In this document: piece by piece, positions 1-39,357 of the stretch | Position numbering within the stretch: the first letter of the stretch is position 1 | How the letters are laid out: every line of letters starts with the position of its first letter | Source of the DNA: a virus | DNA length: 39,357 bases | Virus record (IMG/VR): IMGVR_UViG_3300046167_000350 | Span: 1 to 39,357 of that record | Strand: one strand, 5' to 3' | Notes under the pieces: generated by a model | Seen by the model: only the letters and a program-made list of their open reading frames with translations | Databases searched by the model: none | What the model was told of the DNA's origin: nothing | Position numbers and translations under genes: made by a program

Positions 1-3000
1 CATAGGCACCCGAGAACGCTCCTTCGAACTCACCGATATAGTCTGAGGTATAGTTCTCAATATAAGAACTCTCGTAGTTCTGACTTTGGTACGAACCTAT
101 GTAATTCGTGGTGTATTGATTTACGTAGGTAGTCGTATATGCTTCGGTATAATCGCCTGTAAAGTTGCCACCAACATAGACAGTGGCAAACGCCCCTTCA
201 TATTCAGATTGATATTGAGTTGTGTATTGCTCGACGTAATCACTCGTGTAAGTTGCGTTAGTCGAGTAATCGCCAGCAAACTGAGTATCGTACCCGCCTG
301 TGTAATCTGTATCGTAGTTGGCACCAGTATAATCTTTACTGTACTGGATACGATCGTATGATGAGGTATAATTCGAGAGATAAGCGCCAGAATATTGAGT
401 ATCATACTGGTCTACATAATCTGACAGATAGTTCGAACCATCGTATGTTCCAGTAAAGTTTGTATTATAGAGACCAGTGTAATCACCTGTAAACTGTGAT
501 TCGTAGTTACCCTCGTAGATGGTACCGTCATAGATTGTGACGTAACCTGTCTCGTATTGCTTATCGTATGTTCCTGTGTACTGTTCAACATACTGTGCAG
601 TGAAGTTCGCGCCCGTGTATTCTGTTGCATAGTCGGTCGCAAAAGTCTGGTCGTAGTTTGTCTGATATAACGAATCATAGGTACTATCATACGATTGGGA
701 AATCTCAGGACCTTCATATGCTGTGAGGAAAGTACCAACGTAAGTATTTTCATACTCGCTGATATAATTACCATCATAGTCACTACTATAAATGTTTTCG
801 TAATCGTCGGTGAAGTTACCTTCGTAGAGCGACTCGTAATCCGTGAGATATTCGCCCGCATATCCACCAGTATAGATTACTTCATAATCAGTCGTATAAT
901 TTGTGTCATCATAAGCGCCCGTGTAATCTGTATCGTAATTACCATCAAAGTCGCCCGTGTAGTCAGACATTCTTGAATCATCATAATTCATGTCATCATA
1001 CGATACTTGGTAAGCATTTATATACCCTGTATCATATTCACCAAGATAGTCCGACGTGTAGTCAGTCGCATAAGTTGTGTCATCATACTCACCAGTAAAG
1101 TCGCCTTGGTATTGAGTGACGTAATTGCCTTCGTACTCTTCGATGTACTGCGACTCGTAATCTATGCGATCGTATTCACCAACAAACAACGCACCGTACA
1201 GTGAAGCATAGTCTGACTCGTAGTTCTCGCCCGAGTAATCGTTTTCGTAAAGTCCGCCAGTGTATGTCGAATCATACTCACTGACATACTCATTGTCGTA
1301 TGTGCCTTCGTACTGCGTCTCGTATGATTGAATGAATGGAGAACCACCAAAGTCTGCCTCATACAATTCCTCATACTGTGTAGCATAAGCAGAATCATAT
1401 TCGCCTGTAAACAATGTGTCGTAGGACGAATCGTAAACGACATTATAATCGCTTAGATATCCTGTGTCGTACGAACCTTCATAATCAACATTGTACGCGC
1501 CTTCGTAATCTTGTTGGAATTGCGTTGTGAATGCTGTGCTGTACGTAGCATTGTAGGTTCCTTCATAGTAAGAGGTATATGTTCCAACATAATCTGTTGT
1601 AAATCCAGGACCATATGCATCTGTATAAGGCGAGTCATAAGCGCCCGAGTATTGTTGCTCATACTCATCTACATAATCAACATCAAGATAGTCGGTAGTG
1701 TAGTCAGAACCATAACCAGCAACGTACGTACCTTCGTAGTCTTGTAGATAACCACCTACGTAGAGTGTGTCGTATGTTTCAAGTTCGATGCCAGTATATT
1801 CTGTGCCGTACGTACCTTCGTATGACCCTTCGTAGTCACCATCGAAGTCAGATGCATAGACGCCCGAATATTGACTAGCATAATCGCCTGAGTATGATGC
1901 GCCATAAGGTGTATCATATCCAGTTTCATACGTGCCTTGGTAATCCGACAGATATGTTCCATCGTAGTCCGAAATGAAGTTGCCTTCGTAACTATCGTCT
2001 TGGTACTCACTGACATAGTTACCTACATACTCATCAAGATAGTCTGCAACATAAAGAGAGACGTAGTTGCCCGAGTAGGTATCGTCGATGTATAATGACT
2101 CATAAACATTTTCGTAGTCGCCAACGTAATCACTAGAGTATTCACTGATATAGTTACCTACATAATTTTGCTCATCATATTCAACCGCGTAAGGTTCTTC
2201 AGCATCGGCACTATCATAGACATTCTCGTACTCACCCGTGTATGGCATACCTTCATATGATGATTCATAGTCATCAAGATATGTTGTCGTGAAGTCTGCC
2301 TCGTACACAACGCCATAATCTGACATGTACGTTTCTTCGTATTGCTCTAGGTACTCATCGACGTAGAGTTCACCATAAGCACCTTCGTAGGCAGATGTGT
2401 ATGCTTGTTCATATTCTGACGTATATTCGGTAACATAGTTTGATTGGTAATCAGTCGAATATGATAGTGCATAGTCACCAATAAATGTATTGGCGTATGC
2501 TGTCTCGTATTGAACAACAGATGAGTAACCTGGATTTGTCTGATATAATCGACGTGTATCGAGTGCATTGCCTCGAGGAACCCACGTACCAGCATCTGTC
2601 GGTGCACCTTCAGCAGACGATCTTAACTGATACGAACCAATGCCTGTCGTGCCAATGAGTTTCTTACAATACTGACCAAACACAAACGACATGTCTGCGT
2701 CACGCATGACATCAACGCCTTGAAACTCATCGTACGATCCTTTCTTGACTGTGATAGGACGTACTTTAGTTGGTGCAGTGCCAGTGGTTCGAATGAAGAT
2801 AGAATAGTTCTGACTTGATCCATCGCCTCTTGTGTCAGTAAAGACATCTTCTATGAATACACTCCAATCAGAACTCGGTGCGACCTGTGCTAATCGATAC
2901 GTACCTGGAAACTCACCTTCCATAATCTTCTTGAGCAATCGTGTACAAAGAGCATCAAGTTCAGCAGTACCCATTTCTCTCAGACCATTCAGTCCACGAT

Positions 3001-3754
3001 CAAAGAATAGGGGTTTGCGATTATAGTAAGAGTCTTGAAATTGTATAGGGTAGTCGCTTGCACTACTCTGGTGTATGTCTGTTTCTGTGCTAGATGTAAC
3101 AGGTGGACTTGCACCAGTAACTGTGATCGTCTGAAACACTTCTGCATCATTCGAAGCGGAGATGCTATTACTATCATCTCGTGATGCCGCATTAAAGATG
3201 ACATTGAGTAGACCAGTACCTTCGAATGTTACTTGGTAGACAACCTGATAGATCCCATTGAGTGAACCGTCTGGCAATTCTTCCCATGAAACTGTACCAC
3301 CCGACACTGTACTGTCTGCGGTGGGTGTTCGAGTTGTACTGATCGACGCCGCGGCATTACCGTCTAGTGTCAATTCGTATTCGATTGCTTCGAATCCAGT
3401 ACCTGTGTGAGTTGCAGTACCATTGACAGTGATTCGTAGTACATCATCGACTGCGACTGCGCTAGGCAAGAATGGTGCATCGATAGAAGTAAGGTGAGTA
3501 GAGATACCGTCACTGACATGCTCGACCTCGATAGTTCTATCGATGACTGAGACATTAGGTACGCCAGTTGGATCTGTATAGAAGGAGTCGGTGTAAGTAC
3601 CTACTAATGTACCTACGCTCGTTGAATTAAGTGCACCAGCAGTTGTTACTGTCGATTCACCAAGATTGATACCAGCACGAAATGCGAGATAATCTTCTTC
3701 AGAACCGAGCAGTTCCTGTAAAGGACCGCTTAATGACTTTAATGGGTGTGACAC
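1..3754 (-). CDS. Tail-fibre-like virion protein with giant xxxY tetrapeptide repeat (3' partial)
   Basis: An open frame runs from a GTG at 3754 to the left edge without a stop, so the C-terminus lies outside the window. An in-frame TAA lies directly before the GTG, and a perfect TATAAATA late promoter sits about 30 bases upstream, which fixes the start. The first ~410 residues resemble fibre modules of T4-like marine phages, with GTYRLAQVAPSS and GTTGIGSYQL segments. From about 2530 down to base 1 the protein is an almost uninterrupted tetrapeptide array in which every fourth residue is Tyr (sometimes Phe), for example SDY-VTEY-TSEY-EQAY. Spacers are rich in D, E, G, S and T, and units are occasionally 5-6 residues. 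On the order of 200 units are visible. Codons vary between units, so the periodicity is kept at the protein level. It is last in the baseplate/fibre operon, which suggests a fibre or adhesive role; the exact function is unknown. Confidence 0.85.
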   Translation of the reverse strand, partial: MSHPLKSLSGPLQELLGSEEDYLAFRAGINLGESTVTTAGALNSTSVGTLVGTYTDSFYTDPTGVPNVSVIDRTIEVEHVSDGISTHLTSIDAPFLPSAVAVDDVLRITVNGTATHTGTGFEAIEYELTLDGNAAASISTTRTPTADSTVSGGTVSWEELPDGSLNGIYQVVYQVTFEGTGLLNVIFNAASRDDSNSISASNDAEVFQTITVTGASPPVTSSTETDIHQSSASDYPIQFQDSYYNRKPLFFDRGLNGLREMGTAELDALCTRLLKKIMEGEFPGTYRLAQVAPSSDWSVFIEDVFTDTRGDGSSQNYSIFIRTTGTAPTKVRPITVKKGSYDEFQGVDVMRDADMSFVFGQYCKKLIGTTGIGSYQLRSSAEGAPTDAGTWVPRGNALDTRRLYQTNPGYSSVVQYETAYANTFIGDYALSYSTDYQSNYVTEYTSEYEQAYTSAYEGAYGELYVDEYLEQYEETYMSDYGVVYEADFTTTYLDDYESSYEGMPYTGEYENVYDSADAEEPYAVEYDEQNYVGNYISEYSSDYVGDYENVYESLYIDDTYSGNYVSLYVADYLDEYVGNYVSEYQDDSYEGNFISDYDGTYLSDYQGTYETGYDTPYGASYSGDYASQYSGVYASDFDGDYEGSYEGTYGTEYTGIELETYDTLYVGGYLQDYEGTYVAGYGSDYTTDYLDVDYVDEYEQQYSGAYDSPYTDAYGPGFTTDYVGTYTSYYEGTYNATYSTAFTTQFQQDYEGAYNVDYEGSYDTGYLSDYNVVYDSSYDTLFTGEYDSAYATQYEELYEADFGGSPFIQSYETQYEGTYDNEYVSEYDSTYTGGLYENDYSGENYESDYASLYGALFVGEYDRIDYESQYIEEYEGNYVTQYQGDFTGEYDDTTYATDYTSDYLGEYDTGYINAYQVSYDDMNYDDSRMSDYTGDFDGNYDTDYTGAYDDTNYTTDYEVIYTGGYAGEYLTDYESLYEGNFTDDYENIYSSDYDGNYISEYENTYVGTFLTAYEGPEISQSYDSTYDSLYQTNYDQTFATDYATEYTGANFTAQYVEQYTGTYDKQYETGYVTIYDGTIYEGNYESQFTGDYTGLYNTNFTGTYDGSNYLSDYVDQYDTQYSGAYLSNYTSSYDRIQYSKDYTGANYDTDYTGGYDTQFAGDYSTNATYTSDYVEQYTTQYQSEYEGAFATVYVGGNFTGDYTEAYTTTYVNQYTTNYIGSYQSQNYESSYIENYTSDYIGEFEGAFSGAY

Positions 3755-3782
3755 TTACTACTCACTTCAAAAACCGTTGCTT

Positions 3783-4007
3783 CTATTTATATGTTTTTGA
3801 AATCAGTAATTGTATACCTTGCTTTATTTCTGACATGTCTGCCTCAAGAGCGGTGATTCTCTCGGACAGTTCTTGTTCTTTTTGTTTGCGGATTCGCTTA
3901 CGTTCCCTCGCTTGCGCGATCTCTGCACTGTTCGTATTGATCAATGCGTTAGTTTCGAGATCACGTACAAGCGAGGAATGTCCTTGTACAGGTATATATC
4001 TACTCAT
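3783..4007 (-). CDS. Small conserved structural-region protein with coiled coil
   Basis: A 74-residue protein. The N-terminus MSRYIPVQGHSSLVRDLETN resembles a small protein found beside baseplate genes in marine T4-like phages. From about residue 30 to 65 it is highly charged (ARERKRIRKQKEQELSERI) and continues as a heptad-like segment, so a coiled coil is likely. Its ATG shares one base with the stop of the 1774-aa gene upstream (TAATG), implying translational coupling. Its position between the large DUF4815-type protein and the fibre-like protein suggests a virion or assembly role. No enzymatic motif is visible and the function is unknown. Confidence 0.75.
   Translation of the reverse strand: MSRYIPVQGHSSLVRDLETNALINTNSAEIAQARERKRIRKQKEQELSERITALEADMSEIKQGIQLLISKTYK
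3784..3791 (-). promoter_or_regulatory. T4-type late promoter (TATAAATA) for the fibre-like gene
   Basis: The plus strand reads TATTTATA, giving TATAAATA on the minus strand, an exact match to the T4 late -10 element. It lies about 30 bases before the GTG start at 3754 and overlaps the end of the 74-aa gene upstream. A gp33 late co-activator gene is present in the window. Confidence 0.75.
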
Positions 4008-7000
4008 TAGACACCCAAGTATCTGACTCTCATATCCTTCAGACTGACATTACCTGCATCTTTACCTGTAATGACAAACTTAGATTGAACCTGATTAAAG
4101 GCACTTAGTTGACCACCCTGACCACCTGGCAAGAATCGAAGTTCGTTGAATGACTGATCATTCGTTGGTGCTACTCGATTCTCAGGAGTCTGGTAGATCC
4201 ACGATTCATCTGCGATGTTTTGATCAGCACCACAGGTACGATAGTAGTAGTCTACATTACATCCTTCGCCCAGAGAGACATCAATCTTTGTTTCAATACC
4301 CACAGCATCTTGCTCTAGTGTAACAGGAGTTGTGATGTGTTTGCAACCAGTCGAACCACCATAAGGTTGTGTCTCATCGACAGGATATATGTGAGGAGTG
4401 ACCGTAGGATCATCAATGCATTCTGTGATTAGGTGCAGTGATGCTCTCTGTAGATCGACGACAGGTGAAACGTAATCGCTTGCACTCTTCATGTCTATCT
4501 TAACGTAGACCGATGCATCACCACCTAGATCATTTGTCTCTGCTTCGAAGTTATAGATTGCTCTTGGTTTCTCGAAGTCAAGATTCTGCTTAGGAGTAAT
4601 TCGACCATATCGTGCATCTTGTACGAATCGAGTGTTAGTACCCGAAACATACTTACCTGAAGTAAACTTAGCAGATACATCGGTAGACGTGTAGTTAGGT
4701 ACAATCGTTTCAACATAAGGATGTACAACACGGAATGCTTTGTTGCGTCTTGACAGTACTTTCTCACCACCACCTACTGCGTCAGACGTAGCAGATGCAC
4801 CCGCAACAACTTGATATCCATGTAGATCTACCGCAGTCACTGCTCGTGACCCTTCAAGATTTGCAATGCTAATACCACCAACTGCTTCGCAACTGTCGAT
4901 AAATGCATTATCGCCTACTTCAAGACCATGACATGGATGCGAGACGTAGATCGTAGATGATAAGTTGGTTGTGCGTATTGGATTGTTGTCTAACTGTCGA
5001 GCACTCAAGTTAGCATTCTTCAGTATCAAAGAACCGCCAGTTGTGTCAAACGATGCACGAGTTAACTTCATCATGAGATCTTGATCTTTTGTACCAACCC
5101 ATGCAAGACCATTCTGAGGAAGATAGAGATTACCAACACGCTGAGTGCTTGCAATCTTCTGACTTTGACCAAACACATTCTCTTGTGTCTTCGCACTGAA
5201 CAGTTCGTACTCGGTACTTGCTGTCGTAATGACCACAGCATATTCTGTCCAAGGTGATAAGAAGATAGGTTCTTCAAATGTGAACGTAGTCGGTGCCGCT
5301 TGAATCAAACTCAATGTGGTGTTGCTAGGCGTTGCAGTAACAGAACCAGCATTGACAGTCACATGAGAGTCTGGTATAATATCATTTGGTGATGGCGCTC
5401 CATTCTCTACTGGTCGTATATGAATACTGACAGGTAGATTAGACGTAGTTGGTTTCGCCGCGAAAAACAGATCGATCTTCGTCAACGTCAGACCAAACTG
5501 ATTGTCTACGTAGAATGTTTGTGCCATAGGATTCTGTGGCACACTTAACGTGTTGACAGACGATCCTGCAAACTGTTGCTTGTTGACGCTCACATAATCC
5601 GAAAGGACTTGTGACATCGTACCGTCTACATCAAACCCATTTAATGCGGCAAGACCTAGAGGTACTGTACTAGGACCGTACTTACCAGCAGTCTGTGGAT
5701 CTACGTATGCATTACCAACAGCGGCGGCAGAGATCGCATCAAGAGAGTTTTGTAACTCACGAGGATTGTATACACCGGGGAAGCGAGGATTGTTGAGTGA
5801 CAACGGATTCGCGGCATCTAACCGGCGTGTTGTCATAACATTCTTCCACTGATTCCAAAGTGCACCAAACACTGAGTAGTATGCAAAACACTTGCTATCA
5901 CTCTGTGCCCAGTTGTTCTCTGTAATGTCTAACAGTTTGAACTCACGAACACCTGCTCTGAATCTGAATCCCGCTTTGCGAATACGATTGAATCGACGAC
6001 CTCTACCGCGTACTCGTTGTACGTAGTATTGGGGCGCAAGGTTAGGAATGAAGAACGAACCAATGATCTCGCCGTTTGCATCTGAGATGAGTTCAGTCGA
6101 ACCACCTGGATGACCCGTCAATGAAGAGTATGTCTTCTGATTACCAAGATCGTCGGTACGGTCAGACCATGAAACAAATGCTGGTTCTTCTTTTACCCAA
6201 TTGTCTACTTTAGTACCATCAAAGAATGGAGTAAACTTAGTGTTGGGTTTGAGACCTTTCGCATGGAAGAAGATCTTTCTTGATCGTACCCAAGGTATCA
6301 ATGCAAGATCGACAATACGATTACCTACGTGCGATCGAAGTGTGTCAGATGAAATGACTCGGTTAACGAATCGACCATTGCCGTATCGAGGACCATCTTG
6401 CGAGTAAGTAGACTGATACTTCTCACGGAGTCTCAAGAACTGACGCTTTCGTACCTGATAAGGTTTGCGAGAGATATTATTGAACTCTTGATCTTCTACT
6501 GTACGACCACTCCAGTTCCATGTCCAGTTATTCCACAAGAATGCTTGCTTCTGATCTAACTTAGATGAACCATCGACTGCTCGTGCGGCATCTGCTACAC
6601 TCTCTTTCCATTCGTCAGACGATGGTGAGAGTTTTAGAGTACCAACGTTATCGATGTTACCAAAGGGATTCAGATTAACTGTGCGTGATGCCAGATTCTG
6701 ATCGATCCATGTTGCGTCTGTATGCTTCAGATAAACGTTATCGCCCTTCTTCACAACACCTGCGGTAGTTAATGTGTTGTCGATGATCAAACGAATGTTG
6801 TCTTCGTCTGCTTTGGGTCGAATCAATTTGCTTTCTGGATCAAGTGATGCAGAGTAATCGGGTGACTGAGTGTCAGCACCAGTCTGATCAGAGAAGTCAT
6901 CGACCTGACTACCAGACTCGATACGCTCATTTCCACTTGAGTCAAGTGCCAGTGATAACTTCTGTTCGAGTTCGAGGATACTTAACTGAGTAAACTCGAT

Positions 7001-9331
7001 GTGTCCGTCTAACTTGTTTTCGAGTTCTGCAATGTCTGCCATCGTGTATCGCTTATGCTCGATAGGCGTGACTTGCATGTCATCGTTGTCAAGAGTGTTG
7101 GCATTCAATAGAATCTTATAGAGTTCGAGTGATCCGTCAGGTGTCTTCTTGTACTGAGGGTTAGACGATTGCTGTCCCATCAATACTTGGAAATCACCTT
7201 CTTGTGTTACCAACACTTTGTCTGCTCGTGGCAGATAGTATGCGATATCTGCATTAATGCTTGTTCCTGTTCTAGGAAGAGGCATTAGATTAGAGAATGT
7301 AGTACCATCAAAGTCAGGACGGAAGTCAACGTAGTTCCAGAGTGAGACTTCTTCTCCATCGTTTAATGTGTGCGTAGGTATGTTCTTGTACTCAATGCCT
7401 GAGTATGACTGACTCGTATAGAAGTCACCTGCACCGCGCGTGAAGTGCTTGAACTTGGCGTATGCGTTTGCGACATCAAGACCTGCACCACTGTCAAGAA
7501 TCAATCGACCATTTGCATAGTAGTTGTCTCGTTGTCCATCGTCGAGACTTACCACGTTAGTGATGTCAATACCTAATGAGTTAGTAAGTCGAACCGAGTC
7601 TACTTCGAAGATGTCAGGAACACCAAGATCGAAGAACGCAGAACCGTTGAGCGTTTCTTTTGCCGCTGTGACGGTGCTAGTCGTTAACGTCTTGCTTCGT
7701 TGCGTAGATGTTCTCGTAACATAGTAGAGAATGTCATACGATTCGTCAGCAGGTAGACCTGAGATTGCGCCGCCCGTAATCGATGCGCCCGTAACGTAGT
7801 TTGTTGTAGTACCCGAAATGACCCACAATGCTTGATCGACGAATGATTCACCTGCACCTAGTTCAGCAGAGATATCAATCGCTCCGCCGACAGCAGTGTC
7901 AGTGACACTTCGTTGTACTATCATCGTGATATCACTGAATGATTCTGTACGTGGTCGTGATGTAGGCATCAACAAGTCGTTGTTTGTTGTCTCGTACAGT
8001 TCGCCCGACACATCAATAAAGTTTGTCGAACCTGTGCCAATACTTAATACGTCTCGAACTGACTTGCCTGTGGTCGTGACATTGACATCAAATACGTATA
8101 CTTTCCATTGTGCGCCGTCTTCTTCGATTGCTCGAATACGTGCAGTACCAATGTCGGCACCACCCGCAGTCGCCGCATCATATAGTTGAACTGAACCATA
8201 TGTTAGATCTGTTAGATTACGTGCATTGGTCGAGATAAAGTAGTTACCGAACTGAACTGGAACAACATCGTTTGTGATTGTCTCAGTCTCGCTTGGTTTT
8301 GGTAGCGATAACTTGGTTACGGTAGGATTTTCTACTCGATAACCATTGACATATGCAGAACCTTCTGATATAGTAAGTGTAAGATCAGAGTCTTGTACGT
8401 CAAGGTTGACAACGAATGGATTTACGATATAATTGCCAGACTCTTCTTTGGTCCGCAATGCGATCATATCATTGATCTTGTCGTATGCGTCTGTCTCTTG
8501 TACCTTCTCAACGATGGTAGAGTTCTCGATGCGACATAGGAATACAAATGTGTCAGATGCTTCGAGATCTGCTTCGTCGATTAGTTCAAGACGAATACGA
8601 TATCGATCTGCACCAGGACTTGCTGTGTTAAGAGAGTCGCCACTATTATCATAAAGACTTGCATCATCATCTACTGTGATGACTTCTTGAACGACCTTAT
8701 AACCTAACGTACCTGTGTATGTCTCGGTATATGGACTGAGTATCTTTGACTGGGCAGTCGCATGAACGAATCGACCCATGACAAAGAAATCGCCTTCGCC
8801 AACGTCAAAGCGTACGCCTCGACCTACTGCTCGTGGTGTGTGAGTGACTAACTCGTATGAACCATTGACCTGAGACAGTGCGCTGTTGTCGCCAAATCGC
8901 TTGGGAGATGTACTTAAAGCATCACCCGATGTATTACCTGCCGCGATATAGGAGACATAAAGTGTGTCAAGCGCGAACGTTGTGTCAAGTGGTTCTACTT
9001 TCTGAACCTGTGCTCGAACACCATTCGTGTCTTCGAAGATAGCACCAACGGGAATGTCAGCAAAGTTGCCGCCCTGATTCGTCGCCGCGATCTTAACGTA
9101 TTCATACGAAGAATTGACTGACGTTCCACCAGCAGAAACTGCGGCACCTTCCTTGAAGATGTTATTACCGAAGCGTCCCATCTCTTTGTACATGAGAGTC
9201 TGTAACTGAGTAAGTTCTCTTGCTTGCAGTGCACGACCGCTCTTAAAGAGAATCTGATGGAAGTTATCTGCTTCGCTATAATCGTCTTTATAGATTCCGG
9301 ATAACGTTGTAGAAGTATATGTTGTTGCCAT
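4007..9331 (-). CDS. Giant DUF4815-type baseplate/tail structural protein (1774 aa)
   Basis: The N-terminus (TTLSGIYKDDYSEADNFHQI, then GRALQARELTQLQT) matches the DUF4815-type large virion proteins of cyanophages and pelagiphages. They occupy the position where T4 has gp7 and gp10. The rest is long and beta-rich with many Asn/Thr/Gly stretches, as in phage adhesin or wedge proteins, and there is no catalytic motif. There is one short coiled-coil-like segment near residues 765-795 (ADIAELENKLDGHIEF). The start is ATG with an AGGG ribosome site 5 bases upstream. It follows gp8 by 3 bases and overlaps the next gene by 1 base, so it belongs to the baseplate operon. A baseplate-wedge or fibre-connector role is inferred from context. 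Equivalence to a particular T4 gene product cannot be established by eye. Confidence 0.8.
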   Translation of the reverse strand: MATTYTSTTLSGIYKDDYSEADNFHQILFKSGRALQARELTQLQTLMYKEMGRFGNNIFKEGAAVSAGGTSVNSSYEYVKIAATNQGGNFADIPVGAIFEDTNGVRAQVQKVEPLDTTFALDTLYVSYIAAGNTSGDALSTSPKRFGDNSALSQVNGSYELVTHTPRAVGRGVRFDVGEGDFFVMGRFVHATAQSKILSPYTETYTGTLGYKVVQEVITVDDDASLYDNSGDSLNTASPGADRYRIRLELIDEADLEASDTFVFLCRIENSTIVEKVQETDAYDKINDMIALRTKEESGNYIVNPFVVNLDVQDSDLTLTISEGSAYVNGYRVENPTVTKLSLPKPSETETITNDVVPVQFGNYFISTNARNLTDLTYGSVQLYDAATAGGADIGTARIRAIEEDGAQWKVYVFDVNVTTTGKSVRDVLSIGTGSTNFIDVSGELYETTNNDLLMPTSRPRTESFSDITMIVQRSVTDTAVGGAIDISAELGAGESFVDQALWVISGTTTNYVTGASITGGAISGLPADESYDILYYVTRTSTQRSKTLTTSTVTAAKETLNGSAFFDLGVPDIFEVDSVRLTNSLGIDITNVVSLDDGQRDNYYANGRLILDSGAGLDVANAYAKFKHFTRGAGDFYTSQSYSGIEYKNIPTHTLNDGEEVSLWNYVDFRPDFDGTTFSNLMPLPRTGTSINADIAYYLPRADKVLVTQEGDFQVLMGQQSSNPQYKKTPDGSLELYKILLNANTLDNDDMQVTPIEHKRYTMADIAELENKLDGHIEFTQLSILELEQKLSLALDSSGNERIESGSQVDDFSDQTGADTQSPDYSASLDPESKLIRPKADEDNIRLIIDNTLTTAGVVKKGDNVYLKHTDATWIDQNLASRTVNLNPFGNIDNVGTLKLSPSSDEWKESVADAARAVDGSSKLDQKQAFLWNNWTWNWSGRTVEDQEFNNISRKPYQVRKRQFLRLREKYQSTYSQDGPRYGNGRFVNRVISSDTLRSHVGNRIVDLALIPWVRSRKIFFHAKGLKPNTKFTPFFDGTKVDNWVKEEPAFVSWSDRTDDLGNQKTYSSLTGHPGGSTELISDANGEIIGSFFIPNLAPQYYVQRVRGRGRRFNRIRKAGFRFRAGVREFKLLDITENNWAQSDSKCFAYYSVFGALWNQWKNVMTTRRLDAANPLSLNNPRFPGVYNPRELQNSLDAISAAAVGNAYVDPQTAGKYGPSTVPLGLAALNGFDVDGTMSQVLSDYVSVNKQQFAGSSVNTLSVPQNPMAQTFYVDNQFGLTLTKIDLFFAAKPTTSNLPVSIHIRPVENGAPSPNDIIPDSHVTVNAGSVTATPSNTTLSLIQAAPTTFTFEEPIFLSPWTEYAVVITTASTEYELFSAKTQENVFGQSQKIASTQRVGNLYLPQNGLAWVGTKDQDLMMKLTRASFDTTGGSLILKNANLSARQLDNNPIRTTNLSSTIYVSHPCHGLEVGDNAFIDSCEAVGGISIANLEGSRAVTAVDLHGYQVVAGASATSDAVGGGEKVLSRRNKAFRVVHPYVETIVPNYTSTDVSAKFTSGKYVSGTNTRFVQDARYGRITPKQNLDFEKPRAIYNFEAETNDLGGDASVYVKIDMKSASDYVSPVVDLQRASLHLITECIDDPTVTPHIYPVDETQPYGGSTGCKHITTPVTLEQDAVGIETKIDVSLGEGCNVDYYYRTCGADQNIADESWIYQTPENRVAPTNDQSFNELRFLPGGQGGQLSAFNQVQSKFVITGKDAGNVSLKDMRVRYLGV

Positions 9332-9334
9332 GTT

Positions 9335-10684
9335 TTACCCTAGTTGGATTATTACACGAATGTCTTCGGTCTGTGCGGCAGATCTGTCGATCTGGTCGAT
9401 GTTATTTATGTACAAAATATCACCCGAAAATGCATCAACATCGGGATTGTTTTGCGAATTTATCGTCAGTGATATCGAGTTAGTCTCAATACCCGTGATT
9501 ACTTCTGTGTTAGCAAACGTACCAAATCCAGTTGAATCGTTCTGGAAGTAATAGAGTATGTTCGCCGCATTGTCGTGATGGAACACTTTACCTGTGATGC
9601 CAGCAGTATTCTGGAATCTCTCGTCTTCTGGCAATATACTACCCGATGCTGTGACGTTCAATGATCGAAGTACATTCGCAGTTGTGTTGGTGTAGTCACT
9701 GTCGAGTCCAAACTTCTTGGGTCCACGTATCAATGCAATCTGGTTAAAGTCGTTCTCGGTGAGAATGGTCGACCCTTCAGTGTTTACAAATTCACTCTGG
9801 AGCATAATAGCATTTGACTTGAGTGTAGCAACTGGATCAGCACCAGTACCTGTTTTAGGAGCAAACACGGGTTTAATAACTGCGCCCGAACCTGTTGTAT
9901 CTGTAACTGTAATCGATGCATAATCGTAGTTTTGACCATGCATGAATCGACCATTTCCGTCACTATCTAGCACTAGGTTAGTGATCTGTCCACTGGTATT
10001 AACGACAGGAAGAAAAGATGCACTGTCGCCATTACCTACAACTGTGATTGTGGGTGCAGAGTAATTAGTACCTGCACTGTCGATATAGAGAGATAGAATC
10101 TCACCTGAAATTGCACTGTCTTGTAATCGTCGCTGTGTCTGCTCTTCACCAATCGTTAAGGAAGCGAGAGGTCGTGTGATCTCTTTGACAGGCATGAATC
10201 CTTGTGTACGAAACCTAACACGATCCAACGATGACATTGCATAGAGGAATCGCCAGTGATATCCGTCAGTAGTCTTGAATGTCTTTGCTTGAGTCTTTGC
10301 CAACGCACTTGTAGGTTCTACGGTAGATGCCGCTGATGCTCCAGTCTCTTCATTCTTTGCTTGATCGACTACAATGAATACTTCGTTTGCTGAGTTGACT
10401 ACGTAGAAACCCAATTGACCTGGACTGTTGTCACTGTAAGTATTGTAGATTGAACCAGAAGTCCAAGTAACAGTAGGCACCACAAACGATGAGGCACTGA
10501 CTCGCTTCATCGATTGCATCTCTAGTCGAGTCTGCAACTGGAAACGTCGAGTCGATGCATCACTTGGTGAGTTAAATGGTTTTGCTCTTGACAGACCTAG
10601 ATAGAATTTACCACTGCTATCTACATCTGACTTGAGCAAATCAAGTAATGTGTTTCTCAAATTGTTTGTGACTGCCGCCGTCAT
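9335..10684 (-). CDS. gp8: Baseplate wedge subunit gp8
   Basis: A 449-residue protein recognisable as the T4 gp8 family. The N-terminus has the arrangement LKSDVDSSGKFYLGLSRAKP followed by an aromatic region, and DGYHWRFLYAMSSLDRVRF (about residues 141-159) corresponds to the conserved wedge motif. T4 gp8 is 334 residues, so this version is longer, as in marine relatives. In T4 it is a dimer in the baseplate wedge that contacts gp7 and gp10. A perfect TATAAATA late promoter lies 27 bases upstream of its ATG. Its neighbours gp6 and gp25 are the expected wedge partners. Confidence 0.85.
   Translation of the reverse strand: MTAAVTNNLRNTLLDLLKSDVDSSGKFYLGLSRAKPFNSPSDASTRRFQLQTRLEMQSMKRVSASSFVVPTVTWTSGSIYNTYSDNSPGQLGFYVVNSANEVFIVVDQAKNEETGASAASTVEPTSALAKTQAKTFKTTDGYHWRFLYAMSSLDRVRFRTQGFMPVKEITRPLASLTIGEEQTQRRLQDSAISGEILSLYIDSAGTNYSAPTITVVGNGDSASFLPVVNTSGQITNLVLDSDGNGRFMHGQNYDYASITVTDTTGSGAVIKPVFAPKTGTGADPVATLKSNAIMLQSEFVNTEGSTILTENDFNQIALIRGPKKFGLDSDYTNTTANVLRSLNVTASGSILPEDERFQNTAGITGKVFHHDNAANILYYFQNDSTGFGTFANTEVITGIETNSISLTINSQNNPDVDAFSGDILYINNIDQIDRSAAQTEDIRVIIQLG
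9403..9410 (-). promoter_or_regulatory. Weak late-promoter candidate (CATAAATA)
   Basis: The minus strand reads CATAAATA, one mismatch from TATAAATA, about 72 bases upstream of the 1774-aa gene start and inside the end of gp8. The distance is longer than for the other late promoters here, so this is only a candidate. Confidence 0.25.
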
Positions 10685-10710
10685 GTTGTCTTCTCTTTAA
10701 GCGATTCTAT

Positions 10711-10718
10711 TATTTATA
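10711..10718 (-). promoter_or_regulatory. T4-type late promoter (TATAAATA) for gp8
   Basis: Exact TATAAATA on the minus strand, 27 bases upstream of the gp8 start and overlapping the stop region of gp6. It allows late transcription of gp8 and downstream genes independently of gp6. Confidence 0.75.
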
Positions 10719-12510
10719 ATGAACTGGTGATAACTGCCCGTACAGACGATGCATCATTATCAAACAGGAGAAGATTTTCTCGCTGTGGTATGATAACAGA
10801 CTCGTTTGCGGGTGTTGCGGTGATCTTAATGTTATCACCTATCAGTTCACCTGTAAAGTTGGATAGAGTAATGACACCAGTTGAGGCATCATAACTACCT
10901 ATGTTGTCGATCAGTACAGCACCATCACTAATACGAACGACTTCGATATTAGATGTTTTGAGAGCATTGCGGAAGAAGCATTGCTCGTTCGCGATAGTAA
11001 AGTTACCTGATAGTATGCGATGATCTACATCGTCAGGCGTTGCAATAGACGATGGGAAGTTGATTGAGTAGTTAACGACAGCAGACTTAGGTACGAAACG
11101 ATTCTGCATTCTCAGTATTGCTCGACTTGAAAGAATCGATTGCTCGCTCGCATCGATCGCAGTCAGTAGGTTAGATCGTCGGAATGATTCGTCGAAACCG
11201 CCTAGTTCTGTCGCAAAGTAATTCTGCATTGTGGTGCGTACTAATGACTCAACTGCGGTCTGACTCTGTGACGTTAGATTTGGATTGAACTGAAATACAA
11301 CATCAACCTCAAGGAACGTCTGGAGAGGATCAGTGAACTCGACATCGAACGATGCGACCGACAGATTCTTTGCGAGATTCTTGATGTCTGCTTTCGCGTC
11401 TGATTGAATCGTTGTGTCATCTGTACTGAAATCAATCGATACGAATACACTGCCATACTTGGGCGGTACGTTCTCTTCACCACCCCATGACTTAATGTCT
11501 TCGATAACGTTCGGGAAGTTTCGTCGTATCAGTGCAGAGTAATCGCTTGCTGTTACCATTCGATTCTGTGATGCATAGAGATACGGAGCATTCTTGCGTA
11601 TTGACTCAAGTTCTTCTTTGAACGATCCACCTGTGCTTGACGATACAGTTACCACGTTAATGACGCCTGCAAATCCTGCGATGGTAGATGAAGGTGCAAA
11701 GTTTCTCGCCCCGTTCGCGCCAGGTCCAGATGTCGTAGAGTATTCGACAACGATCTTCTGTCCTGTCTGCGGTGTATTACCTAGTCGTGTGCCATTGCCA
11801 AATGTGATCTCGTAGAATCCGTTTGGTGTTTCTTTGATGATGTATAACTTAGATGTGGCATCGATTGAACTGGCATCATTGATGTTAATGTATCGATCAA
11901 ATGTAGAACTACTAACACTATCATACACTTTTACGACCACTGTGTCAAGATCTAATGTGTTAACAGGTATCACATACGTGTCATCTTCGCTTGCAGGACC
12001 TGCAATGAATGTCTTGGTCTTTGCTACGCCCTCAAAGACAGGAACGTTCTTATTACCGTCAAGGGCAAACGTATAGAGATTAGACCCATCACCTGAGTTG
12101 GTTGCAATCAATGTGTCACGAGTCACGAATGTAAATGACTGATTGTCTACTGTAGACGTAACAATGAAACCTGCAGGTATTGTCATGCTACTGGGGTTCG
12201 CATTGTTTGTCACTGTAATGTTGACAACACCACGCGATGCTTTTCTAGATCCGACTTGATACCCTAGACTACCTGCCAGACCAATTAATGAACTCCGCAA
12301 TTGTGCAGTGGACAGAAATGATTCGTTCAGTGCAAAGTTTGCCAACAGACCATTATAGTGTGTGTTGTATGCCAGCACATCAAGAAGACTTGAGAGACCT
12401 GATGCTTCAAAGTTGTAGTCTGCAAAATCAGGTTGTTGCGCCAAGAATGTTTTAAGACTATTCTTGATTGCATCAAAGTCTAACTCTGTTGAGTTGATTG
12501 TTGTTGCCAT
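10714..12510 (-). CDS. gp6: Baseplate wedge subunit gp6
   Basis: A 598-residue protein with the gp6 signature near the N-terminus: DYNFEASGLSSLLDVLAYN (residues 31-49) followed by THYNGLLANFALNESFL, very close to the corresponding T4 gp6 segment. T4 gp6 is 660 residues and forms the continuous wedge ring (the counterpart of P2 gpJ). The central part (residues ~270-380) includes NAPYLYASQNRMVTASDYSA, matching the J-like core. The ATG follows a GGGGATAAGAG ribosome site. It is transcribed after gp25, with 12 bases between them. No anomalies are visible. Confidence 0.92.
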   Translation of the reverse strand: MATTINSTELDFDAIKNSLKTFLAQQPDFADYNFEASGLSSLLDVLAYNTHYNGLLANFALNESFLSTAQLRSSLIGLAGSLGYQVGSRKASRGVVNITVTNNANPSSMTIPAGFIVTSTVDNQSFTFVTRDTLIATNSGDGSNLYTFALDGNKNVPVFEGVAKTKTFIAGPASEDDTYVIPVNTLDLDTVVVKVYDSVSSSTFDRYININDASSIDATSKLYIIKETPNGFYEITFGNGTRLGNTPQTGQKIVVEYSTTSGPGANGARNFAPSSTIAGFAGVINVVTVSSSTGGSFKEELESIRKNAPYLYASQNRMVTASDYSALIRRNFPNVIEDIKSWGGEENVPPKYGSVFVSIDFSTDDTTIQSDAKADIKNLAKNLSVASFDVEFTDPLQTFLEVDVVFQFNPNLTSQSQTAVESLVRTTMQNYFATELGGFDESFRRSNLLTAIDASEQSILSSRAILRMQNRFVPKSAVVNYSINFPSSIATPDDVDHRILSGNFTIANEQCFFRNALKTSNIEVVRISDGAVLIDNIGSYDASTGVITLSNFTGELIGDNIKITATPANESVIIPQRENLLLFDNDASSVRAVITSSL

Positions 12511-12522
12511 CTCTTATCCCCG

Positions 12523-13188
12523 TTACGGCGTTTCTTCGGTAATTAGTGTATTCGTTTCGTCTTGTGTCAGTAAGAATAGATCAAATTCTGTTAGAATCGC
12601 TCCTTCAATCGCGGCACTAACGTCGAACGATAAGAAGTCACCATTTGGATCTACCTGTAATCGATCACCACCTTCTTGTAGAAGCACATTGACCGGATCA
12701 GGATCGGGTGACTTGGGTGGAGCAACAACGGGTATCGCTGTTCGTCCAACAAAATCACCTAGTTTAACTTTCAGTACGTCAACGACATCTGTATTGACAA
12801 CACGAAACTGAATGGTAACACTCACACTGTTGTAGTCTGGTGTCGCAGATACTTTAAGATCTAGTATCTTTGCACGTGGTTCGTATCGTTCTACCGACTT
12901 CGTGATGTTCTCAATGATCTCATCACCAGTATCTTCGTCTGCCAATTCGAATAAGAGACCACCAAGATTCGCACCGAAGTTAGGTCGAAATGGTTTCTCG
13001 TATCGATTTGTCAGTAGCAGAGTCTTAATCGACTGCTTAACAGCACCTGCATCCAACTTGCGGAATACATCACCGTCGTTAGATGTTCGTGCCGCTAGTG
13101 TCAAATCTAGATCAGCATACGTACGCTCACGAGTGACTCGTGCTTGCTTCTTTAGATTTGCATCTTCAATTGAAAATACTTTTGCCAT
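12523..13188 (-). CDS. gp25: Baseplate wedge subunit gp25 (lysozyme-like fold)
   Basis: The gp25/GPW family is recognisable from the segment after residue 50: AVKQSIKTLLLTNRYEKPFR, then PNFGANLGGLLFE, then VERYEPRAKILDLKV. In T4 gp25 starts sheath polymerisation and joins gp6 and gp53 in the wedge core. T4 gp25 is 132 residues; this protein is 221, with an extra C-terminal segment of roughly 75 residues, as in marine relatives. Its own TATAAATA late promoter lies about 27 bases upstream. Confidence 0.9.
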   Translation of the reverse strand: MAKVFSIEDANLKKQARVTRERTYADLDLTLAARTSNDGDVFRKLDAGAVKQSIKTLLLTNRYEKPFRPNFGANLGGLLFELADEDTGDEIIENITKSVERYEPRAKILDLKVSATPDYNSVSVTIQFRVVNTDVVDVLKVKLGDFVGRTAIPVVAPPKSPDPDPVNVLLQEGGDRLQVDPNGDFLSFDVSAAIEGAILTEFDLFLLTQDETNTLITEETP

Positions 13189-13214
13189 CGGTTTCTACTG
13201 AATCTCTTTTGCTT

Positions 13215-13222
13215 TATTTATA
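13215..13222 (-). promoter_or_regulatory. T4-type late promoter (TATAAATA) for gp25
   Basis: Exact TATAAATA on the minus strand, 27 bases upstream of the gp25 ATG, in the 37-base gap between the 241-aa gene and gp25. Confidence 0.75.
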
Positions 13223-13225
13223 TGT

Positions 13226-13951
13226 CTATGGAAGTATTTCTAGCAATTCATTTGCCGCTTGTAGTTCACCATTAAATGTGGTTTCTATGTTTCTTTTGAA
13301 CGATACATCATAGTTTGTACCTACTTTAGGCATTTCTAGAATGATCGAGCATGTCAGATCACCATTTGGATCGAACGTATCATATGCCAAAGAAATCTTG
13401 TCATAGTCTATGAAGTCTTTCCAATACACTGCTAGGTCAAACGACATGCTTGGGTCACTCTTACCACTTCGATCAATTAACTGGTAAACAATCGCTTGAC
13501 CCGTTCTGCGGAGTTTGTTAACGCCGCCCGCAGTCTCGCCCTTATAGGTGGGCGTTCGGATAACCCATCCGTCTGGACCTTTTCCAAAACTTGCGCCTTT
13601 AATTGCTCTTGCTTTTCTTCTTGCTGTTGCCTCATCTCCGACTTCTTTTTCAACAACTTCATATGTAGAATTGGGTTCATAAATGCCTTCGCTTACGATT
13701 AGTCTGTGCTGTGAGAAAAATGGATTCGATACAATCTTTGCGATTGCATTAGAATGAAGCACCAGATTACGTGCGATCTGTCTTCGATCACACGGACCAT
13801 CGTATGTGTCATTATACAATCTATCAAAGTTTGTCCGACTCCCCTTTGCACCCAAGAACTTAGCACAGGTGATACCAGGACCCAATCGTGTCGATGAGTT
13901 AATACTGCTCGCCAAATCTGGATTGTAGTTAGGGTCGACTAATATTTTCAT
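13226..13951 (-). CDS. Baseplate-region protein of unknown function (241 aa)
   Basis: I do not recognise a family. The protein is soluble, with no signal peptide or membrane segment. It has an N-terminal Cys pair (C28, C53) in a region with FDRLYNDTYDGPCDRRQIAR, then an Arg/Lys/Ala-rich helix (DEATARRKARAIKGASF) and a beta-rich C-terminal half. The ATG overlaps the stop of the beta-helix spike gene by 4 bases, and the gene lies between the spike and gp25, so a baseplate or hub role is likely from position alone. A late promoter for gp25 starts immediately after it. Confidence 0.7.
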   Translation of the reverse strand: MKILVDPNYNPDLASSINSSTRLGPGITCAKFLGAKGSRTNFDRLYNDTYDGPCDRRQIARNLVLHSNAIAKIVSNPFFSQHRLIVSEGIYEPNSTYEVVEKEVGDEATARRKARAIKGASFGKGPDGWVIRTPTYKGETAGGVNKLRRTGQAIVYQLIDRSGKSDPSMSFDLAVYWKDFIDYDKISLAYDTFDPNGDLTCSIILEMPKVGTNYDVSFKRNIETTFNGELQAANELLEILP

Positions 13952-15399
13952 TTCTTCACCTTGAATCGTTTACTGCGATTGTCACTCGGATTGTTACCAA
14001 TCAGATTAATACCGAATCGTATAGTACCTTCTTTGTTTGCACTGCGCCCAATGTTTGCTTGAATGTTCTTTTTGAAGTCTTTGTTAAGTAGACCCTTACC
14101 AACAAGTGCACTGGTAAACTTACCATTCTTGAGGTGTGCGGGATCACGTAACTTACTTCGAATCTCGTGTATCGTAGGATCAAAGTTAAACAGATCCTCG
14201 TAGTCATCGCTCTTCAGTATCTTATCTTTCAGTTTAGGGTCAACTGATACGAAGCGAATACCATAGTTGCTTGTCGCCAATTGAAGTTCAACGACTGCTG
14301 GATTAGGAATTGGTGCAGTAGGGGGCAAAGGAAGATAAGGCATGATACCAGGTTTCGGGGGAACCGGAGTAGGTGGTTTGCCTTTGTCTTTGACCGCTGT
14401 TAATGCTTTACCTGCTCCTTTAGAAAACCCTGCTTGTGACGCAAACATCGCATAGTCTGCGTGTAATGCCTCGGTTGCTTTACCTACTAATGAACCATAG
14501 AACGTTGAAAGATTCGTGACACCACCAGGCATACCGCCGTATGTCTTGCCATAGAAATCCATTAAAGGGCCGCCAAACGTTCCTTTGTGCCCGATCATAC
14601 TGACATGACGCGCAGTAATGTTTGCGATACTTGCCGCGGCAGTCCATTCACCTACTGCTGTAGTCACTAGATTACCACTGGTCAGTATCTCAGTATTGCC
14701 TTGTGTAAGTTGCTTTAAATCTTTCGCAGTGATGATGGTCTGATTACCCAGTACTGTCTGCGATGCATCGTTAACAACCTGCTCGCTTCGACTACCACGA
14801 ACTGTGTAGTTCTGATCTTTGTTGACGATCTTGGTGTGACGACCGTGTATGTCTTCATCGACATCACCGCCTACATTGACGTTGTAATTACCGCCTACGT
14901 TCAGATTAAAGTCACCTGCGATATCTAGGTTGACGTTGCCCTTATAGACTAGATCACCTTCGCCCTCGACGATGACCTTGCTTGCGCCACCAATAACTTC
15001 GACTCGTTGTGTTCGTGATGTTATGAGAACACTACCGTCAGGTCGTAATTCCATACCAGCACCAGTACGATGCTTGATCAGAATACGTTCAGCACCCGGC
15101 GTGTCATCAATCTCCATGACATGACCTGATGCTGTTTCTTGTACTTGATTGTAAGGAAACTTAGAAGGTTGTTCGTCGCTCAGTTCAAGGTCGACACCAA
15201 TATCACCGCCACCTGTAGCAAGACGATTGATTCCTTCACCCTTTGCACTCTTGTTAATCGATGAACCAAAGAAATAGTCGCGCTTAGGAAATTCACCCGA
15301 AGCATCACTGAACCCTTCGACTGGCACACCTTCACTGACTTCTTGACCTTCGCCAAGAACTCGTTCTCGATTCTTTAAACTGTCTAGTTTATTCGTCAT
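13948..15399 (-). CDS. gp5-like C-terminal beta-helix spike protein
   Basis: A 483-residue protein that corresponds to the C-terminal part of T4 gp5, the membrane-piercing spike. Residues ~90-125 contain HVMEIDDTPGAERILIKHRT and the GMELRPDGSVLI motif typical of VgrG/gp5 proteins just before the triple-stranded beta-helix. Residues ~125-260 then show the alternating Val/Gly/Asn/Asp pattern of the helix (NVGGNYNVNVGGDVDEDIHG). A Pro-rich linker near 343-370 and a C-terminal domain follow. It lacks both the OB-fold and a lysozyme domain; these are in separate neighbouring genes. The start overlaps the amidase gene by 11 bases, suggesting coupled synthesis of one hub complex. Confidence 0.85.
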   Translation of the reverse strand: MTNKLDSLKNRERVLGEGQEVSEGVPVEGFSDASGEFPKRDYFFGSSINKSAKGEGINRLATGGGDIGVDLELSDEQPSKFPYNQVQETASGHVMEIDDTPGAERILIKHRTGAGMELRPDGSVLITSRTQRVEVIGGASKVIVEGEGDLVYKGNVNLDIAGDFNLNVGGNYNVNVGGDVDEDIHGRHTKIVNKDQNYTVRGSRSEQVVNDASQTVLGNQTIITAKDLKQLTQGNTEILTSGNLVTTAVGEWTAAASIANITARHVSMIGHKGTFGGPLMDFYGKTYGGMPGGVTNLSTFYGSLVGKATEALHADYAMFASQAGFSKGAGKALTAVKDKGKPPTPVPPKPGIMPYLPLPPTAPIPNPAVVELQLATSNYGIRFVSVDPKLKDKILKSDDYEDLFNFDPTIHEIRSKLRDPAHLKNGKFTSALVGKGLLNKDFKKNIQANIGRSANKEGTIRFGINLIGNNPSDNRSKRFKVKK

Positions 15400-17326
15400 T
15401 GGTGTTTATCTCGTCCACAGTGAATGGTTCATTAACAGATGGATCTTTGTCAAGTGCATCATAGAGTGATGTTTTATTAAAGTTGGCACCAACATAGTTG
15501 ATCACATCAAACCCAGGATCGACTTCATCTTCGTCCACATCATTGTGTCCTAGCACCTGACCACCTGGATACGTATTATAAAATGCTCGACAAATGTGGT
15601 CAAATGTGTTAAACTGTGACCGTGTGAGTGATTGAACATCAATAAAGTTCTCGCTATTTGGTGTTCCAGTTGGTACGTTTATACCACCCACAAATACAAC
15701 ACCGATGCTTCGTGTGTCATGACTGTTAACAGGTGAGTGTTGCCCTTCAAGATTAATAGGTCGTCCACGTTGTAATGATCCATCGCGCCGTATGACGTAA
15801 TGATATCCAATGCCGTCTAGACCTAACTCTATATGATATTTATTGATCTCTTCAGAACCGATATTCTTGTTCGTGTTTGTTTCTGTCCAGTGCACAACCA
15901 TCTCTGTGACATCGCGAGTGATACTTTGAAACTCTGCAACGATCTCTTCTAGTGATGAGATGTAAGGGAAGTATGGATCACCTGCGCCATCATTCCACTG
16001 TTTCTCGAACGAACCAATGACATAAGGTTCGGCGAACACTGTTTCGCTAGGCGAAGGTCTTGTCGATGCAGTAATGGTCGAGTCGATTGAGTTGAGGAAC
16101 GTAGTCGCACTCTCATACCCTTTCTTACCTACACCAACCAGAATCTCTCGGGCGGCACTGAACTCGCCCGCATCACCCTGTGCTTTTGCAATGACAGACT
16201 GGATCTGATCATCTGTTAACTTAGGTGCGTATGCTTTGACCTTTGCAGTCAGACTCTCGTTTAACTCTGCGTTCAGACCTTGGACAATACCAATCTCGCT
16301 GTTCTTCGTTGCTCGTGTCTTAATCAACGATTGATAATCAGCACCCTTGCTTGTGTAGTTAGATGCACTTCTTGACTTGTTGTCTATCGATGCGATCACT
16401 TCGTCAGGATTCTTACCGCCACTTAGATTCTCGAAGTCGCTCTTACCACCCACAAGATCTTGCTTAATCTGCTTGTCGGTCGTTACCAATTGGTTCAAAT
16501 CGCTGTTGACATCATCCTTGACTTTTGCTATACTCTTGTTAAACTCGGTCAGTACTTCAGGTATTCCTGTTACTGTATCACCGTTATTGTATGATGTGAT
16601 AGCATTATCTACTGCGGTACGTGTCTCGACAACATTACCGAGTCCATCACTATCAACCGCGCTTACAAAATTATATGCAGTGTTAATATTCTGTAGAGTA
16701 CCTGACTGACTTACGAGTTGGTCTGTTACACTGTTGACAGCGGCGCTGGTCAATTCTTTGATATTCTCAGCACTCGTAAATGCACCTATCTTATCTTGAA
16801 GTCTAGTGCCTGCTTCCTTAAGTCCTTCGTTTGTTGCGTCAACCACTGCTTCTTGTAGACTGCCACCATCCACACCCAGACCCGTAATCAATTTCAGTAC
16901 TGCCGCTACTGTTCCGCTGATGCCACCTTCTTCATCAAGTGATGCAGAGATGGGGAAGACAATACCGTTAGAGTCTGGTTCGCCAAACGTGATTTGTACT
17001 TTGCTTCCTAGTTTGGATGAGAGTGCACTCATTGCACCGTTGACTAGATCTGTCTTAAGGTTCTCGATGCTTTGTGCATCACCATTTAAAAGACCTTCGA
17101 CATTCTGCTTTGCTTCTTTTGCATCTGAAATGAGAGCATCTTTCTTTTGACCAAGAGTTTCAATACCACCTGTGATAGCACCGCTAACAGAACCTGCGAT
17201 CGTTTCAGTAACGTTTGTTACATCTGTCTTGAGTTGAGTTGCCGCATCGTCTAATGCTTTCTTCGAGGCAGACTTCTCGGTCTGTTCGACCGCTTTTGTT
17301 AGTACTTCTTTCTTATCTGTAGTCAT
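15389..17326 (-). CDS. Hub-associated N-acetylmuramoyl-L-alanine amidase with long helical N-terminus
   Basis: Residues 1-~420 are Ala/Ser/Thr/Lys/Asp-rich and mostly helical, without recognisable catalytic motifs. Residues ~470-615 form an Amidase_2/PGRP domain of the T7-lysozyme type: EMVVHWTET (H479), GIGYHYVIRRDGSLQRGR (Y508), then GHNDVDED (H594) and DPGFD (D603). H479, H594 and D603 fit the three zinc-ligand positions, with Asp in place of the T7 Cys. The position of the T7 catalytic Lys is Glu601 here. The family cleaves the amide bond between muramic acid and L-Ala. The gene lies between the OB-fold gene and the spike gene and overlaps both (4 and 11 bases), so the enzyme is probably a virion-borne lysin acting during tail penetration. 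Confidence 0.85.
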   Translation of the reverse strand: MTTDKKEVLTKAVEQTEKSASKKALDDAATQLKTDVTNVTETIAGSVSGAITGGIETLGQKKDALISDAKEAKQNVEGLLNGDAQSIENLKTDLVNGAMSALSSKLGSKVQITFGEPDSNGIVFPISASLDEEGGISGTVAAVLKLITGLGVDGGSLQEAVVDATNEGLKEAGTRLQDKIGAFTSAENIKELTSAAVNSVTDQLVSQSGTLQNINTAYNFVSAVDSDGLGNVVETRTAVDNAITSYNNGDTVTGIPEVLTEFNKSIAKVKDDVNSDLNQLVTTDKQIKQDLVGGKSDFENLSGGKNPDEVIASIDNKSRSASNYTSKGADYQSLIKTRATKNSEIGIVQGLNAELNESLTAKVKAYAPKLTDDQIQSVIAKAQGDAGEFSAAREILVGVGKKGYESATTFLNSIDSTITASTRPSPSETVFAEPYVIGSFEKQWNDGAGDPYFPYISSLEEIVAEFQSITRDVTEMVVHWTETNTNKNIGSEEINKYHIELGLDGIGYHYVIRRDGSLQRGRPINLEGQHSPVNSHDTRSIGVVFVGGINVPTGTPNSENFIDVQSLTRSQFNTFDHICRAFYNTYPGGQVLGHNDVDEDEVDPGFDVINYVGANFNKTSLYDALDKDPSVNEPFTVDEINTNDE

Positions 17327-18183
17327 GCGATCACCTCATCATATGCTCTCTGCGCCAATGTATCTGTCGATGTGTTTCTCAGAATGTAGTACTTATTCAT
17401 GATTCGACTTGCTTGTTTAATGTCTGTCGAGACGAGGAGTTGACTGTTTGCACCATTGAATCGATTGCGTAACTCAAATAAAACGAACTGAAGTTGTATT
17501 GAGTACAATGAATAGTTCGAGTTAGGTGAGTATGTGGACGCAAACCTAAGTAGATCGCTGAAACGACTACCGATTGCGGTACTGTTTTTCCACTTAGCAA
17601 TACCAAACGCTTGGGTCTGACCATACGTCTGAAACCCACTTGCACCTTGTAATGCGCCTGTGATTGCGGCGGCATGCATGGGTGAGTAACCGTTGTCAAT
17701 AAAGAACTTCATGCTCTGTTGTCTTCGCAGTCCAAGTGTCGCTTGCTGATCTTCATCATCTTTCAGAGGTGGTGCGACAACGTTCTGGAGTCTTGACTGG
17801 TTATAGTCGAATGAGTTGGTCACATCCGATCGTCGATCAGACTGTATTGCACTGGGTAATTCTGTACGTGGTAATGAACCTAGAATCATGGGTAACTGTG
17901 ATGCAGTCCCATCAAGGAAGATACCAAACACGAACGCACCCTGAGTTAACTGAGGCACACGACCCAGACCTGAGATGCCACCTTCTGTTGTGGGTATCAT
18001 TACTTGCGCCCACGGTAGATCGCGTTCTGGTATTTCTTCTGCACTTGGGTTGTGTACACCGTAGATACGCACCTTGACTCGTCCCTCTAGACCTGCAGGA
18101 GGATGTGAGTTCAGTACAGTACCAAAGAACCAGCGATGGTCGTCACCGTAGAAGTCTTCTTGTATTGGTCTTAAAGGTCTCAT
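17323..18183 (-). CDS. gp5 OB-fold hub protein fused to a lysozyme-like domain with altered catalytic site
   Basis: Residues ~15-110 match the gp5/VgrG OB-fold: HRWFFGTVLNSHPPAGLEGR, VKVRIYGVH, and WAQVMIPTTEGGISGLG. Residues ~155-286 resemble the phage tail lysozyme family (Phage_lysozyme2): FFIDNGYSPMHAAAITGALQ, GIAKWKN, then helices containing QLQFVLFELRNRF. In that family the helix normally reads like LxxESxF, with Glu as the catalytic acid. Here the codon is GCA and the residue is Ala181 (LQGASGF), so the domain may be inactive and purely structural. The start overlaps the hub gene by 4 bases (ATGA) and the stop overlaps the amidase gene by 4. Together with the next two genes it appears to reconstitute a split gp5. 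Confidence 0.8.
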   Translation of the reverse strand: MRPLRPIQEDFYGDDHRWFFGTVLNSHPPAGLEGRVKVRIYGVHNPSAEEIPERDLPWAQVMIPTTEGGISGLGRVPQLTQGAFVFGIFLDGTASQLPMILGSLPRTELPSAIQSDRRSDVTNSFDYNQSRLQNVVAPPLKDDEDQQATLGLRRQQSMKFFIDNGYSPMHAAAITGALQGASGFQTYGQTQAFGIAKWKNSTAIGSRFSDLLRFASTYSPNSNYSLYSIQLQFVLFELRNRFNGANSQLLVSTDIKQASRIMNKYYILRNTSTDTLAQRAYDEVIA

Positions 18184-19544
18184 ACGATAAAGTCTGTAGG
18201 TAGTTCACCGAGTTTTGTTAGACGTAACACCGAGAAGTGTTCGTCACCCGAGAGTTTATGGTTGATCTGTGTGATAAGATAATCTCCAGACTTACGTTTA
18301 TCGATCTGGTCTGCCGCGTCTTTGCTTTCTTGCTCTACGTTTGGATCGAGGAAGAGAATACGGAACTTACGACCCACGCCTATTTTCTTCTCAAAGAACA
18401 ACGCACCATTCATACCGATGTCAATGACATTCTTCTTCATGAGATGGCGAGTGATCTTGTTCTTTGCTTTGAGTCGAGAGTCTACAATGTTATTGTTCGC
18501 ATCGACCAATTGTGTTTCGTCGTGATAACTCTTATATTGATTGTATGTGCCTGTCGATACGATCTGATGGATGTGCGTTGAGTTGTATTCGTCGCTTAGT
18601 TTGCCATCGATTTCAAGTGATGGGTCGAACACGCTCTGTGTGGTGTTCTTGTTCAGTATCTCATTAGAGTAGAACTCATCGAGTGTATTACGTATCGATA
18701 GATGCGTTACCTGGTAGTTACCATTGTTTGCGTCGAGTGATGCGTACTCTGACCCGATTGCACCAACTTCATACATCAATAATGCATTGTCAGAACCAAT
18801 CTCTCGTACACTCAACACTTCGAAATAAGATCGGAGTGTTTCCTGTGTGTCATCAATACCACCAATCGCACTGCTGTATCGTGCGGGCAGTTTAGAGTTG
18901 ATTACCTCTTCTTTGAGCATACTGTCCAGATCACTTAACAGAACTGCATTGGTGTAAAGTGAACCATAGAGATACAAGGGCGAACCTGTACGTGTCGTTG
19001 CTCGTGTAATGATCCACTGTACTGCTTCGAGTGGACTCATATACGGTATGATGATCTTGCGTTCTTCTTGTACTGATGGTTCGTAGAATACTGGAGAGAC
19101 TGTCTTGCCTGTTTGATTCGACAGAATGTCTGTAGCAATGTCTTCTAGTTTACCTGTGTATGACTTACTAAATGATTTGATAGCATTTATATACACATGC
19201 TCTTCGACCAGATTGATCTGGAGTATCTCGCTTCGTTCGCCTTGCTTCTTGCTGTCCACAATCTCTTGGAAGAAGAAGATCTTCTCGATCACAGGTGTGT
19301 CAAGATCTACACCCGATGCAATAACGAATCGAATACGTTCAGTGCCTGTACTGCCTATAGACGTACGTAAACCAAAGTCATCCAGAACTGCCATACGCCC
19401 ATCGACATATGGTTTCAGAATGTTTTCAAAGAACTGTAATTCCAGAATGTTCTCGCTAATCTCAATGACCGTATCTTCTGCGCTAGGCGATGATAGAATC
19501 AATGATGCTTCGAGTATACGAAACTGTGAGTTAATACCTGCCAT
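18180..19544 (-). CDS. Baseplate hub protein, gp27/gpD-like
   Basis: A 454-residue protein immediately upstream of the OB-fold protein, the same order as gp27-gp5 fused in VgrG. The fold signature is consistent with a hub: an N-terminal beta domain (FRILEASLILSS, LQFFENILKPYVDGRMAVLD), a middle domain (GKLEDIATDILSNQTGK; IPYMSPLEAVQWIITRAT) and the C-terminal SGDYLITQINHKLSGDEHFS segment typical of gpD-like hubs. T4 gp27 is 391 residues. It would form the trimer that joins tail tube and spike. The identity rests on motif resemblance and position. Confidence 0.75.
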   Translation of the reverse strand: MAGINSQFRILEASLILSSPSAEDTVIEISENILELQFFENILKPYVDGRMAVLDDFGLRTSIGSTGTERIRFVIASGVDLDTPVIEKIFFFQEIVDSKKQGERSEILQINLVEEHVYINAIKSFSKSYTGKLEDIATDILSNQTGKTVSPVFYEPSVQEERKIIIPYMSPLEAVQWIITRATTRTGSPLYLYGSLYTNAVLLSDLDSMLKEEVINSKLPARYSSAIGGIDDTQETLRSYFEVLSVREIGSDNALLMYEVGAIGSEYASLDANNGNYQVTHLSIRNTLDEFYSNEILNKNTTQSVFDPSLEIDGKLSDEYNSTHIHQIVSTGTYNQYKSYHDETQLVDANNNIVDSRLKAKNKITRHLMKKNVIDIGMNGALFFEKKIGVGRKFRILFLDPNVEQESKDAADQIDKRKSGDYLITQINHKLSGDEHFSVLRLTKLGELPTDFIV

Positions 19545-19545
19545 A

Positions 19546-20277
19546 CTACTTTATCTGACTCTTATAAGATCCAACGATCTCGCTGATACTTTGCTTCTTG
19601 ATGACACGAATACGCTTTGACAATTCGTTCTCGTTTATCAACCATTCAAGATTCGTGACAGGTACTTTCGTGACAGTTGGTGTGAAGTAGTAGTCTTGCC
19701 ATTCGTCACTATCGTTTACGTAGTGGTGCGTCCCATCGTACTGATACACTGTGTTGGTCAAACTAACCAGATTAGTACCATTCGCATATGCTAGTGATAC
19801 AGCACCTGTCAGATCACTATCAACATTCGATACTGTGATCTCACCTAGATCTAGATTCTTTGATACGACAGTGCCTGTCTTTGTGCCGACTAGTACTGCT
19901 TGACCCTCGGGATACTTATCACTCCATTCAGCGGCAGAGTCAGCAGTCGAGATGTTTAGTTTACATGTATAGTGTGGAAAGAAATCATTAACGCCTGCAT
20001 CGTAGACTTGCTTGAGTGACTTGGGCCAACCTGTCTCTCGCAGTCGCTCATTCATAAGGAAGAATGTCCAACCATAGTCGGGTGTTCCATACAATCTTGA
20101 CGATAACGTGTCGGGTCTCTCATAGTCGCGAATCTCATACTCGATGTATGCGCCTATGTCATCTCGTGCGACATCTATTAGATCAGAATATCTGTTTAAC
20201 TGCTGAAACAGTACGGGCGACTTCTCATCTCCAAAGAGATATAATACTTTGGGAAAGTCTTTGAAAAAGTTTGACAT
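19546..20277 (-). CDS. gp53: Baseplate wedge subunit gp53
   Basis: A 243-residue protein with the gp53 (LysM-like wedge) pattern: FFKDFPKVLYLFG, LNRYSDLIDVARDD, YEIRDYERPDTLSSRLYGTP and YGWTFFLMN. T4 gp53 is 196 residues and clamps gp6, gp7 and gp25 in the wedge core. The ATG overlaps the gp48 stop by one base (TAATG) and the stop is one base before the hub gene start, so it is translated as part of a coupled chain. An insert of roughly 70 residues between about 110 and 200 is beta-rich. Confidence 0.8.
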   Translation of the reverse strand: MSNFFKDFPKVLYLFGDEKSPVLFQQLNRYSDLIDVARDDIGAYIEYEIRDYERPDTLSSRLYGTPDYGWTFFLMNERLRETGWPKSLKQVYDAGVNDFFPHYTCKLNISTADSAAEWSDKYPEGQAVLVGTKTGTVVSKNLDLGEITVSNVDSDLTGAVSLAYANGTNLVSLTNTVYQYDGTHHYVNDSDEWQDYYFTPTVTKVPVTNLEWLINENELSKRIRVIKKQSISEIVGSYKSQIK

Positions 20278-21440
20278 TAGTATCCCTGCCTAATTTTGTC
20301 TTTATGTAGTGCCGTAATCTCAGAGAACGCCAGCGACACATCAACCTCAATGAATGAACCATCACGATACATGCCAGATGCGGTCGAGTTAAATGATGTG
20401 TTAACATCTTTCAGATAACAACGTTGGATCTTAAACGCAGGGTTGTCATCGTTCTTGTTGAGTATGTCGATCTCGAATACGTTAGGGAATCGATATGCTA
20501 CTGGAACATTACCTGCAAGTATCTGCTCTGGATACAATTCTTGTCGAAAGAACTTAACGATGTTCTTGATCTCTAATGCTTCTGCCTCGCTGTTCGCAAT
20601 CATCTTGAACGTGAATGCAAACGAGCGAAGGTTAACTTGATTGAACAGTGTACGCTGATTCGGTTGTGATGCGATACGTGTCGCACTCTTGATACCACCT
20701 ACGAGTCCTTCGTCAAGACCACCTAATAGTGACGCACCGACAAGACCGCCTGCCGCACCGCCTGCAAGAAAACCGACACCACCCGACACTATCTCAGCAC
20801 TACTACCTGCAATCTTTTGTGCGGCAAGTGAAGTTGCCGCTTGTCCAAGACCTTCACTAGACGTAATGCCCTCGAATGGACTGCCACCGCCTACGAATGC
20901 CTCTGCCGCTCCGCCGATAGCACCTAGATTTGCTTCTTGATATTGTGCAACGTCAGAGAATCGCAGATCTCTTGGTAAAGGCAATGTGACACGACCCACT
21001 TCTGTTCCACTGCCACCGTTCTCGTATGATGTGAACCGAGAGTCGGCACCAGTTGTCGTTGCGAGTTCTTCTTTTTCTGCTGTAGATGTCGTTGCATCTG
21101 CCGCCGCCGCAGTTTTATCTTCGCCGTTTACTTTCTCAATAACTGTACCATCACTTAGTACAGCACTGAATGTTGGCGTGGAAGTTGCAAGAAACTTTTT
21201 GAAAGTATCACCGACAGCATTCCCTATTGACTCGCCTATGTTTGTACCCTCTACTTCGATTGCACGAAAACGAATCCTGTTAGGAAAACTACCGCTCATT
21301 GTCAGAGGGTATCGAAATCGTCGTGCTTGCTCTTGCACTTCAGTAGAAGGATCAGTCGCTTCTGCATTTTCTTCCTTCGTCGCAGTCTTCTGTGCGAGGA
21401 CAATCTCGCCTTGTGCTTCGTTTACGTCTGCCTGTGACAT
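20277..21440 (-). CDS. gp48: Tail tube cap / baseplate protein gp48
   Basis: A 387-residue protein, against 364 in T4 gp48. The C-terminal half has the tube-cap features NQVNLRSFAFTFKMIANSEA, EIKNIVKFFRQELYPEQ and YRFPNVFEIDIL, consistent with the gp48/gp54 family. The N-terminus has an Ala/Glu-rich leader followed by FRYPLTMSGSFPNRIRF. Between residues ~170 and 260 is a Gly/Ala-rich segment with GGVGFLAGGAAGGLVGASLL. In T4 gp48 sits at the end of the tape measure on the hub. It is the first gene of the leftward late operon, 35 bases after a TATAAATA element. Confidence 0.75.
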   Translation of the reverse strand: MSQADVNEAQGEIVLAQKTATKEENAEATDPSTEVQEQARRFRYPLTMSGSFPNRIRFRAIEVEGTNIGESIGNAVGDTFKKFLATSTPTFSAVLSDGTVIEKVNGEDKTAAAADATTSTAEKEELATTTGADSRFTSYENGGSGTEVGRVTLPLPRDLRFSDVAQYQEANLGAIGGAAEAFVGGGSPFEGITSSEGLGQAATSLAAQKIAGSSAEIVSGGVGFLAGGAAGGLVGASLLGGLDEGLVGGIKSATRIASQPNQRTLFNQVNLRSFAFTFKMIANSEAEALEIKNIVKFFRQELYPEQILAGNVPVAYRFPNVFEIDILNKNDDNPAFKIQRCYLKDVNTSFNSTASGMYRDGSFIEVDVSLAFSEITALHKDKIRQGY

Positions 21441-21451
21441 TATTGACCCTG

Positions 21452-21459
21452 TCTAAATA
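21452..21459 (+). promoter_or_regulatory. Late-promoter-like element (TCTAAATA) for the rightward tail/head operon
   Basis: TCTAAATA on the plus strand, one mismatch from TATAAATA, about 32 bases before the gp4 start. That spacing matches the perfect minus-strand copies, which makes it the best rightward late promoter candidate in the divergent gap. Confidence 0.45.
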
Positions 21460-21474
21460 GAGATTTGTTTAAGT

Positions 21475-21482
21475 TATTTATA
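21475..21482 (-). promoter_or_regulatory. T4-type late promoter (TATAAATA) for the baseplate operon
   Basis: Exact TATAAATA on the minus strand, 35 bases before the gp48 ATG, in the 50-base divergent gap between gp48 and gp4. It would start the long leftward transcript. Confidence 0.75.
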
Positions 21483-21490
21483 GCATATTT

Positions 21491-21979
21491 ATGGCATATT
21501 CAGGCAGATACCGAATCAAAAATCCCAAGAAGTACAAGGGCGATGCCTCGACTATCGTGTACAGATCACACTGGGAAAAGTACTGTATGATATACTTCGA
21601 CGATAGCAGTGATGTCAAGTCTTGGCAGAGCGAGGAGACTGTCATACCCTACTTATATGAGGTCGATAGAAGGTATCACCGATATTTTATGGACTTTGCT
21701 GTCACATGGAAAGATGGTACTACAACATTAATCGAAGTCAAACCCAAGAAAGAAACAACACCACCCACAGGCAATAAACGAACCAAGCGTTACATCAACG
21801 AAGGATTGACGTACGTGAAGAACATGAATAAGTGGGAAGCGGCACAAGACTATGCAAAGGATCGTGGTTGGAAGTTTGAGATCTGGACAGAGGACACACT
21901 GTACGCAATGAAGATCATGAAGAAACCACTCAAAAAACTCAAACCATTGAAACCATATTCAAGGAAAAAGACTAAATAG
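21491..21979 (+). CDS. gp4: Head completion nuclease-like protein gp4
   Basis: A 162-residue protein matching the T4 gp4 (gp50) family, which has a TnsA-like PD-(D/E)XK fold. Motifs are GRYRIKNPKKYKGDASTIVY, RSHWEK near residue 26, a central IPYLYEVDRRYHRYFMDF and LIEVKPKKE, where the D and E-x-K of the nuclease core fall. T4 gp4 is about 150 residues and completes filled heads before tail joining. The C-terminus is very basic. There is no strong ribosome site before the ATG, unlike its neighbours. First gene of the plus-strand operon. Confidence 0.88.
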   Translation: MAYSGRYRIKNPKKYKGDASTIVYRSHWEKYCMIYFDDSSDVKSWQSEETVIPYLYEVDRRYHRYFMDFAVTWKDGTTTLIEVKPKKETTPPTGNKRTKRYINEGLTYVKNMNKWEAAQDYAKDRGWKFEIWTEDTLYAMKIMKKPLKKLKPLKPYSRKKTK

Positions 21980-21983
21980 AAGC

Positions 21984-22130
21984 ATGAATCATCTAAAAGA
22001 AATCAACGAAACGTACTTCGAACATCTATGCTTTGCATGGACTGTTGCGTTTATACTATTTGTTCACGGCGTGTTTCCTCAATTGTGGATCGATAAAGCA
22101 AGTGGTATGATGGAAGGTAGACATGAGTAA
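21984..22130 (+). CDS. 48-aa membrane micro-protein, DUF6356-like
   Basis: The frame encodes 48 residues beginning MNHLKEINETYFEHLCFAWT, then a hydrophobic segment (VAFILFVHGVFPQLW), then a short polar tail. The pattern HLxEINETYFEHLxFA followed by one membrane helix and HGVFP matches the DUF6356 group of small phage and bacterial membrane proteins. It starts 4 bases after the gp4 stop and overlaps the next ATG by 8 bases, so it is part of the operon. The function is unknown; a minor membrane role in lysis or assembly is possible. Confidence 0.7.
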   Translation: MNHLKEINETYFEHLCFAWTVAFILFVHGVFPQLWIDKASGMMEGRHE

Positions 22131-22713
22131 CATATTCCAGACGGTAGAACAAGAAGCATTTCGTGCTGGTATTACTCCACGTACAAAAGAATCTCGTGCA
22201 TGGTTTCGTAAGAAAGTACAGAACATGCGTAACCTTAATCGTCGCGCATTGATGAAAGAAGACCCTATCGAAAAGAGGGCATCGTCTGCCGCAGGTAGTA
22301 TGTACATGTTCTTTTATGATGCCAAGCATCGTAAGACGTTACCGTACTGGGATTCATTCCCCTTGATCGTTGCTGTTGGTCCAGCAGAGAAAGGTTTCTA
22401 TGGGATGAATCTGCATTATTTACCCATACCACTTCGTGCTAAGTTTCTTGATGCGTTGATGGATATCACTAACAATAAAAAGTACGATGAGACCACCAAG
22501 TTTCAAGTGTCGTATGACATGATGAAGTCAGCGGCAAAGATGAAGTATTTTAAGGCGTGCTATAAGCATTACTTGACTAGTCAGGTCGAGGGTAAGTTAG
22601 CATACGTCCCGCCTCAAGAGTGGGAAATCGCAACGTTCTTACCCACTGCTCAATGGCAGAACAGCAGTCGCAGTGCAGTATACAAAGATTCGAGGATGAA
22701 GATCAATGCTTAA
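22123..22713 (+). CDS. Probable DNA end protector (gp2-like)
   Basis: A 196-residue protein with a highly characteristic central block: MYMFFYDAKHRKTLPYWDSF, then PLIVAVG, then GFYGMNLHYLPIPLRAKFLD. This block recurs in T4-like marine phages next to gp4, where the protein is annotated as the DNA end protector (gp2), matching the T4 gene order 3-2-4-53. I recognise the block but not its mechanism. The alternative is a tail completion protein (gp3). The N-terminus is helical and basic. A good ribosome site (GGAAGG) precedes the ATG, and the gene overlaps both neighbours by 8 bases. Confidence 0.6.
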   Translation: MSNIFQTVEQEAFRAGITPRTKESRAWFRKKVQNMRNLNRRALMKEDPIEKRASSAAGSMYMFFYDAKHRKTLPYWDSFPLIVAVGPAEKGFYGMNLHYLPIPLRAKFLDALMDITNNKKYDETTKFQVSYDMMKSAAKMKYFKACYKHYLTSQVEGKLAYVPPQEWEIATFLPTAQWQNSSRSAVYKDSRMKINA

Positions 22714-23383
22714 ACAAGGCACAGTCGATGAGATGAAGTCTCTCATATCAAACAAGGGAGGTCTTGCTCGTACGAATCTATACTTCGTACAGTTCCCCAA
22801 TCTTGTTAAGGGCGTTGACCCGTACGATGTGGGTTTACTTTGTTCGCAAGTCAGTGTACCCAATTATAATCTATTGACTGTACAACGTGACATAGGTGTG
22901 TCTCGTAACAACGTAGTCTATGGTTATGGCAACCCCAATGTCTCGATGACATTCCGCGTGTTGAATGATCATGGTGTGCGCGAATACTTTAAGAAATGGC
23001 AAGACAAAGCACTTGTCAAGACAGATGACATCGAAGGGCGATACGAAAACAACTATCCCGATGAGTATGTGAGACCTGTTATCATAACACAATTGAAACC
23101 AGGTGTAAGTTATCCCGCACTAGATCTTAAGTTAGGTCCATTCGATCTAGATCTAGACATCGGCACCAAGTTCGAAACGACTTATAGGTGGAAACTAAAT
23201 AGGGCATATCCGGTAGGTGTTACTAACGAGACACTTAGCGATGCAAGTACTAACGAGGTCAGTGCAATCACGGTTGATCTCGCATATGAAAACTTCACGA
23301 CCGAAACACCAACCTCGGGAACTGATGGTATTTTGAAACGACTTGGCGCAGGAGTACTAGGAAGTATTGCGGCAAGACTATAA
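22706..23383 (+). CDS. Tail-tube-fold protein, gp54/gp19-like
   Basis: A 225-residue protein with the tube-fold pattern LARTNLYFVQFPNLVKG, LCSQVSVPNYNLLT and NVSMTFRVLNDHGVREYFKK. These resemble the beta-sheet core shared by gp19, gp48 and gp54. Given the gp48-like protein nearby and the gp26/tape-measure genes downstream, it is most likely the baseplate-tube initiator (gp54) rather than the major tube protein. The size is between gp19 (163) and gp54 (320), so the exact assignment is uncertain. Ribosome site GAGGATGAAG precedes the ATG. Confidence 0.6.
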   Translation: MLKQGTVDEMKSLISNKGGLARTNLYFVQFPNLVKGVDPYDVGLLCSQVSVPNYNLLTVQRDIGVSRNNVVYGYGNPNVSMTFRVLNDHGVREYFKKWQDKALVKTDDIEGRYENNYPDEYVRPVIITQLKPGVSYPALDLKLGPFDLDLDIGTKFETTYRWKLNRAYPVGVTNETLSDASTNEVSAITVDLAYENFTTETPTSGTDGILKRLGAGVLGSIAARL

Positions 23384-23394
23384 GGAGCAAATGA

Positions 23395-24090
23395 ATGGCA
23401 TTGCCACTATTGAATGAAACCCCGTCTTATGATATTGTTATTCCTTCGACAGGTAAGAAAATAAAGTTTAGACCCTATCTGGTCAAAGAGGAGAAGATAC
23501 TTCTCGTTGCAAGTGAATCGAAAGATCCAGATCAGATGATGCAAGCAGTACAGGATACATTACGCGCCTGTACGAATGGTAAATTAAAAGTAGATACCCT
23601 GACCACGTTTGATCTTGAGTATCTATTCATCAAGATTCGATCGCGCAGTGTAGGCGAGACTGCATCACTTCAGGTGAAGTGTGTTGACTGTGGACATGAA
23701 AATCCATATGATGTCAATCTAGATGATATACAATGTGTAGTACCAAAGAAGGATAAGATTGTCGTATTGAACGATGCCGTATCCGTCGAGATGAAGTATC
23801 CGAGTTATAGCAAACTCTTGTCAATGGGCGAGGGTGATGAAGCGGTAGGGTTTAGTCTCATGGCAAGTTGTCTTGAGGCAGTCATCACAGAAGATGAGCG
23901 GGTAGATGTAGGGGATGAGACAGAGGAGAGTATACGAAGATTCCTCGACTCAATGACTCGTGATCAGTTCGCAAAGTTGTCTGCGTTTCTTATGGACATA
24001 CCTTCTGTGACGCACAAGGTAGAGTTTGATTGTGCTGGATGTGGTAAAGATAACGATTACGAGATAAGGGGTATCCAAGGTTTTTTTTAG
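23395..24090 (+). CDS. gp26: Baseplate hub assembly protein gp26 (T4 baseplate family)
   Basis: A 231-residue protein: PSYDIVIPSTGKKIKFRPYL, KEEKILLVASES, and the long segment to FDLEYLFIKIRSRSVGETAS are typical of gp26/T4_baseplate proteins. Two CxxC pairs, CVDCG (about residue 96) and CAGCG (about 218), suggest a zinc ribbon. T4 gp26 is 208 residues. The ATG follows AAGGAG at good spacing. The gene ends GGT TTT TTT TAG in a run of eight T, a slippery site. The -1 frame beyond it is open and protein-like, so a longer 293-residue product is likely (separate entries). Confidence 0.85.
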   Translation: MALPLLNETPSYDIVIPSTGKKIKFRPYLVKEEKILLVASESKDPDQMMQAVQDTLRACTNGKLKVDTLTTFDLEYLFIKIRSRSVGETASLQVKCVDCGHENPYDVNLDDIQCVVPKKDKIVVLNDAVSVEMKYPSYSKLLSMGEGDEAVGFSLMASCLEAVITEDERVDVGDETEESIRRFLDSMTRDQFAKLSAFLMDIPSVTHKVEFDCAGCGKDNDYEIRGIQGFF

Positions 24091-24150
24091 TATGCCTCTC
24101 ACATGACTCTTTAGCAAATCATTTTAAAACTAATTTTATGTTGATGAGGC
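24081..24150 (+). promoter_or_regulatory. Candidate programmed -1 frameshift signal (T8 slip and downstream stem)
   Basis: Eight T at 24081-24088 overlap the gp26 stop (TAG at 24088-24090). Slipping back one base gives TTA GTA TGC and an open frame. Six bases downstream a stem can form: GCCTC (24094-24098) with GAGGC (24146-24150), extended by CACAT (24100-24104) with ATGTTG (24138-24143, one bulge), enclosing a 33-base AT-rich loop. The pairing was worked out by eye. Confidence 0.65.
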
Positions 24151-24275
24151 ACCATAAATACACATTAACAGAACTTGAAATGATGATCCCTTGGGAACGT
24201 GAAGTACACATGATATTGCTATTACAGGCAATGGAAGAAGAAAAACAATTAAGAGAGAGTCATGGCAACGCTTGA
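24087..24275 (+). CDS. -1 frame extension of gp26 (tail assembly chaperone-like C-terminus)
   Basis: After a -1 slip the ribosome would add 62 residues: a linker with CLSHDSLANHFKTNF, then MLMRHHKYTLTELEMMIPWE, then a charged helix ending at the TGA at 24273. The HHKYTLTELExMIPWERE block is reminiscent of short frames conserved downstream of gp26 in marine T4-like phages. No ribosome site precedes the internal ATG at 24138, and the protein-like sequence begins before that ATG, which favours a frameshift fusion over an independent gene. It overlaps the tape-measure ATG by 14 bases. The arrangement parallels lambda G/G-T next to gene H, where the frameshift product is a tail assembly chaperone. 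Confidence 0.65.
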   Translation, partial: LVCLSHDSLANHFKTNFMLMRHHKYTLTELEMMIPWEREVHMILLLQAMEEEKQLRESHGNA

Positions 24276-25851
24276 CGACATAGTAGAAAGTAACATACTC
24301 AACGCCGAGATGCTTCAAGAGATCGGCGAGATGCAGAAAGTCCAGATTCAGATGGACTATGTGCGCGGGAAAGACTTTGCTGATATTGCGGCGACAATGC
24401 GAGCAGAGGCGAAAGCAAAACGTGAATCTGCCCGCGAGCAGTATGGTCCTCCTCTCCCACCCGATCATCCTATGAACCCTAATCGGGATCAATCTAAGAC
24501 TCCATTGCCTGCGTCTTCTACTGACGGACAAGGTGCAATGGGTGCACTCGGTGCGTCTGCCGCAAAAGCGGCAGGTATGGCACTCAGTCTAGGTGGATTA
24601 GGTTTCGGCATTGGTGCGTTCTTTACTGGACTCGCCGCTGGCGATAAGATGGCATCGTATCTTACGACCGATCTAGGTACTCTCAAAGCACAAGTCGGTA
24701 CACTCGACGAAATCATGACAGATCTATCAGGTCCTGGTATGGTTGCTATCGGTGGTGCAATTGCTGGTGGTGGAGCATTAGGCGCGTTGTTCGGACCTAA
24801 GGTTGCGGGTAAAGCGGCACTTGGTATGGGCGCAATTGGTTTTGGTATCGGTGCGTTCTTTACTGGTCTTGCCGCAGGTGATGCCGCAGGCGCATATCTT
24901 AAAGCAGATGGGCAAGCACTAGGCAATGTCATGGAAGGTGTTGCTCGTGGTCTAGGCGCATTTGCTGAAGCAGATCAAGGTGGTACACTTACTGCAATGC
25001 TTGCCGCTGGTGCGTTGTTTGGTCAAGCACCGGGTGCCGCCGCGAAAGGTGCTGTCGGTATGGGTATCATAGGTGCAGGTATCGGCGCGTTCTTTGTTGG
25101 ACTTGGCGGTGCATCTGCTCTCATTTCTAAGATGGGTGGTGCGGACGCATTAGGCAATCTAATGTCTGGTACTGCAAGTGGTCTTAAAGATCTTGGTGAA
25201 GTCGAGTATATGAATCTCTTAGGATTCTTACCTGCCGCCGTTGCAGTCGCCGCTGGTATTACTGCACTGACTGCCGCAGATGGTCTCAATAAACTTGGTA
25301 ATCTCTTTGGCGGTGACGATGAAGGCGATGCAATTCAAAAGATGGCAAAGAATCTCAATGCACTCAACGAGGTAGACTTTTCAGTCAGTGAAGGTCTGGG
25401 CGATATGAGTGTTGCTGTTGCTAAATTAGGACAAGGTGTGTCCTCGTTAGCAGATGCCGACATGGGCGACTTCAAAGATAACATGGTTGATCTAGCAAAG
25501 ACCATGGCGCATGTATTGCCCGTCTATGATAAGATGTGGAATGGCGGTAAGATTGGTGACGGTTACTTCGATGGGTATCCAGAAATGGACTTTGGTGCAG
25601 GTATGAAGTCTGCGCCTATTGGCGAGATTGGCAATGCATTGGGTAAGATGACTTCGTTCCCTATTGCAGAAGCAGTGTCGCAGAGTACGAACGCCGCAGT
25701 AGGTCAGTCACAAGCATCAATCAATATCGTTAATGATAATAGTGTGAATGCTCCGTCTCAGACGAATAATACTGCTGTTGCAGGAAATGGTGACGCTCGA
25801 ATGCCATCGCCCAATATGGACAACGGCACCCGAGCATCTGCTTACGCTTAG
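24262..25851 (+). CDS. Probable tail tape measure protein (529 aa, Gly-rich repeats)
   Basis: The N-terminus (~1-60) is a charged helix (VESNILNAEMLQEIGEMQKV; AEAKAKRESAREQ), followed by a Pro-rich linker. Residues ~95-340 hold hydrophobic Gly/Ala segments repeating about every 79 residues: GFGIGAFFTGLAAGD at 114 and 193, and GAGIGAFFVGLGG at 271. These could be membrane-inserting. The C-terminal third is polar with an Asn-rich end (INIVNDNSVNAPSQTNN). T4 gp29, the tape measure, is 590 residues. Position directly after gp26 and its frameshift frame is the classical tape-measure location. No gp29 motif is certain. Its stop overlaps the gp32 stop by 4 bases in convergent orientation. Confidence 0.6.
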   Translation: MATLDDIVESNILNAEMLQEIGEMQKVQIQMDYVRGKDFADIAATMRAEAKAKRESAREQYGPPLPPDHPMNPNRDQSKTPLPASSTDGQGAMGALGASAAKAAGMALSLGGLGFGIGAFFTGLAAGDKMASYLTTDLGTLKAQVGTLDEIMTDLSGPGMVAIGGAIAGGGALGALFGPKVAGKAALGMGAIGFGIGAFFTGLAAGDAAGAYLKADGQALGNVMEGVARGLGAFAEADQGGTLTAMLAAGALFGQAPGAAAKGAVGMGIIGAGIGAFFVGLGGASALISKMGGADALGNLMSGTASGLKDLGEVEYMNLLGFLPAAVAVAAGITALTAADGLNKLGNLFGGDDEGDAIQKMAKNLNALNEVDFSVSEGLGDMSVAVAKLGQGVSSLADADMGDFKDNMVDLAKTMAHVLPVYDKMWNGGKIGDGYFDGYPEMDFGAGMKSAPIGEIGNALGKMTSFPIAEAVSQSTNAAVGQSQASINIVNDNSVNAPSQTNNTAVAGNGDARMPSPNMDNGTRASAYA

Positions 25852-26732
25852 TCAGCGGCGAGTTTAGCAAAGTACGACATCGTATCTTCAGGTTCGTCAG
25901 CGGCAGTCTCTTGAATGACTGGTGCTGTCGCGACCTTAGGAGCAGGTGCCGCTTCTACTTTAAGATCTGGATAATCAGACGGGGTCGCCTGACCAAGTAC
26001 CAGATTTAACCTTGCTTGTAATTCAGCATAGGTCTTAAAGTTTGCAGGATCAGAGAACTCATTTAAATCATATAACTTATTATAGATTGCTTCGAGTTCA
26101 TCATCATCACCACCTGCTAGTGCAGTAGGTGCACCAAACTCAGACTTATCGTAGTTTCGATAACCTTCGACTTGACGAATCTTTAACTTGAAAGGCGCAC
26201 CTTCCCAGAAGTCAAATGGATTCATAGGCGACTCATCTGCAAACTCTGGTTGCATCTGATCCATGATCTTGTCATGAATCTTCTTACCGAAAGTGTATAA
26301 GAACACTTTACCTTCATTTGCTGGATTTGCAGGATCTGATTCGACCAAGATGTTCGCGACATAGTGCAATCGACGCTTTCGCTGTCGCACTGTATCTTTA
26401 TCAGCATCGTCACCAGAGTTCCATAACTTGCTGTTTGCCTCAGAGACAGGATCTTGTTGACCAATCGAAGTCAAAGACTTTTCGATGTACCATTGACCAG
26501 TTGGTCCCTTAAACCCATGATCCCAGAAACGCACCCAAGGTAAATCATTACCTTCAGCGGCAGGGAGAAAACGCAGTACCGCATAACCATTACCTGCCTT
26601 ATCGACAGTAGGTTTCCATTGACGTTCATCAACGTACGATTTCTTTTCAGTTTGTGGACCCGATTGGGCAGAGGCGGCAGATACTAGATCTGAGATGGAG
26701 TTACGGTTACGCTTTAGTTTATCAAACGACAT
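25848..26732 (-). CDS. gp32: Single-stranded DNA-binding protein gp32 lacking zinc cysteines
   Basis: A 294-residue protein (T4 gp32 is 301). The N-terminal LAST-like segment MSFDKLKRNR is basic, and the core contains VLRFLPAAEGNDLPWVRFWD, GQWYIEKSLTSIGQQDPVSE, VFLYTFGKKIHDKIMDQMQP and the acidic C-terminal tail ending SYFAKLAAD. In T4 the segment WYIENCSSTHG…DSCPVC binds zinc. Here it reads WYIEKSLTSIGQQDPVSE with no Cys, so the zinc site is absent. The role is coating ssDNA and organising replication and recombination proteins. A sigma-70-like promoter (TTGACT-N17-TATACT) and a ribosome site (AAGGA) precede it. Confidence 0.93.
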   Translation of the reverse strand: MSFDKLKRNRNSISDLVSAASAQSGPQTEKKSYVDERQWKPTVDKAGNGYAVLRFLPAAEGNDLPWVRFWDHGFKGPTGQWYIEKSLTSIGQQDPVSEANSKLWNSGDDADKDTVRQRKRRLHYVANILVESDPANPANEGKVFLYTFGKKIHDKIMDQMQPEFADESPMNPFDFWEGAPFKLKIRQVEGYRNYDKSEFGAPTALAGGDDDELEAIYNKLYDLNEFSDPANFKTYAELQARLNLVLGQATPSDYPDLKVEAAPAPKVATAPVIQETAADEPEDTMSYFAKLAAD

Positions 26733-26795
26733 ATAGTTTTTCCTTGTATGTACAATGTATTAACAGTTTATTCACTTAATCATAATGTAGACAGT

Positions 26796-26824
26796 AGTAT
26801 ATCTTATTTTAGAGTGTAAGTCAA
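26796..26824 (-). promoter_or_regulatory. Sigma-70 promoter for gp32
   Basis: Minus strand TTGACT, 17 bases, TATACT. The -10 is at 26796-26801, giving an AT-rich leader of about 57 bases before the gp32 ATG. The -35 is at 26819-26824. Confidence 0.75.
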
Positions 26825-26922
26825 GCACTATTTCTTACGCGGATTAACTCCGCATAAGGAATCTTGGTGGTCACCGTCACGATCTTTCCAGAGAAAAGAC
26901 GATATGTGTAATAAGTAACCAT
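26821..26922 (-). CDS. Possible 33-aa ORF between gp33 and gp32
   Basis: An ATG frame encodes MVTYYTYRLFSGKIVTVTTK followed by IPYAELIRVRNSA and TGA. The composition looks protein-like (basic, beta-prone), but no ribosome site is visible, and the frame contains a hairpin and the gp32 -35 element. It could equally be a regulatory spacer. Unknown function. Confidence 0.3.
   Translation of the reverse strand: MVTYYTYRLFSGKIVTVTTKIPYAELIRVRNSA
26834..26858 (-). other. Stem-loop upstream of the gp32 promoter
   Basis: Inverted repeat with a 10-bp stem (one G-U on the minus strand) and a 5-base loop: CTTATGCGGA, GTTAA, TCCGCGTAAG. No T-run follows on either strand, so it is not a standard intrinsic terminator. 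It may mark an RNA processing or structural element in transcripts from the gp33 operon. Confidence 0.55.
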
Positions 26923-26948
26923 CGCTAGTATATAGCGGAATTGGAATT

Positions 26949-27182
26949 TCACTCAAACGGCAGTGAGTTCGTGCGGGGTAGGAAGTTCAACTTCATTGCT
27001 TCTGCTTCCAGTTTGTTCTTGATAGGTTCGCTGATATACTTCTTGATATCTTCGATCTCGATCTTGTTCTCGGAGCATAGATGGATGATCGAGTCCATGT
27101 ATGTCAGACGCTTAAAGCGAACTGTCTCTTCTACCATCTTAGTGAACTTTGCTTTTGTCAACATTAACTCTTCAATAGACAT
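26949..27182 (-). CDS. gp33: Late transcription co-activator gp33
   Basis: A 77-residue protein with the marine-phage gp33 pattern: MSIEELMLTKAKFTKMVEET, TYMDSIIHLCSE, then EAEAMKLNFLPRTNSLPFE. T4 gp33 (112 residues) bridges the sliding clamp, RNA polymerase and gp55 at TATAAATA promoters; several such promoters are present here. It is shorter than T4 gp33, as in cyanophages. It overlaps the upstream gene by 11 bases and lies upstream of gp32, matching the T4 32/33 neighbourhood. Confidence 0.85.
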   Translation of the reverse strand: MSIEELMLTKAKFTKMVEETVRFKRLTYMDSIIHLCSENKIEIEDIKKYISEPIKNKLEAEAMKLNFLPRTNSLPFE

Positions 27183-27894
27183 CGGTTACTCCATGAATTA
27201 CATTTGCAGAGGGATAATAGGTGTTCTTCGTCATCTTCATCTCTCCTGTTATTGGATCATATGCAGGTGCGATACACTTGTATATCATCTTGTTCTCTCG
27301 CTTCTCACCCCAATGTGAGTCTAACCATATGCCGTTCTTGAGATACTGTTGCATGTTGTAGACGTACACCACTGCGATAGTCTTATCGGTGCTGTTATCA
27401 TCTTTAGGATAAGATGCCGCAACTTTCTTCCAGATGCTGATCCACTCTTTGACTTTGTTCGGGTGTAACTTTGCATCGTCATCAAGACTCGATACGGATG
27501 GGTGTATCGCCGCGTCATAGGTCATTAACTCGCGAATCGTATCAAGTTTGCCTAGCAGTTTTCTTACTTCTACCTTCAGACTTGATTCAACTCCTTCAGG
27601 CATGAACCCTAACTTGTATGCCTTCCACCCGTTCTTACCTATGTTGCCCATGAACGTGTCGGGTATCAAGGCAACATCTTTAAACTCTTCTTTATCCCAG
27701 TGATCACGTATCCACTTGCGCGTCGAATGCACATACTCACGAGGTGTGATCTCGTAGTGCACGAACTGATCAACCTCACGAAATGCTTTCGTGTACTGCT
27801 CATCGGTCGTACACTTAGCAAACTTCTCCCACTTAGGTTCGGGAGTCAGCGTTGCTTTCTTCTTAGGTTGAAACTTCTTAATCGCTCGTGCCAT
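27172..27894 (-). CDS. Conserved marine T4-like phage protein next to gp33
   Basis: A 240-residue basic protein (a GTG five codons earlier is an alternative start). The N-terminus is Lys-rich (ARAIKKFQPKKKATL). The C-terminal half carries a block I associate with proteins beside gp33 in marine T4-like phages: AAIHPSVSSLDDDAKLHPNK, VKEWISIWKK, YVYNMQQYLKNGIWLDSHWG, and a final Tyr-rich FYP-like YYPSANVI. It occupies roughly the place of T4 gp59, but no gp59 helicase-loader features are visible. The function is unknown; a DNA-replication role is a guess from position. The stop overlaps the gp33 start by 11 bases. Confidence 0.75.
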   Translation of the reverse strand: MARAIKKFQPKKKATLTPEPKWEKFAKCTTDEQYTKAFREVDQFVHYEITPREYVHSTRKWIRDHWDKEEFKDVALIPDTFMGNIGKNGWKAYKLGFMPEGVESSLKVEVRKLLGKLDTIRELMTYDAAIHPSVSSLDDDAKLHPNKVKEWISIWKKVAASYPKDDNSTDKTIAVVYVYNMQQYLKNGIWLDSHWGEKRENKMIYKCIAPAYDPITGEMKMTKNTYYPSANVIHGVTDVY

Positions 27895-28135
27895 CTTCGT
27901 ATTTCCCACACCAATTACATGCTTGCCCTACGCCAACTGATATCGCATTAAGACCGCTCTCACATTTCGGACATAAATGAACCCACATATCGCGTGGTTC
28001 AAAGGGTCGTTCTAATGGATTGTCGCTCTCGTACTTAAGATCTTTATTTTCTTTGTTGAAGATACGATCCCAGTTGTTGCTGATCTGTTGATCAGGCACC
28101 AACGAAGGTCTTCGTTTGTCGCCCTTGCCGCTCAT
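27878..28135 (-). CDS. Small zinc-ribbon phage protein (MSGKGDKRR family)
   Basis: An 85-residue protein. The start was chosen at the ATG giving MSGKGDKRRPSLVPDQQ, because this N-terminus is common in tailed-phage proteins and GGTGGAAAG lies just upstream. A longer frame extends upstream but overlaps the neighbouring gene completely. The middle has NNWDRIFNKEN, and the C-terminus has two pairs, CPKC and CNWC, spaced like a zinc ribbon. Function unknown; nucleic-acid binding is plausible. Confidence 0.75.
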   Translation of the reverse strand: MSGKGDKRRPSLVPDQQISNNWDRIFNKENKDLKYESDNPLERPFEPRDMWVHLCPKCESGLNAISVGVGQACNWCGKYEDGTSD

Positions 28136-28682
28136 ATTCTTTCCACCATTCTGGGACTGGTCTTGCTGTCCACGTTGCAAATTCTCTCTTATCTTCCCAA
28201 TAGAAATGACGATAAGATGCTTTTGAGTCGCCCTCAACAATGCACTGCGGATATGCTTTCATAGCAGGCGTTGGTTGAGTGAAATCACCCATTTCGATCT
28301 TGAGAGGCGGCATGTGCAGTATGTCTTTCAATCGACGATACGATTCATGCACACGACCATAACGATGCGTATACTCGTCACATGTAGCAACCCACAGATC
28401 ATGAAGATATGTATAGTTATCGATACTGGCACGAGACCAGATTGTCGATGGATGATTCATGTGACATGCTTTGTACAGTTCAATGTTTAGTTTTGGGTCG
28501 GGATGAAAGTACCGAGCAATCTTACGACCATTCGTACTGCGACCATACCAGAGAGAACCATCGACAACACGATGATTCGTACAAAGCATCTGAGCATATT
28601 CCGTTGCCATTTTAACTACGTGCTTGTCACAATGCATCTGTGCACATGTGACTGGATCTTCATGTAGATAAAATATGTTCAT
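28092..28682 (-). CDS. Conserved phage protein of unknown function (MNIFYLxxDP family)
   Basis: A 196-residue protein with features recurrent in tailed phages: MNIFYLHEDPVTCAQMHCDK, HVVKMATEYAQMLCTNHRV, ACHMNHPSTIWSRAS, YTHRYGRVHESY and FTQPTPAMKAYP. The many conserved His, Cys and Tyr residues suggest a metal site or an enzyme. No catalytic mechanism is known to me, and similarity to pyrimidine-dimer glycosylases is not supported by motifs. It starts 3 bases after a 47-aa gene and overlaps the zinc-ribbon gene by 44 bases. Confidence 0.75.
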   Translation of the reverse strand: MNIFYLHEDPVTCAQMHCDKHVVKMATEYAQMLCTNHRVVDGSLWYGRSTNGRKIARYFHPDPKLNIELYKACHMNHPSTIWSRASIDNYTYLHDLWVATCDEYTHRYGRVHESYRRLKDILHMPPLKIEMGDFTQPTPAMKAYPQCIVEGDSKASYRHFYWEDKREFATWTARPVPEWWKEYERQGRQTKTFVGA

Positions 28683-28685
28683 ACA

Positions 28686-28829
28686 CTAGGCGTCCTGTTG
28701 CTTTTGCATATAACGATAGTAGGCACTGAGCATTCCTTTTTCGACATGAGATAGACTATTATACATTCTTTTAGTCTTCTTGTCAACCTTACCCATCTTA
28801 CGCATTAACTTTGCTTGCTTACCATTCAT
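28686..28829 (-). CDS. 47-aa basic protein (MNGKQAK-type)
   Basis: A short frame from ATG at 28829: MNGKQAKLMRKMGKVDKKTK, continuing RMYNSLSHVEKGML and ending SAYYRYMQKQQDA. The N-terminus resembles small MNGKQAK proteins of cyanophages. A strong AAGGAGA ribosome site precedes the ATG, which overlaps the stop of the MazG-like gene by 4 bases (ATGA). The sequence is basic and helical; function unknown. Confidence 0.7.
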   Translation of the reverse strand: MNGKQAKLMRKMGKVDKKTKRMYNSLSHVEKGMLSAYYRYMQKQQDA

Positions 28830-29158
28830 AGATCATTCTCCTTAACAAAAATTCCATCAACCATTTTACCCTTGCGATCTTTGATGTCGGCCCATGCTAC
28901 TTCAAGGCAGTCTGTAATATGCCAATTGTTTCGCTCCATGATGTTGATCAACACCACCATGATATCGCCGATGTCATCTTTCAGATCTTTGCCCTTACAG
29001 ATGTTGTCAGACAATTCACCGACCTCTTGGATCAATTTCAAACACTGGTCTTTGTCAGTGCTTCCTTCAATCAAGTTACGATCACGATGCCACGTTTCAA
29101 TACGTGCAATCATTACATCTGTAATGCCTCGTGACTCACCATTCCAAGTGTCGTTCAT
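28826..29158 (-). CDS. MazG-like nucleotide pyrophosphohydrolase
   Basis: A 110-residue protein with the all-alpha NTP pyrophosphatase signature: QCLKLIQEVGELSDNI (E45 and E48, EVGE) and KDDIGDIMVVL (D61-D65), the two acidic motifs that bind magnesium. MazG-type enzymes hydrolyse (d)NTPs to NMPs, and many marine phages carry them. The substrate cannot be read from the sequence. It sits between thyX-region genes and overlaps both neighbours by 4 bases, fitting nucleotide metabolism. Confidence 0.8.
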   Translation of the reverse strand: MNDTWNGESRGITDVMIARIETWHRDRNLIEGSTDKDQCLKLIQEVGELSDNICKGKDLKDDIGDIMVVLINIMERNNWHITDCLEVAWADIKDRKGKMVDGIFVKENDL

Positions 29159-29937
29159 AATTTACCCTCTTTCTTAAGTTCTTCTCGAATTTTGGTTGCA
29201 CTGATAGAATGGATCGCATCATCAAACACTTCTTGTTCTATCTTGTAACCAACGTCACGACCGTACGTGATGTTCATTACGTTAGGTACGATTGCTATCT
29301 TAACACGACCAGCATACTCAATCAAACTGTTCGAAAGATTACTGACTACCTGTTCAGCAGTGTACGGGTTCTTATCGTCTTGAGGCATGTCACGTACCAT
29401 CAGATACACTTGGTTGTGCTTTGCCATTGCCCTATCGAACAATGCTTGGTGTCCATCATGCCATGGTTGGAATCGACCTAGCATCTGTGTTGTAGGTGCT
29501 TGATTGTCCCAGATGAACTTACGACCCAGTTTGTTTGCGATTTCTTTTGCTACTCGATCACCATCACGTTCAGTGACTCGATAGTGTGCGCCGTCTTCGG
29601 GTCGCTCAAATACTTTGTTGGTATCTTCGAATCGACCTTCGTCAATTGTATCAACAAAGATCTCGAAGTCAGCACCGAACTTCTTTCGGTCACGGTCGAA
29701 GGGCGCAACGAAGTCAGCAATTGCAAGTAAACCTTTTGCCTCTGCTTCTTTGCAGAGTCGTAGCATTCTTGCACTCTGCCGCGCACGACCTTCGTCGGAG
29801 AAGTCCCAGTCTCCTGCCTCTTCACGTACAACATCCGCATTGAACCATGCGGCATTGGGACCTAGATACTTCCTCAAACGACCTGCCAAATATGTCTTAC
29901 CACTACCCGGCAAACCAAATATTAAAACTCTACTCAC
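29155..29937 (-). CDS. P-loop kinase fused to an HxGH nucleotidyltransferase
   Basis: Two domains are visible. Residues 1-~115 are an APS-kinase-like P-loop domain: GLPGSGKT at 8-15, then DFSDEGRARQSARM and a late DTIDEGRFEDTNKVFERPE segment recalling the APS-kinase region. Residues ~150-255 form a cytidylyltransferase-type nucleotidyltransferase: LGRFQPWHDGHQ (HDGH at 160-163) and ISATKIREEL at 245. These are the HxGH and ISxTxIR motifs of NMN- and related adenylyl/cytidylyltransferases. The order is kinase first, unlike NadR (transferase first). It may act on a nucleotide or NAD-like substrate; this is inference. It overlaps the MazG-like gene by 4 bases. Confidence 0.8.
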   Translation of the reverse strand: MSRVLIFGLPGSGKTYLAGRLRKYLGPNAAWFNADVVREEAGDWDFSDEGRARQSARMLRLCKEAEAKGLLAIADFVAPFDRDRKKFGADFEIFVDTIDEGRFEDTNKVFERPEDGAHYRVTERDGDRVAKEIANKLGRKFIWDNQAPTTQMLGRFQPWHDGHQALFDRAMAKHNQVYLMVRDMPQDDKNPYTAEQVVSNLSNSLIEYAGRVKIAIVPNVMNITYGRDVGYKIEQEVFDDAIHSISATKIREELKKEGKL

Positions 29938-30182
29938 TCACTTTCTCCGATGTAAATTAAATACAGTATGTTTTCGAACTCTTCGACCTTCTCTAGTCGA
30001 TTGGGCCAGAGTATATATTCCTTCTCTGGATTCTTCTTGAGATTACTTAACAAGGGTTGTACTGCATTGTACAATCTGTCGAGTCTGTCTTCTGTACCAG
30101 CAAAGGAAGTCTTTGCTTCTTGTACCGACTCCAGTTCGTCTTCGGTTACTGCTGTAAATCCAAAATCAAATAGATCTGTCAC
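29934..30182 (-). CDS. Conserved small protein of T4-like phages (DFGFT...WPNR family)
   Basis: An 82-residue acidic protein. It contains MTDLFDFGFTAVTEDELESV, DRLDRLYNAVQPLLSNLKKN and PEKEYILWPNRLEKVEEFE, a block repeated in many T4-like marine phages. It is predicted mostly helical. Function unknown. It overlaps thyX by 17 bases and the kinase-transferase gene by 4. Confidence 0.7.
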   Translation of the reverse strand: MTDLFDFGFTAVTEDELESVQEAKTSFAGTEDRLDRLYNAVQPLLSNLKKNPEKEYILWPNRLEKVEEFENILYLIYIGESE

Positions 30183-30852
30183 GATTTATCTCCTCTACTG
30201 CTTTCACTACATCTGGGAAATGTGTACTGAGAACATCCCAGCACTTAGATGCAACTTCAGCATGTTCTAGTTGGGTTCCGTTACCCATACGTAGGTCGCA
30301 ATAATGAACCCATGATCTTAGTGTGCCGCTCATGTATAGAGTGGTCTCGGTCAAACCTTCGGGTAACAATGCTCTTGCTTGCTCCTTTGCGATGCCTTGA
30401 TTCAGTGCCATTTCGTAGTAGTCTTTTGCTACTCTTGCGACTTCTGCTTGCATCTCGTTAAACACTTCTTGTGCTTTCGCCTGACGCGATGGGTCGTCAT
30501 CTTTGATACTCAGTTGACGATTCGTCGGGTGTTGTTTACGTGCTTCACGCTTCGTTGTAAACGACTCTGCCTCTGCGTAACGTTGCGAGAACTCCTGAAA
30601 CGAAAAGGATCGATGTCGCAATATCTGGCGAGAGATGTCACGGGTCGTCACAATTTCCATGGTGACTGACACCATCTCGAAGGGTGACCAGTGGTTCTCC
30701 TTGATAAGATACTTTAGAAGTTTCGCCGCTGTCTTCGTGTTGTTTTGGTTTGCGGGGTTACTAACTCTTGCCGCATATGCTATTAATTCATTTGCGGTGT
30801 GGCAACCAGTCGATGCCGATGGTTGAGTCATGCCAACTAAGTTAACTTCCAT
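30166..30852 (-). CDS. thyX: Flavin-dependent thymidylate synthase
   Basis: A 228-residue protein with the ThyX signature RHRSFSFQEFS (RHRx7S, about residues 78-88), preceded by HWSPFEMVSVTMEI and followed by QRYAEAESF and, late, LRSWVHYCDLRMGNGTQLEH. It makes dTMP from dUMP using FAD and methylene-THF. Family length is about 220-250. The 5' leader is remarkable: a consensus promoter, then a hairpin with a T-run, then the AAAGGAAAAAG ribosome site (see separate entries). It likely supplies thymidine for DNA synthesis. Confidence 0.95.
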   Translation of the reverse strand: MEVNLVGMTQPSASTGCHTANELIAYAARVSNPANQNNTKTAAKLLKYLIKENHWSPFEMVSVTMEIVTTRDISRQILRHRSFSFQEFSQRYAEAESFTTKREARKQHPTNRQLSIKDDDPSRQAKAQEVFNEMQAEVARVAKDYYEMALNQGIAKEQARALLPEGLTETTLYMSGTLRSWVHYCDLRMGNGTQLEHAEVASKCWDVLSTHFPDVVKAVEEINRDRSI

Positions 30853-30869
30853 AATCTTTTTCCTTTAAT

Positions 30870-30930
30870 AAAAAACCCGAGTTCGTGTCACATACCAATA
30901 TATAGGAATCTTCGCAAACACTTACTCGGG
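30870..30930 (-). terminator. Terminator-like hairpin in the thyX leader
   Basis: On the minus strand CCCGAGT (30930-30924) pairs with ACTCGGG (30882-30876), extended by GTGT with ACAC across a 2x2 internal loop, and followed by six T (30875-30870). The likely +1 of the promoter at 30941 is just 5' of the stem, so nearly the whole leader is this hairpin. It could terminate a ~60-nt RNA or act as an attenuator for thyX. Confidence 0.75.
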
Positions 30931-30940
30931 AACAAAACAC

Positions 30941-30969
30941 ATTATAACAAATTTATTGTTGGTTGTCAA
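30941..30969 (-). promoter_or_regulatory. Consensus sigma-70 promoter for thyX
   Basis: Minus strand TTGACA (30969-30964), 17-base spacer, TATAAT (30946-30941): exact consensus hexamers and optimal spacing. It sits directly upstream of the leader hairpin. Confidence 0.85.
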
Positions 30970-30981
30970 GACGGACGATTG

Positions 30982-31242
30982 TCAGGGGGCGGTAATACCA
31001 TACTGTGAGTGTAGGTCAGCAGGAACCAATTCGTTCCATTTCGCCTTCGCTTGAATCTCGAAGTCTCCTTCGACTAATTTCTTGAACACATGATTGATCT
31101 TCATGCGGATCGTCCAGTTTGCTTGCCACTCTTCGGCAGTGTGGAGACCATCATCAAACGTCCAATCGATGCTGTTCAGGAGAGTCTCTAGGTCCTCTAC
31201 TGTATCGCCATAATTGACAATCGGGTTTTCAGATTCTGACAT
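30982..31242 (-). CDS. Unknown acidic early protein (86 aa)
   Basis: An 86-residue acidic protein beginning MSESENPIVNYGDTVEDLET and ending DLHSQYGITAP. It contains LNSIDWTFDDGLHTAEEW and a mainly helical centre (RMKINHVFKKLVEG). No motif I recognise. It lies in a run of small early genes with no visible membrane segment. A GATAAATA element 27 bases upstream is a weak late-promoter candidate. Confidence 0.6.
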   Translation of the reverse strand: MSESENPIVNYGDTVEDLETLLNSIDWTFDDGLHTAEEWQANWTIRMKINHVFKKLVEGDFEIQAKAKWNELVPADLHSQYGITAP

Positions 31243-31269
31243 TATGTCACCTACTGTAATTGAAACATT

Positions 31270-31277
31270 TATTTATC
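31270..31277 (-). promoter_or_regulatory. Weak late-promoter candidate (GATAAATA)
   Basis: Minus strand GATAAATA, one mismatch from TATAAATA, 27 bases before the ATG of the 86-aa gene. The spacing matches the true late promoters, but the neighbouring genes look early. Confidence 0.3.
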
Positions 31278-31463
31278 TCAATGGATATCCTGTGAAAGCA
31301 AGGTAGAGATCTTTTCGATCTGCTCCTTTGCCAACTTCACGCAAACATCTTTCTGAATCTTCGAATCGATCTCGATTGCTCGAACCAGATTTTCAAGGGT
31401 TACACGACTCGCCGCTAGTTCGCCACGAGCATCCACCATTTCAAAGAAAAAATCATTAGACAT
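31278..31463 (-). CDS. Unknown small protein (61 aa)
   Basis: A 61-residue protein. The start was taken at MSNDFFFEMVDARG because a GAGGAG site lies upstream; a longer upstream frame would overlap the neighbour. The rest is helical and charged (AASRVTLENLVRAIEIDSKI) with one Cys. It overlaps the next upstream gene by 8 bases. Function unknown. Confidence 0.55.
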   Translation of the reverse strand: MSNDFFFEMVDARGELAASRVTLENLVRAIEIDSKIQKDVCVKLAKEQIEKISTLLSQDIH

Positions 31464-31632
31464 AATAAAACATCTCCTCACGCTTAAAGAACTCACGGAT
31501 CTCATCCGTACTCATACCAACTCGGGCACATGCTTCCATCGCTTCCTGACGGTCGCTTGGATAATCTTCACAGATCGTCAGCAAGAACTCGCCGACTTCA
31601 CCTTTACAATACCACGGTGTAACTTCACTCAT
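31456..31632 (-). CDS. Unknown small protein (58 aa)
   Basis: A 58-residue protein from ATG at 31632, preceded by AGGAGTGG. It begins MSEVTPWYCKGEVGEFLLTI and contains EDYPSDRQEAMEAC and STDEIREFFKREEM. The upstream frame extension encodes a membrane-like stretch, but only as an overlap with the next gene in another frame. It is acidic with three Cys. Function unknown. It overlaps the 61-aa gene by 8 bases. Confidence 0.55.
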   Translation of the reverse strand: MSEVTPWYCKGEVGEFLLTICEDYPSDRQEAMEACARVGMSTDEIREFFKREEMFYYV

Positions 31633-31640
31633 AACCACTC

Positions 31641-31790
31641 CTATGTAAACAACAATCCATAACCAAACAATCCACCAAGCGCCGCACCCATCATTATACA
31701 TGCAATGACTGCAACGACTGGATTTTCTTTGACGGGTTCCTCACGTACAGGAACCGTAAAATCTTTCTTTGCGTAATCGCGCATACTCAT
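31641..31790 (-). CDS. Small predicted single-pass membrane protein (49 aa)
   Basis: A frame from ATG at 31790 (MSMRDYAKKDFTVPVREEPV) ending with a hydrophobic, glycine-containing segment (VVAVIACIMMGAALGGLFGY) and a short end before TAG. It has a GGAG site about 8 bases upstream and overlaps the previous stop by 4 bases (ATGA). The topology looks like a polar N-terminus followed by one helix. It could be a small membrane regulator; function unknown. Confidence 0.55.
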   Translation of the reverse strand: MSMRDYAKKDFTVPVREEPVKENPVVAVIACIMMGAALGGLFGYGLLFT

Positions 31791-31918
31791 TCGCACATCT
31801 CCACGATGAGGTTGTGTTCAACACCCATCTCATTAAGAGCATTTACATACTCACAAAGATTACCAAGATCGCCAGTATCGACGACCTTACCAGTACTTGT
31901 ATCAACCAATATACCCAT
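31787..31918 (-). CDS. Unknown 43-aa protein in coupled chain
   Basis: A frame from ATG at 31918: MGILVDTSTGKVVDTGDLGN, then LCEYVNALNEMGVEHNLIVEMCE. The ATG shares a base with the stop of the upstream gene (TAATG), and its own stop overlaps the next ATG. Length and coupling support a real gene. Function unknown. Confidence 0.5.
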   Translation of the reverse strand: MGILVDTSTGKVVDTGDLGNLCEYVNALNEMGVEHNLIVEMCE

Positions 31919-32391
31919 TACACTGCTACTCCATACAAGTTCATTTCTGCATCAACACGCCACTGTTCAGTGACAGGTTCCTCAAGATCGGTGAGGGACA
32001 TCTTACGTGAACCCTCAGCATCCTGCACCCAGCGACGGATCGCCACGACCTGGTTCTCGAAGTTGAGAACTTTCTTCTCGCAGTGCAACACGTCACCAGC
32101 AAAAGTGGCGTAGATGGGAGACTCGTAGAACTCTACATAGTCCGACTCTTTGAAGTCACGGATAGACCATGCTTCGTCCGACGAAAATTCCGTCGAAGAG
32201 ATGACATACTCTCGCGAGTAGTCAGAGGAGAACTCGATGCAACGCTCGACAGCGGCACGGTCACCGACAAGATCGGTAACGATGTAGGTGTCACCACCCT
32301 TGGGTTTCCACCGCTGAGGGCACTCACCACGACCAGACCAGTCGTGGGCACCGTAGTTTTCGAGGAACTGTGTATCAATTACTAGCATCAT
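31918..32391 (-). CDS. Conserved phage protein (YGAHDW...CPQ motif), unknown function
   Basis: A 157-residue protein with the segment LVIDTQFLENYGAHDWSGRG, then ECPQRWKPKGGDTYIV. This pattern (ENYGAHxW…GECPxxWKxKGG) recurs in uncharacterised phage proteins. The rest is acidic with many Phe/Tyr and an internal FSSDEAWSIRDFKESDYVEF. It starts downstream of the TTGACA-N17-GATAAT promoter at 32420. Function unknown; early expression is expected. Confidence 0.65.
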   Translation of the reverse strand: MMLVIDTQFLENYGAHDWSGRGECPQRWKPKGGDTYIVTDLVGDRAAVERCIEFSSDYSREYVISSTEFSSDEAWSIRDFKESDYVEFYESPIYATFAGDVLHCEKKVLNFENQVVAIRRWVQDAEGSRKMSLTDLEEPVTEQWRVDAEMNLYGVAV

Positions 32392-32419
32392 TTGTCATCT
32401 CACTATTGATTAAAAACAT

Positions 32420-32448
32420 ATTATCGCACATTGGGCGGGGTTTGTCAA
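32420..32448 (-). promoter_or_regulatory. Near-consensus sigma-70 promoter
   Basis: Minus strand TTGACA (32448-32443), 17 bases, GATAAT (32425-32420). It shares its upstream 21-base element and its downstream ATGTTTTTAA with the promoter at 32788. It drives the 157-aa gene. Confidence 0.8.
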
Positions 32449-32463
32449 TCACTTTGGTGAATA
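32443..32463 (-). repeat. 21-bp direct repeat, copy 1 (contains promoter -35)
   Basis: Identical to 32811-32831. On the minus strand it ends in TTGACA and includes an imperfect dyad, TCAC CAAA GTGA. The position over the -35 makes it a candidate operator or UP-like element. Confidence 0.8.
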
Positions 32464-32480
32464 GTCATTATTCACGTGGT

Positions 32481-32759
32481 TTATGACGCCTCCTTAGGCG
32501 CGAACAACTTAGAGAAACCTTCGACCAGAAGATTGTAGGAGAAGATCTCATATCGCCACTCACGGTACCAACAATGGTATTCGTCTGACTCGAACATTTC
32601 TCGCTCTGCTTGCTCGTAACGCTGTTCAAACGCCTTGAGACAATTCAGAGTATCATCAATACCCATGAAACCCTTGAGGATTTGAAGTGCTTTGTTGAAG
32701 TCAATTTCGCCTTCTAGTTCTTCTCGGTCAAACGCATCTTGGTAAATAATTCGGGCCAT
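32481..32759 (-). CDS. Unknown early protein (92 aa)
   Basis: Start at ATG 32759 (MARIIYQDAFDREELEGEID). The leader aligns with that of the neighbouring promoter cassette, putting this ATG at the matching place; an ATG five codons earlier has no ribosome site. The protein has helical stretches (FNKALQILKGFMGIDDTLN; FEQRYEQAEREMFE) and an aromatic block (YHCWYREWRYEIFSYNLL). No family recognised. Its own consensus promoter is 29-57 bases upstream. Confidence 0.6.
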   Translation of the reverse strand: MARIIYQDAFDREELEGEIDFNKALQILKGFMGIDDTLNCLKAFEQRYEQAEREMFESDEYHCWYREWRYEIFSYNLLVEGFSKLFAPKEAS

Positions 32760-32787
32760 GTCTCTATCTCTCATTGTTTAAAAACAT

Positions 32788-32816
32788 ATTATAACAGTGG
32801 TTGGGGCAAATGTCAA
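32788..32816 (-). promoter_or_regulatory. Consensus sigma-70 promoter for the 92-aa gene
   Basis: Minus strand TTGACA (32816-32811), 17 bases, TATAAT (32793-32788): perfect hexamers. It shares flanking sequence with the promoter at 32420. Confidence 0.85.
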
Positions 32817-32831
32817 TCACTTTGGTGAATA
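32811..32831 (-). repeat. 21-bp direct repeat, copy 2 (contains promoter -35)
   Basis: Exact copy of 32443-32463, overlapping the -35 of the promoter at 32788-32816. The copies are 368 bases apart, so this is a duplicated regulatory cassette. Confidence 0.8.
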
Positions 32832-32845
32832 CTCGACATTCATGC

Positions 32846-32897
32846 CGTGAATAATACACTTGGTGTATGATGTCGTACACTAGGTGTATTATTCACG
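32846..32897. repeat. 52-bp near-perfect palindrome
   Basis: Two 26-base arms centred between 32871 and 32872 form an inverted repeat. The outer 14 bases (CGTGAATAATACAC) match perfectly. The four inner mismatches are all transitions that allow G-U pairs in RNA on at least one strand. It lies just beyond the 188-aa gene stop and upstream of the promoter at 32811. Confidence 0.85.
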
Positions 32898-32898
32898 T

Positions 32899-32946
32899 AG
32901 TTTATTATGCGTACCAACTGTTAGTTTATTATGCGTACCAACTGTT
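32899..32946. repeat. 24-bp tandem duplication at the end of the 188-aa gene
   Basis: Two identical adjacent units (32899-32922 and 32923-32946), each containing TTATTATGCGTACC. On the minus strand one copy spells the gene end (NSWYA then TAA TAA), and the second repeats it after the stop. It looks like a recent slippage duplication. Confidence 0.9.
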
Positions 32947-33495
32947 GTAGAATTCTCGCTTACCGTCCCACTGGAAAGCACTGCTGTAACTGTTGATCTT
33001 GATACCGTACTCGGTGATTCGCTTGGTGATCGTCTCTTCACCAATGAAAGCATTGTGAACAGGAACCACGTTCTGCGCCATACCGTGTGAAACTTCAGTA
33101 CCCTCGACAGGACGACAAGCGATAGGGCGAAGAACAACGGTACCAGAACCTTTCTTCTCTACGACCTGAAACGCATCAACGTTGGTCTGCTCGTAACCCC
33201 AAGAAGAAACAAAGATATCGTCAACGATTACACTGTTACGTGCCATCGCGACTCGCTCTTTCTTCTCTGCGGCACGTTCTGCCTTGCGAATCTCTTTCTC
33301 AGCGAGGTTACGCAAGTAATCACAGCAGAACTCGAACATACGCTCGGCAGACCGAAAACTGTAGTTGAACTCAATCTTGTAACCCATACGGGCACGTTTG
33401 GTGTATCGCTTACACATCGCATAGGGTCGACCCTCATCGATGATCAACTCTAAACCACGCTCTGCGAAACCTTCTCTCAAACTTGCAAACTCCAT
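32929..33495 (-). CDS. Conserved phage protein (SSWGYEQTN motif), unknown function
   Basis: A 188-residue protein from the ATG giving MEFASLREGFAERGLELII; an AAGGA site lies 7 bases before this ATG and too close to the earlier one. A Lys/Glu/Arg helix (EKEIRKAERAAEKKERVAM) divides a folded N-terminal half from a C-terminal domain with VDDIFVSSWGYEQTNVDAFQ and VVEKKGSGTVVLRPIA. That domain recurs in phage and plasmid genomes. The protein ends SFAxxx-like FYNSWYA at a duplicated 24-bp unit. The promoter at 33526 precedes it. Function unknown. Confidence 0.65.
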   Translation of the reverse strand: MEFASLREGFAERGLELIIDEGRPYAMCKRYTKRARMGYKIEFNYSFRSAERMFEFCCDYLRNLAEKEIRKAERAAEKKERVAMARNSVIVDDIFVSSWGYEQTNVDAFQVVEKKGSGTVVLRPIACRPVEGTEVSHGMAQNVVPVHNAFIGEETITKRITEYGIKINSYSSAFQWDGKREFYNSWYA

Positions 33496-33525
33496 AACCA
33501 TTCCTTATCATCAAATTACAGAGTA

Positions 33526-33554
33526 ATTATACCATGGAACAGCATGTTTGTAAA
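33526..33554 (-). promoter_or_regulatory. Sigma-70 promoter for the 188-aa gene
   Basis: Minus strand TTTACA (33554-33549), 17 bases, TATAAT (33531-33526). It leads into the 188-aa gene with a leader of about 30 bases. Confidence 0.8.
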
Positions 33555-33612
33555 GCATTATTTGAAGTTTTTTTAGACTATTTTGTTATAACGACCATTC
33601 GTTTTATGAATA

Positions 33613-34251
33613 TTAGTACGGAAACTGGTAGTTATTTTTGAAGTCTGTGAGGTAGTCTGCGGGGAAACCGAGTGATTCCATGACGCGAAAACTGTGGGGA
33701 TTCTGCAACTGGTTGTGACAGTACTTCGTGTGATGCCGCATCTGTTCCTGCATAACCGAAGGTGTCTTCTCAGTGAAGTTAAGGGCGGTGAACCATCGAT
33801 CTAGATTCTTTGCACCCAGTTTAGCAAGTTTCTTTGCCTCGCTCTTGTCGGTGACATTACCTGCCGCAACCATTTCGTTCGAGAAGATCAGTAATGCCCA
33901 TAGTGGCAATTCGCGTTCCTTCTCAGGCATGAATCGAGCATCAACGGGCATCGATGCACAGGTAGGTGAGAGATCATGGAAGCAACCCGTGAGTTTTTTA
34001 GGACCACAGACCACATCAAACCCATAGATCGGCATGGGGTAATCACATCGAGAATATGCATTGACGTGCATCATCCAGATCTTCTTTGTTTCTCTCAGAT
34101 CGACAATGCTAATGTGACCCATGTCAAGTAGATCACTCTTGAAGAAAAAGTTATGGTGACCTTCGTGCCATTCCTTTGTCTCGTACTGCCATGCTTCGTT
34201 ATCGAACTTGTCGAATATTTTATCGCTCAATTCTATAAATGGATCCCACAT
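33613..34251 (-). CDS. pcyX: Ferredoxin-dependent bilin reductase, PcyX/PebS-like
   Basis: A 212-residue protein of the FDBR family (PcyA, PebA, PebS, PcyX). The core has HISIVDLRETKKIWMMHVNA, YSRCDYPMPIYGFDVVCGP (conserved Asp79) and KLTGCFHDLSP, then a helical C-terminal half ending GFPADYLTDFKNNYQF (D199, D203 near the position of a second catalytic Asp). These enzymes reduce biliverdin IX-alpha with electrons from ferredoxin. Phage PebS and PcyX make phycoerythrobilin by a four-electron reduction. It lies 4 bases after the heme oxygenase gene, giving a heme-to-bilin pathway. PcyX versus PebS cannot be settled by eye; PcyX is my preference. Confidence 0.85.
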   Translation of the reverse strand: MWDPFIELSDKIFDKFDNEAWQYETKEWHEGHHNFFFKSDLLDMGHISIVDLRETKKIWMMHVNAYSRCDYPMPIYGFDVVCGPKKLTGCFHDLSPTCASMPVDARFMPEKERELPLWALLIFSNEMVAAGNVTDKSEAKKLAKLGAKNLDRWFTALNFTEKTPSVMQEQMRHHTKYCHNQLQNPHSFRVMESLGFPADYLTDFKNNYQFPY

Positions 34252-34255
34252 AGTT

Positions 34256-34759
34256 TTACCCCAGTTGAATGAATATCAGTCTGTGCCAATCGAACCCGTT
34301 CTTGACTTCATTGACTTCGATATCGAGTTCTCGTATCGATTTGATCAAATCAGATCGATTGTTAAATTCGTACATCTTACCTTCGGTAGGCACATTCTTC
34401 TTGATCAGTTGTCCACCGAACATCATACCCATGTAGTTAAGGTAGATGTGGGCATTGATCTTGCGTTCGTCTTTCAGTGCAACGATGTGATTGACGTACT
34501 CATAGACTGCGCTAGGTGCTTCCTCGTCAATGTATCGTTTGTCCATGTGTTCGATGTCAGATACGATCAGTGGTGCTCGCTTTAGATCTTTGCGAGGGAG
34601 ACGCCATTCCATCTCCATTGCAAGGAAGATTAGATGTTGCACTTTAAGATACCGAGAGTAATCTCGATCAGTCAATTCACCTCGTGCCATCTTAATGGCA
34701 AAATCGGTCTGTTCGACCGCAGTGTGATGTGCTTGGGTCTGTTCTCTTATCGATTCCAT
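34256..34759 (-). CDS. ho1: Heme oxygenase
   Basis: A short (167-residue) heme oxygenase: MESIREQTQAHHTAVEQTDF places the axial His at position 12, aligned with the VHTxAE motif of HO-1. NYMGMMFGGQLIKKN (109-122) matches the distal-helix YLGDLSGGQ segment. The product is biliverdin, with CO and iron released. Typical HOs are about 200-250 residues, so this is compact, as in some phage HOs. It is transcribed immediately before pcyX and overlaps the wall-hydrolase frame by 13 bases, indicating one operon. Confidence 0.88.
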   Translation of the reverse strand: MESIREQTQAHHTAVEQTDFAIKMARGELTDRDYSRYLKVQHLIFLAMEMEWRLPRKDLKRAPLIVSDIEHMDKRYIDEEAPSAVYEYVNHIVALKDERKINAHIYLNYMGMMFGGQLIKKNVPTEGKMYEFNNRSDLIKSIRELDIEVNEVKNGFDWHRLIFIQLG

Positions 34760-35181
34760 CTGTAGAACTTATGACCTCCGATCATTCCAATCTCTTGCAT
34801 ACCTCTGTCGTTGACCCAGTTCGGTTCAATGTACGATGCGTGGTAGTGCGTGGAACCTTCTGTTATACCACGATATATATCATCTTCTAAAAAGTCGTAT
34901 GCGATTGTTCGTGCTTCTAACCATGCTTCTGTATCGTGAGGCGTGTCACTCAGTCCGTCACAGTACCAAGAGAACTGACACTGATTACGTACGGGCATTA
35001 GATTGCCTTTCCAGTTCTTCCTGATCACTGCTTGATGTACAACCTCACATACAGTAGAAGGGAAGCGACGATGGTTGACACGATTCATTACAACGTCTGC
35101 GACTGCGAACTTACCTGCAAACGTATCGCCTCGTGCTTCATGATATAGATTAAGAGCAAGGCAATCAACTGCTACCCAGTC
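34747..35181 (-). pseudogene. SleB-type cell-wall hydrolase domain, no start codon in frame
   Basis: The open frame after TAG at 35182-35184 encodes 144 residues containing the Hydrolase_2/SleB signature: CLALNLYHEARGDTFAGKFA with the catalytic Glu of HEARG, VADVVMNRVNHRRFPSTVC, and NQCQFSWYCDG. No ATG, GTG or TTG precedes HEARG in this frame. The first ATG (35088) would lose the catalytic Glu. The upstream frame in +1 offset (35165-35332) supplies a start and a membrane anchor. So the gene is split by a single-base frameshift (mutation, sequencing or assembly error, or programmed). The intact fused protein would be an anchored peptidoglycan hydrolase, probably for lysis or wall access. Confidence 0.75.
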
Positions 35182-35332
35182 CTACCTCGGGTTCAGTTTT
35201 CACAATCAATGGGACAGCAGGTAGTACAACTTCAGGTTCGATCACATTCGCATCACTTTCGAACGTTGTGAATGCAAGAAGACCTATTAGACAAACAACG
35301 AATGCAGTGACTGAGTAAATTAGATTTCTCAT
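35165..35332 (-). CDS. N-terminal anchor fragment of the wall hydrolase (55 aa)
   Basis: A frame from ATG at 35332, overlapping the upstream nuclease stop by 4 bases. It starts MRNLIYSVTAFVVCLIGLLA, a membrane segment or signal anchor, then a Pro/Val/Glu linker (EPEVVLPAVPLIVKTEPEV) and TGA at 35165. Seventeen bases before its stop, the +1 frame opens into the SleB domain. On its own it would be an anchor without an enzyme, which supports a frameshift. Confidence 0.65.
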   Translation of the reverse strand: MRNLIYSVTAFVVCLIGLLAFTTFESDANVIEPEVVLPAVPLIVKTEPEVGLGSS

Positions 35333-35994
35333 CGGTTTTGTCTCTCTTCGAAGAGGGAGATAGTATTTATCAATTTTTGCGTATGATCGTCACGCTTCTC
35401 AATAAAGATTTGCTCACCTTCGTCACCAGCAATTAGGGTGACAAGTTGTGTGATGGGCATGCCGGTTCTCTCTTCCCACATGATTGCATATGCCGCTTCT
35501 TGTGCAAAATAGTTTTCGACGAATGCTCGCTTCTTCCACTTTCGACTGGTCTTGAAGTCGATGATGGAGATCTTGCCGTCAAACTCAGCAACACAATCGA
35601 CGCGACCAGCAAGACGTAGATGATCCGAGTAAAGAGGTAACTCTTGTCCATAGACTACTCCAATACGTTCGTCTAACGTTTTCTTGACTGAGAGGAACGT
35701 TTCTAGTACGTCTGGCGTGACACCTTCACGATAGTTCTCTTCGTTGTTGATGTACTTCTCAATGATCGTGTGTACAGAGGTGCCACGCCGAGATGCTTGT
35801 GTCGAGATCTTGTTTGCTACTTCAGGACCAACACGTCTGCGCCATGCTTGAATGGACTTCTCGCTGAGAATCGAGAGTACAGTCGTGACAGACGGATACA
35901 ATTCACCAGTTGCGGTGATGTACTTTCGCTTGCCATCTTCGTTCTTAGTCTTGAGATCGCTGTATCCGAGATCAATCGGTTCGTGCTTGAACAT
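35329..35994 (-). CDS. PD-(D/E)XK exonuclease (MGME1/RecB-like)
   Basis: A 221-residue protein. The nuclease core is in the middle and late part: LAGRVDCVAEFDGKISIIDF followed by KTSRKWKK gives the D...DxK-type motif, and ENYFAQEAAYAIMWEE gives the helical QxxxY-type motif. Earlier YPSVTTVLSIL and RRGTSVHTIIEKYI resemble the family's N-terminal region. It is like mitochondrial MGME1 and other Cas4/RecB nucleases common in marine T4-like phages. It processes DNA ends, probably in recombination or replication. Confidence 0.8.
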   Translation of the reverse strand: MFKHEPIDLGYSDLKTKNEDGKRKYITATGELYPSVTTVLSILSEKSIQAWRRRVGPEVANKISTQASRRGTSVHTIIEKYINNEENYREGVTPDVLETFLSVKKTLDERIGVVYGQELPLYSDHLRLAGRVDCVAEFDGKISIIDFKTSRKWKKRAFVENYFAQEAAYAIMWEERTGMPITQLVTLIAGDEGEQIFIEKRDDHTQKLINTISLFEERQNR

Positions 35995-36853
35995 TTTTCT
36001 TCACCAGTTTCATACCATAATTATTGTAACCGCTTGGCATTTCAAAGTCATCGTTGAACTGTAGTCTCTGTGGAAATACAGAGTAGTCTACATGATGATG
36101 CCATCGACCGTATCGCTTCGTGACACGGACATGCTCGGGATGCAGTTGCTTCAGTACCATAGTCTTGTCGTACGTAGTGTCCGAATAGTCCATGCTGTCT
36201 GCATTGTACACTTCTTCAGTGTTGCCACCCTTGACGGTCTGTGTCGCACTCTTACCTTGGAGATAAGCATTGAATAAGAGTGTGCAGTCGCCATTCTTAA
36301 GCACTCGCAAACTCAAATCAATGTCTTCATTATACTTGGATCTCCAACGAATGTCAAGTGAATTATCGATTAATATGGTACTCATGATATGAGTATTGGT
36401 GATGAAGGCAGGATACTTCTGATCAGATGCACAAAAGAATCTGTACCTAGGTCCTGCAAGTCGTATGTTCTTATATCGATCAACGAAGTCTTCCATGATA
36501 CGGAAGTATGTCGCAGTCTTGACACGATATCGAGCATTGAGGTGCAAGCGGTAGAAGTCAGATATGTTATCATCTAGCAACCAGTGTCGCTTCGCACCTT
36601 TCTCGATAGAGTCTTCCCAACACGCATTGCGAGCAGGACCAGAACCCATGCCATGATTAGAAAATGGCAGTTCGAGCAAAGTCGCACTGAGATCCATTTC
36701 TTGTATTGCTTTAGTATACGGTACTACGTCTTGTGGTTCGACCGCAATCGTATGTTCTACACCCATCTCGGTAAGAGATTTAGATGTGTACATACTGTCA
36801 CTGCGGTTTTTTGATATGACGTATACAGGATACTTATTCGTCAATCCATGCAT
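35972..36853 (-). CDS. TET-associated-type glycosyltransferase (GT-A fold)
   Basis: A 293-residue protein from ATG at 36853; a TTG start eight codons earlier is possible, but an anti-ribosome-site-like CCTCCC precedes it. It begins MHGLTNKYPVYVISKNRSDS and has GMGSGPARNACWEDSIEKGA, WLLDDNISDFYRL (DDN in the DxD position), and WRSKYNEDIDLSLRVLKNGD. These resemble the phage TAGT family, which glycosylates hydroxymethylated DNA bases in TET/JBP-type hypermodification operons. I infer this role from motifs. No TET enzyme is in the window. It overlaps the next gene by 23 bases and the ParB-type gene by 20. Confidence 0.75.
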   Translation of the reverse strand: MHGLTNKYPVYVISKNRSDSMYTSKSLTEMGVEHTIAVEPQDVVPYTKAIQEMDLSATLLELPFSNHGMGSGPARNACWEDSIEKGAKRHWLLDDNISDFYRLHLNARYRVKTATYFRIMEDFVDRYKNIRLAGPRYRFFCASDQKYPAFITNTHIMSTILIDNSLDIRWRSKYNEDIDLSLRVLKNGDCTLLFNAYLQGKSATQTVKGGNTEEVYNADSMDYSDTTYDKTMVLKQLHPEHVRVTKRYGRWHHHVDYSVFPQRLQFNDDFEMPSGYNNYGMKLVKKNVQARTD

Positions 36854-37157
36854 ATAATGAGTTCGCTTCTCTATCAAAGGGAGGATACCAAATAGTCTTG
36901 GTCTTGTCAGTCATGGTGCACTTAACTAGTTCGCGAAATGCTTCGAAGTCTTCTTTCGTCTTAAAGCAGACGTTAAGTTTCTTGTAAGGTTTTGCTTCTT
37001 CTTGCTCGAAGTGTGGCATACCTTTCCAATGATCTTGCCAACGTGTGCTGTTTTCCACATCGTCATCACCCATCAATGCTTCGAGTGGGTTAGTCTCATC
37101 TTGAGGTTCGGGTACTAGTACTTCTAGACAATCATCAAAATCTGGTTTCTTAGGCAT
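36834..37157 (-). CDS. ParB-C-terminal-type domain protein associated with DNA modification
   Basis: A 107-residue protein: an acidic, disordered N-terminus (MPKKPDFDDCLEVLVPEPQ), then WKGMPHFEQEEAKPYKKLNV and FKTKEDFEAFRELVKC, ending TMTDKTKTIWYPPF and YAWIDE. This WxxMPxF...Q, kTKxIWYP block recalls the C-terminal domain found with ParB-like proteins in phage DNA-modification operons. It lacks the ParB N-terminus. The TAGT gene starts within its 3' end (20-base overlap), which strengthens a shared function. Exact role unknown. Confidence 0.6.
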   Translation of the reverse strand: MPKKPDFDDCLEVLVPEPQDETNPLEALMGDDDVENSTRWQDHWKGMPHFEQEEAKPYKKLNVCFKTKEDFEAFRELVKCTMTDKTKTIWYPPFDREANSLYAWIDE

Positions 37158-37884
37158 TCTTTAATTGCTTTCGCTGTTTAGGTGTAAGTGGACCAGGTCG
37201 CAGTGGTACTTCCATACCACGACCATCGCTGATATCGCTCTTATCAGCACGTTGTTGTGCCGAAGTTAGATTATCATTATACACTTTTATCTCTACGTTG
37301 TCAAGTTTTGGTATCTTCAATCCATCGTGATTGTGGTGCAGGACGAACTTGGTATCGGAAAACTCACGCATGATATCACGCCAGATAGGGCGCCAGTTAT
37401 TGAGGAGTCGATAGTTGTTAGCACCCGATCGATCACTAGACAACAATAGATCTGTGATGCTTCTCATGTTGAAGTCAAATAGAGTATCGAATCCATACAT
37501 GTGAACTTCGTTTGCTTTCATCTTGGCACACGCATAGTGCACTGCCATATGACCACAGTTGAAGTTGGTTGCATTACCAGCATACTCGGGTACGTGTGTA
37601 TAGAACCCCTTGACGTTCTGGGCGTACTTCAGATAGAAGTCGCTTCGCTCATACATCCACATGCGCGGGCGTGTACCAAGAATCCACGGGTACATGTCAA
37701 GTTTTAGGTGTCCCTCAGTTAATGCCATCATCATCTTAAAGTCAACCATACACGTTCCATAAACATCTTTTGCAGGAACGTCAAATGGTGGCATGTTACA
37801 CAGCAGTAGTTTACCCTTACGTTCTTCACGTTGGTAGTAGACTGCTTTATCACCATTTCCTAATACATGAACTACATTACTCAT
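37150..37884 (-). CDS. Rossmann-like protein of the glycosyltransferase cluster, unknown function
   Basis: A 244-residue protein with a Gly-rich N-terminal motif (HVLGNGDKAVYYQREERKG) and CMVDFKMMMALTEGH, and a middle segment HMYGFDTLFDFNMRSITDLL that resembles DUF115/MAF-like or sialyltransferase-like Rossmann proteins. The C-terminus is Lys/Gln-rich (LTPKQRKQLKNA). No safe family call. It overlaps the ParB-type gene by 8 bases and the GT8-like gene by 8, so it is part of the cluster. It may handle a sugar nucleotide. Confidence 0.55.
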   Translation of the reverse strand: MSNVVHVLGNGDKAVYYQREERKGKLLLCNMPPFDVPAKDVYGTCMVDFKMMMALTEGHLKLDMYPWILGTRPRMWMYERSDFYLKYAQNVKGFYTHVPEYAGNATNFNCGHMAVHYACAKMKANEVHMYGFDTLFDFNMRSITDLLLSSDRSGANNYRLLNNWRPIWRDIMREFSDTKFVLHHNHDGLKIPKLDNVEIKVYNDNLTSAQQRADKSDISDGRGMEVPLRPGPLTPKQRKQLKNA

Positions 37885-38530
37885 TATACATTATCTTCCT
37901 AATCTGATCCTTACCCTTCTTACCGGTCCAGTGCATGATCAACTTATCTTTCGAATCTTGGTTGTCATGAGTCACCTGAAGTCTTAACCAGTTGTATATA
38001 TTAGGTACGTCACTGATGTACCTCATCCGCGTTAGAGCATCACCACGTATCATGCTGTGCAATACTTCTTGATCTCCCTGCACAGGATTCTCTCGACATG
38101 CTTCCATCCAGTCAAGTAGAATCGGAGGCGTCGATCGTACGCCGACCAGTCCACTGTTATGCCACTTCTCTTTCATACGAAGCGTCCATGGTTTGTCTTC
38201 GACCATTGCTAACTTGCCCTGCTCGATGTAGTTAAACGCACCACTGATATCGCCAAGGATATGCATGTCAGTATCTAACCAGACTTTCTCTCGTGCAGGT
38301 GCTTTAAGTAGGGCAACAGGTTTGTAGAACCAACCGCCTGTTCTCTGCTTAGGCACTTCATAGGTGTCATCGAAATCACTGATACGCAACCATTCTTTGA
38401 ACTCGGGTGTGACACCAAAGTCACAGAAAAGTATAGGCATCTTGTTATGCTTCTTAAAATTCTTAAGAAACCACGGTACCATCCACTCGGTGTTACTATC
38501 ACACCCTGTAATAAATGCTTGATCAATCAT
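37877..38530 (-). CDS. Glycosyltransferase, GT8-like
   Basis: A 217-residue protein from ATG at 38530, which overlaps the upstream stop by 8 bases like its neighbours. It contains DQAFITGCDSNTEWMVPWFL, WFYKPVALLKAP, KVWLDTDMHILGDISGAF (a DxD metal motif DTD), WHNSGLVGVRS, GDQEVLHSM and MHWTGKKGKDQI. This is the order of GT8 motifs. It transfers a sugar from a nucleotide sugar; the acceptor is unknown. Confidence 0.75.
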   Translation of the reverse strand: MIDQAFITGCDSNTEWMVPWFLKNFKKHNKMPILFCDFGVTPEFKEWLRISDFDDTYEVPKQRTGGWFYKPVALLKAPAREKVWLDTDMHILGDISGAFNYIEQGKLAMVEDKPWTLRMKEKWHNSGLVGVRSTPPILLDWMEACRENPVQGDQEVLHSMIRGDALTRMRYISDVPNIYNWLRLQVTHDNQDSKDKLIMHWTGKKGKDQIRKIMYNE

Positions 38531-39188
38531 GTTTGAATAGTCGATATTGCGTCTTGTCTTTGCGCCAAGAATGCTTTGCGACACAACCACCTTCGTTCTG
38601 TATCGTGCTGAATGTATCCTGTGCTACACACGTCCATGGATAGTACTCTTGTAACCAATCGAAGTTGTTGTAACTCAGGAAGAGATCTGTAGGTGCGGCG
38701 TCTGTGCTCGCTCGATCAATCATTGTCTTAGCGGCAATGGGTTTGAGACGATACGCATGTGCGCCCGGGAAGTAGTCTTTACTTGTTAGCGGTATGATAC
38801 CAAGTGTTGTGGGTGTTCGATATGTTCCGTAACTAGGTGCGCCTAGATTGATGCAACCTGTGTAAGGCATAAACTCGGGTATGGGTGCTACGACCTTTGC
38901 ATCATGCTCGAAGATGATGATCTCTCGGTTCAGACGAATACACTCTTTCCACAACGAACGATGTGAGAGGAATGCACTCATACAGTTTGTCTGTCTTGAC
39001 GTGACTTCACGAAAGAATGTCTCGGGTATACCTTCACGTTGAAAAATGGACTTGGGGTCATCTTTGGGAGTGAATGCTGGCCACTTCTCGATGGTCAGAC
39101 CATTCTTTTTACCTGATGCGATACACTTGTCCGCCGCTTCAACGGACTCAGGTAAGTCCATAATCGTAATAACAAATGCTTTAATCAT
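38523..39188 (-). CDS. Glycosyltransferase, GT25-like
   Basis: A 221-residue protein: MIKAFVITIMDLPESVEAAD, CMSAFLSHRSLWKECIRLNR, EIIIFEHDAKV, INLGAPSYGTYR and YFPGAHAYRLKPIAAKTMID. The LSHxxLW...IIxEHDA and GAHAYxLxPxAAK pattern is that of GT25/LPS-type transferases (the canonical EDD is EHD here). It starts where a second GT25-like gene stops, with a 4-base overlap. Acceptor unknown; DNA, virion or cell-envelope glycans are possible. Confidence 0.75.
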   Translation of the reverse strand: MIKAFVITIMDLPESVEAADKCIASGKKNGLTIEKWPAFTPKDDPKSIFQREGIPETFFREVTSRQTNCMSAFLSHRSLWKECIRLNREIIIFEHDAKVVAPIPEFMPYTGCINLGAPSYGTYRTPTTLGIIPLTSKDYFPGAHAYRLKPIAAKTMIDRASTDAAPTDLFLSYNNFDWLQEYYPWTCVAQDTFSTIQNEGGCVAKHSWRKDKTQYRLFKHD

Positions 39189-39357
39189 AACGTAGTCGTT
39201 GATGCCATTTTTTCCACTCTAGTTATATAGGTGGTGAGACAACCTAGTTTTCCAGGAAGTAACTGCCTGCACATGAGTGCATCATTCGGCCAAGCACCGT
39301 ACTGCTTTGCCAGTTCAATCATTTTCTTAGCACCTGCAGGTTTCATATAGTATGCGG
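39185..39357 (-). CDS. C-terminus of a second GT25-like glycosyltransferase (5' partial at edge)
   Basis: The last 57 residues of a frame entering from the right edge, ending TGA at 39187-39185. It contains AYYMKPAGAKKMIELAKQYG, which matches the GT25 C-terminal AYxLxPxGAKK block also seen in the adjacent protein, then WPNDALMCRQLL. It probably is a tandem paralogue of the neighbouring gene. Its N-terminal part lies outside the window. Confidence 0.65.
   Translation of the reverse strand, partial: AYYMKPAGAKKMIELAKQYGAWPNDALMCRQLLPGKLGCLTTYITRVEKMASTTTL

Follow-up and report, generated by a model that had tools for sequence, protein, structure and literature searches.

The window analysed here, a linear virus record of 39,357 bases (IMGVR_UViG_3300046167_000350), carries at one edge a gene for a protein built largely of a ladder of aromatic residues. 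By sequence comparison this protein is a member of a widespread, previously unnamed family of marine T4-like phages. We consider it somewhat probable that it serves a T4-like marine myophage as a very long tail fibre or filament, with an aromatic-ladder shaft that would be glycosylated by an enzyme whose gene is linked to it in relatives. The frame of the ladder gene is still open at base 2 and runs off the window edge at base 1, and its GTG start is backed by the N-termini of aligned relatives, which read MSxPLK. The features of this region are listed in Table 1.

Table 1. Ladder gene and neighbouring features in the window.
Feature	Position	Strand	Remarks
Aromatic-ladder protein gene	2..3754	-	GTG start at 3754; 1251 codons in window; 3' end missing
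N-terminal module, residues 1-409	2528..3754	-	Non-repetitive
[Y/F]xxx array (aromatic ladder), residues 410-1251	2..2527	-	Many 29-residue blocks of seven aromatics, one 5-residue step between
Late promoter element TATAAATA, T4-type	3784..3791	-	About 30 nt upstream of the GTG
Small ORF, about 74 aa, between VrlC/gp10-like gene and ladder gene	3783..4007	-	About 74 codons
VrlC/gp10-like large baseplate-associated structural protein	4007..9331	-	phrog_358; large gene before the ladder gene
Baseplate wedge subunits (gp8-, gp6-, gp25-like)	9335..13188	-	phrog_438, phrog_219, phrog_261

The array in the window holds 201 aromatics (177 Tyr and 24 Phe) in 841 residues. The spacing from one Tyr or Phe to the next is exactly 4 in 174 of 200 cases, 5 in 19 and some other value in 7, whereas 1000 shuffles of the array residues gave a mean of 21 spacings of 4 and a maximum of 34. 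The very long xxxY array of the original prediction is thus real, and its count of about 200 units holds when Phe is included but not for Tyr alone; because the regularity is that of Tyr and Phe counted together, the unit is [Y/F]xxx. That description was also incomplete in overlooking the minus strand, a 410-residue N-terminal module and a super-repeat of 29 residues (seven aromatics). At the DNA level, the pattern (TWY N9)x15 had 27 minus-strand matches in the window and none in 100 dinucleotide shuffles. As had been claimed, the DNA units are not identical: 171 of 175 12-nt units differ, and adjacent units resemble each other no more than units paired at random do (0.42 vs 0.44). The Tyr codons are balanced (89 TAT, 88 TAC), and TRF detected no tandem repeat in the array region. 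Taken together, these observations place the periodicity at the level of the protein. Within the array, Tyr/Phe and G/S/T alternate with D/E/T at other positions, a residue pattern that suggests beta structure. A rule of inside and outside positions is weakened by Arg, which many relatives often have in the middle of the spacer, and spacer preferences vary among relatives in a way that does not fit a single simple rule of this kind.

Comparison of related sequences indicated that selection acts to keep the aromatic ring and the register of four residues but does not keep the hydroxyl. In the gap-free pair L145/L148, 83 aromatic columns contained 1 nonsynonymous and 15 synonymous changes, and 339 spacer columns contained 51 nonsynonymous and 63 synonymous changes; this pair carries the weight because the aligner favours aromatic pairing where indels are frequent. 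Over about 2090 residues of L124/L135, which differ by four small indels, the aromatics are 94% identical and the spacers 82%. The clearest pair, L129/L127, keeps the register despite its indels, since all 8 within the array are multiples of 4 residues, while some indels in other pairs (e.g. L139/L144) are not. Of the 17 aromatic changes between L139 and L144, 16 exchange Y and F, and across 79 distinct arrays Tyr makes up 0.30-0.99 of the rungs (median 0.65), with Phe occupying up to 70% in relatives. Selection on the protein had been correctly predicted, and the spacing is kept in most relatives while the spacers diverge. Since Phe freely substitutes for Tyr, chemistry that needs Tyr at every rung is argued against; dityrosine links, sulfation or a metal ladder, as originally suggested, are therefore not supported.

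The same data bear on the reading that the array is a functionless DNA repeat, drifting by microsatellite-like expansion. Identity peaks at 12 residues in some relatives could stem from 36-nt duplications, but this reading is already refuted, and has next to no probability, given that the DNA units differ and form no detectable tandem repeat in the window, that the aromatics are under purifying selection, and that 54 of 60 distinct complete genes read through without a break to a conserved C-terminal motif like ...ETYTLYVRxA. The original prediction had named absence of the periodicity from related phages, or a frame broken by indels, as its refutation, and it passed this check.

The array is more than a plain tetrad repeat. 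Steps of 5 residues split it into blocks that very often contain seven aromatics, that is 29 residues made up of six 4-steps and one 5-step. Among 258 runs flanked on both sides by 5-steps in the 79 distinct arrays, 159 have seven aromatics, while six and eight aromatics occur in one run each. In the relative L087, thirteen 29-residue blocks follow in succession (e.g. YTGNFLEDYIGDFLEQYTGDFLQNYVDNS), and in some other relatives the identity peaks lie at 12, 28 and 40 residues, equal to 3, 7 and 10 tetrads. Because a seven-aromatic super-repeat is hard to obtain from composition or slippage alone, the sequence period of 29 residues points to a structural one.

Structure prediction gave different results for the two parts of the protein. 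An AF2 model of the N-terminal module was folded over residues 1-378, with pLDDT mostly 80-95 and then a sharp drop; the array modelled as a single chain had a pLDDT of about 25 and no fold. No family-library match (Pfam, PHROGs) or PDB sequence match names any part of the ladder protein, the N-terminal module included. A fold search with this module returned only generic Ig/cohesin/adhesin-like sandwiches that are not distinctive (residues 84-216, Z up to 8.7), and this Ig/adhesin-like beta-sandwich is an insertion absent from part of the family. The AF2 result for the array, the dominance of Gly and polar residues in the spacers and a length that spans a few hundred to 3500 residues would all suit an elastic or disordered tether, that is, an unfolded or beta-turn chain of YxGN-like repeats (resilin/elastin-like) acting as an entropic spring from baseplate to terminal binding domain. 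We regard such a tether as quite unlikely, as the strict register, the multiple-of-4 indels of L129/L127 and the exact 29-residue super-repeat imply ordered packing beyond composition, and AF2 often fails when an obligate oligomer is modelled as one chain, so that its silence weighs little.

On the same strand, the ladder gene follows a block of T4-type baseplate genes and VrlC, with the ORF of about 74 codons between. A gene of similar size follows VrlC in phage C48C1, where it is annotated as a virion structural protein, and in HTVC008M, Mosig, Melnitz-3 and ACG-2014d. The octamer upstream of the ladder gene is a T4-like late promoter sequence; considered as a sequence element only, an exact copy is present in the 150 nt before the gene in 62 of 88 distinct family members, against a background of 2.2%. 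The region after VrlC has been described as a host recognition cluster that holds tail fibres together with glycosyltransferases, among which GT8 is the commonest family (PMC7029224). From its position beside VrlC and the baseplate genes and from the late promoter, the ladder gene most likely encodes a virion tail fibre, in line with the fibre-like protein first proposed.

Several other features of the window were observed. The baseplate block includes, flanked by two gp5-like hub proteins, a protein of 645 aa that ends in an amidase domain (phrog_822; 15389-17326, minus strand), and a perfect 24-nt tandem duplication, TAGTTTATTATGCGTACCAACTGT, lies at 32898-32946. A cluster of glycosyltransferase-like genes is found at 35972-39188 on the minus strand. 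The first of these (35972-36877) matches phrog_842 (beta-glucosyl-HMC-alpha-glucosyltransferase); by eye, 37877-38590 has a GT8-like DTD motif and 38523-39188 a GT25-like look, both also on the minus strand.

The family was assembled from a DNA pattern scan and alignment-guided locus searches of IMG/VR, for which over 130 loci were fetched. The pattern (TWY N9)x15 also catches low-complexity false matches (FFPP, FGQG etc.), and these were filtered out by unit diversity, by which at least 33 array proteins were chosen from the IMG/VR scan. Searches with the window-type N-terminal module gave 54 related loci, and those with the C48C1-type module gave at least 219 related stretches, with 79 loci fetched; an alignment of all N-terminal modules was too diverse to serve in a locus search. 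A homologous N-terminal module is common to the intact array genes compared. Complete family genes have about 400-3500 codons, and those of the closest relatives of the window encode 2074-3506 residues. Among 50,697 phage records the sole homologue was in C48C1 (Kyanoviridae); no near-identical DNA was found in phages, and a single-protein search found no close relatives. Among the matches listed from a scan of cellular genomes there was only one true array, in a 142-kb contig (L423, JAAXIF010000028.1) from a MAG labelled Sphingobacteriales. The ladder gene, glycosyltransferase and neighbours occur on this contig in the phage gene order, and it is probably a mis-binned phage genome. A literature search, with most subscription papers outside its reach, found no published description of the ladder.

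Variation within the family extends to the shaft itself. A few relatives retain the N-terminal module or the C-terminus yet bear other Tyr/Phe-rich repeats (e.g. YIGDFVGNVNYIGNTNPQ). Shafts with such different repeats were seen in L162, L163, L164, L251, L307, L311 and L322, with PYIADPPFILETPYIFDPPYVQN and YAGPTNYAGPTN as further examples, and shaft type therefore seems exchangeable between related fibres. In L201, L221 and L235, a tandem pair of paralogous ladder-family genes precedes a single glycosyltransferase gene.

The order of genes 3' of the array gene in relatives is a protein of about 155 aa, an enzyme of about 250 aa, a protein of about 230 aa and an LtfC-like protein. In loci where the array gene is complete and 2.5 kb or more of sequence follows it, the enzyme gene was present downstream in 61 of 63 cases (47 of 48 distinct). 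In the other direction, the 76 best enzyme loci that extend far enough upstream include 72 with a 4-spaced array gene there, in a locus set biased towards relatives of the query; the remaining 4 have a Tyr/Phe-rich repeat protein upstream, 3 of them with the family C-terminus. These downstream genes fall beyond the window edge, so the presence of the enzyme in the window's own genome is something we infer from relatives.

The enzyme is predicted to be a GT8-type (glycogenin-like) glycosyltransferase. Its AF2 model (pLDDT 92.3) has a GT-A fold with glycogenin/LgtC topology, and its best PDB matches are glycogenins (3t7n, Z 17.5, 190 aligned residues, rmsd 3.2 A), followed by Skp1 galactosyltransferase (Z 15.5), GlyE (15.0) and LgtC (14.5), with UGGT also matched; the Foldseek E value is about 1e-8. 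Residues D89, D91, D191, Q192 and K73 are invariant in 41 sequences, which gives a DxD motif of the metal-binding kind and a DQ motif, and the distal H238 and K245 are at least 90% conserved. Searches by sequence gave sub-threshold GT2 matches only in Pfam, and no match to NCBIfam and PDB profiles. Among the 50,697 phage records, the enzyme, like the N-terminal module, matches C48C1 alone.

The protein of about 230 aa that follows the glycosyltransferase (L135:13833-14513 and homologues) has a conserved YPPgG.ISWHNN.NA ... YHaA....R.TVS motif, and among phage records C48C1 is its sole carrier. The motif recalls 2OG-Fe(II) oxygenases, but with HxN in place of HxD; assignment to that class was rejected, the likeness being one of motif (WHNN...YH...R) with no profile support.

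Two further readings concern what the enzyme does, and the confidences of all these readings overlap, since the nature of the shaft and the role of the enzyme are distinct questions. The enzyme could modify host LPS (superinfection exclusion) and have no role in the fibre, with the ladder a plain fibre shaft; O-chain modification has been proposed for the GT8 enzymes of pelagimyophage host recognition clusters (PMC7029224). This is possible, but we hold it to be less than probable in view of the order of ladder, 155-aa, enzyme, 230-aa and LtfC-like genes conserved in almost all loci, and of the ladder gene or other Tyr/Phe-rich repeat protein upstream of the best enzyme loci. Alternatively, the enzyme may glucosylate Tyr hydroxyls, as the glycogenins that are its closest folds glucosylate a Tyr, and the ladder may be mainly a scaffold for sugar display (a glycan brush) and not a packed core. 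The invariant D89xD91 and D191-Q192, the near-obligate linkage of ladder and enzyme in both directions and their shared match to C48C1 speak for such a filament. It is nevertheless unlikely, as Phe can hold most of the rungs in a relative and the enzyme gene is retained beside an array in which Phe dominates (L066, 77 F to 17 Y), so that the hydroxyl is dispensable at some rungs. GT8-type enzymes also act on sugars attached to Ser/Thr or to lipids, and the enzyme fold is matched by LgtC, UGGT and GlyE as well.

Known systems resemble the ladder in part. Triple beta-helix shafts occur in phage fibres and spikes, for example in the C-terminal octads of T4 gp5. They share with the ladder a long repetitive virion shaft, and 8-residue (octad) stretches occur in ladder relatives, but the ladder has a basic period of 4, with rungs that are aromatic, and a super-repeat of 28-29 residues. 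Like the ladder, resilin-like and other Tyr-rich elastomers have Tyr- and Gly-rich repeats, and they are dityrosine-linked; the ladder differs in its free Phe substitution and strict spacing. The sole homologue among the phage records, C48C1 protein WJE88074.1 (OQ984149), is annotated only as a hypothetical protein. Its N-terminal module is 42% identical over matched pieces, and it has a YTGNYSRNF-type ladder in 3347 aa and the same gene order with a glycosyltransferase downstream. It differs in its Arg/Asn-rich spacers, octad stretches and globular-looking shaft insertions, and no family match was found for these inserted domains. Glycogenin and other GT8 enzymes (LgtC, GlyE, Skp1 galactosyltransferase) are like the linked enzyme in predicted fold and in the invariant DxD and DQ, but share no significant sequence match with it, and the linked enzyme is phage-encoded and fibre-linked. 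The VrlC-linked fibres of pelagimyophages and cyanomyophages (PMC7029224) have the same genome position after VrlC, in a cluster rich in fibres and GT8 enzymes. In contrast, the VrlC regions of the cultured phages HTVC008M, Mosig, Melnitz-3 and ACG-2014d lack a Tyr/Phe ladder, and the word tyrosine does not occur in the main text of that paper.

In the tail-fibre explanation that we favour, the conserved N-terminal module would anchor the fibre to the virion beside the VrlC/gp10-type baseplate protein. The shaft would be a continuous aromatic ladder in which each fourth residue is Tyr or Phe and seven such rungs make up a block (28-29 residues), the ring being selected as a packing element so that the four-residue register is fixed while the spacers drift. 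Such a shaft would most likely be a beta-structured rod, probably oligomeric, which may carry Tyr/Phe and small residues (G/S/T) on one side and D/E/N/T on the other. The variable shaft insertions of some relatives and the C-terminal ...YTLYVRxA may be receptor-binding and assembly parts, giving the fibre a presumed function in adsorption. The glycogenin-fold (GT8-type) enzyme, encoded two genes downstream, would most likely add sugar to the fibre. By analogy with glycogenin, which uses Tyr, Tyr is an attractive acceptor for this sugar, but since Phe replaces Tyr so freely, modification would reach some of the rungs at most. It is improbable, in our estimation, that the protein is a giant filament with a 7x4(+1)-residue structural repeat unlike that of any known fibre, and that a dedicated glycogenin-fold enzyme (perhaps with the 230-aa protein) glycosylates this fibre, the phage's own, on Tyr.

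As a fibre, the ladder protein would belong to a familiar class, and what is new is the type of shaft. Relatives of its N-terminal module are common in IMG/VR viromes (54 and at least 219 stretches) and are unnamed in the family libraries searched. If the protein is a fibre, it would represent a new shaft architecture in abundant phages, and if the linked enzyme glycosylates it, this would provide a concrete, testable example of a glycosylated virion fibre among marine phages and possibly a second use of the glycogenin fold on tyrosine.

Follow-up and report, generated by a model that had tools for sequence, protein, structure and literature searches.

The classic case of a frameshifted tail gene is G/G-T of phage lambda, whose slippery site is G GGA AAG. 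Such lambda-type frameshifts were described in a 2016 review as conserved in long-tailed phages "except T4" (PMC5009743). For T4, both gp26 and gp51 have been classed among the hub assembly chaperones; gp51 is essential but is not part of the particle (PMC3004832). According to later papers that cite them, Vladimirov, Gautam, and Davidson (2022, Virology 566:9-15) identified gp26 and gp51 as the chaperone genes of T4-like phages (TAC-N and TAC-NC). One of these papers credits their study with −1 frameshift signals of the poly-T kind in the TAC-N genes of T4-like phages (PMC12846349), and another refers to it for phages that carry a short gene together with a fused long one (PMC10885494). The mechanism discussed below is therefore not new as a kind, because Vladimirov et al. 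are credited with both the T4-like chaperones and the poly-T signals, and an earlier note's claim to the first such gp26 arrangement in T4-like phages fails on the account of that work given in PMC12846349. Among the papers that we searched, none reported frameshifting in cyanophages earlier.

The locus that we analyzed lies in a sequence of 39,357 nucleotides from a marine T4-like phage (IMG/VR record IMGVR_UViG_3300046167_000350), referred to here as the window. We read it, with a probability of about 0.92 and on comparative sequence evidence, as a lambda G/G-T-type −1 ribosomal frameshift that would produce two tail assembly chaperones, gp26 (short) and gp26-gp51 (long). Its parts are as follows.

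Positions 23395 to 24090, plus strand: gp26, the short tail assembly chaperone (lambda gpG-like, TAC-N), 231 amino acids, matching PF12322 and phrog_150.
Positions 24081 to 24087, plus strand: putative slippery heptamer T TTT TTT in the gp26 frame, the first seven bases of an eight-T run.
Positions 24088 to 24090, plus strand: TAG stop codon of gp26, read from the sequence and abutting the heptamer.
Positions 24087 to 24275, plus strand: −1 frame extension, a gp51 domain (phrog_634) of 62 residues plus stop, the predicted counterpart of lambda T.

The assignment of gp26 draws on profile matches to Pfam PF12322 (E = 1.5e-62; 211.6 bits, above the gathering cutoff of 24.5) and PHROG 150 (E = 9.6e-64). 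An AlphaFold2 model of the protein has a pLDDT of 91.9. When residues 1 to 96 of this model were compared by a second-look structural aligner, the best matches were 3fgx (Z score of 8.0, 86 residues aligned, rmsd of 4.2) and the HK97 tail assembly chaperone 2ob9 (Z score of 7.3, 85 residues aligned, rmsd of 3.9), with the next row at a Z score of 5.1; values of 7 to 8 may reflect a common fold arrangement. The first of these structures, Rbstp2171, is likewise described as a phage tail assembly chaperone (PMC9603447). A Foldseek search of the gp26 model against the PDB returned nothing at E ≤ 0.001, and among viral models Foldseek matched gp26-type proteins. As modeled, the N terminus of gp26 has the tail-assembly-chaperone fold, as do HK97 gp13 and its relatives. 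The protein (window positions 23395 to 24087) also contains two CxxC pairs (CVDC and CAGC, at about residues 96 to 99 and 214 to 217) with the look of a zinc ribbon, and its match to PF01096 is weak (E = 0.05).

The 3′ end of gp26 reads GGT TTT TTT TAG, with the eight T's at 24081 to 24088, and the earlier note's account of this ending is confirmed at 24081 to 24090. Most ribosomes would stop at the TAG and release gp26; a minority, with P- and A-site tRNAs on TTT TTT preceded by T, would slip back one base and read into gp51, producing a gp26-gp51 fusion. Read through the shift, the sequence continues as FF-LVCLSHDSLANHFKTNFMLMRHHKYTLTELEMMIPWERE... for 62 more residues, ending at a stop codon at 24273 to 24275, and the fusion has 293 residues. 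If the parallel with lambda G and G-T holds, gp26 would coat the tape measure protein, and the gp51 part of the fusion would recruit the tube subunit. Whereas the sequence, conservation, selection, and homology are observations, we infer the slippage, its rate, and this division of labor.

The likeness to lambda G/G-T described here is one of arrangement. In both, one gene would give a short product and a minor longer one through a −1 shift near its 3′ end, and the locus is flanked by a tail tube gene on one side and a candidate tape measure gene on the other, but the window's heptamer is of the form T TTT TTN, in contrast to that of lambda. A second described parallel, the TAC locus of phage Adele (PMC12846349), likewise has a gene in which the poly-T site is conserved and the −1 frame runs on for more than 200 bp; it belongs to other phage families (Vandenendeviridae and Andersonviridae), and its motif is GTTTTT rather than T TTT TTN. 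The genes flanking the locus in the window are as follows.

Positions 22706 to 23383, plus strand: tail tube-like gene, directly upstream of gp26 (phrog_45, E = 6.8e-23).
Positions 24262 to 25851, plus strand: Gly/Ala-rich open reading frame (ORF) of 529 amino acids that overlaps the last part of the gp51 frame and is a tape measure candidate from its position.

The frameshift had been placed directly upstream of the tape measure, and the 529-residue ORF does follow it; its identity as a tape measure is by position only. It has no match to a tape-measure family in Pfam or PHROG and no alignment to gp29 of the T4-type phage T2, on which grounds we rejected it as a proven tape measure. Other T4-like neighbor genes lie at 18180 to 21440, 21491 to 22713, and 25848 to 26732. 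Genes for a tail protein, a gp53-like protein, a tail tube cap, and a gp32-like single-strand binding protein are on the minus strand, and those for head closure and DNA end protector proteins are on the plus strand. In S-SM1 (locus L175, positions 3400 to 5703), the gene after gp51 matches the endolysin family phrog_790 (E = 1e-160), unlike the 529-residue ORF.

A first survey, of IMG/VR loci, yielded 77 distinct loci having both gp26 and gp51 parts, and in every one the gp51 frame is −1 to that of gp26. More scans and isolated phages widened the set to 341 loci with a readable gp26 end, 326 of which carry an in-frame T TTT TTN at 0 to 8 codons ahead of the gp26 stop. The 15 loci lacking the heptamer are confined to two lineages: 13 are T4-type, including RB69 and T2 (one of the 13, L346, was scored at the end of its gp51-type gene, not at gp26, because that gene was its best match), and two belong to the Ackermannviridae. 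We count the two Ackermannviridae against the frameshift explanation. Both of these phages, Vibrio phage VAP7 (L167) and Dickeya phage LIMEstone1 (L170), have a −1 ORF and a TAATG stop-start overlap, and gp51 may therefore come from translational coupling there. The heptamer lies eight codons before the gp26 stop in 16 loci, including L174 (Mosig), L259, L279, and L302, and 0 to 2 codons before it elsewhere. The variant T TTT TTG occurs in just two loci of the survey, L173 (Rhizobium phage P10VF) and L336, the latter being the same phage.

The −1 ORF matches PHROG 634 ("baseplate hub assembly catalyst") with an E value of 9.3e-22, and the extension also matches the C-terminal end of the PHROG 150 profile. 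The earlier note was right that the extension is protein-like, but the protein is a known one, gp51, which has an annotation of its own in many phages. Homopolymers are prone to sequencing error, and such an error could have split one gene, or the −1 ORF could be an open frame arising by chance; we assign these possibilities a negligible probability, since all 77 distinct loci share the split and the frame, as do phage isolates that were sequenced independently. The independent loci thus already refute this explanation, and the match to PHROG 634 (E = 9e-22) also stands against it. Taken with the heptamer, the −1 ORF is, by these sequence comparisons, far beyond chance expectation.

To describe the site itself, we used 176 nonredundant representatives, drawn solely from heptamer-bearing loci. 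The −1 frame after the heptamer is open for 58 to 71 codons in all 176, and the +1 frame for a median of 8 codons. The distance from heptamer to stop is 0 or 1 codon in 160 representatives. In 111 of the 176 the heptamer ends in C; the other final bases are T (58 representatives), A (6), and G (1). The run of T's is six long in 118 representatives (and is then followed by C, A, or G), seven long in 4, and eight long in 54. Because the run reaches only six T's in 118 of the 176, we take the heptamer T TTT TTN, and not the length of the run, as the conserved signal; conservation, which the earlier note had proposed to check, holds for the heptamer and the −1 frame but not for the eight-T run itself. 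The same numbers bear on transcriptional slippage, by which the T-run would give rise to mixed mRNAs and, from some of them, the fusion. Although the window and 54 of the representatives do have eight T's, six or seven T's in the remainder and the conservation of the heptamer rather than of run length make this a very improbable account.

Selection on the heptamer was gauged from heptamer-bearing loci; the figures therefore describe how the site is kept, its generality being shown by the 326 of 341 loci. The codon before the two phenylalanines varies in amino acid (S, D, A, N, or G; pN of 0.40), and its third base is always T (pS of 0.000). The first Phe codon is invariably TTT (pS of 0.000), and adjacent codons have a pS of about 0.6. 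This pattern indicates conservation of the heptamer as a nucleotide sequence. A purine-rich stretch upstream showed no synonymous constraint, and for this reason we dropped the Shine-Dalgarno-like AAGGGG about 10 nucleotides before the heptamer as a candidate stimulator and make no claim for it.

Were the T-run there merely to encode FF, gp51 might instead be a separate small protein made from an internal start, perhaps coupled to the gp26 stop. GenBank does annotate gp51 separately in P-SSM2 (57 amino acids) and S-SM1, an early −1 frame ATG (codon index 4 to 8) is present in 41 of the 176 representatives, and VAP7 and LIMEstone have their TAATG overlaps without a heptamer. However, conservation of FF does not explain the invariant TTT and wobble T: at the slip position, most T4-type gp26 genes read GA[AG] TTC TTT, mostly keeping FF but with TTC first. 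In most representatives, moreover, no ATG precedes codon 16, and the first one comes after the conserved LSH..L.N..KTNF. The first ATG of the −1 frame in the window, at 24138 to 24140, is about 50 nucleotides beyond the gp26 stop codon, and we saw no ribosome-binding-site-like sequence before it; with the frame open to 24272, the 62-residue continuation lacking a ribosome site was described correctly in the earlier note.

Purifying selection on the downstream −1 codons, a check set beforehand, is present in that frame only. From the slip site to codon 19, the −1 frame has a pN/pS of 0.30, compared with 0.98 for the gp26 frame and 1.70 for the +1 frame; over codons 20 to 45 it is 0.18 in the −1 frame, and the remaining two frames have values of 0.87 to 3.7 across the extension. 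Selection in the −1 frame thus begins at the slip site, ahead of any −1 frame ATG there: codons 2 to 19 lie upstream of the window's first ATG and are selected as protein even though that start would exclude them. We consider an internal start unlikely, if slightly less so than transcriptional slippage. The original proposal, that programmed −1 frameshifting yields a gp26 fusion, has strong comparative support from the heptamer, the −1 frame, selection, and in-frame T4-type homologues.

The earlier note also described a stem downstream of the slip site, and one is present, spaced 5 nucleotides from the heptamer.

Positions 24093 to 24098, plus strand: 5′ arm (TGCCTC) of a candidate stimulatory stem, starting 5 nucleotides after the heptamer.
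Positions 24146 to 24151, plus strand: 3′ arm (GAGGCA) of the candidate stem, pairing with 24093 to 24098.

Folding of the region after the heptamer gave a minimum free energy of −14.6 kcal/mol over the first 78 nucleotides. Among 38 clade members, the six basal pairs are mostly retained, and five sequences have compensatory changes. Across these 38 sequences, the structure is intact in 77.6% of cells, versus 33 to 46% for slid versions, and two-sided changes occur in 24 cells; covariation is modest. The stem is weakly supported, as RNAalifold on the clade alignment recovers just three consensus pairs; the pairing is absent from wider relatives. The stem may possibly be a clade-specific stimulator.

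In T4-type phages, gp51 is a separate gene of about 250 amino acids with its own PF12322 domain and a PHROG 634 end. Genes 26 and 51 lie on opposite strands in RB69 and T2, and no gp51-like −1 ORF follows gp26 in either phage. When built into a profile, the predicted fusions match T4-type gp26 as far as FF and T4-type gp51 across the junction, and the −1 extension is colinear with the C terminus of T4-type gp51. The two systems are therefore alike in that the window's gp26 is a PF12322 homologue of T4 gp26 and T4-type gp51 is colinear with the predicted frameshift product; they differ in that T4-type phages encode each form in a gene of its own, the two being on opposite strands in RB69, and have no slippery heptamer. 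The simplest reading of these alignments is that T4-type phages would devote a paralogous gene to each form, short and long, and that the remaining phages would obtain both from a single gene that frameshifts. More tentatively, and at somewhat less than even odds, the clade of the window may have added its own stem to tune the ratio of short to long product, with related cyanophages shifting without a stem and T4-type phages using two paralogues.

The locus is a new, well-supported member of the known frameshifted tail chaperones. The proteins called "baseplate hub subunit" and "baseplate hub assembly catalyst" in cyanophages and marine T4-like phages most likely represent the two products, short and long, of a single tail assembly chaperone gene. 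The finding refines the "except T4" of the 2016 review (PMC5009743), in that many T4-like phages outside the T4 subgroup carry the frameshift signal, and it offers a natural comparison between frameshifting and gene duplication as ways to set a protein ratio.

Follow-up and report, generated by a model that had tools for sequence, protein, structure and literature searches.

The 39,357-base virus record IMGVR_UViG_3300046167_000350 (positions 1 to 39,357; GC 44%), here called the window, carries a pair of minus-strand genes for a heme oxygenase (HO) and a ferredoxin-dependent bilin reductase (FDBR) that probably form a phage auxiliary pathway from heme through biliverdin to a phycobilin, as a distinct S-type branch of the hemO–FDBR cassettes. 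The HO gene (34256..34759, minus strand) encodes a 167-aa protein of an Asp-less type, assigned from Pfam, AlphaFold, Foldseek and motif alignments. The FDBR gene (33613..34251, minus strand) encodes a 212-aa PcyX-like protein, assigned from Pfam, a match to the 5owg structure, a tree and a residue table. The initial annotation had described an HO and a bilin reductase that are adjacent, co-directional and 4 bases apart, and both open reading frames are confirmed, with positions 34252..34255 separating the HO stop from the FDBR start on the minus strand. In relatives of the window the two genes overlap by 11–26 nt where the window has its 4-nt gap, a spacing consistent with co-translation from one operon.

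The window HO scores 52.8 bits against the Pfam Heme_oxygenase profile (PF01126; cut-off 23). Its AlphaFold model (pLDDT 93.6, pTM 0.90) has the all-helical HO fold and matches the HmuO, HO-1 and HO-2 structures in Foldseek with a TM of about 0.82, and the proximal, heme-ligating His is kept as His12. The distal Asp140 and Arg136, which make up the usual proton relay, are missing. In the distal motif YLNYMGMMFGG, Asp140 is replaced by Met112, Arg136 by Asn108 and Ser142 by Phe114. The functional heme pocket that the earlier annotation presupposed is thus borne out for the fold and the proximal ligand, but its distal side has changed.

These changes are shared by the window's relatives. All HO partners of the S-type reductases lack Asp140 (Met, Phe, Leu, Val or Trp takes its place) and have Asn at the Arg136 position, and Asp140, Arg136 and Ser142 are replaced in every HO of the window's clade. 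The HO partners of PcyX proper, on the other hand, all keep the Asp (RHMGDLSGG or close forms). In the HO tree, 29 Asp-less phage HOs form one clade (100/100), so that loss of the Asp is a single change. Invariant among the Asp-less HOs are His12, Glu16, Tyr106, the GG motif and Arg143; the Tyr and Arg positions correspond to those that hold the heme propionates in HO-1. No bacterial donor of the Asp-less HO turned up when 385 alphaproteobacterial and 398 Pseudomonadota genomes were searched with profiles. Each of the two sets yielded two HO-like proteins, three of the four being canonical (DLxGG) and the fourth of another type. The human HO-1 mutant Asp140His has lowered activity, and soybean HO-1 (GmHO-1) is active without Arg136 and Asp140 by means of another hydrogen-bond network (PMC7948506). 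Because the soybean enzyme works without both residues, loss of the Asp is no proof of inactivity in the phage HO; by analogy it points instead to a change of mechanism.

The reductase belongs to the FDBR family by its profile score (Pfam Fe_bilin_red, PF05996, 35.3 bits; cut-off 31) and by its fold. The AlphaFold model (pLDDT 88.8, pTM 0.87) matches PcyA and PcyX structures in Foldseek with a TM of about 0.8, with further matches to PebS, PebB and HY2. Among characterised FDBRs it is closest to PcyX: the nearest solved relative is PcyX_EBK42635 (5owg; E = 1e-34, where the best PcyA gives 3e-5), and profile comparison gives E = 6e-75 for PcyX vs 1e-19 for PcyA. In a tree with known FDBRs the protein clusters among the bilin reductases, as the initial annotation required. 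Its description there as PcyX/PebS-like holds for the first name; membership in PebS was rejected, that enzyme being a distant, structural match with about 12% identity. In the 77-row FDBR tree the window falls into a clade of 30 rows (99/99), whose sister is a 41-row clade containing EBK42635 and the pelagiphage Mosig protein, and it therefore lies outside PcyX proper. The window's own branch is long (0.67–0.89). A larger tree, built like our other large trees by quick search, groups the S-type with PcyX (98) and sets the E-type apart, leaving the order among the PcyX lines open.

The S-type is named for a single active-site position. We classed the phage reductases by the residue at the site of PcyX Asp55 (numbered by count along the 5owg chain) and PcyA Glu76: S-type enzymes have Ser, D-type enzymes have Asp (PcyX), and E-type enzymes have Glu with the full PcyA triad (HIE, LH, GFD). 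The window has Ser48 here, as does every S-type FDBR in which the site is covered, so that it has neither the PcyX-specific Asp55 nor the complete PcyA triad of Glu76, His88 and Asp105. The other two triad residues are present as His62 and Asp79, a pair invariant in all three classes. Asp55 is, as Ledermann and colleagues reportedly found in 2018, not itself catalytic in PcyX.

Close relatives of the window FDBR were found on 22 viral contigs, with an HO directly upstream in all that extend that far, and a wider IMG/VR scan recovered 582 contigs with PcyX relatives. The upstream HO gene usually overlaps the FDBR gene in loci extending that far, and adjacency of the two genes is far beyond chance. 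A profile scan for the Asp-less HO matched 100 viral contigs, and a detectable FDBR of S-type or E-type lies behind the HO in 79 of the 80 retained. The only such locus without a detectable FDBR within 2.5 kb is on a large phage contig (L172; IMGVR_UViG_3300045999_010033).

Among about 140 distinct loci, the Asp-less HO is paired with an S-type reductase in 33 and with an E-type reductase in 60, and the Asp-containing HO with D-type PcyX in 37 and with an E-type reductase in one or two; crossings between the D and S combinations do not occur. Of about 64 E-type phage cassettes, 60 use the Asp-less HO. Purifying selection on both genes is strong: dN/dS is about 0.05–0.2, as calculated from close pairs among the sister contigs, the window itself being too distant.

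In one pair of contigs the HO is conserved but the reductase behind it has been exchanged, along with a small neighbour. L160 and L019 have 90.9% DNA identity along a stretch of 3,021 nt that ends with the HO gene. Past this point their reductases are completely different, L160 having an E-type reductase and L019 an S-type reductase followed by a DUF454 gene, and identity returns at 88% from position 6055 of L019. S- and E-partnered HOs are also intermixed in the HO tree, in conflict with the FDBR tree, which forces at least three changes. Because the reductase is nearly always kept, and is exchanged between classes behind a constant HO, the product under selection is probably the reduced bilin itself and not just iron or CO.

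In the pathway that we favor, the HO would open host heme to give biliverdin IXα, iron and CO, working through a distal pocket in which the usual Asp/Arg relay is absent. The FDBR and a host ferredoxin would then reduce biliverdin to a phycobilin, most likely phycoerythrobilin (PEB), the S-type enzyme using the Asp–His pair together with Ser at the site of the PcyX Asp and the PcyA Glu. PEB is the most likely product because the S-type groups with PcyX. Published activities are in line with both steps: PcyX makes PEB, and the HO of a freshwater phage (vHemO) makes biliverdin IXα (PMC11480375). A host ferredoxin must be assumed, since a search of 32 related contigs found no ferredoxin gene. Neither an ALA synthase gene (alaS; 0 of 44 contigs, 5 S-type and 39 E-type-associated) nor a bilin-binding acceptor protein was identified.

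The conversion on to PEB proposed in the initial annotation is supported by the PcyX-like reductase, but it is not secured given Ser48 in place of Asp55 and an HO without Asp140 and Arg136. The pathway may work and yield another product, if Ser at the Asp55/Glu76 site shifts regiospecificity toward phycocyanobilin, phytochromobilin or 15,16-dihydrobiliverdin; we regard this as possible, though the less favored reading. Against it, the S-type is nested with the PEB-making PcyX enzymes and separate from the PcyA-like phage enzymes of the E-type (98), and PcyX Asp55 is reportedly not itself catalytic. In its favor, Ser occupies the site, and PcyX Asp55 is absent, in all S-type FDBRs in which the site is covered. 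The phage enzyme CB_2 PcyA/X also lacks Asp55 and makes phycocyanobilin (PCB), for which this absence has been offered as the likely reason (PMC11480375), and pre-PcyAs lacking the Glu yield other bilins (PMC10151467; PMC13193486).

It is unlikely that release of iron and/or CO, or depletion of heme, is what is selected and that the bilin is a by-product of biliverdin removal. Iron supply has been discussed as a role of such cassettes (PMC11480375), and no gene for a bilin acceptor was seen. However, only one distinct Asp-less HO cassette, that of L172, is without a detectable FDBR, and it is difficult to see why reductases of different predicted regiospecificity would be swapped behind the same HO were the product irrelevant. 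A bolder extension of the favored pathway, to which we give only a small chance, is one with an exchangeable end product. In this scheme, one Asp-less HO, with a proton relay unlike those of animal, cyanobacterial and plant HOs, would feed reductases of different classes; the S-type would make a bilin, or use a biliverdin isomer, undescribed for PcyX and PcyA, and so tune a bilin-dependent process in non-photosynthetic hosts.

It is more doubtful still that the Asp-less HO is a heme-binding or heme-delivering protein rather than an oxygenase, with the FDBR using biliverdin made by the host. The replacement of Asp140, Arg136 and Ser142 throughout the window's clade would fit such a role, and a non-standard HO is known from malaria parasites, which require this divergent protein. 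The proximal His and the presumed propionate-binding Tyr and Arg positions are nevertheless invariant, and 60 of about 64 E-type cassettes share this kind of HO. Plant HOs are active without the same residues (PMC7948506), and the freshwater CB_2 vHemO, which may be of either HO kind, is active as well (PMC11480375).

The phage itself, of a marine type and Kyanoviridae-like, is T4-like, as first annotated: the window contains homologues of the baseplate, neck and other T4 genes gp6, gp25, gp53, gp48, gp4, gp2 and gp32 and of a late co-activator. In the gp6 tree it joins phage C48C1 (100/99), outside the marine cyanophages and the pelagiphage/Methylophilales group. The annotated open reading frames of the window include no photosynthesis genes, and psbA is found in none of 32 related contigs (fragments, in which absence is no proof) and in neither C48C1 nor Mosig. 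The reading of the contig as lacking cyanobacterial markers therefore stands, and by gp6 the window is not a marine cyanophage. In published accounts, PcyX is missing from cyanophages. That the cassette is an ordinary cyanophage one supporting phycobilisome pigments in a cyanobacterial host is very improbable and was rejected on the gp6 tree and the missing psbA: in that tree the Synechococcus elongatus phage BUCT-ZZ01 is weakly placed (83/88) with the window and C48C1, and the window gp32 is 52–60% identical to cyanophage gp32, but the window stands with C48C1 apart from the marine cyanophage clade and its FDBR is not of the PebS, PebA or cyanobacterial PcyA type.

A cyanobacterial host is thus unlikely. 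The record of C48C1 names no host and we found no paper on this phage, and the tRNA calls, one ordinary and a few odd, are uninformative. pmoC was found in none of 39 E-type contigs, a search in which the control was also silent. D-type phage hemO and pcyX genes are present on contigs of four metagenome-assembled genomes (L026, L027, L028 and L029, assigned to Pirellulales, Halobacteroidaceae, Neomarinimicrobiota and Rickettsiales). We rejected these as host evidence, as the contigs are probably binned phage DNA; L028, the one examined in detail, is phage-like, and its hemO and pcyX are not adjacent.

Upstream of the cassette, the 3' end of a gene for a SleB-like cell-wall hydrolase (Hydrolase_2; 34747..35088, minus strand; Pfam PF07486, 58.9 bits) overlaps the HO start by 13 nt and is probably co-transcribed with the cassette. 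The hydrolase (34747–35332) looks split, with a signal-peptide-like start (35332 down to a TGA) and a body in different frames and no start codon 5' of the conserved region in the body, which suggests a frameshift or an assembly error. A PD-(D/E)XK exonuclease gene (35329..35994, minus strand) is a conserved upstream neighbor in sister contigs. The TET-associated glycosyltransferase (TAGT) gene beyond it (35972..36877, minus strand; Pfam PF20691, 130 bits) is present in a subset of them and has relatives in Tenacibaculum, Vibrio and Aeromonas phages. It lies in a glycosyltransferase cluster (35972–39188) that also includes a GT25-like enzyme, hinting at DNA hypermodification.

Downstream, a 190-aa gene without assigned function (phrog_37844; 32929..33501, minus strand) occupies the place that a DUF454 (YbaN-like) membrane protein has in many sister cassettes (L009, L011–L017, L019–L021, L023, L048–L064 in part, L088, L091, L226 and L228). 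There the DUF454 gene stands directly or shortly 3' of the FDBR gene, often overlapping it, and is possibly a third gene of the operon. The family is seldom seen in phage records (5 of 50,697), the window has no member of it, and we found no literature linking it to heme oxygenase. Three minus-strand sites just 3' of the cassette look like sigma-70 promoters (32816–32788, 12/12; 33554–33526, 11/12; 32448–32420, 11/12) and resemble T4-like phage early promoters, the second, a strong site, standing before the 190-aa gene. A long inverted repeat (32848–32895; 20 pairs, loop of 8) lies between small genes in the same region. Farther away, the product of 29155–29937 combines an APS-kinase/AAA-like N-terminal part with a weakly cytidylyltransferase-like C-terminal part and is possibly a bifunctional nucleotide-cofactor enzyme.

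As a two-gene arrangement the cassette is not new. Cassettes of hemO and pcyA/X, with or without alaS, have been published from marine and freshwater phages of presumed non-cyanobacterial, non-photosynthetic hosts, and one freshwater hemO and FDBR pair is active, giving biliverdin IXα and then PCB (Wegner et al. 2024, PMC11480375). On inspection, the cultured pelagiphage Mosig EXVC030M (MT647606) carries the same adjacent pair. Like the marine contigs, Mosig is T4-like, has the two genes adjacent and co-directional and lacks psbA, and the window FDBR is 36–38% identical to the Mosig protein and PcyX_EBK42635 (5owg), with the same Asp–His pair. In contrast to the window, with YLNYMGMMFGG and Ser48, Mosig has a canonical HO (RHMGDLSGGQ) and an Asp55 FDBR; it belongs to another T4-like branch, and the GC content of its stretch is 34% vs 44%. 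The CB_2 cassette likewise combines an HO with an FDBR without Asp55, carried by a phage whose host is presumed not to be cyanobacterial, but its PCB-forming FDBR lies between PcyX and PcyA (PMC11480375), whereas the window S-type groups with PcyX. We infer that the CB_2 enzyme is probably of the E-type class. CB_2 also carries alaS, a gene that the search of 5 S-type and 39 E-type-associated contigs did not find.

Cyanophages such as P-SSM2 also pair an HO (ho1) with a single FDBR, PebS, that gives phycoerythrobilin, but PebS is of the PebA lineage (PMC10151467), and the cyanophage HOs in our HO tree have the canonical motif YTRYLGDLSGG. The plant HOs GmHO-1 and HY1 are natural, active HOs without Arg136 and Asp140 (PMC7948506). 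They differ from the phage proteins in having Ala149/His150 and a shifted proximal His, whereas the phage Asp-less HOs have the proximal His in its usual position, Asn in place of the Arg, and Met, Phe, Leu or Ile in place of the Asp. What is new, judged from sequence, is the kind of cassette, a sister lineage to PcyX proper with both active sites altered. The S-type lineage, whose proteins are known from contigs only, is apparently undescribed in the literature compared.

The role of these cassettes has been called enigmatic, and the literature leaves open for what reason phages that infect non-photosynthetic bacteria produce phycobilins (PMC11480375). The exchange of reductases is a natural experiment on this question and suggests that selection acts on precisely which reduced bilin is made, which argues against simple release of iron or CO. 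That the S and D classes are never crossed predicts either that the two active sites changed in step or that the cassettes arose separately. The Asp-less HO clade would also offer a test case for oxygen activation without the Asp/Arg relay.
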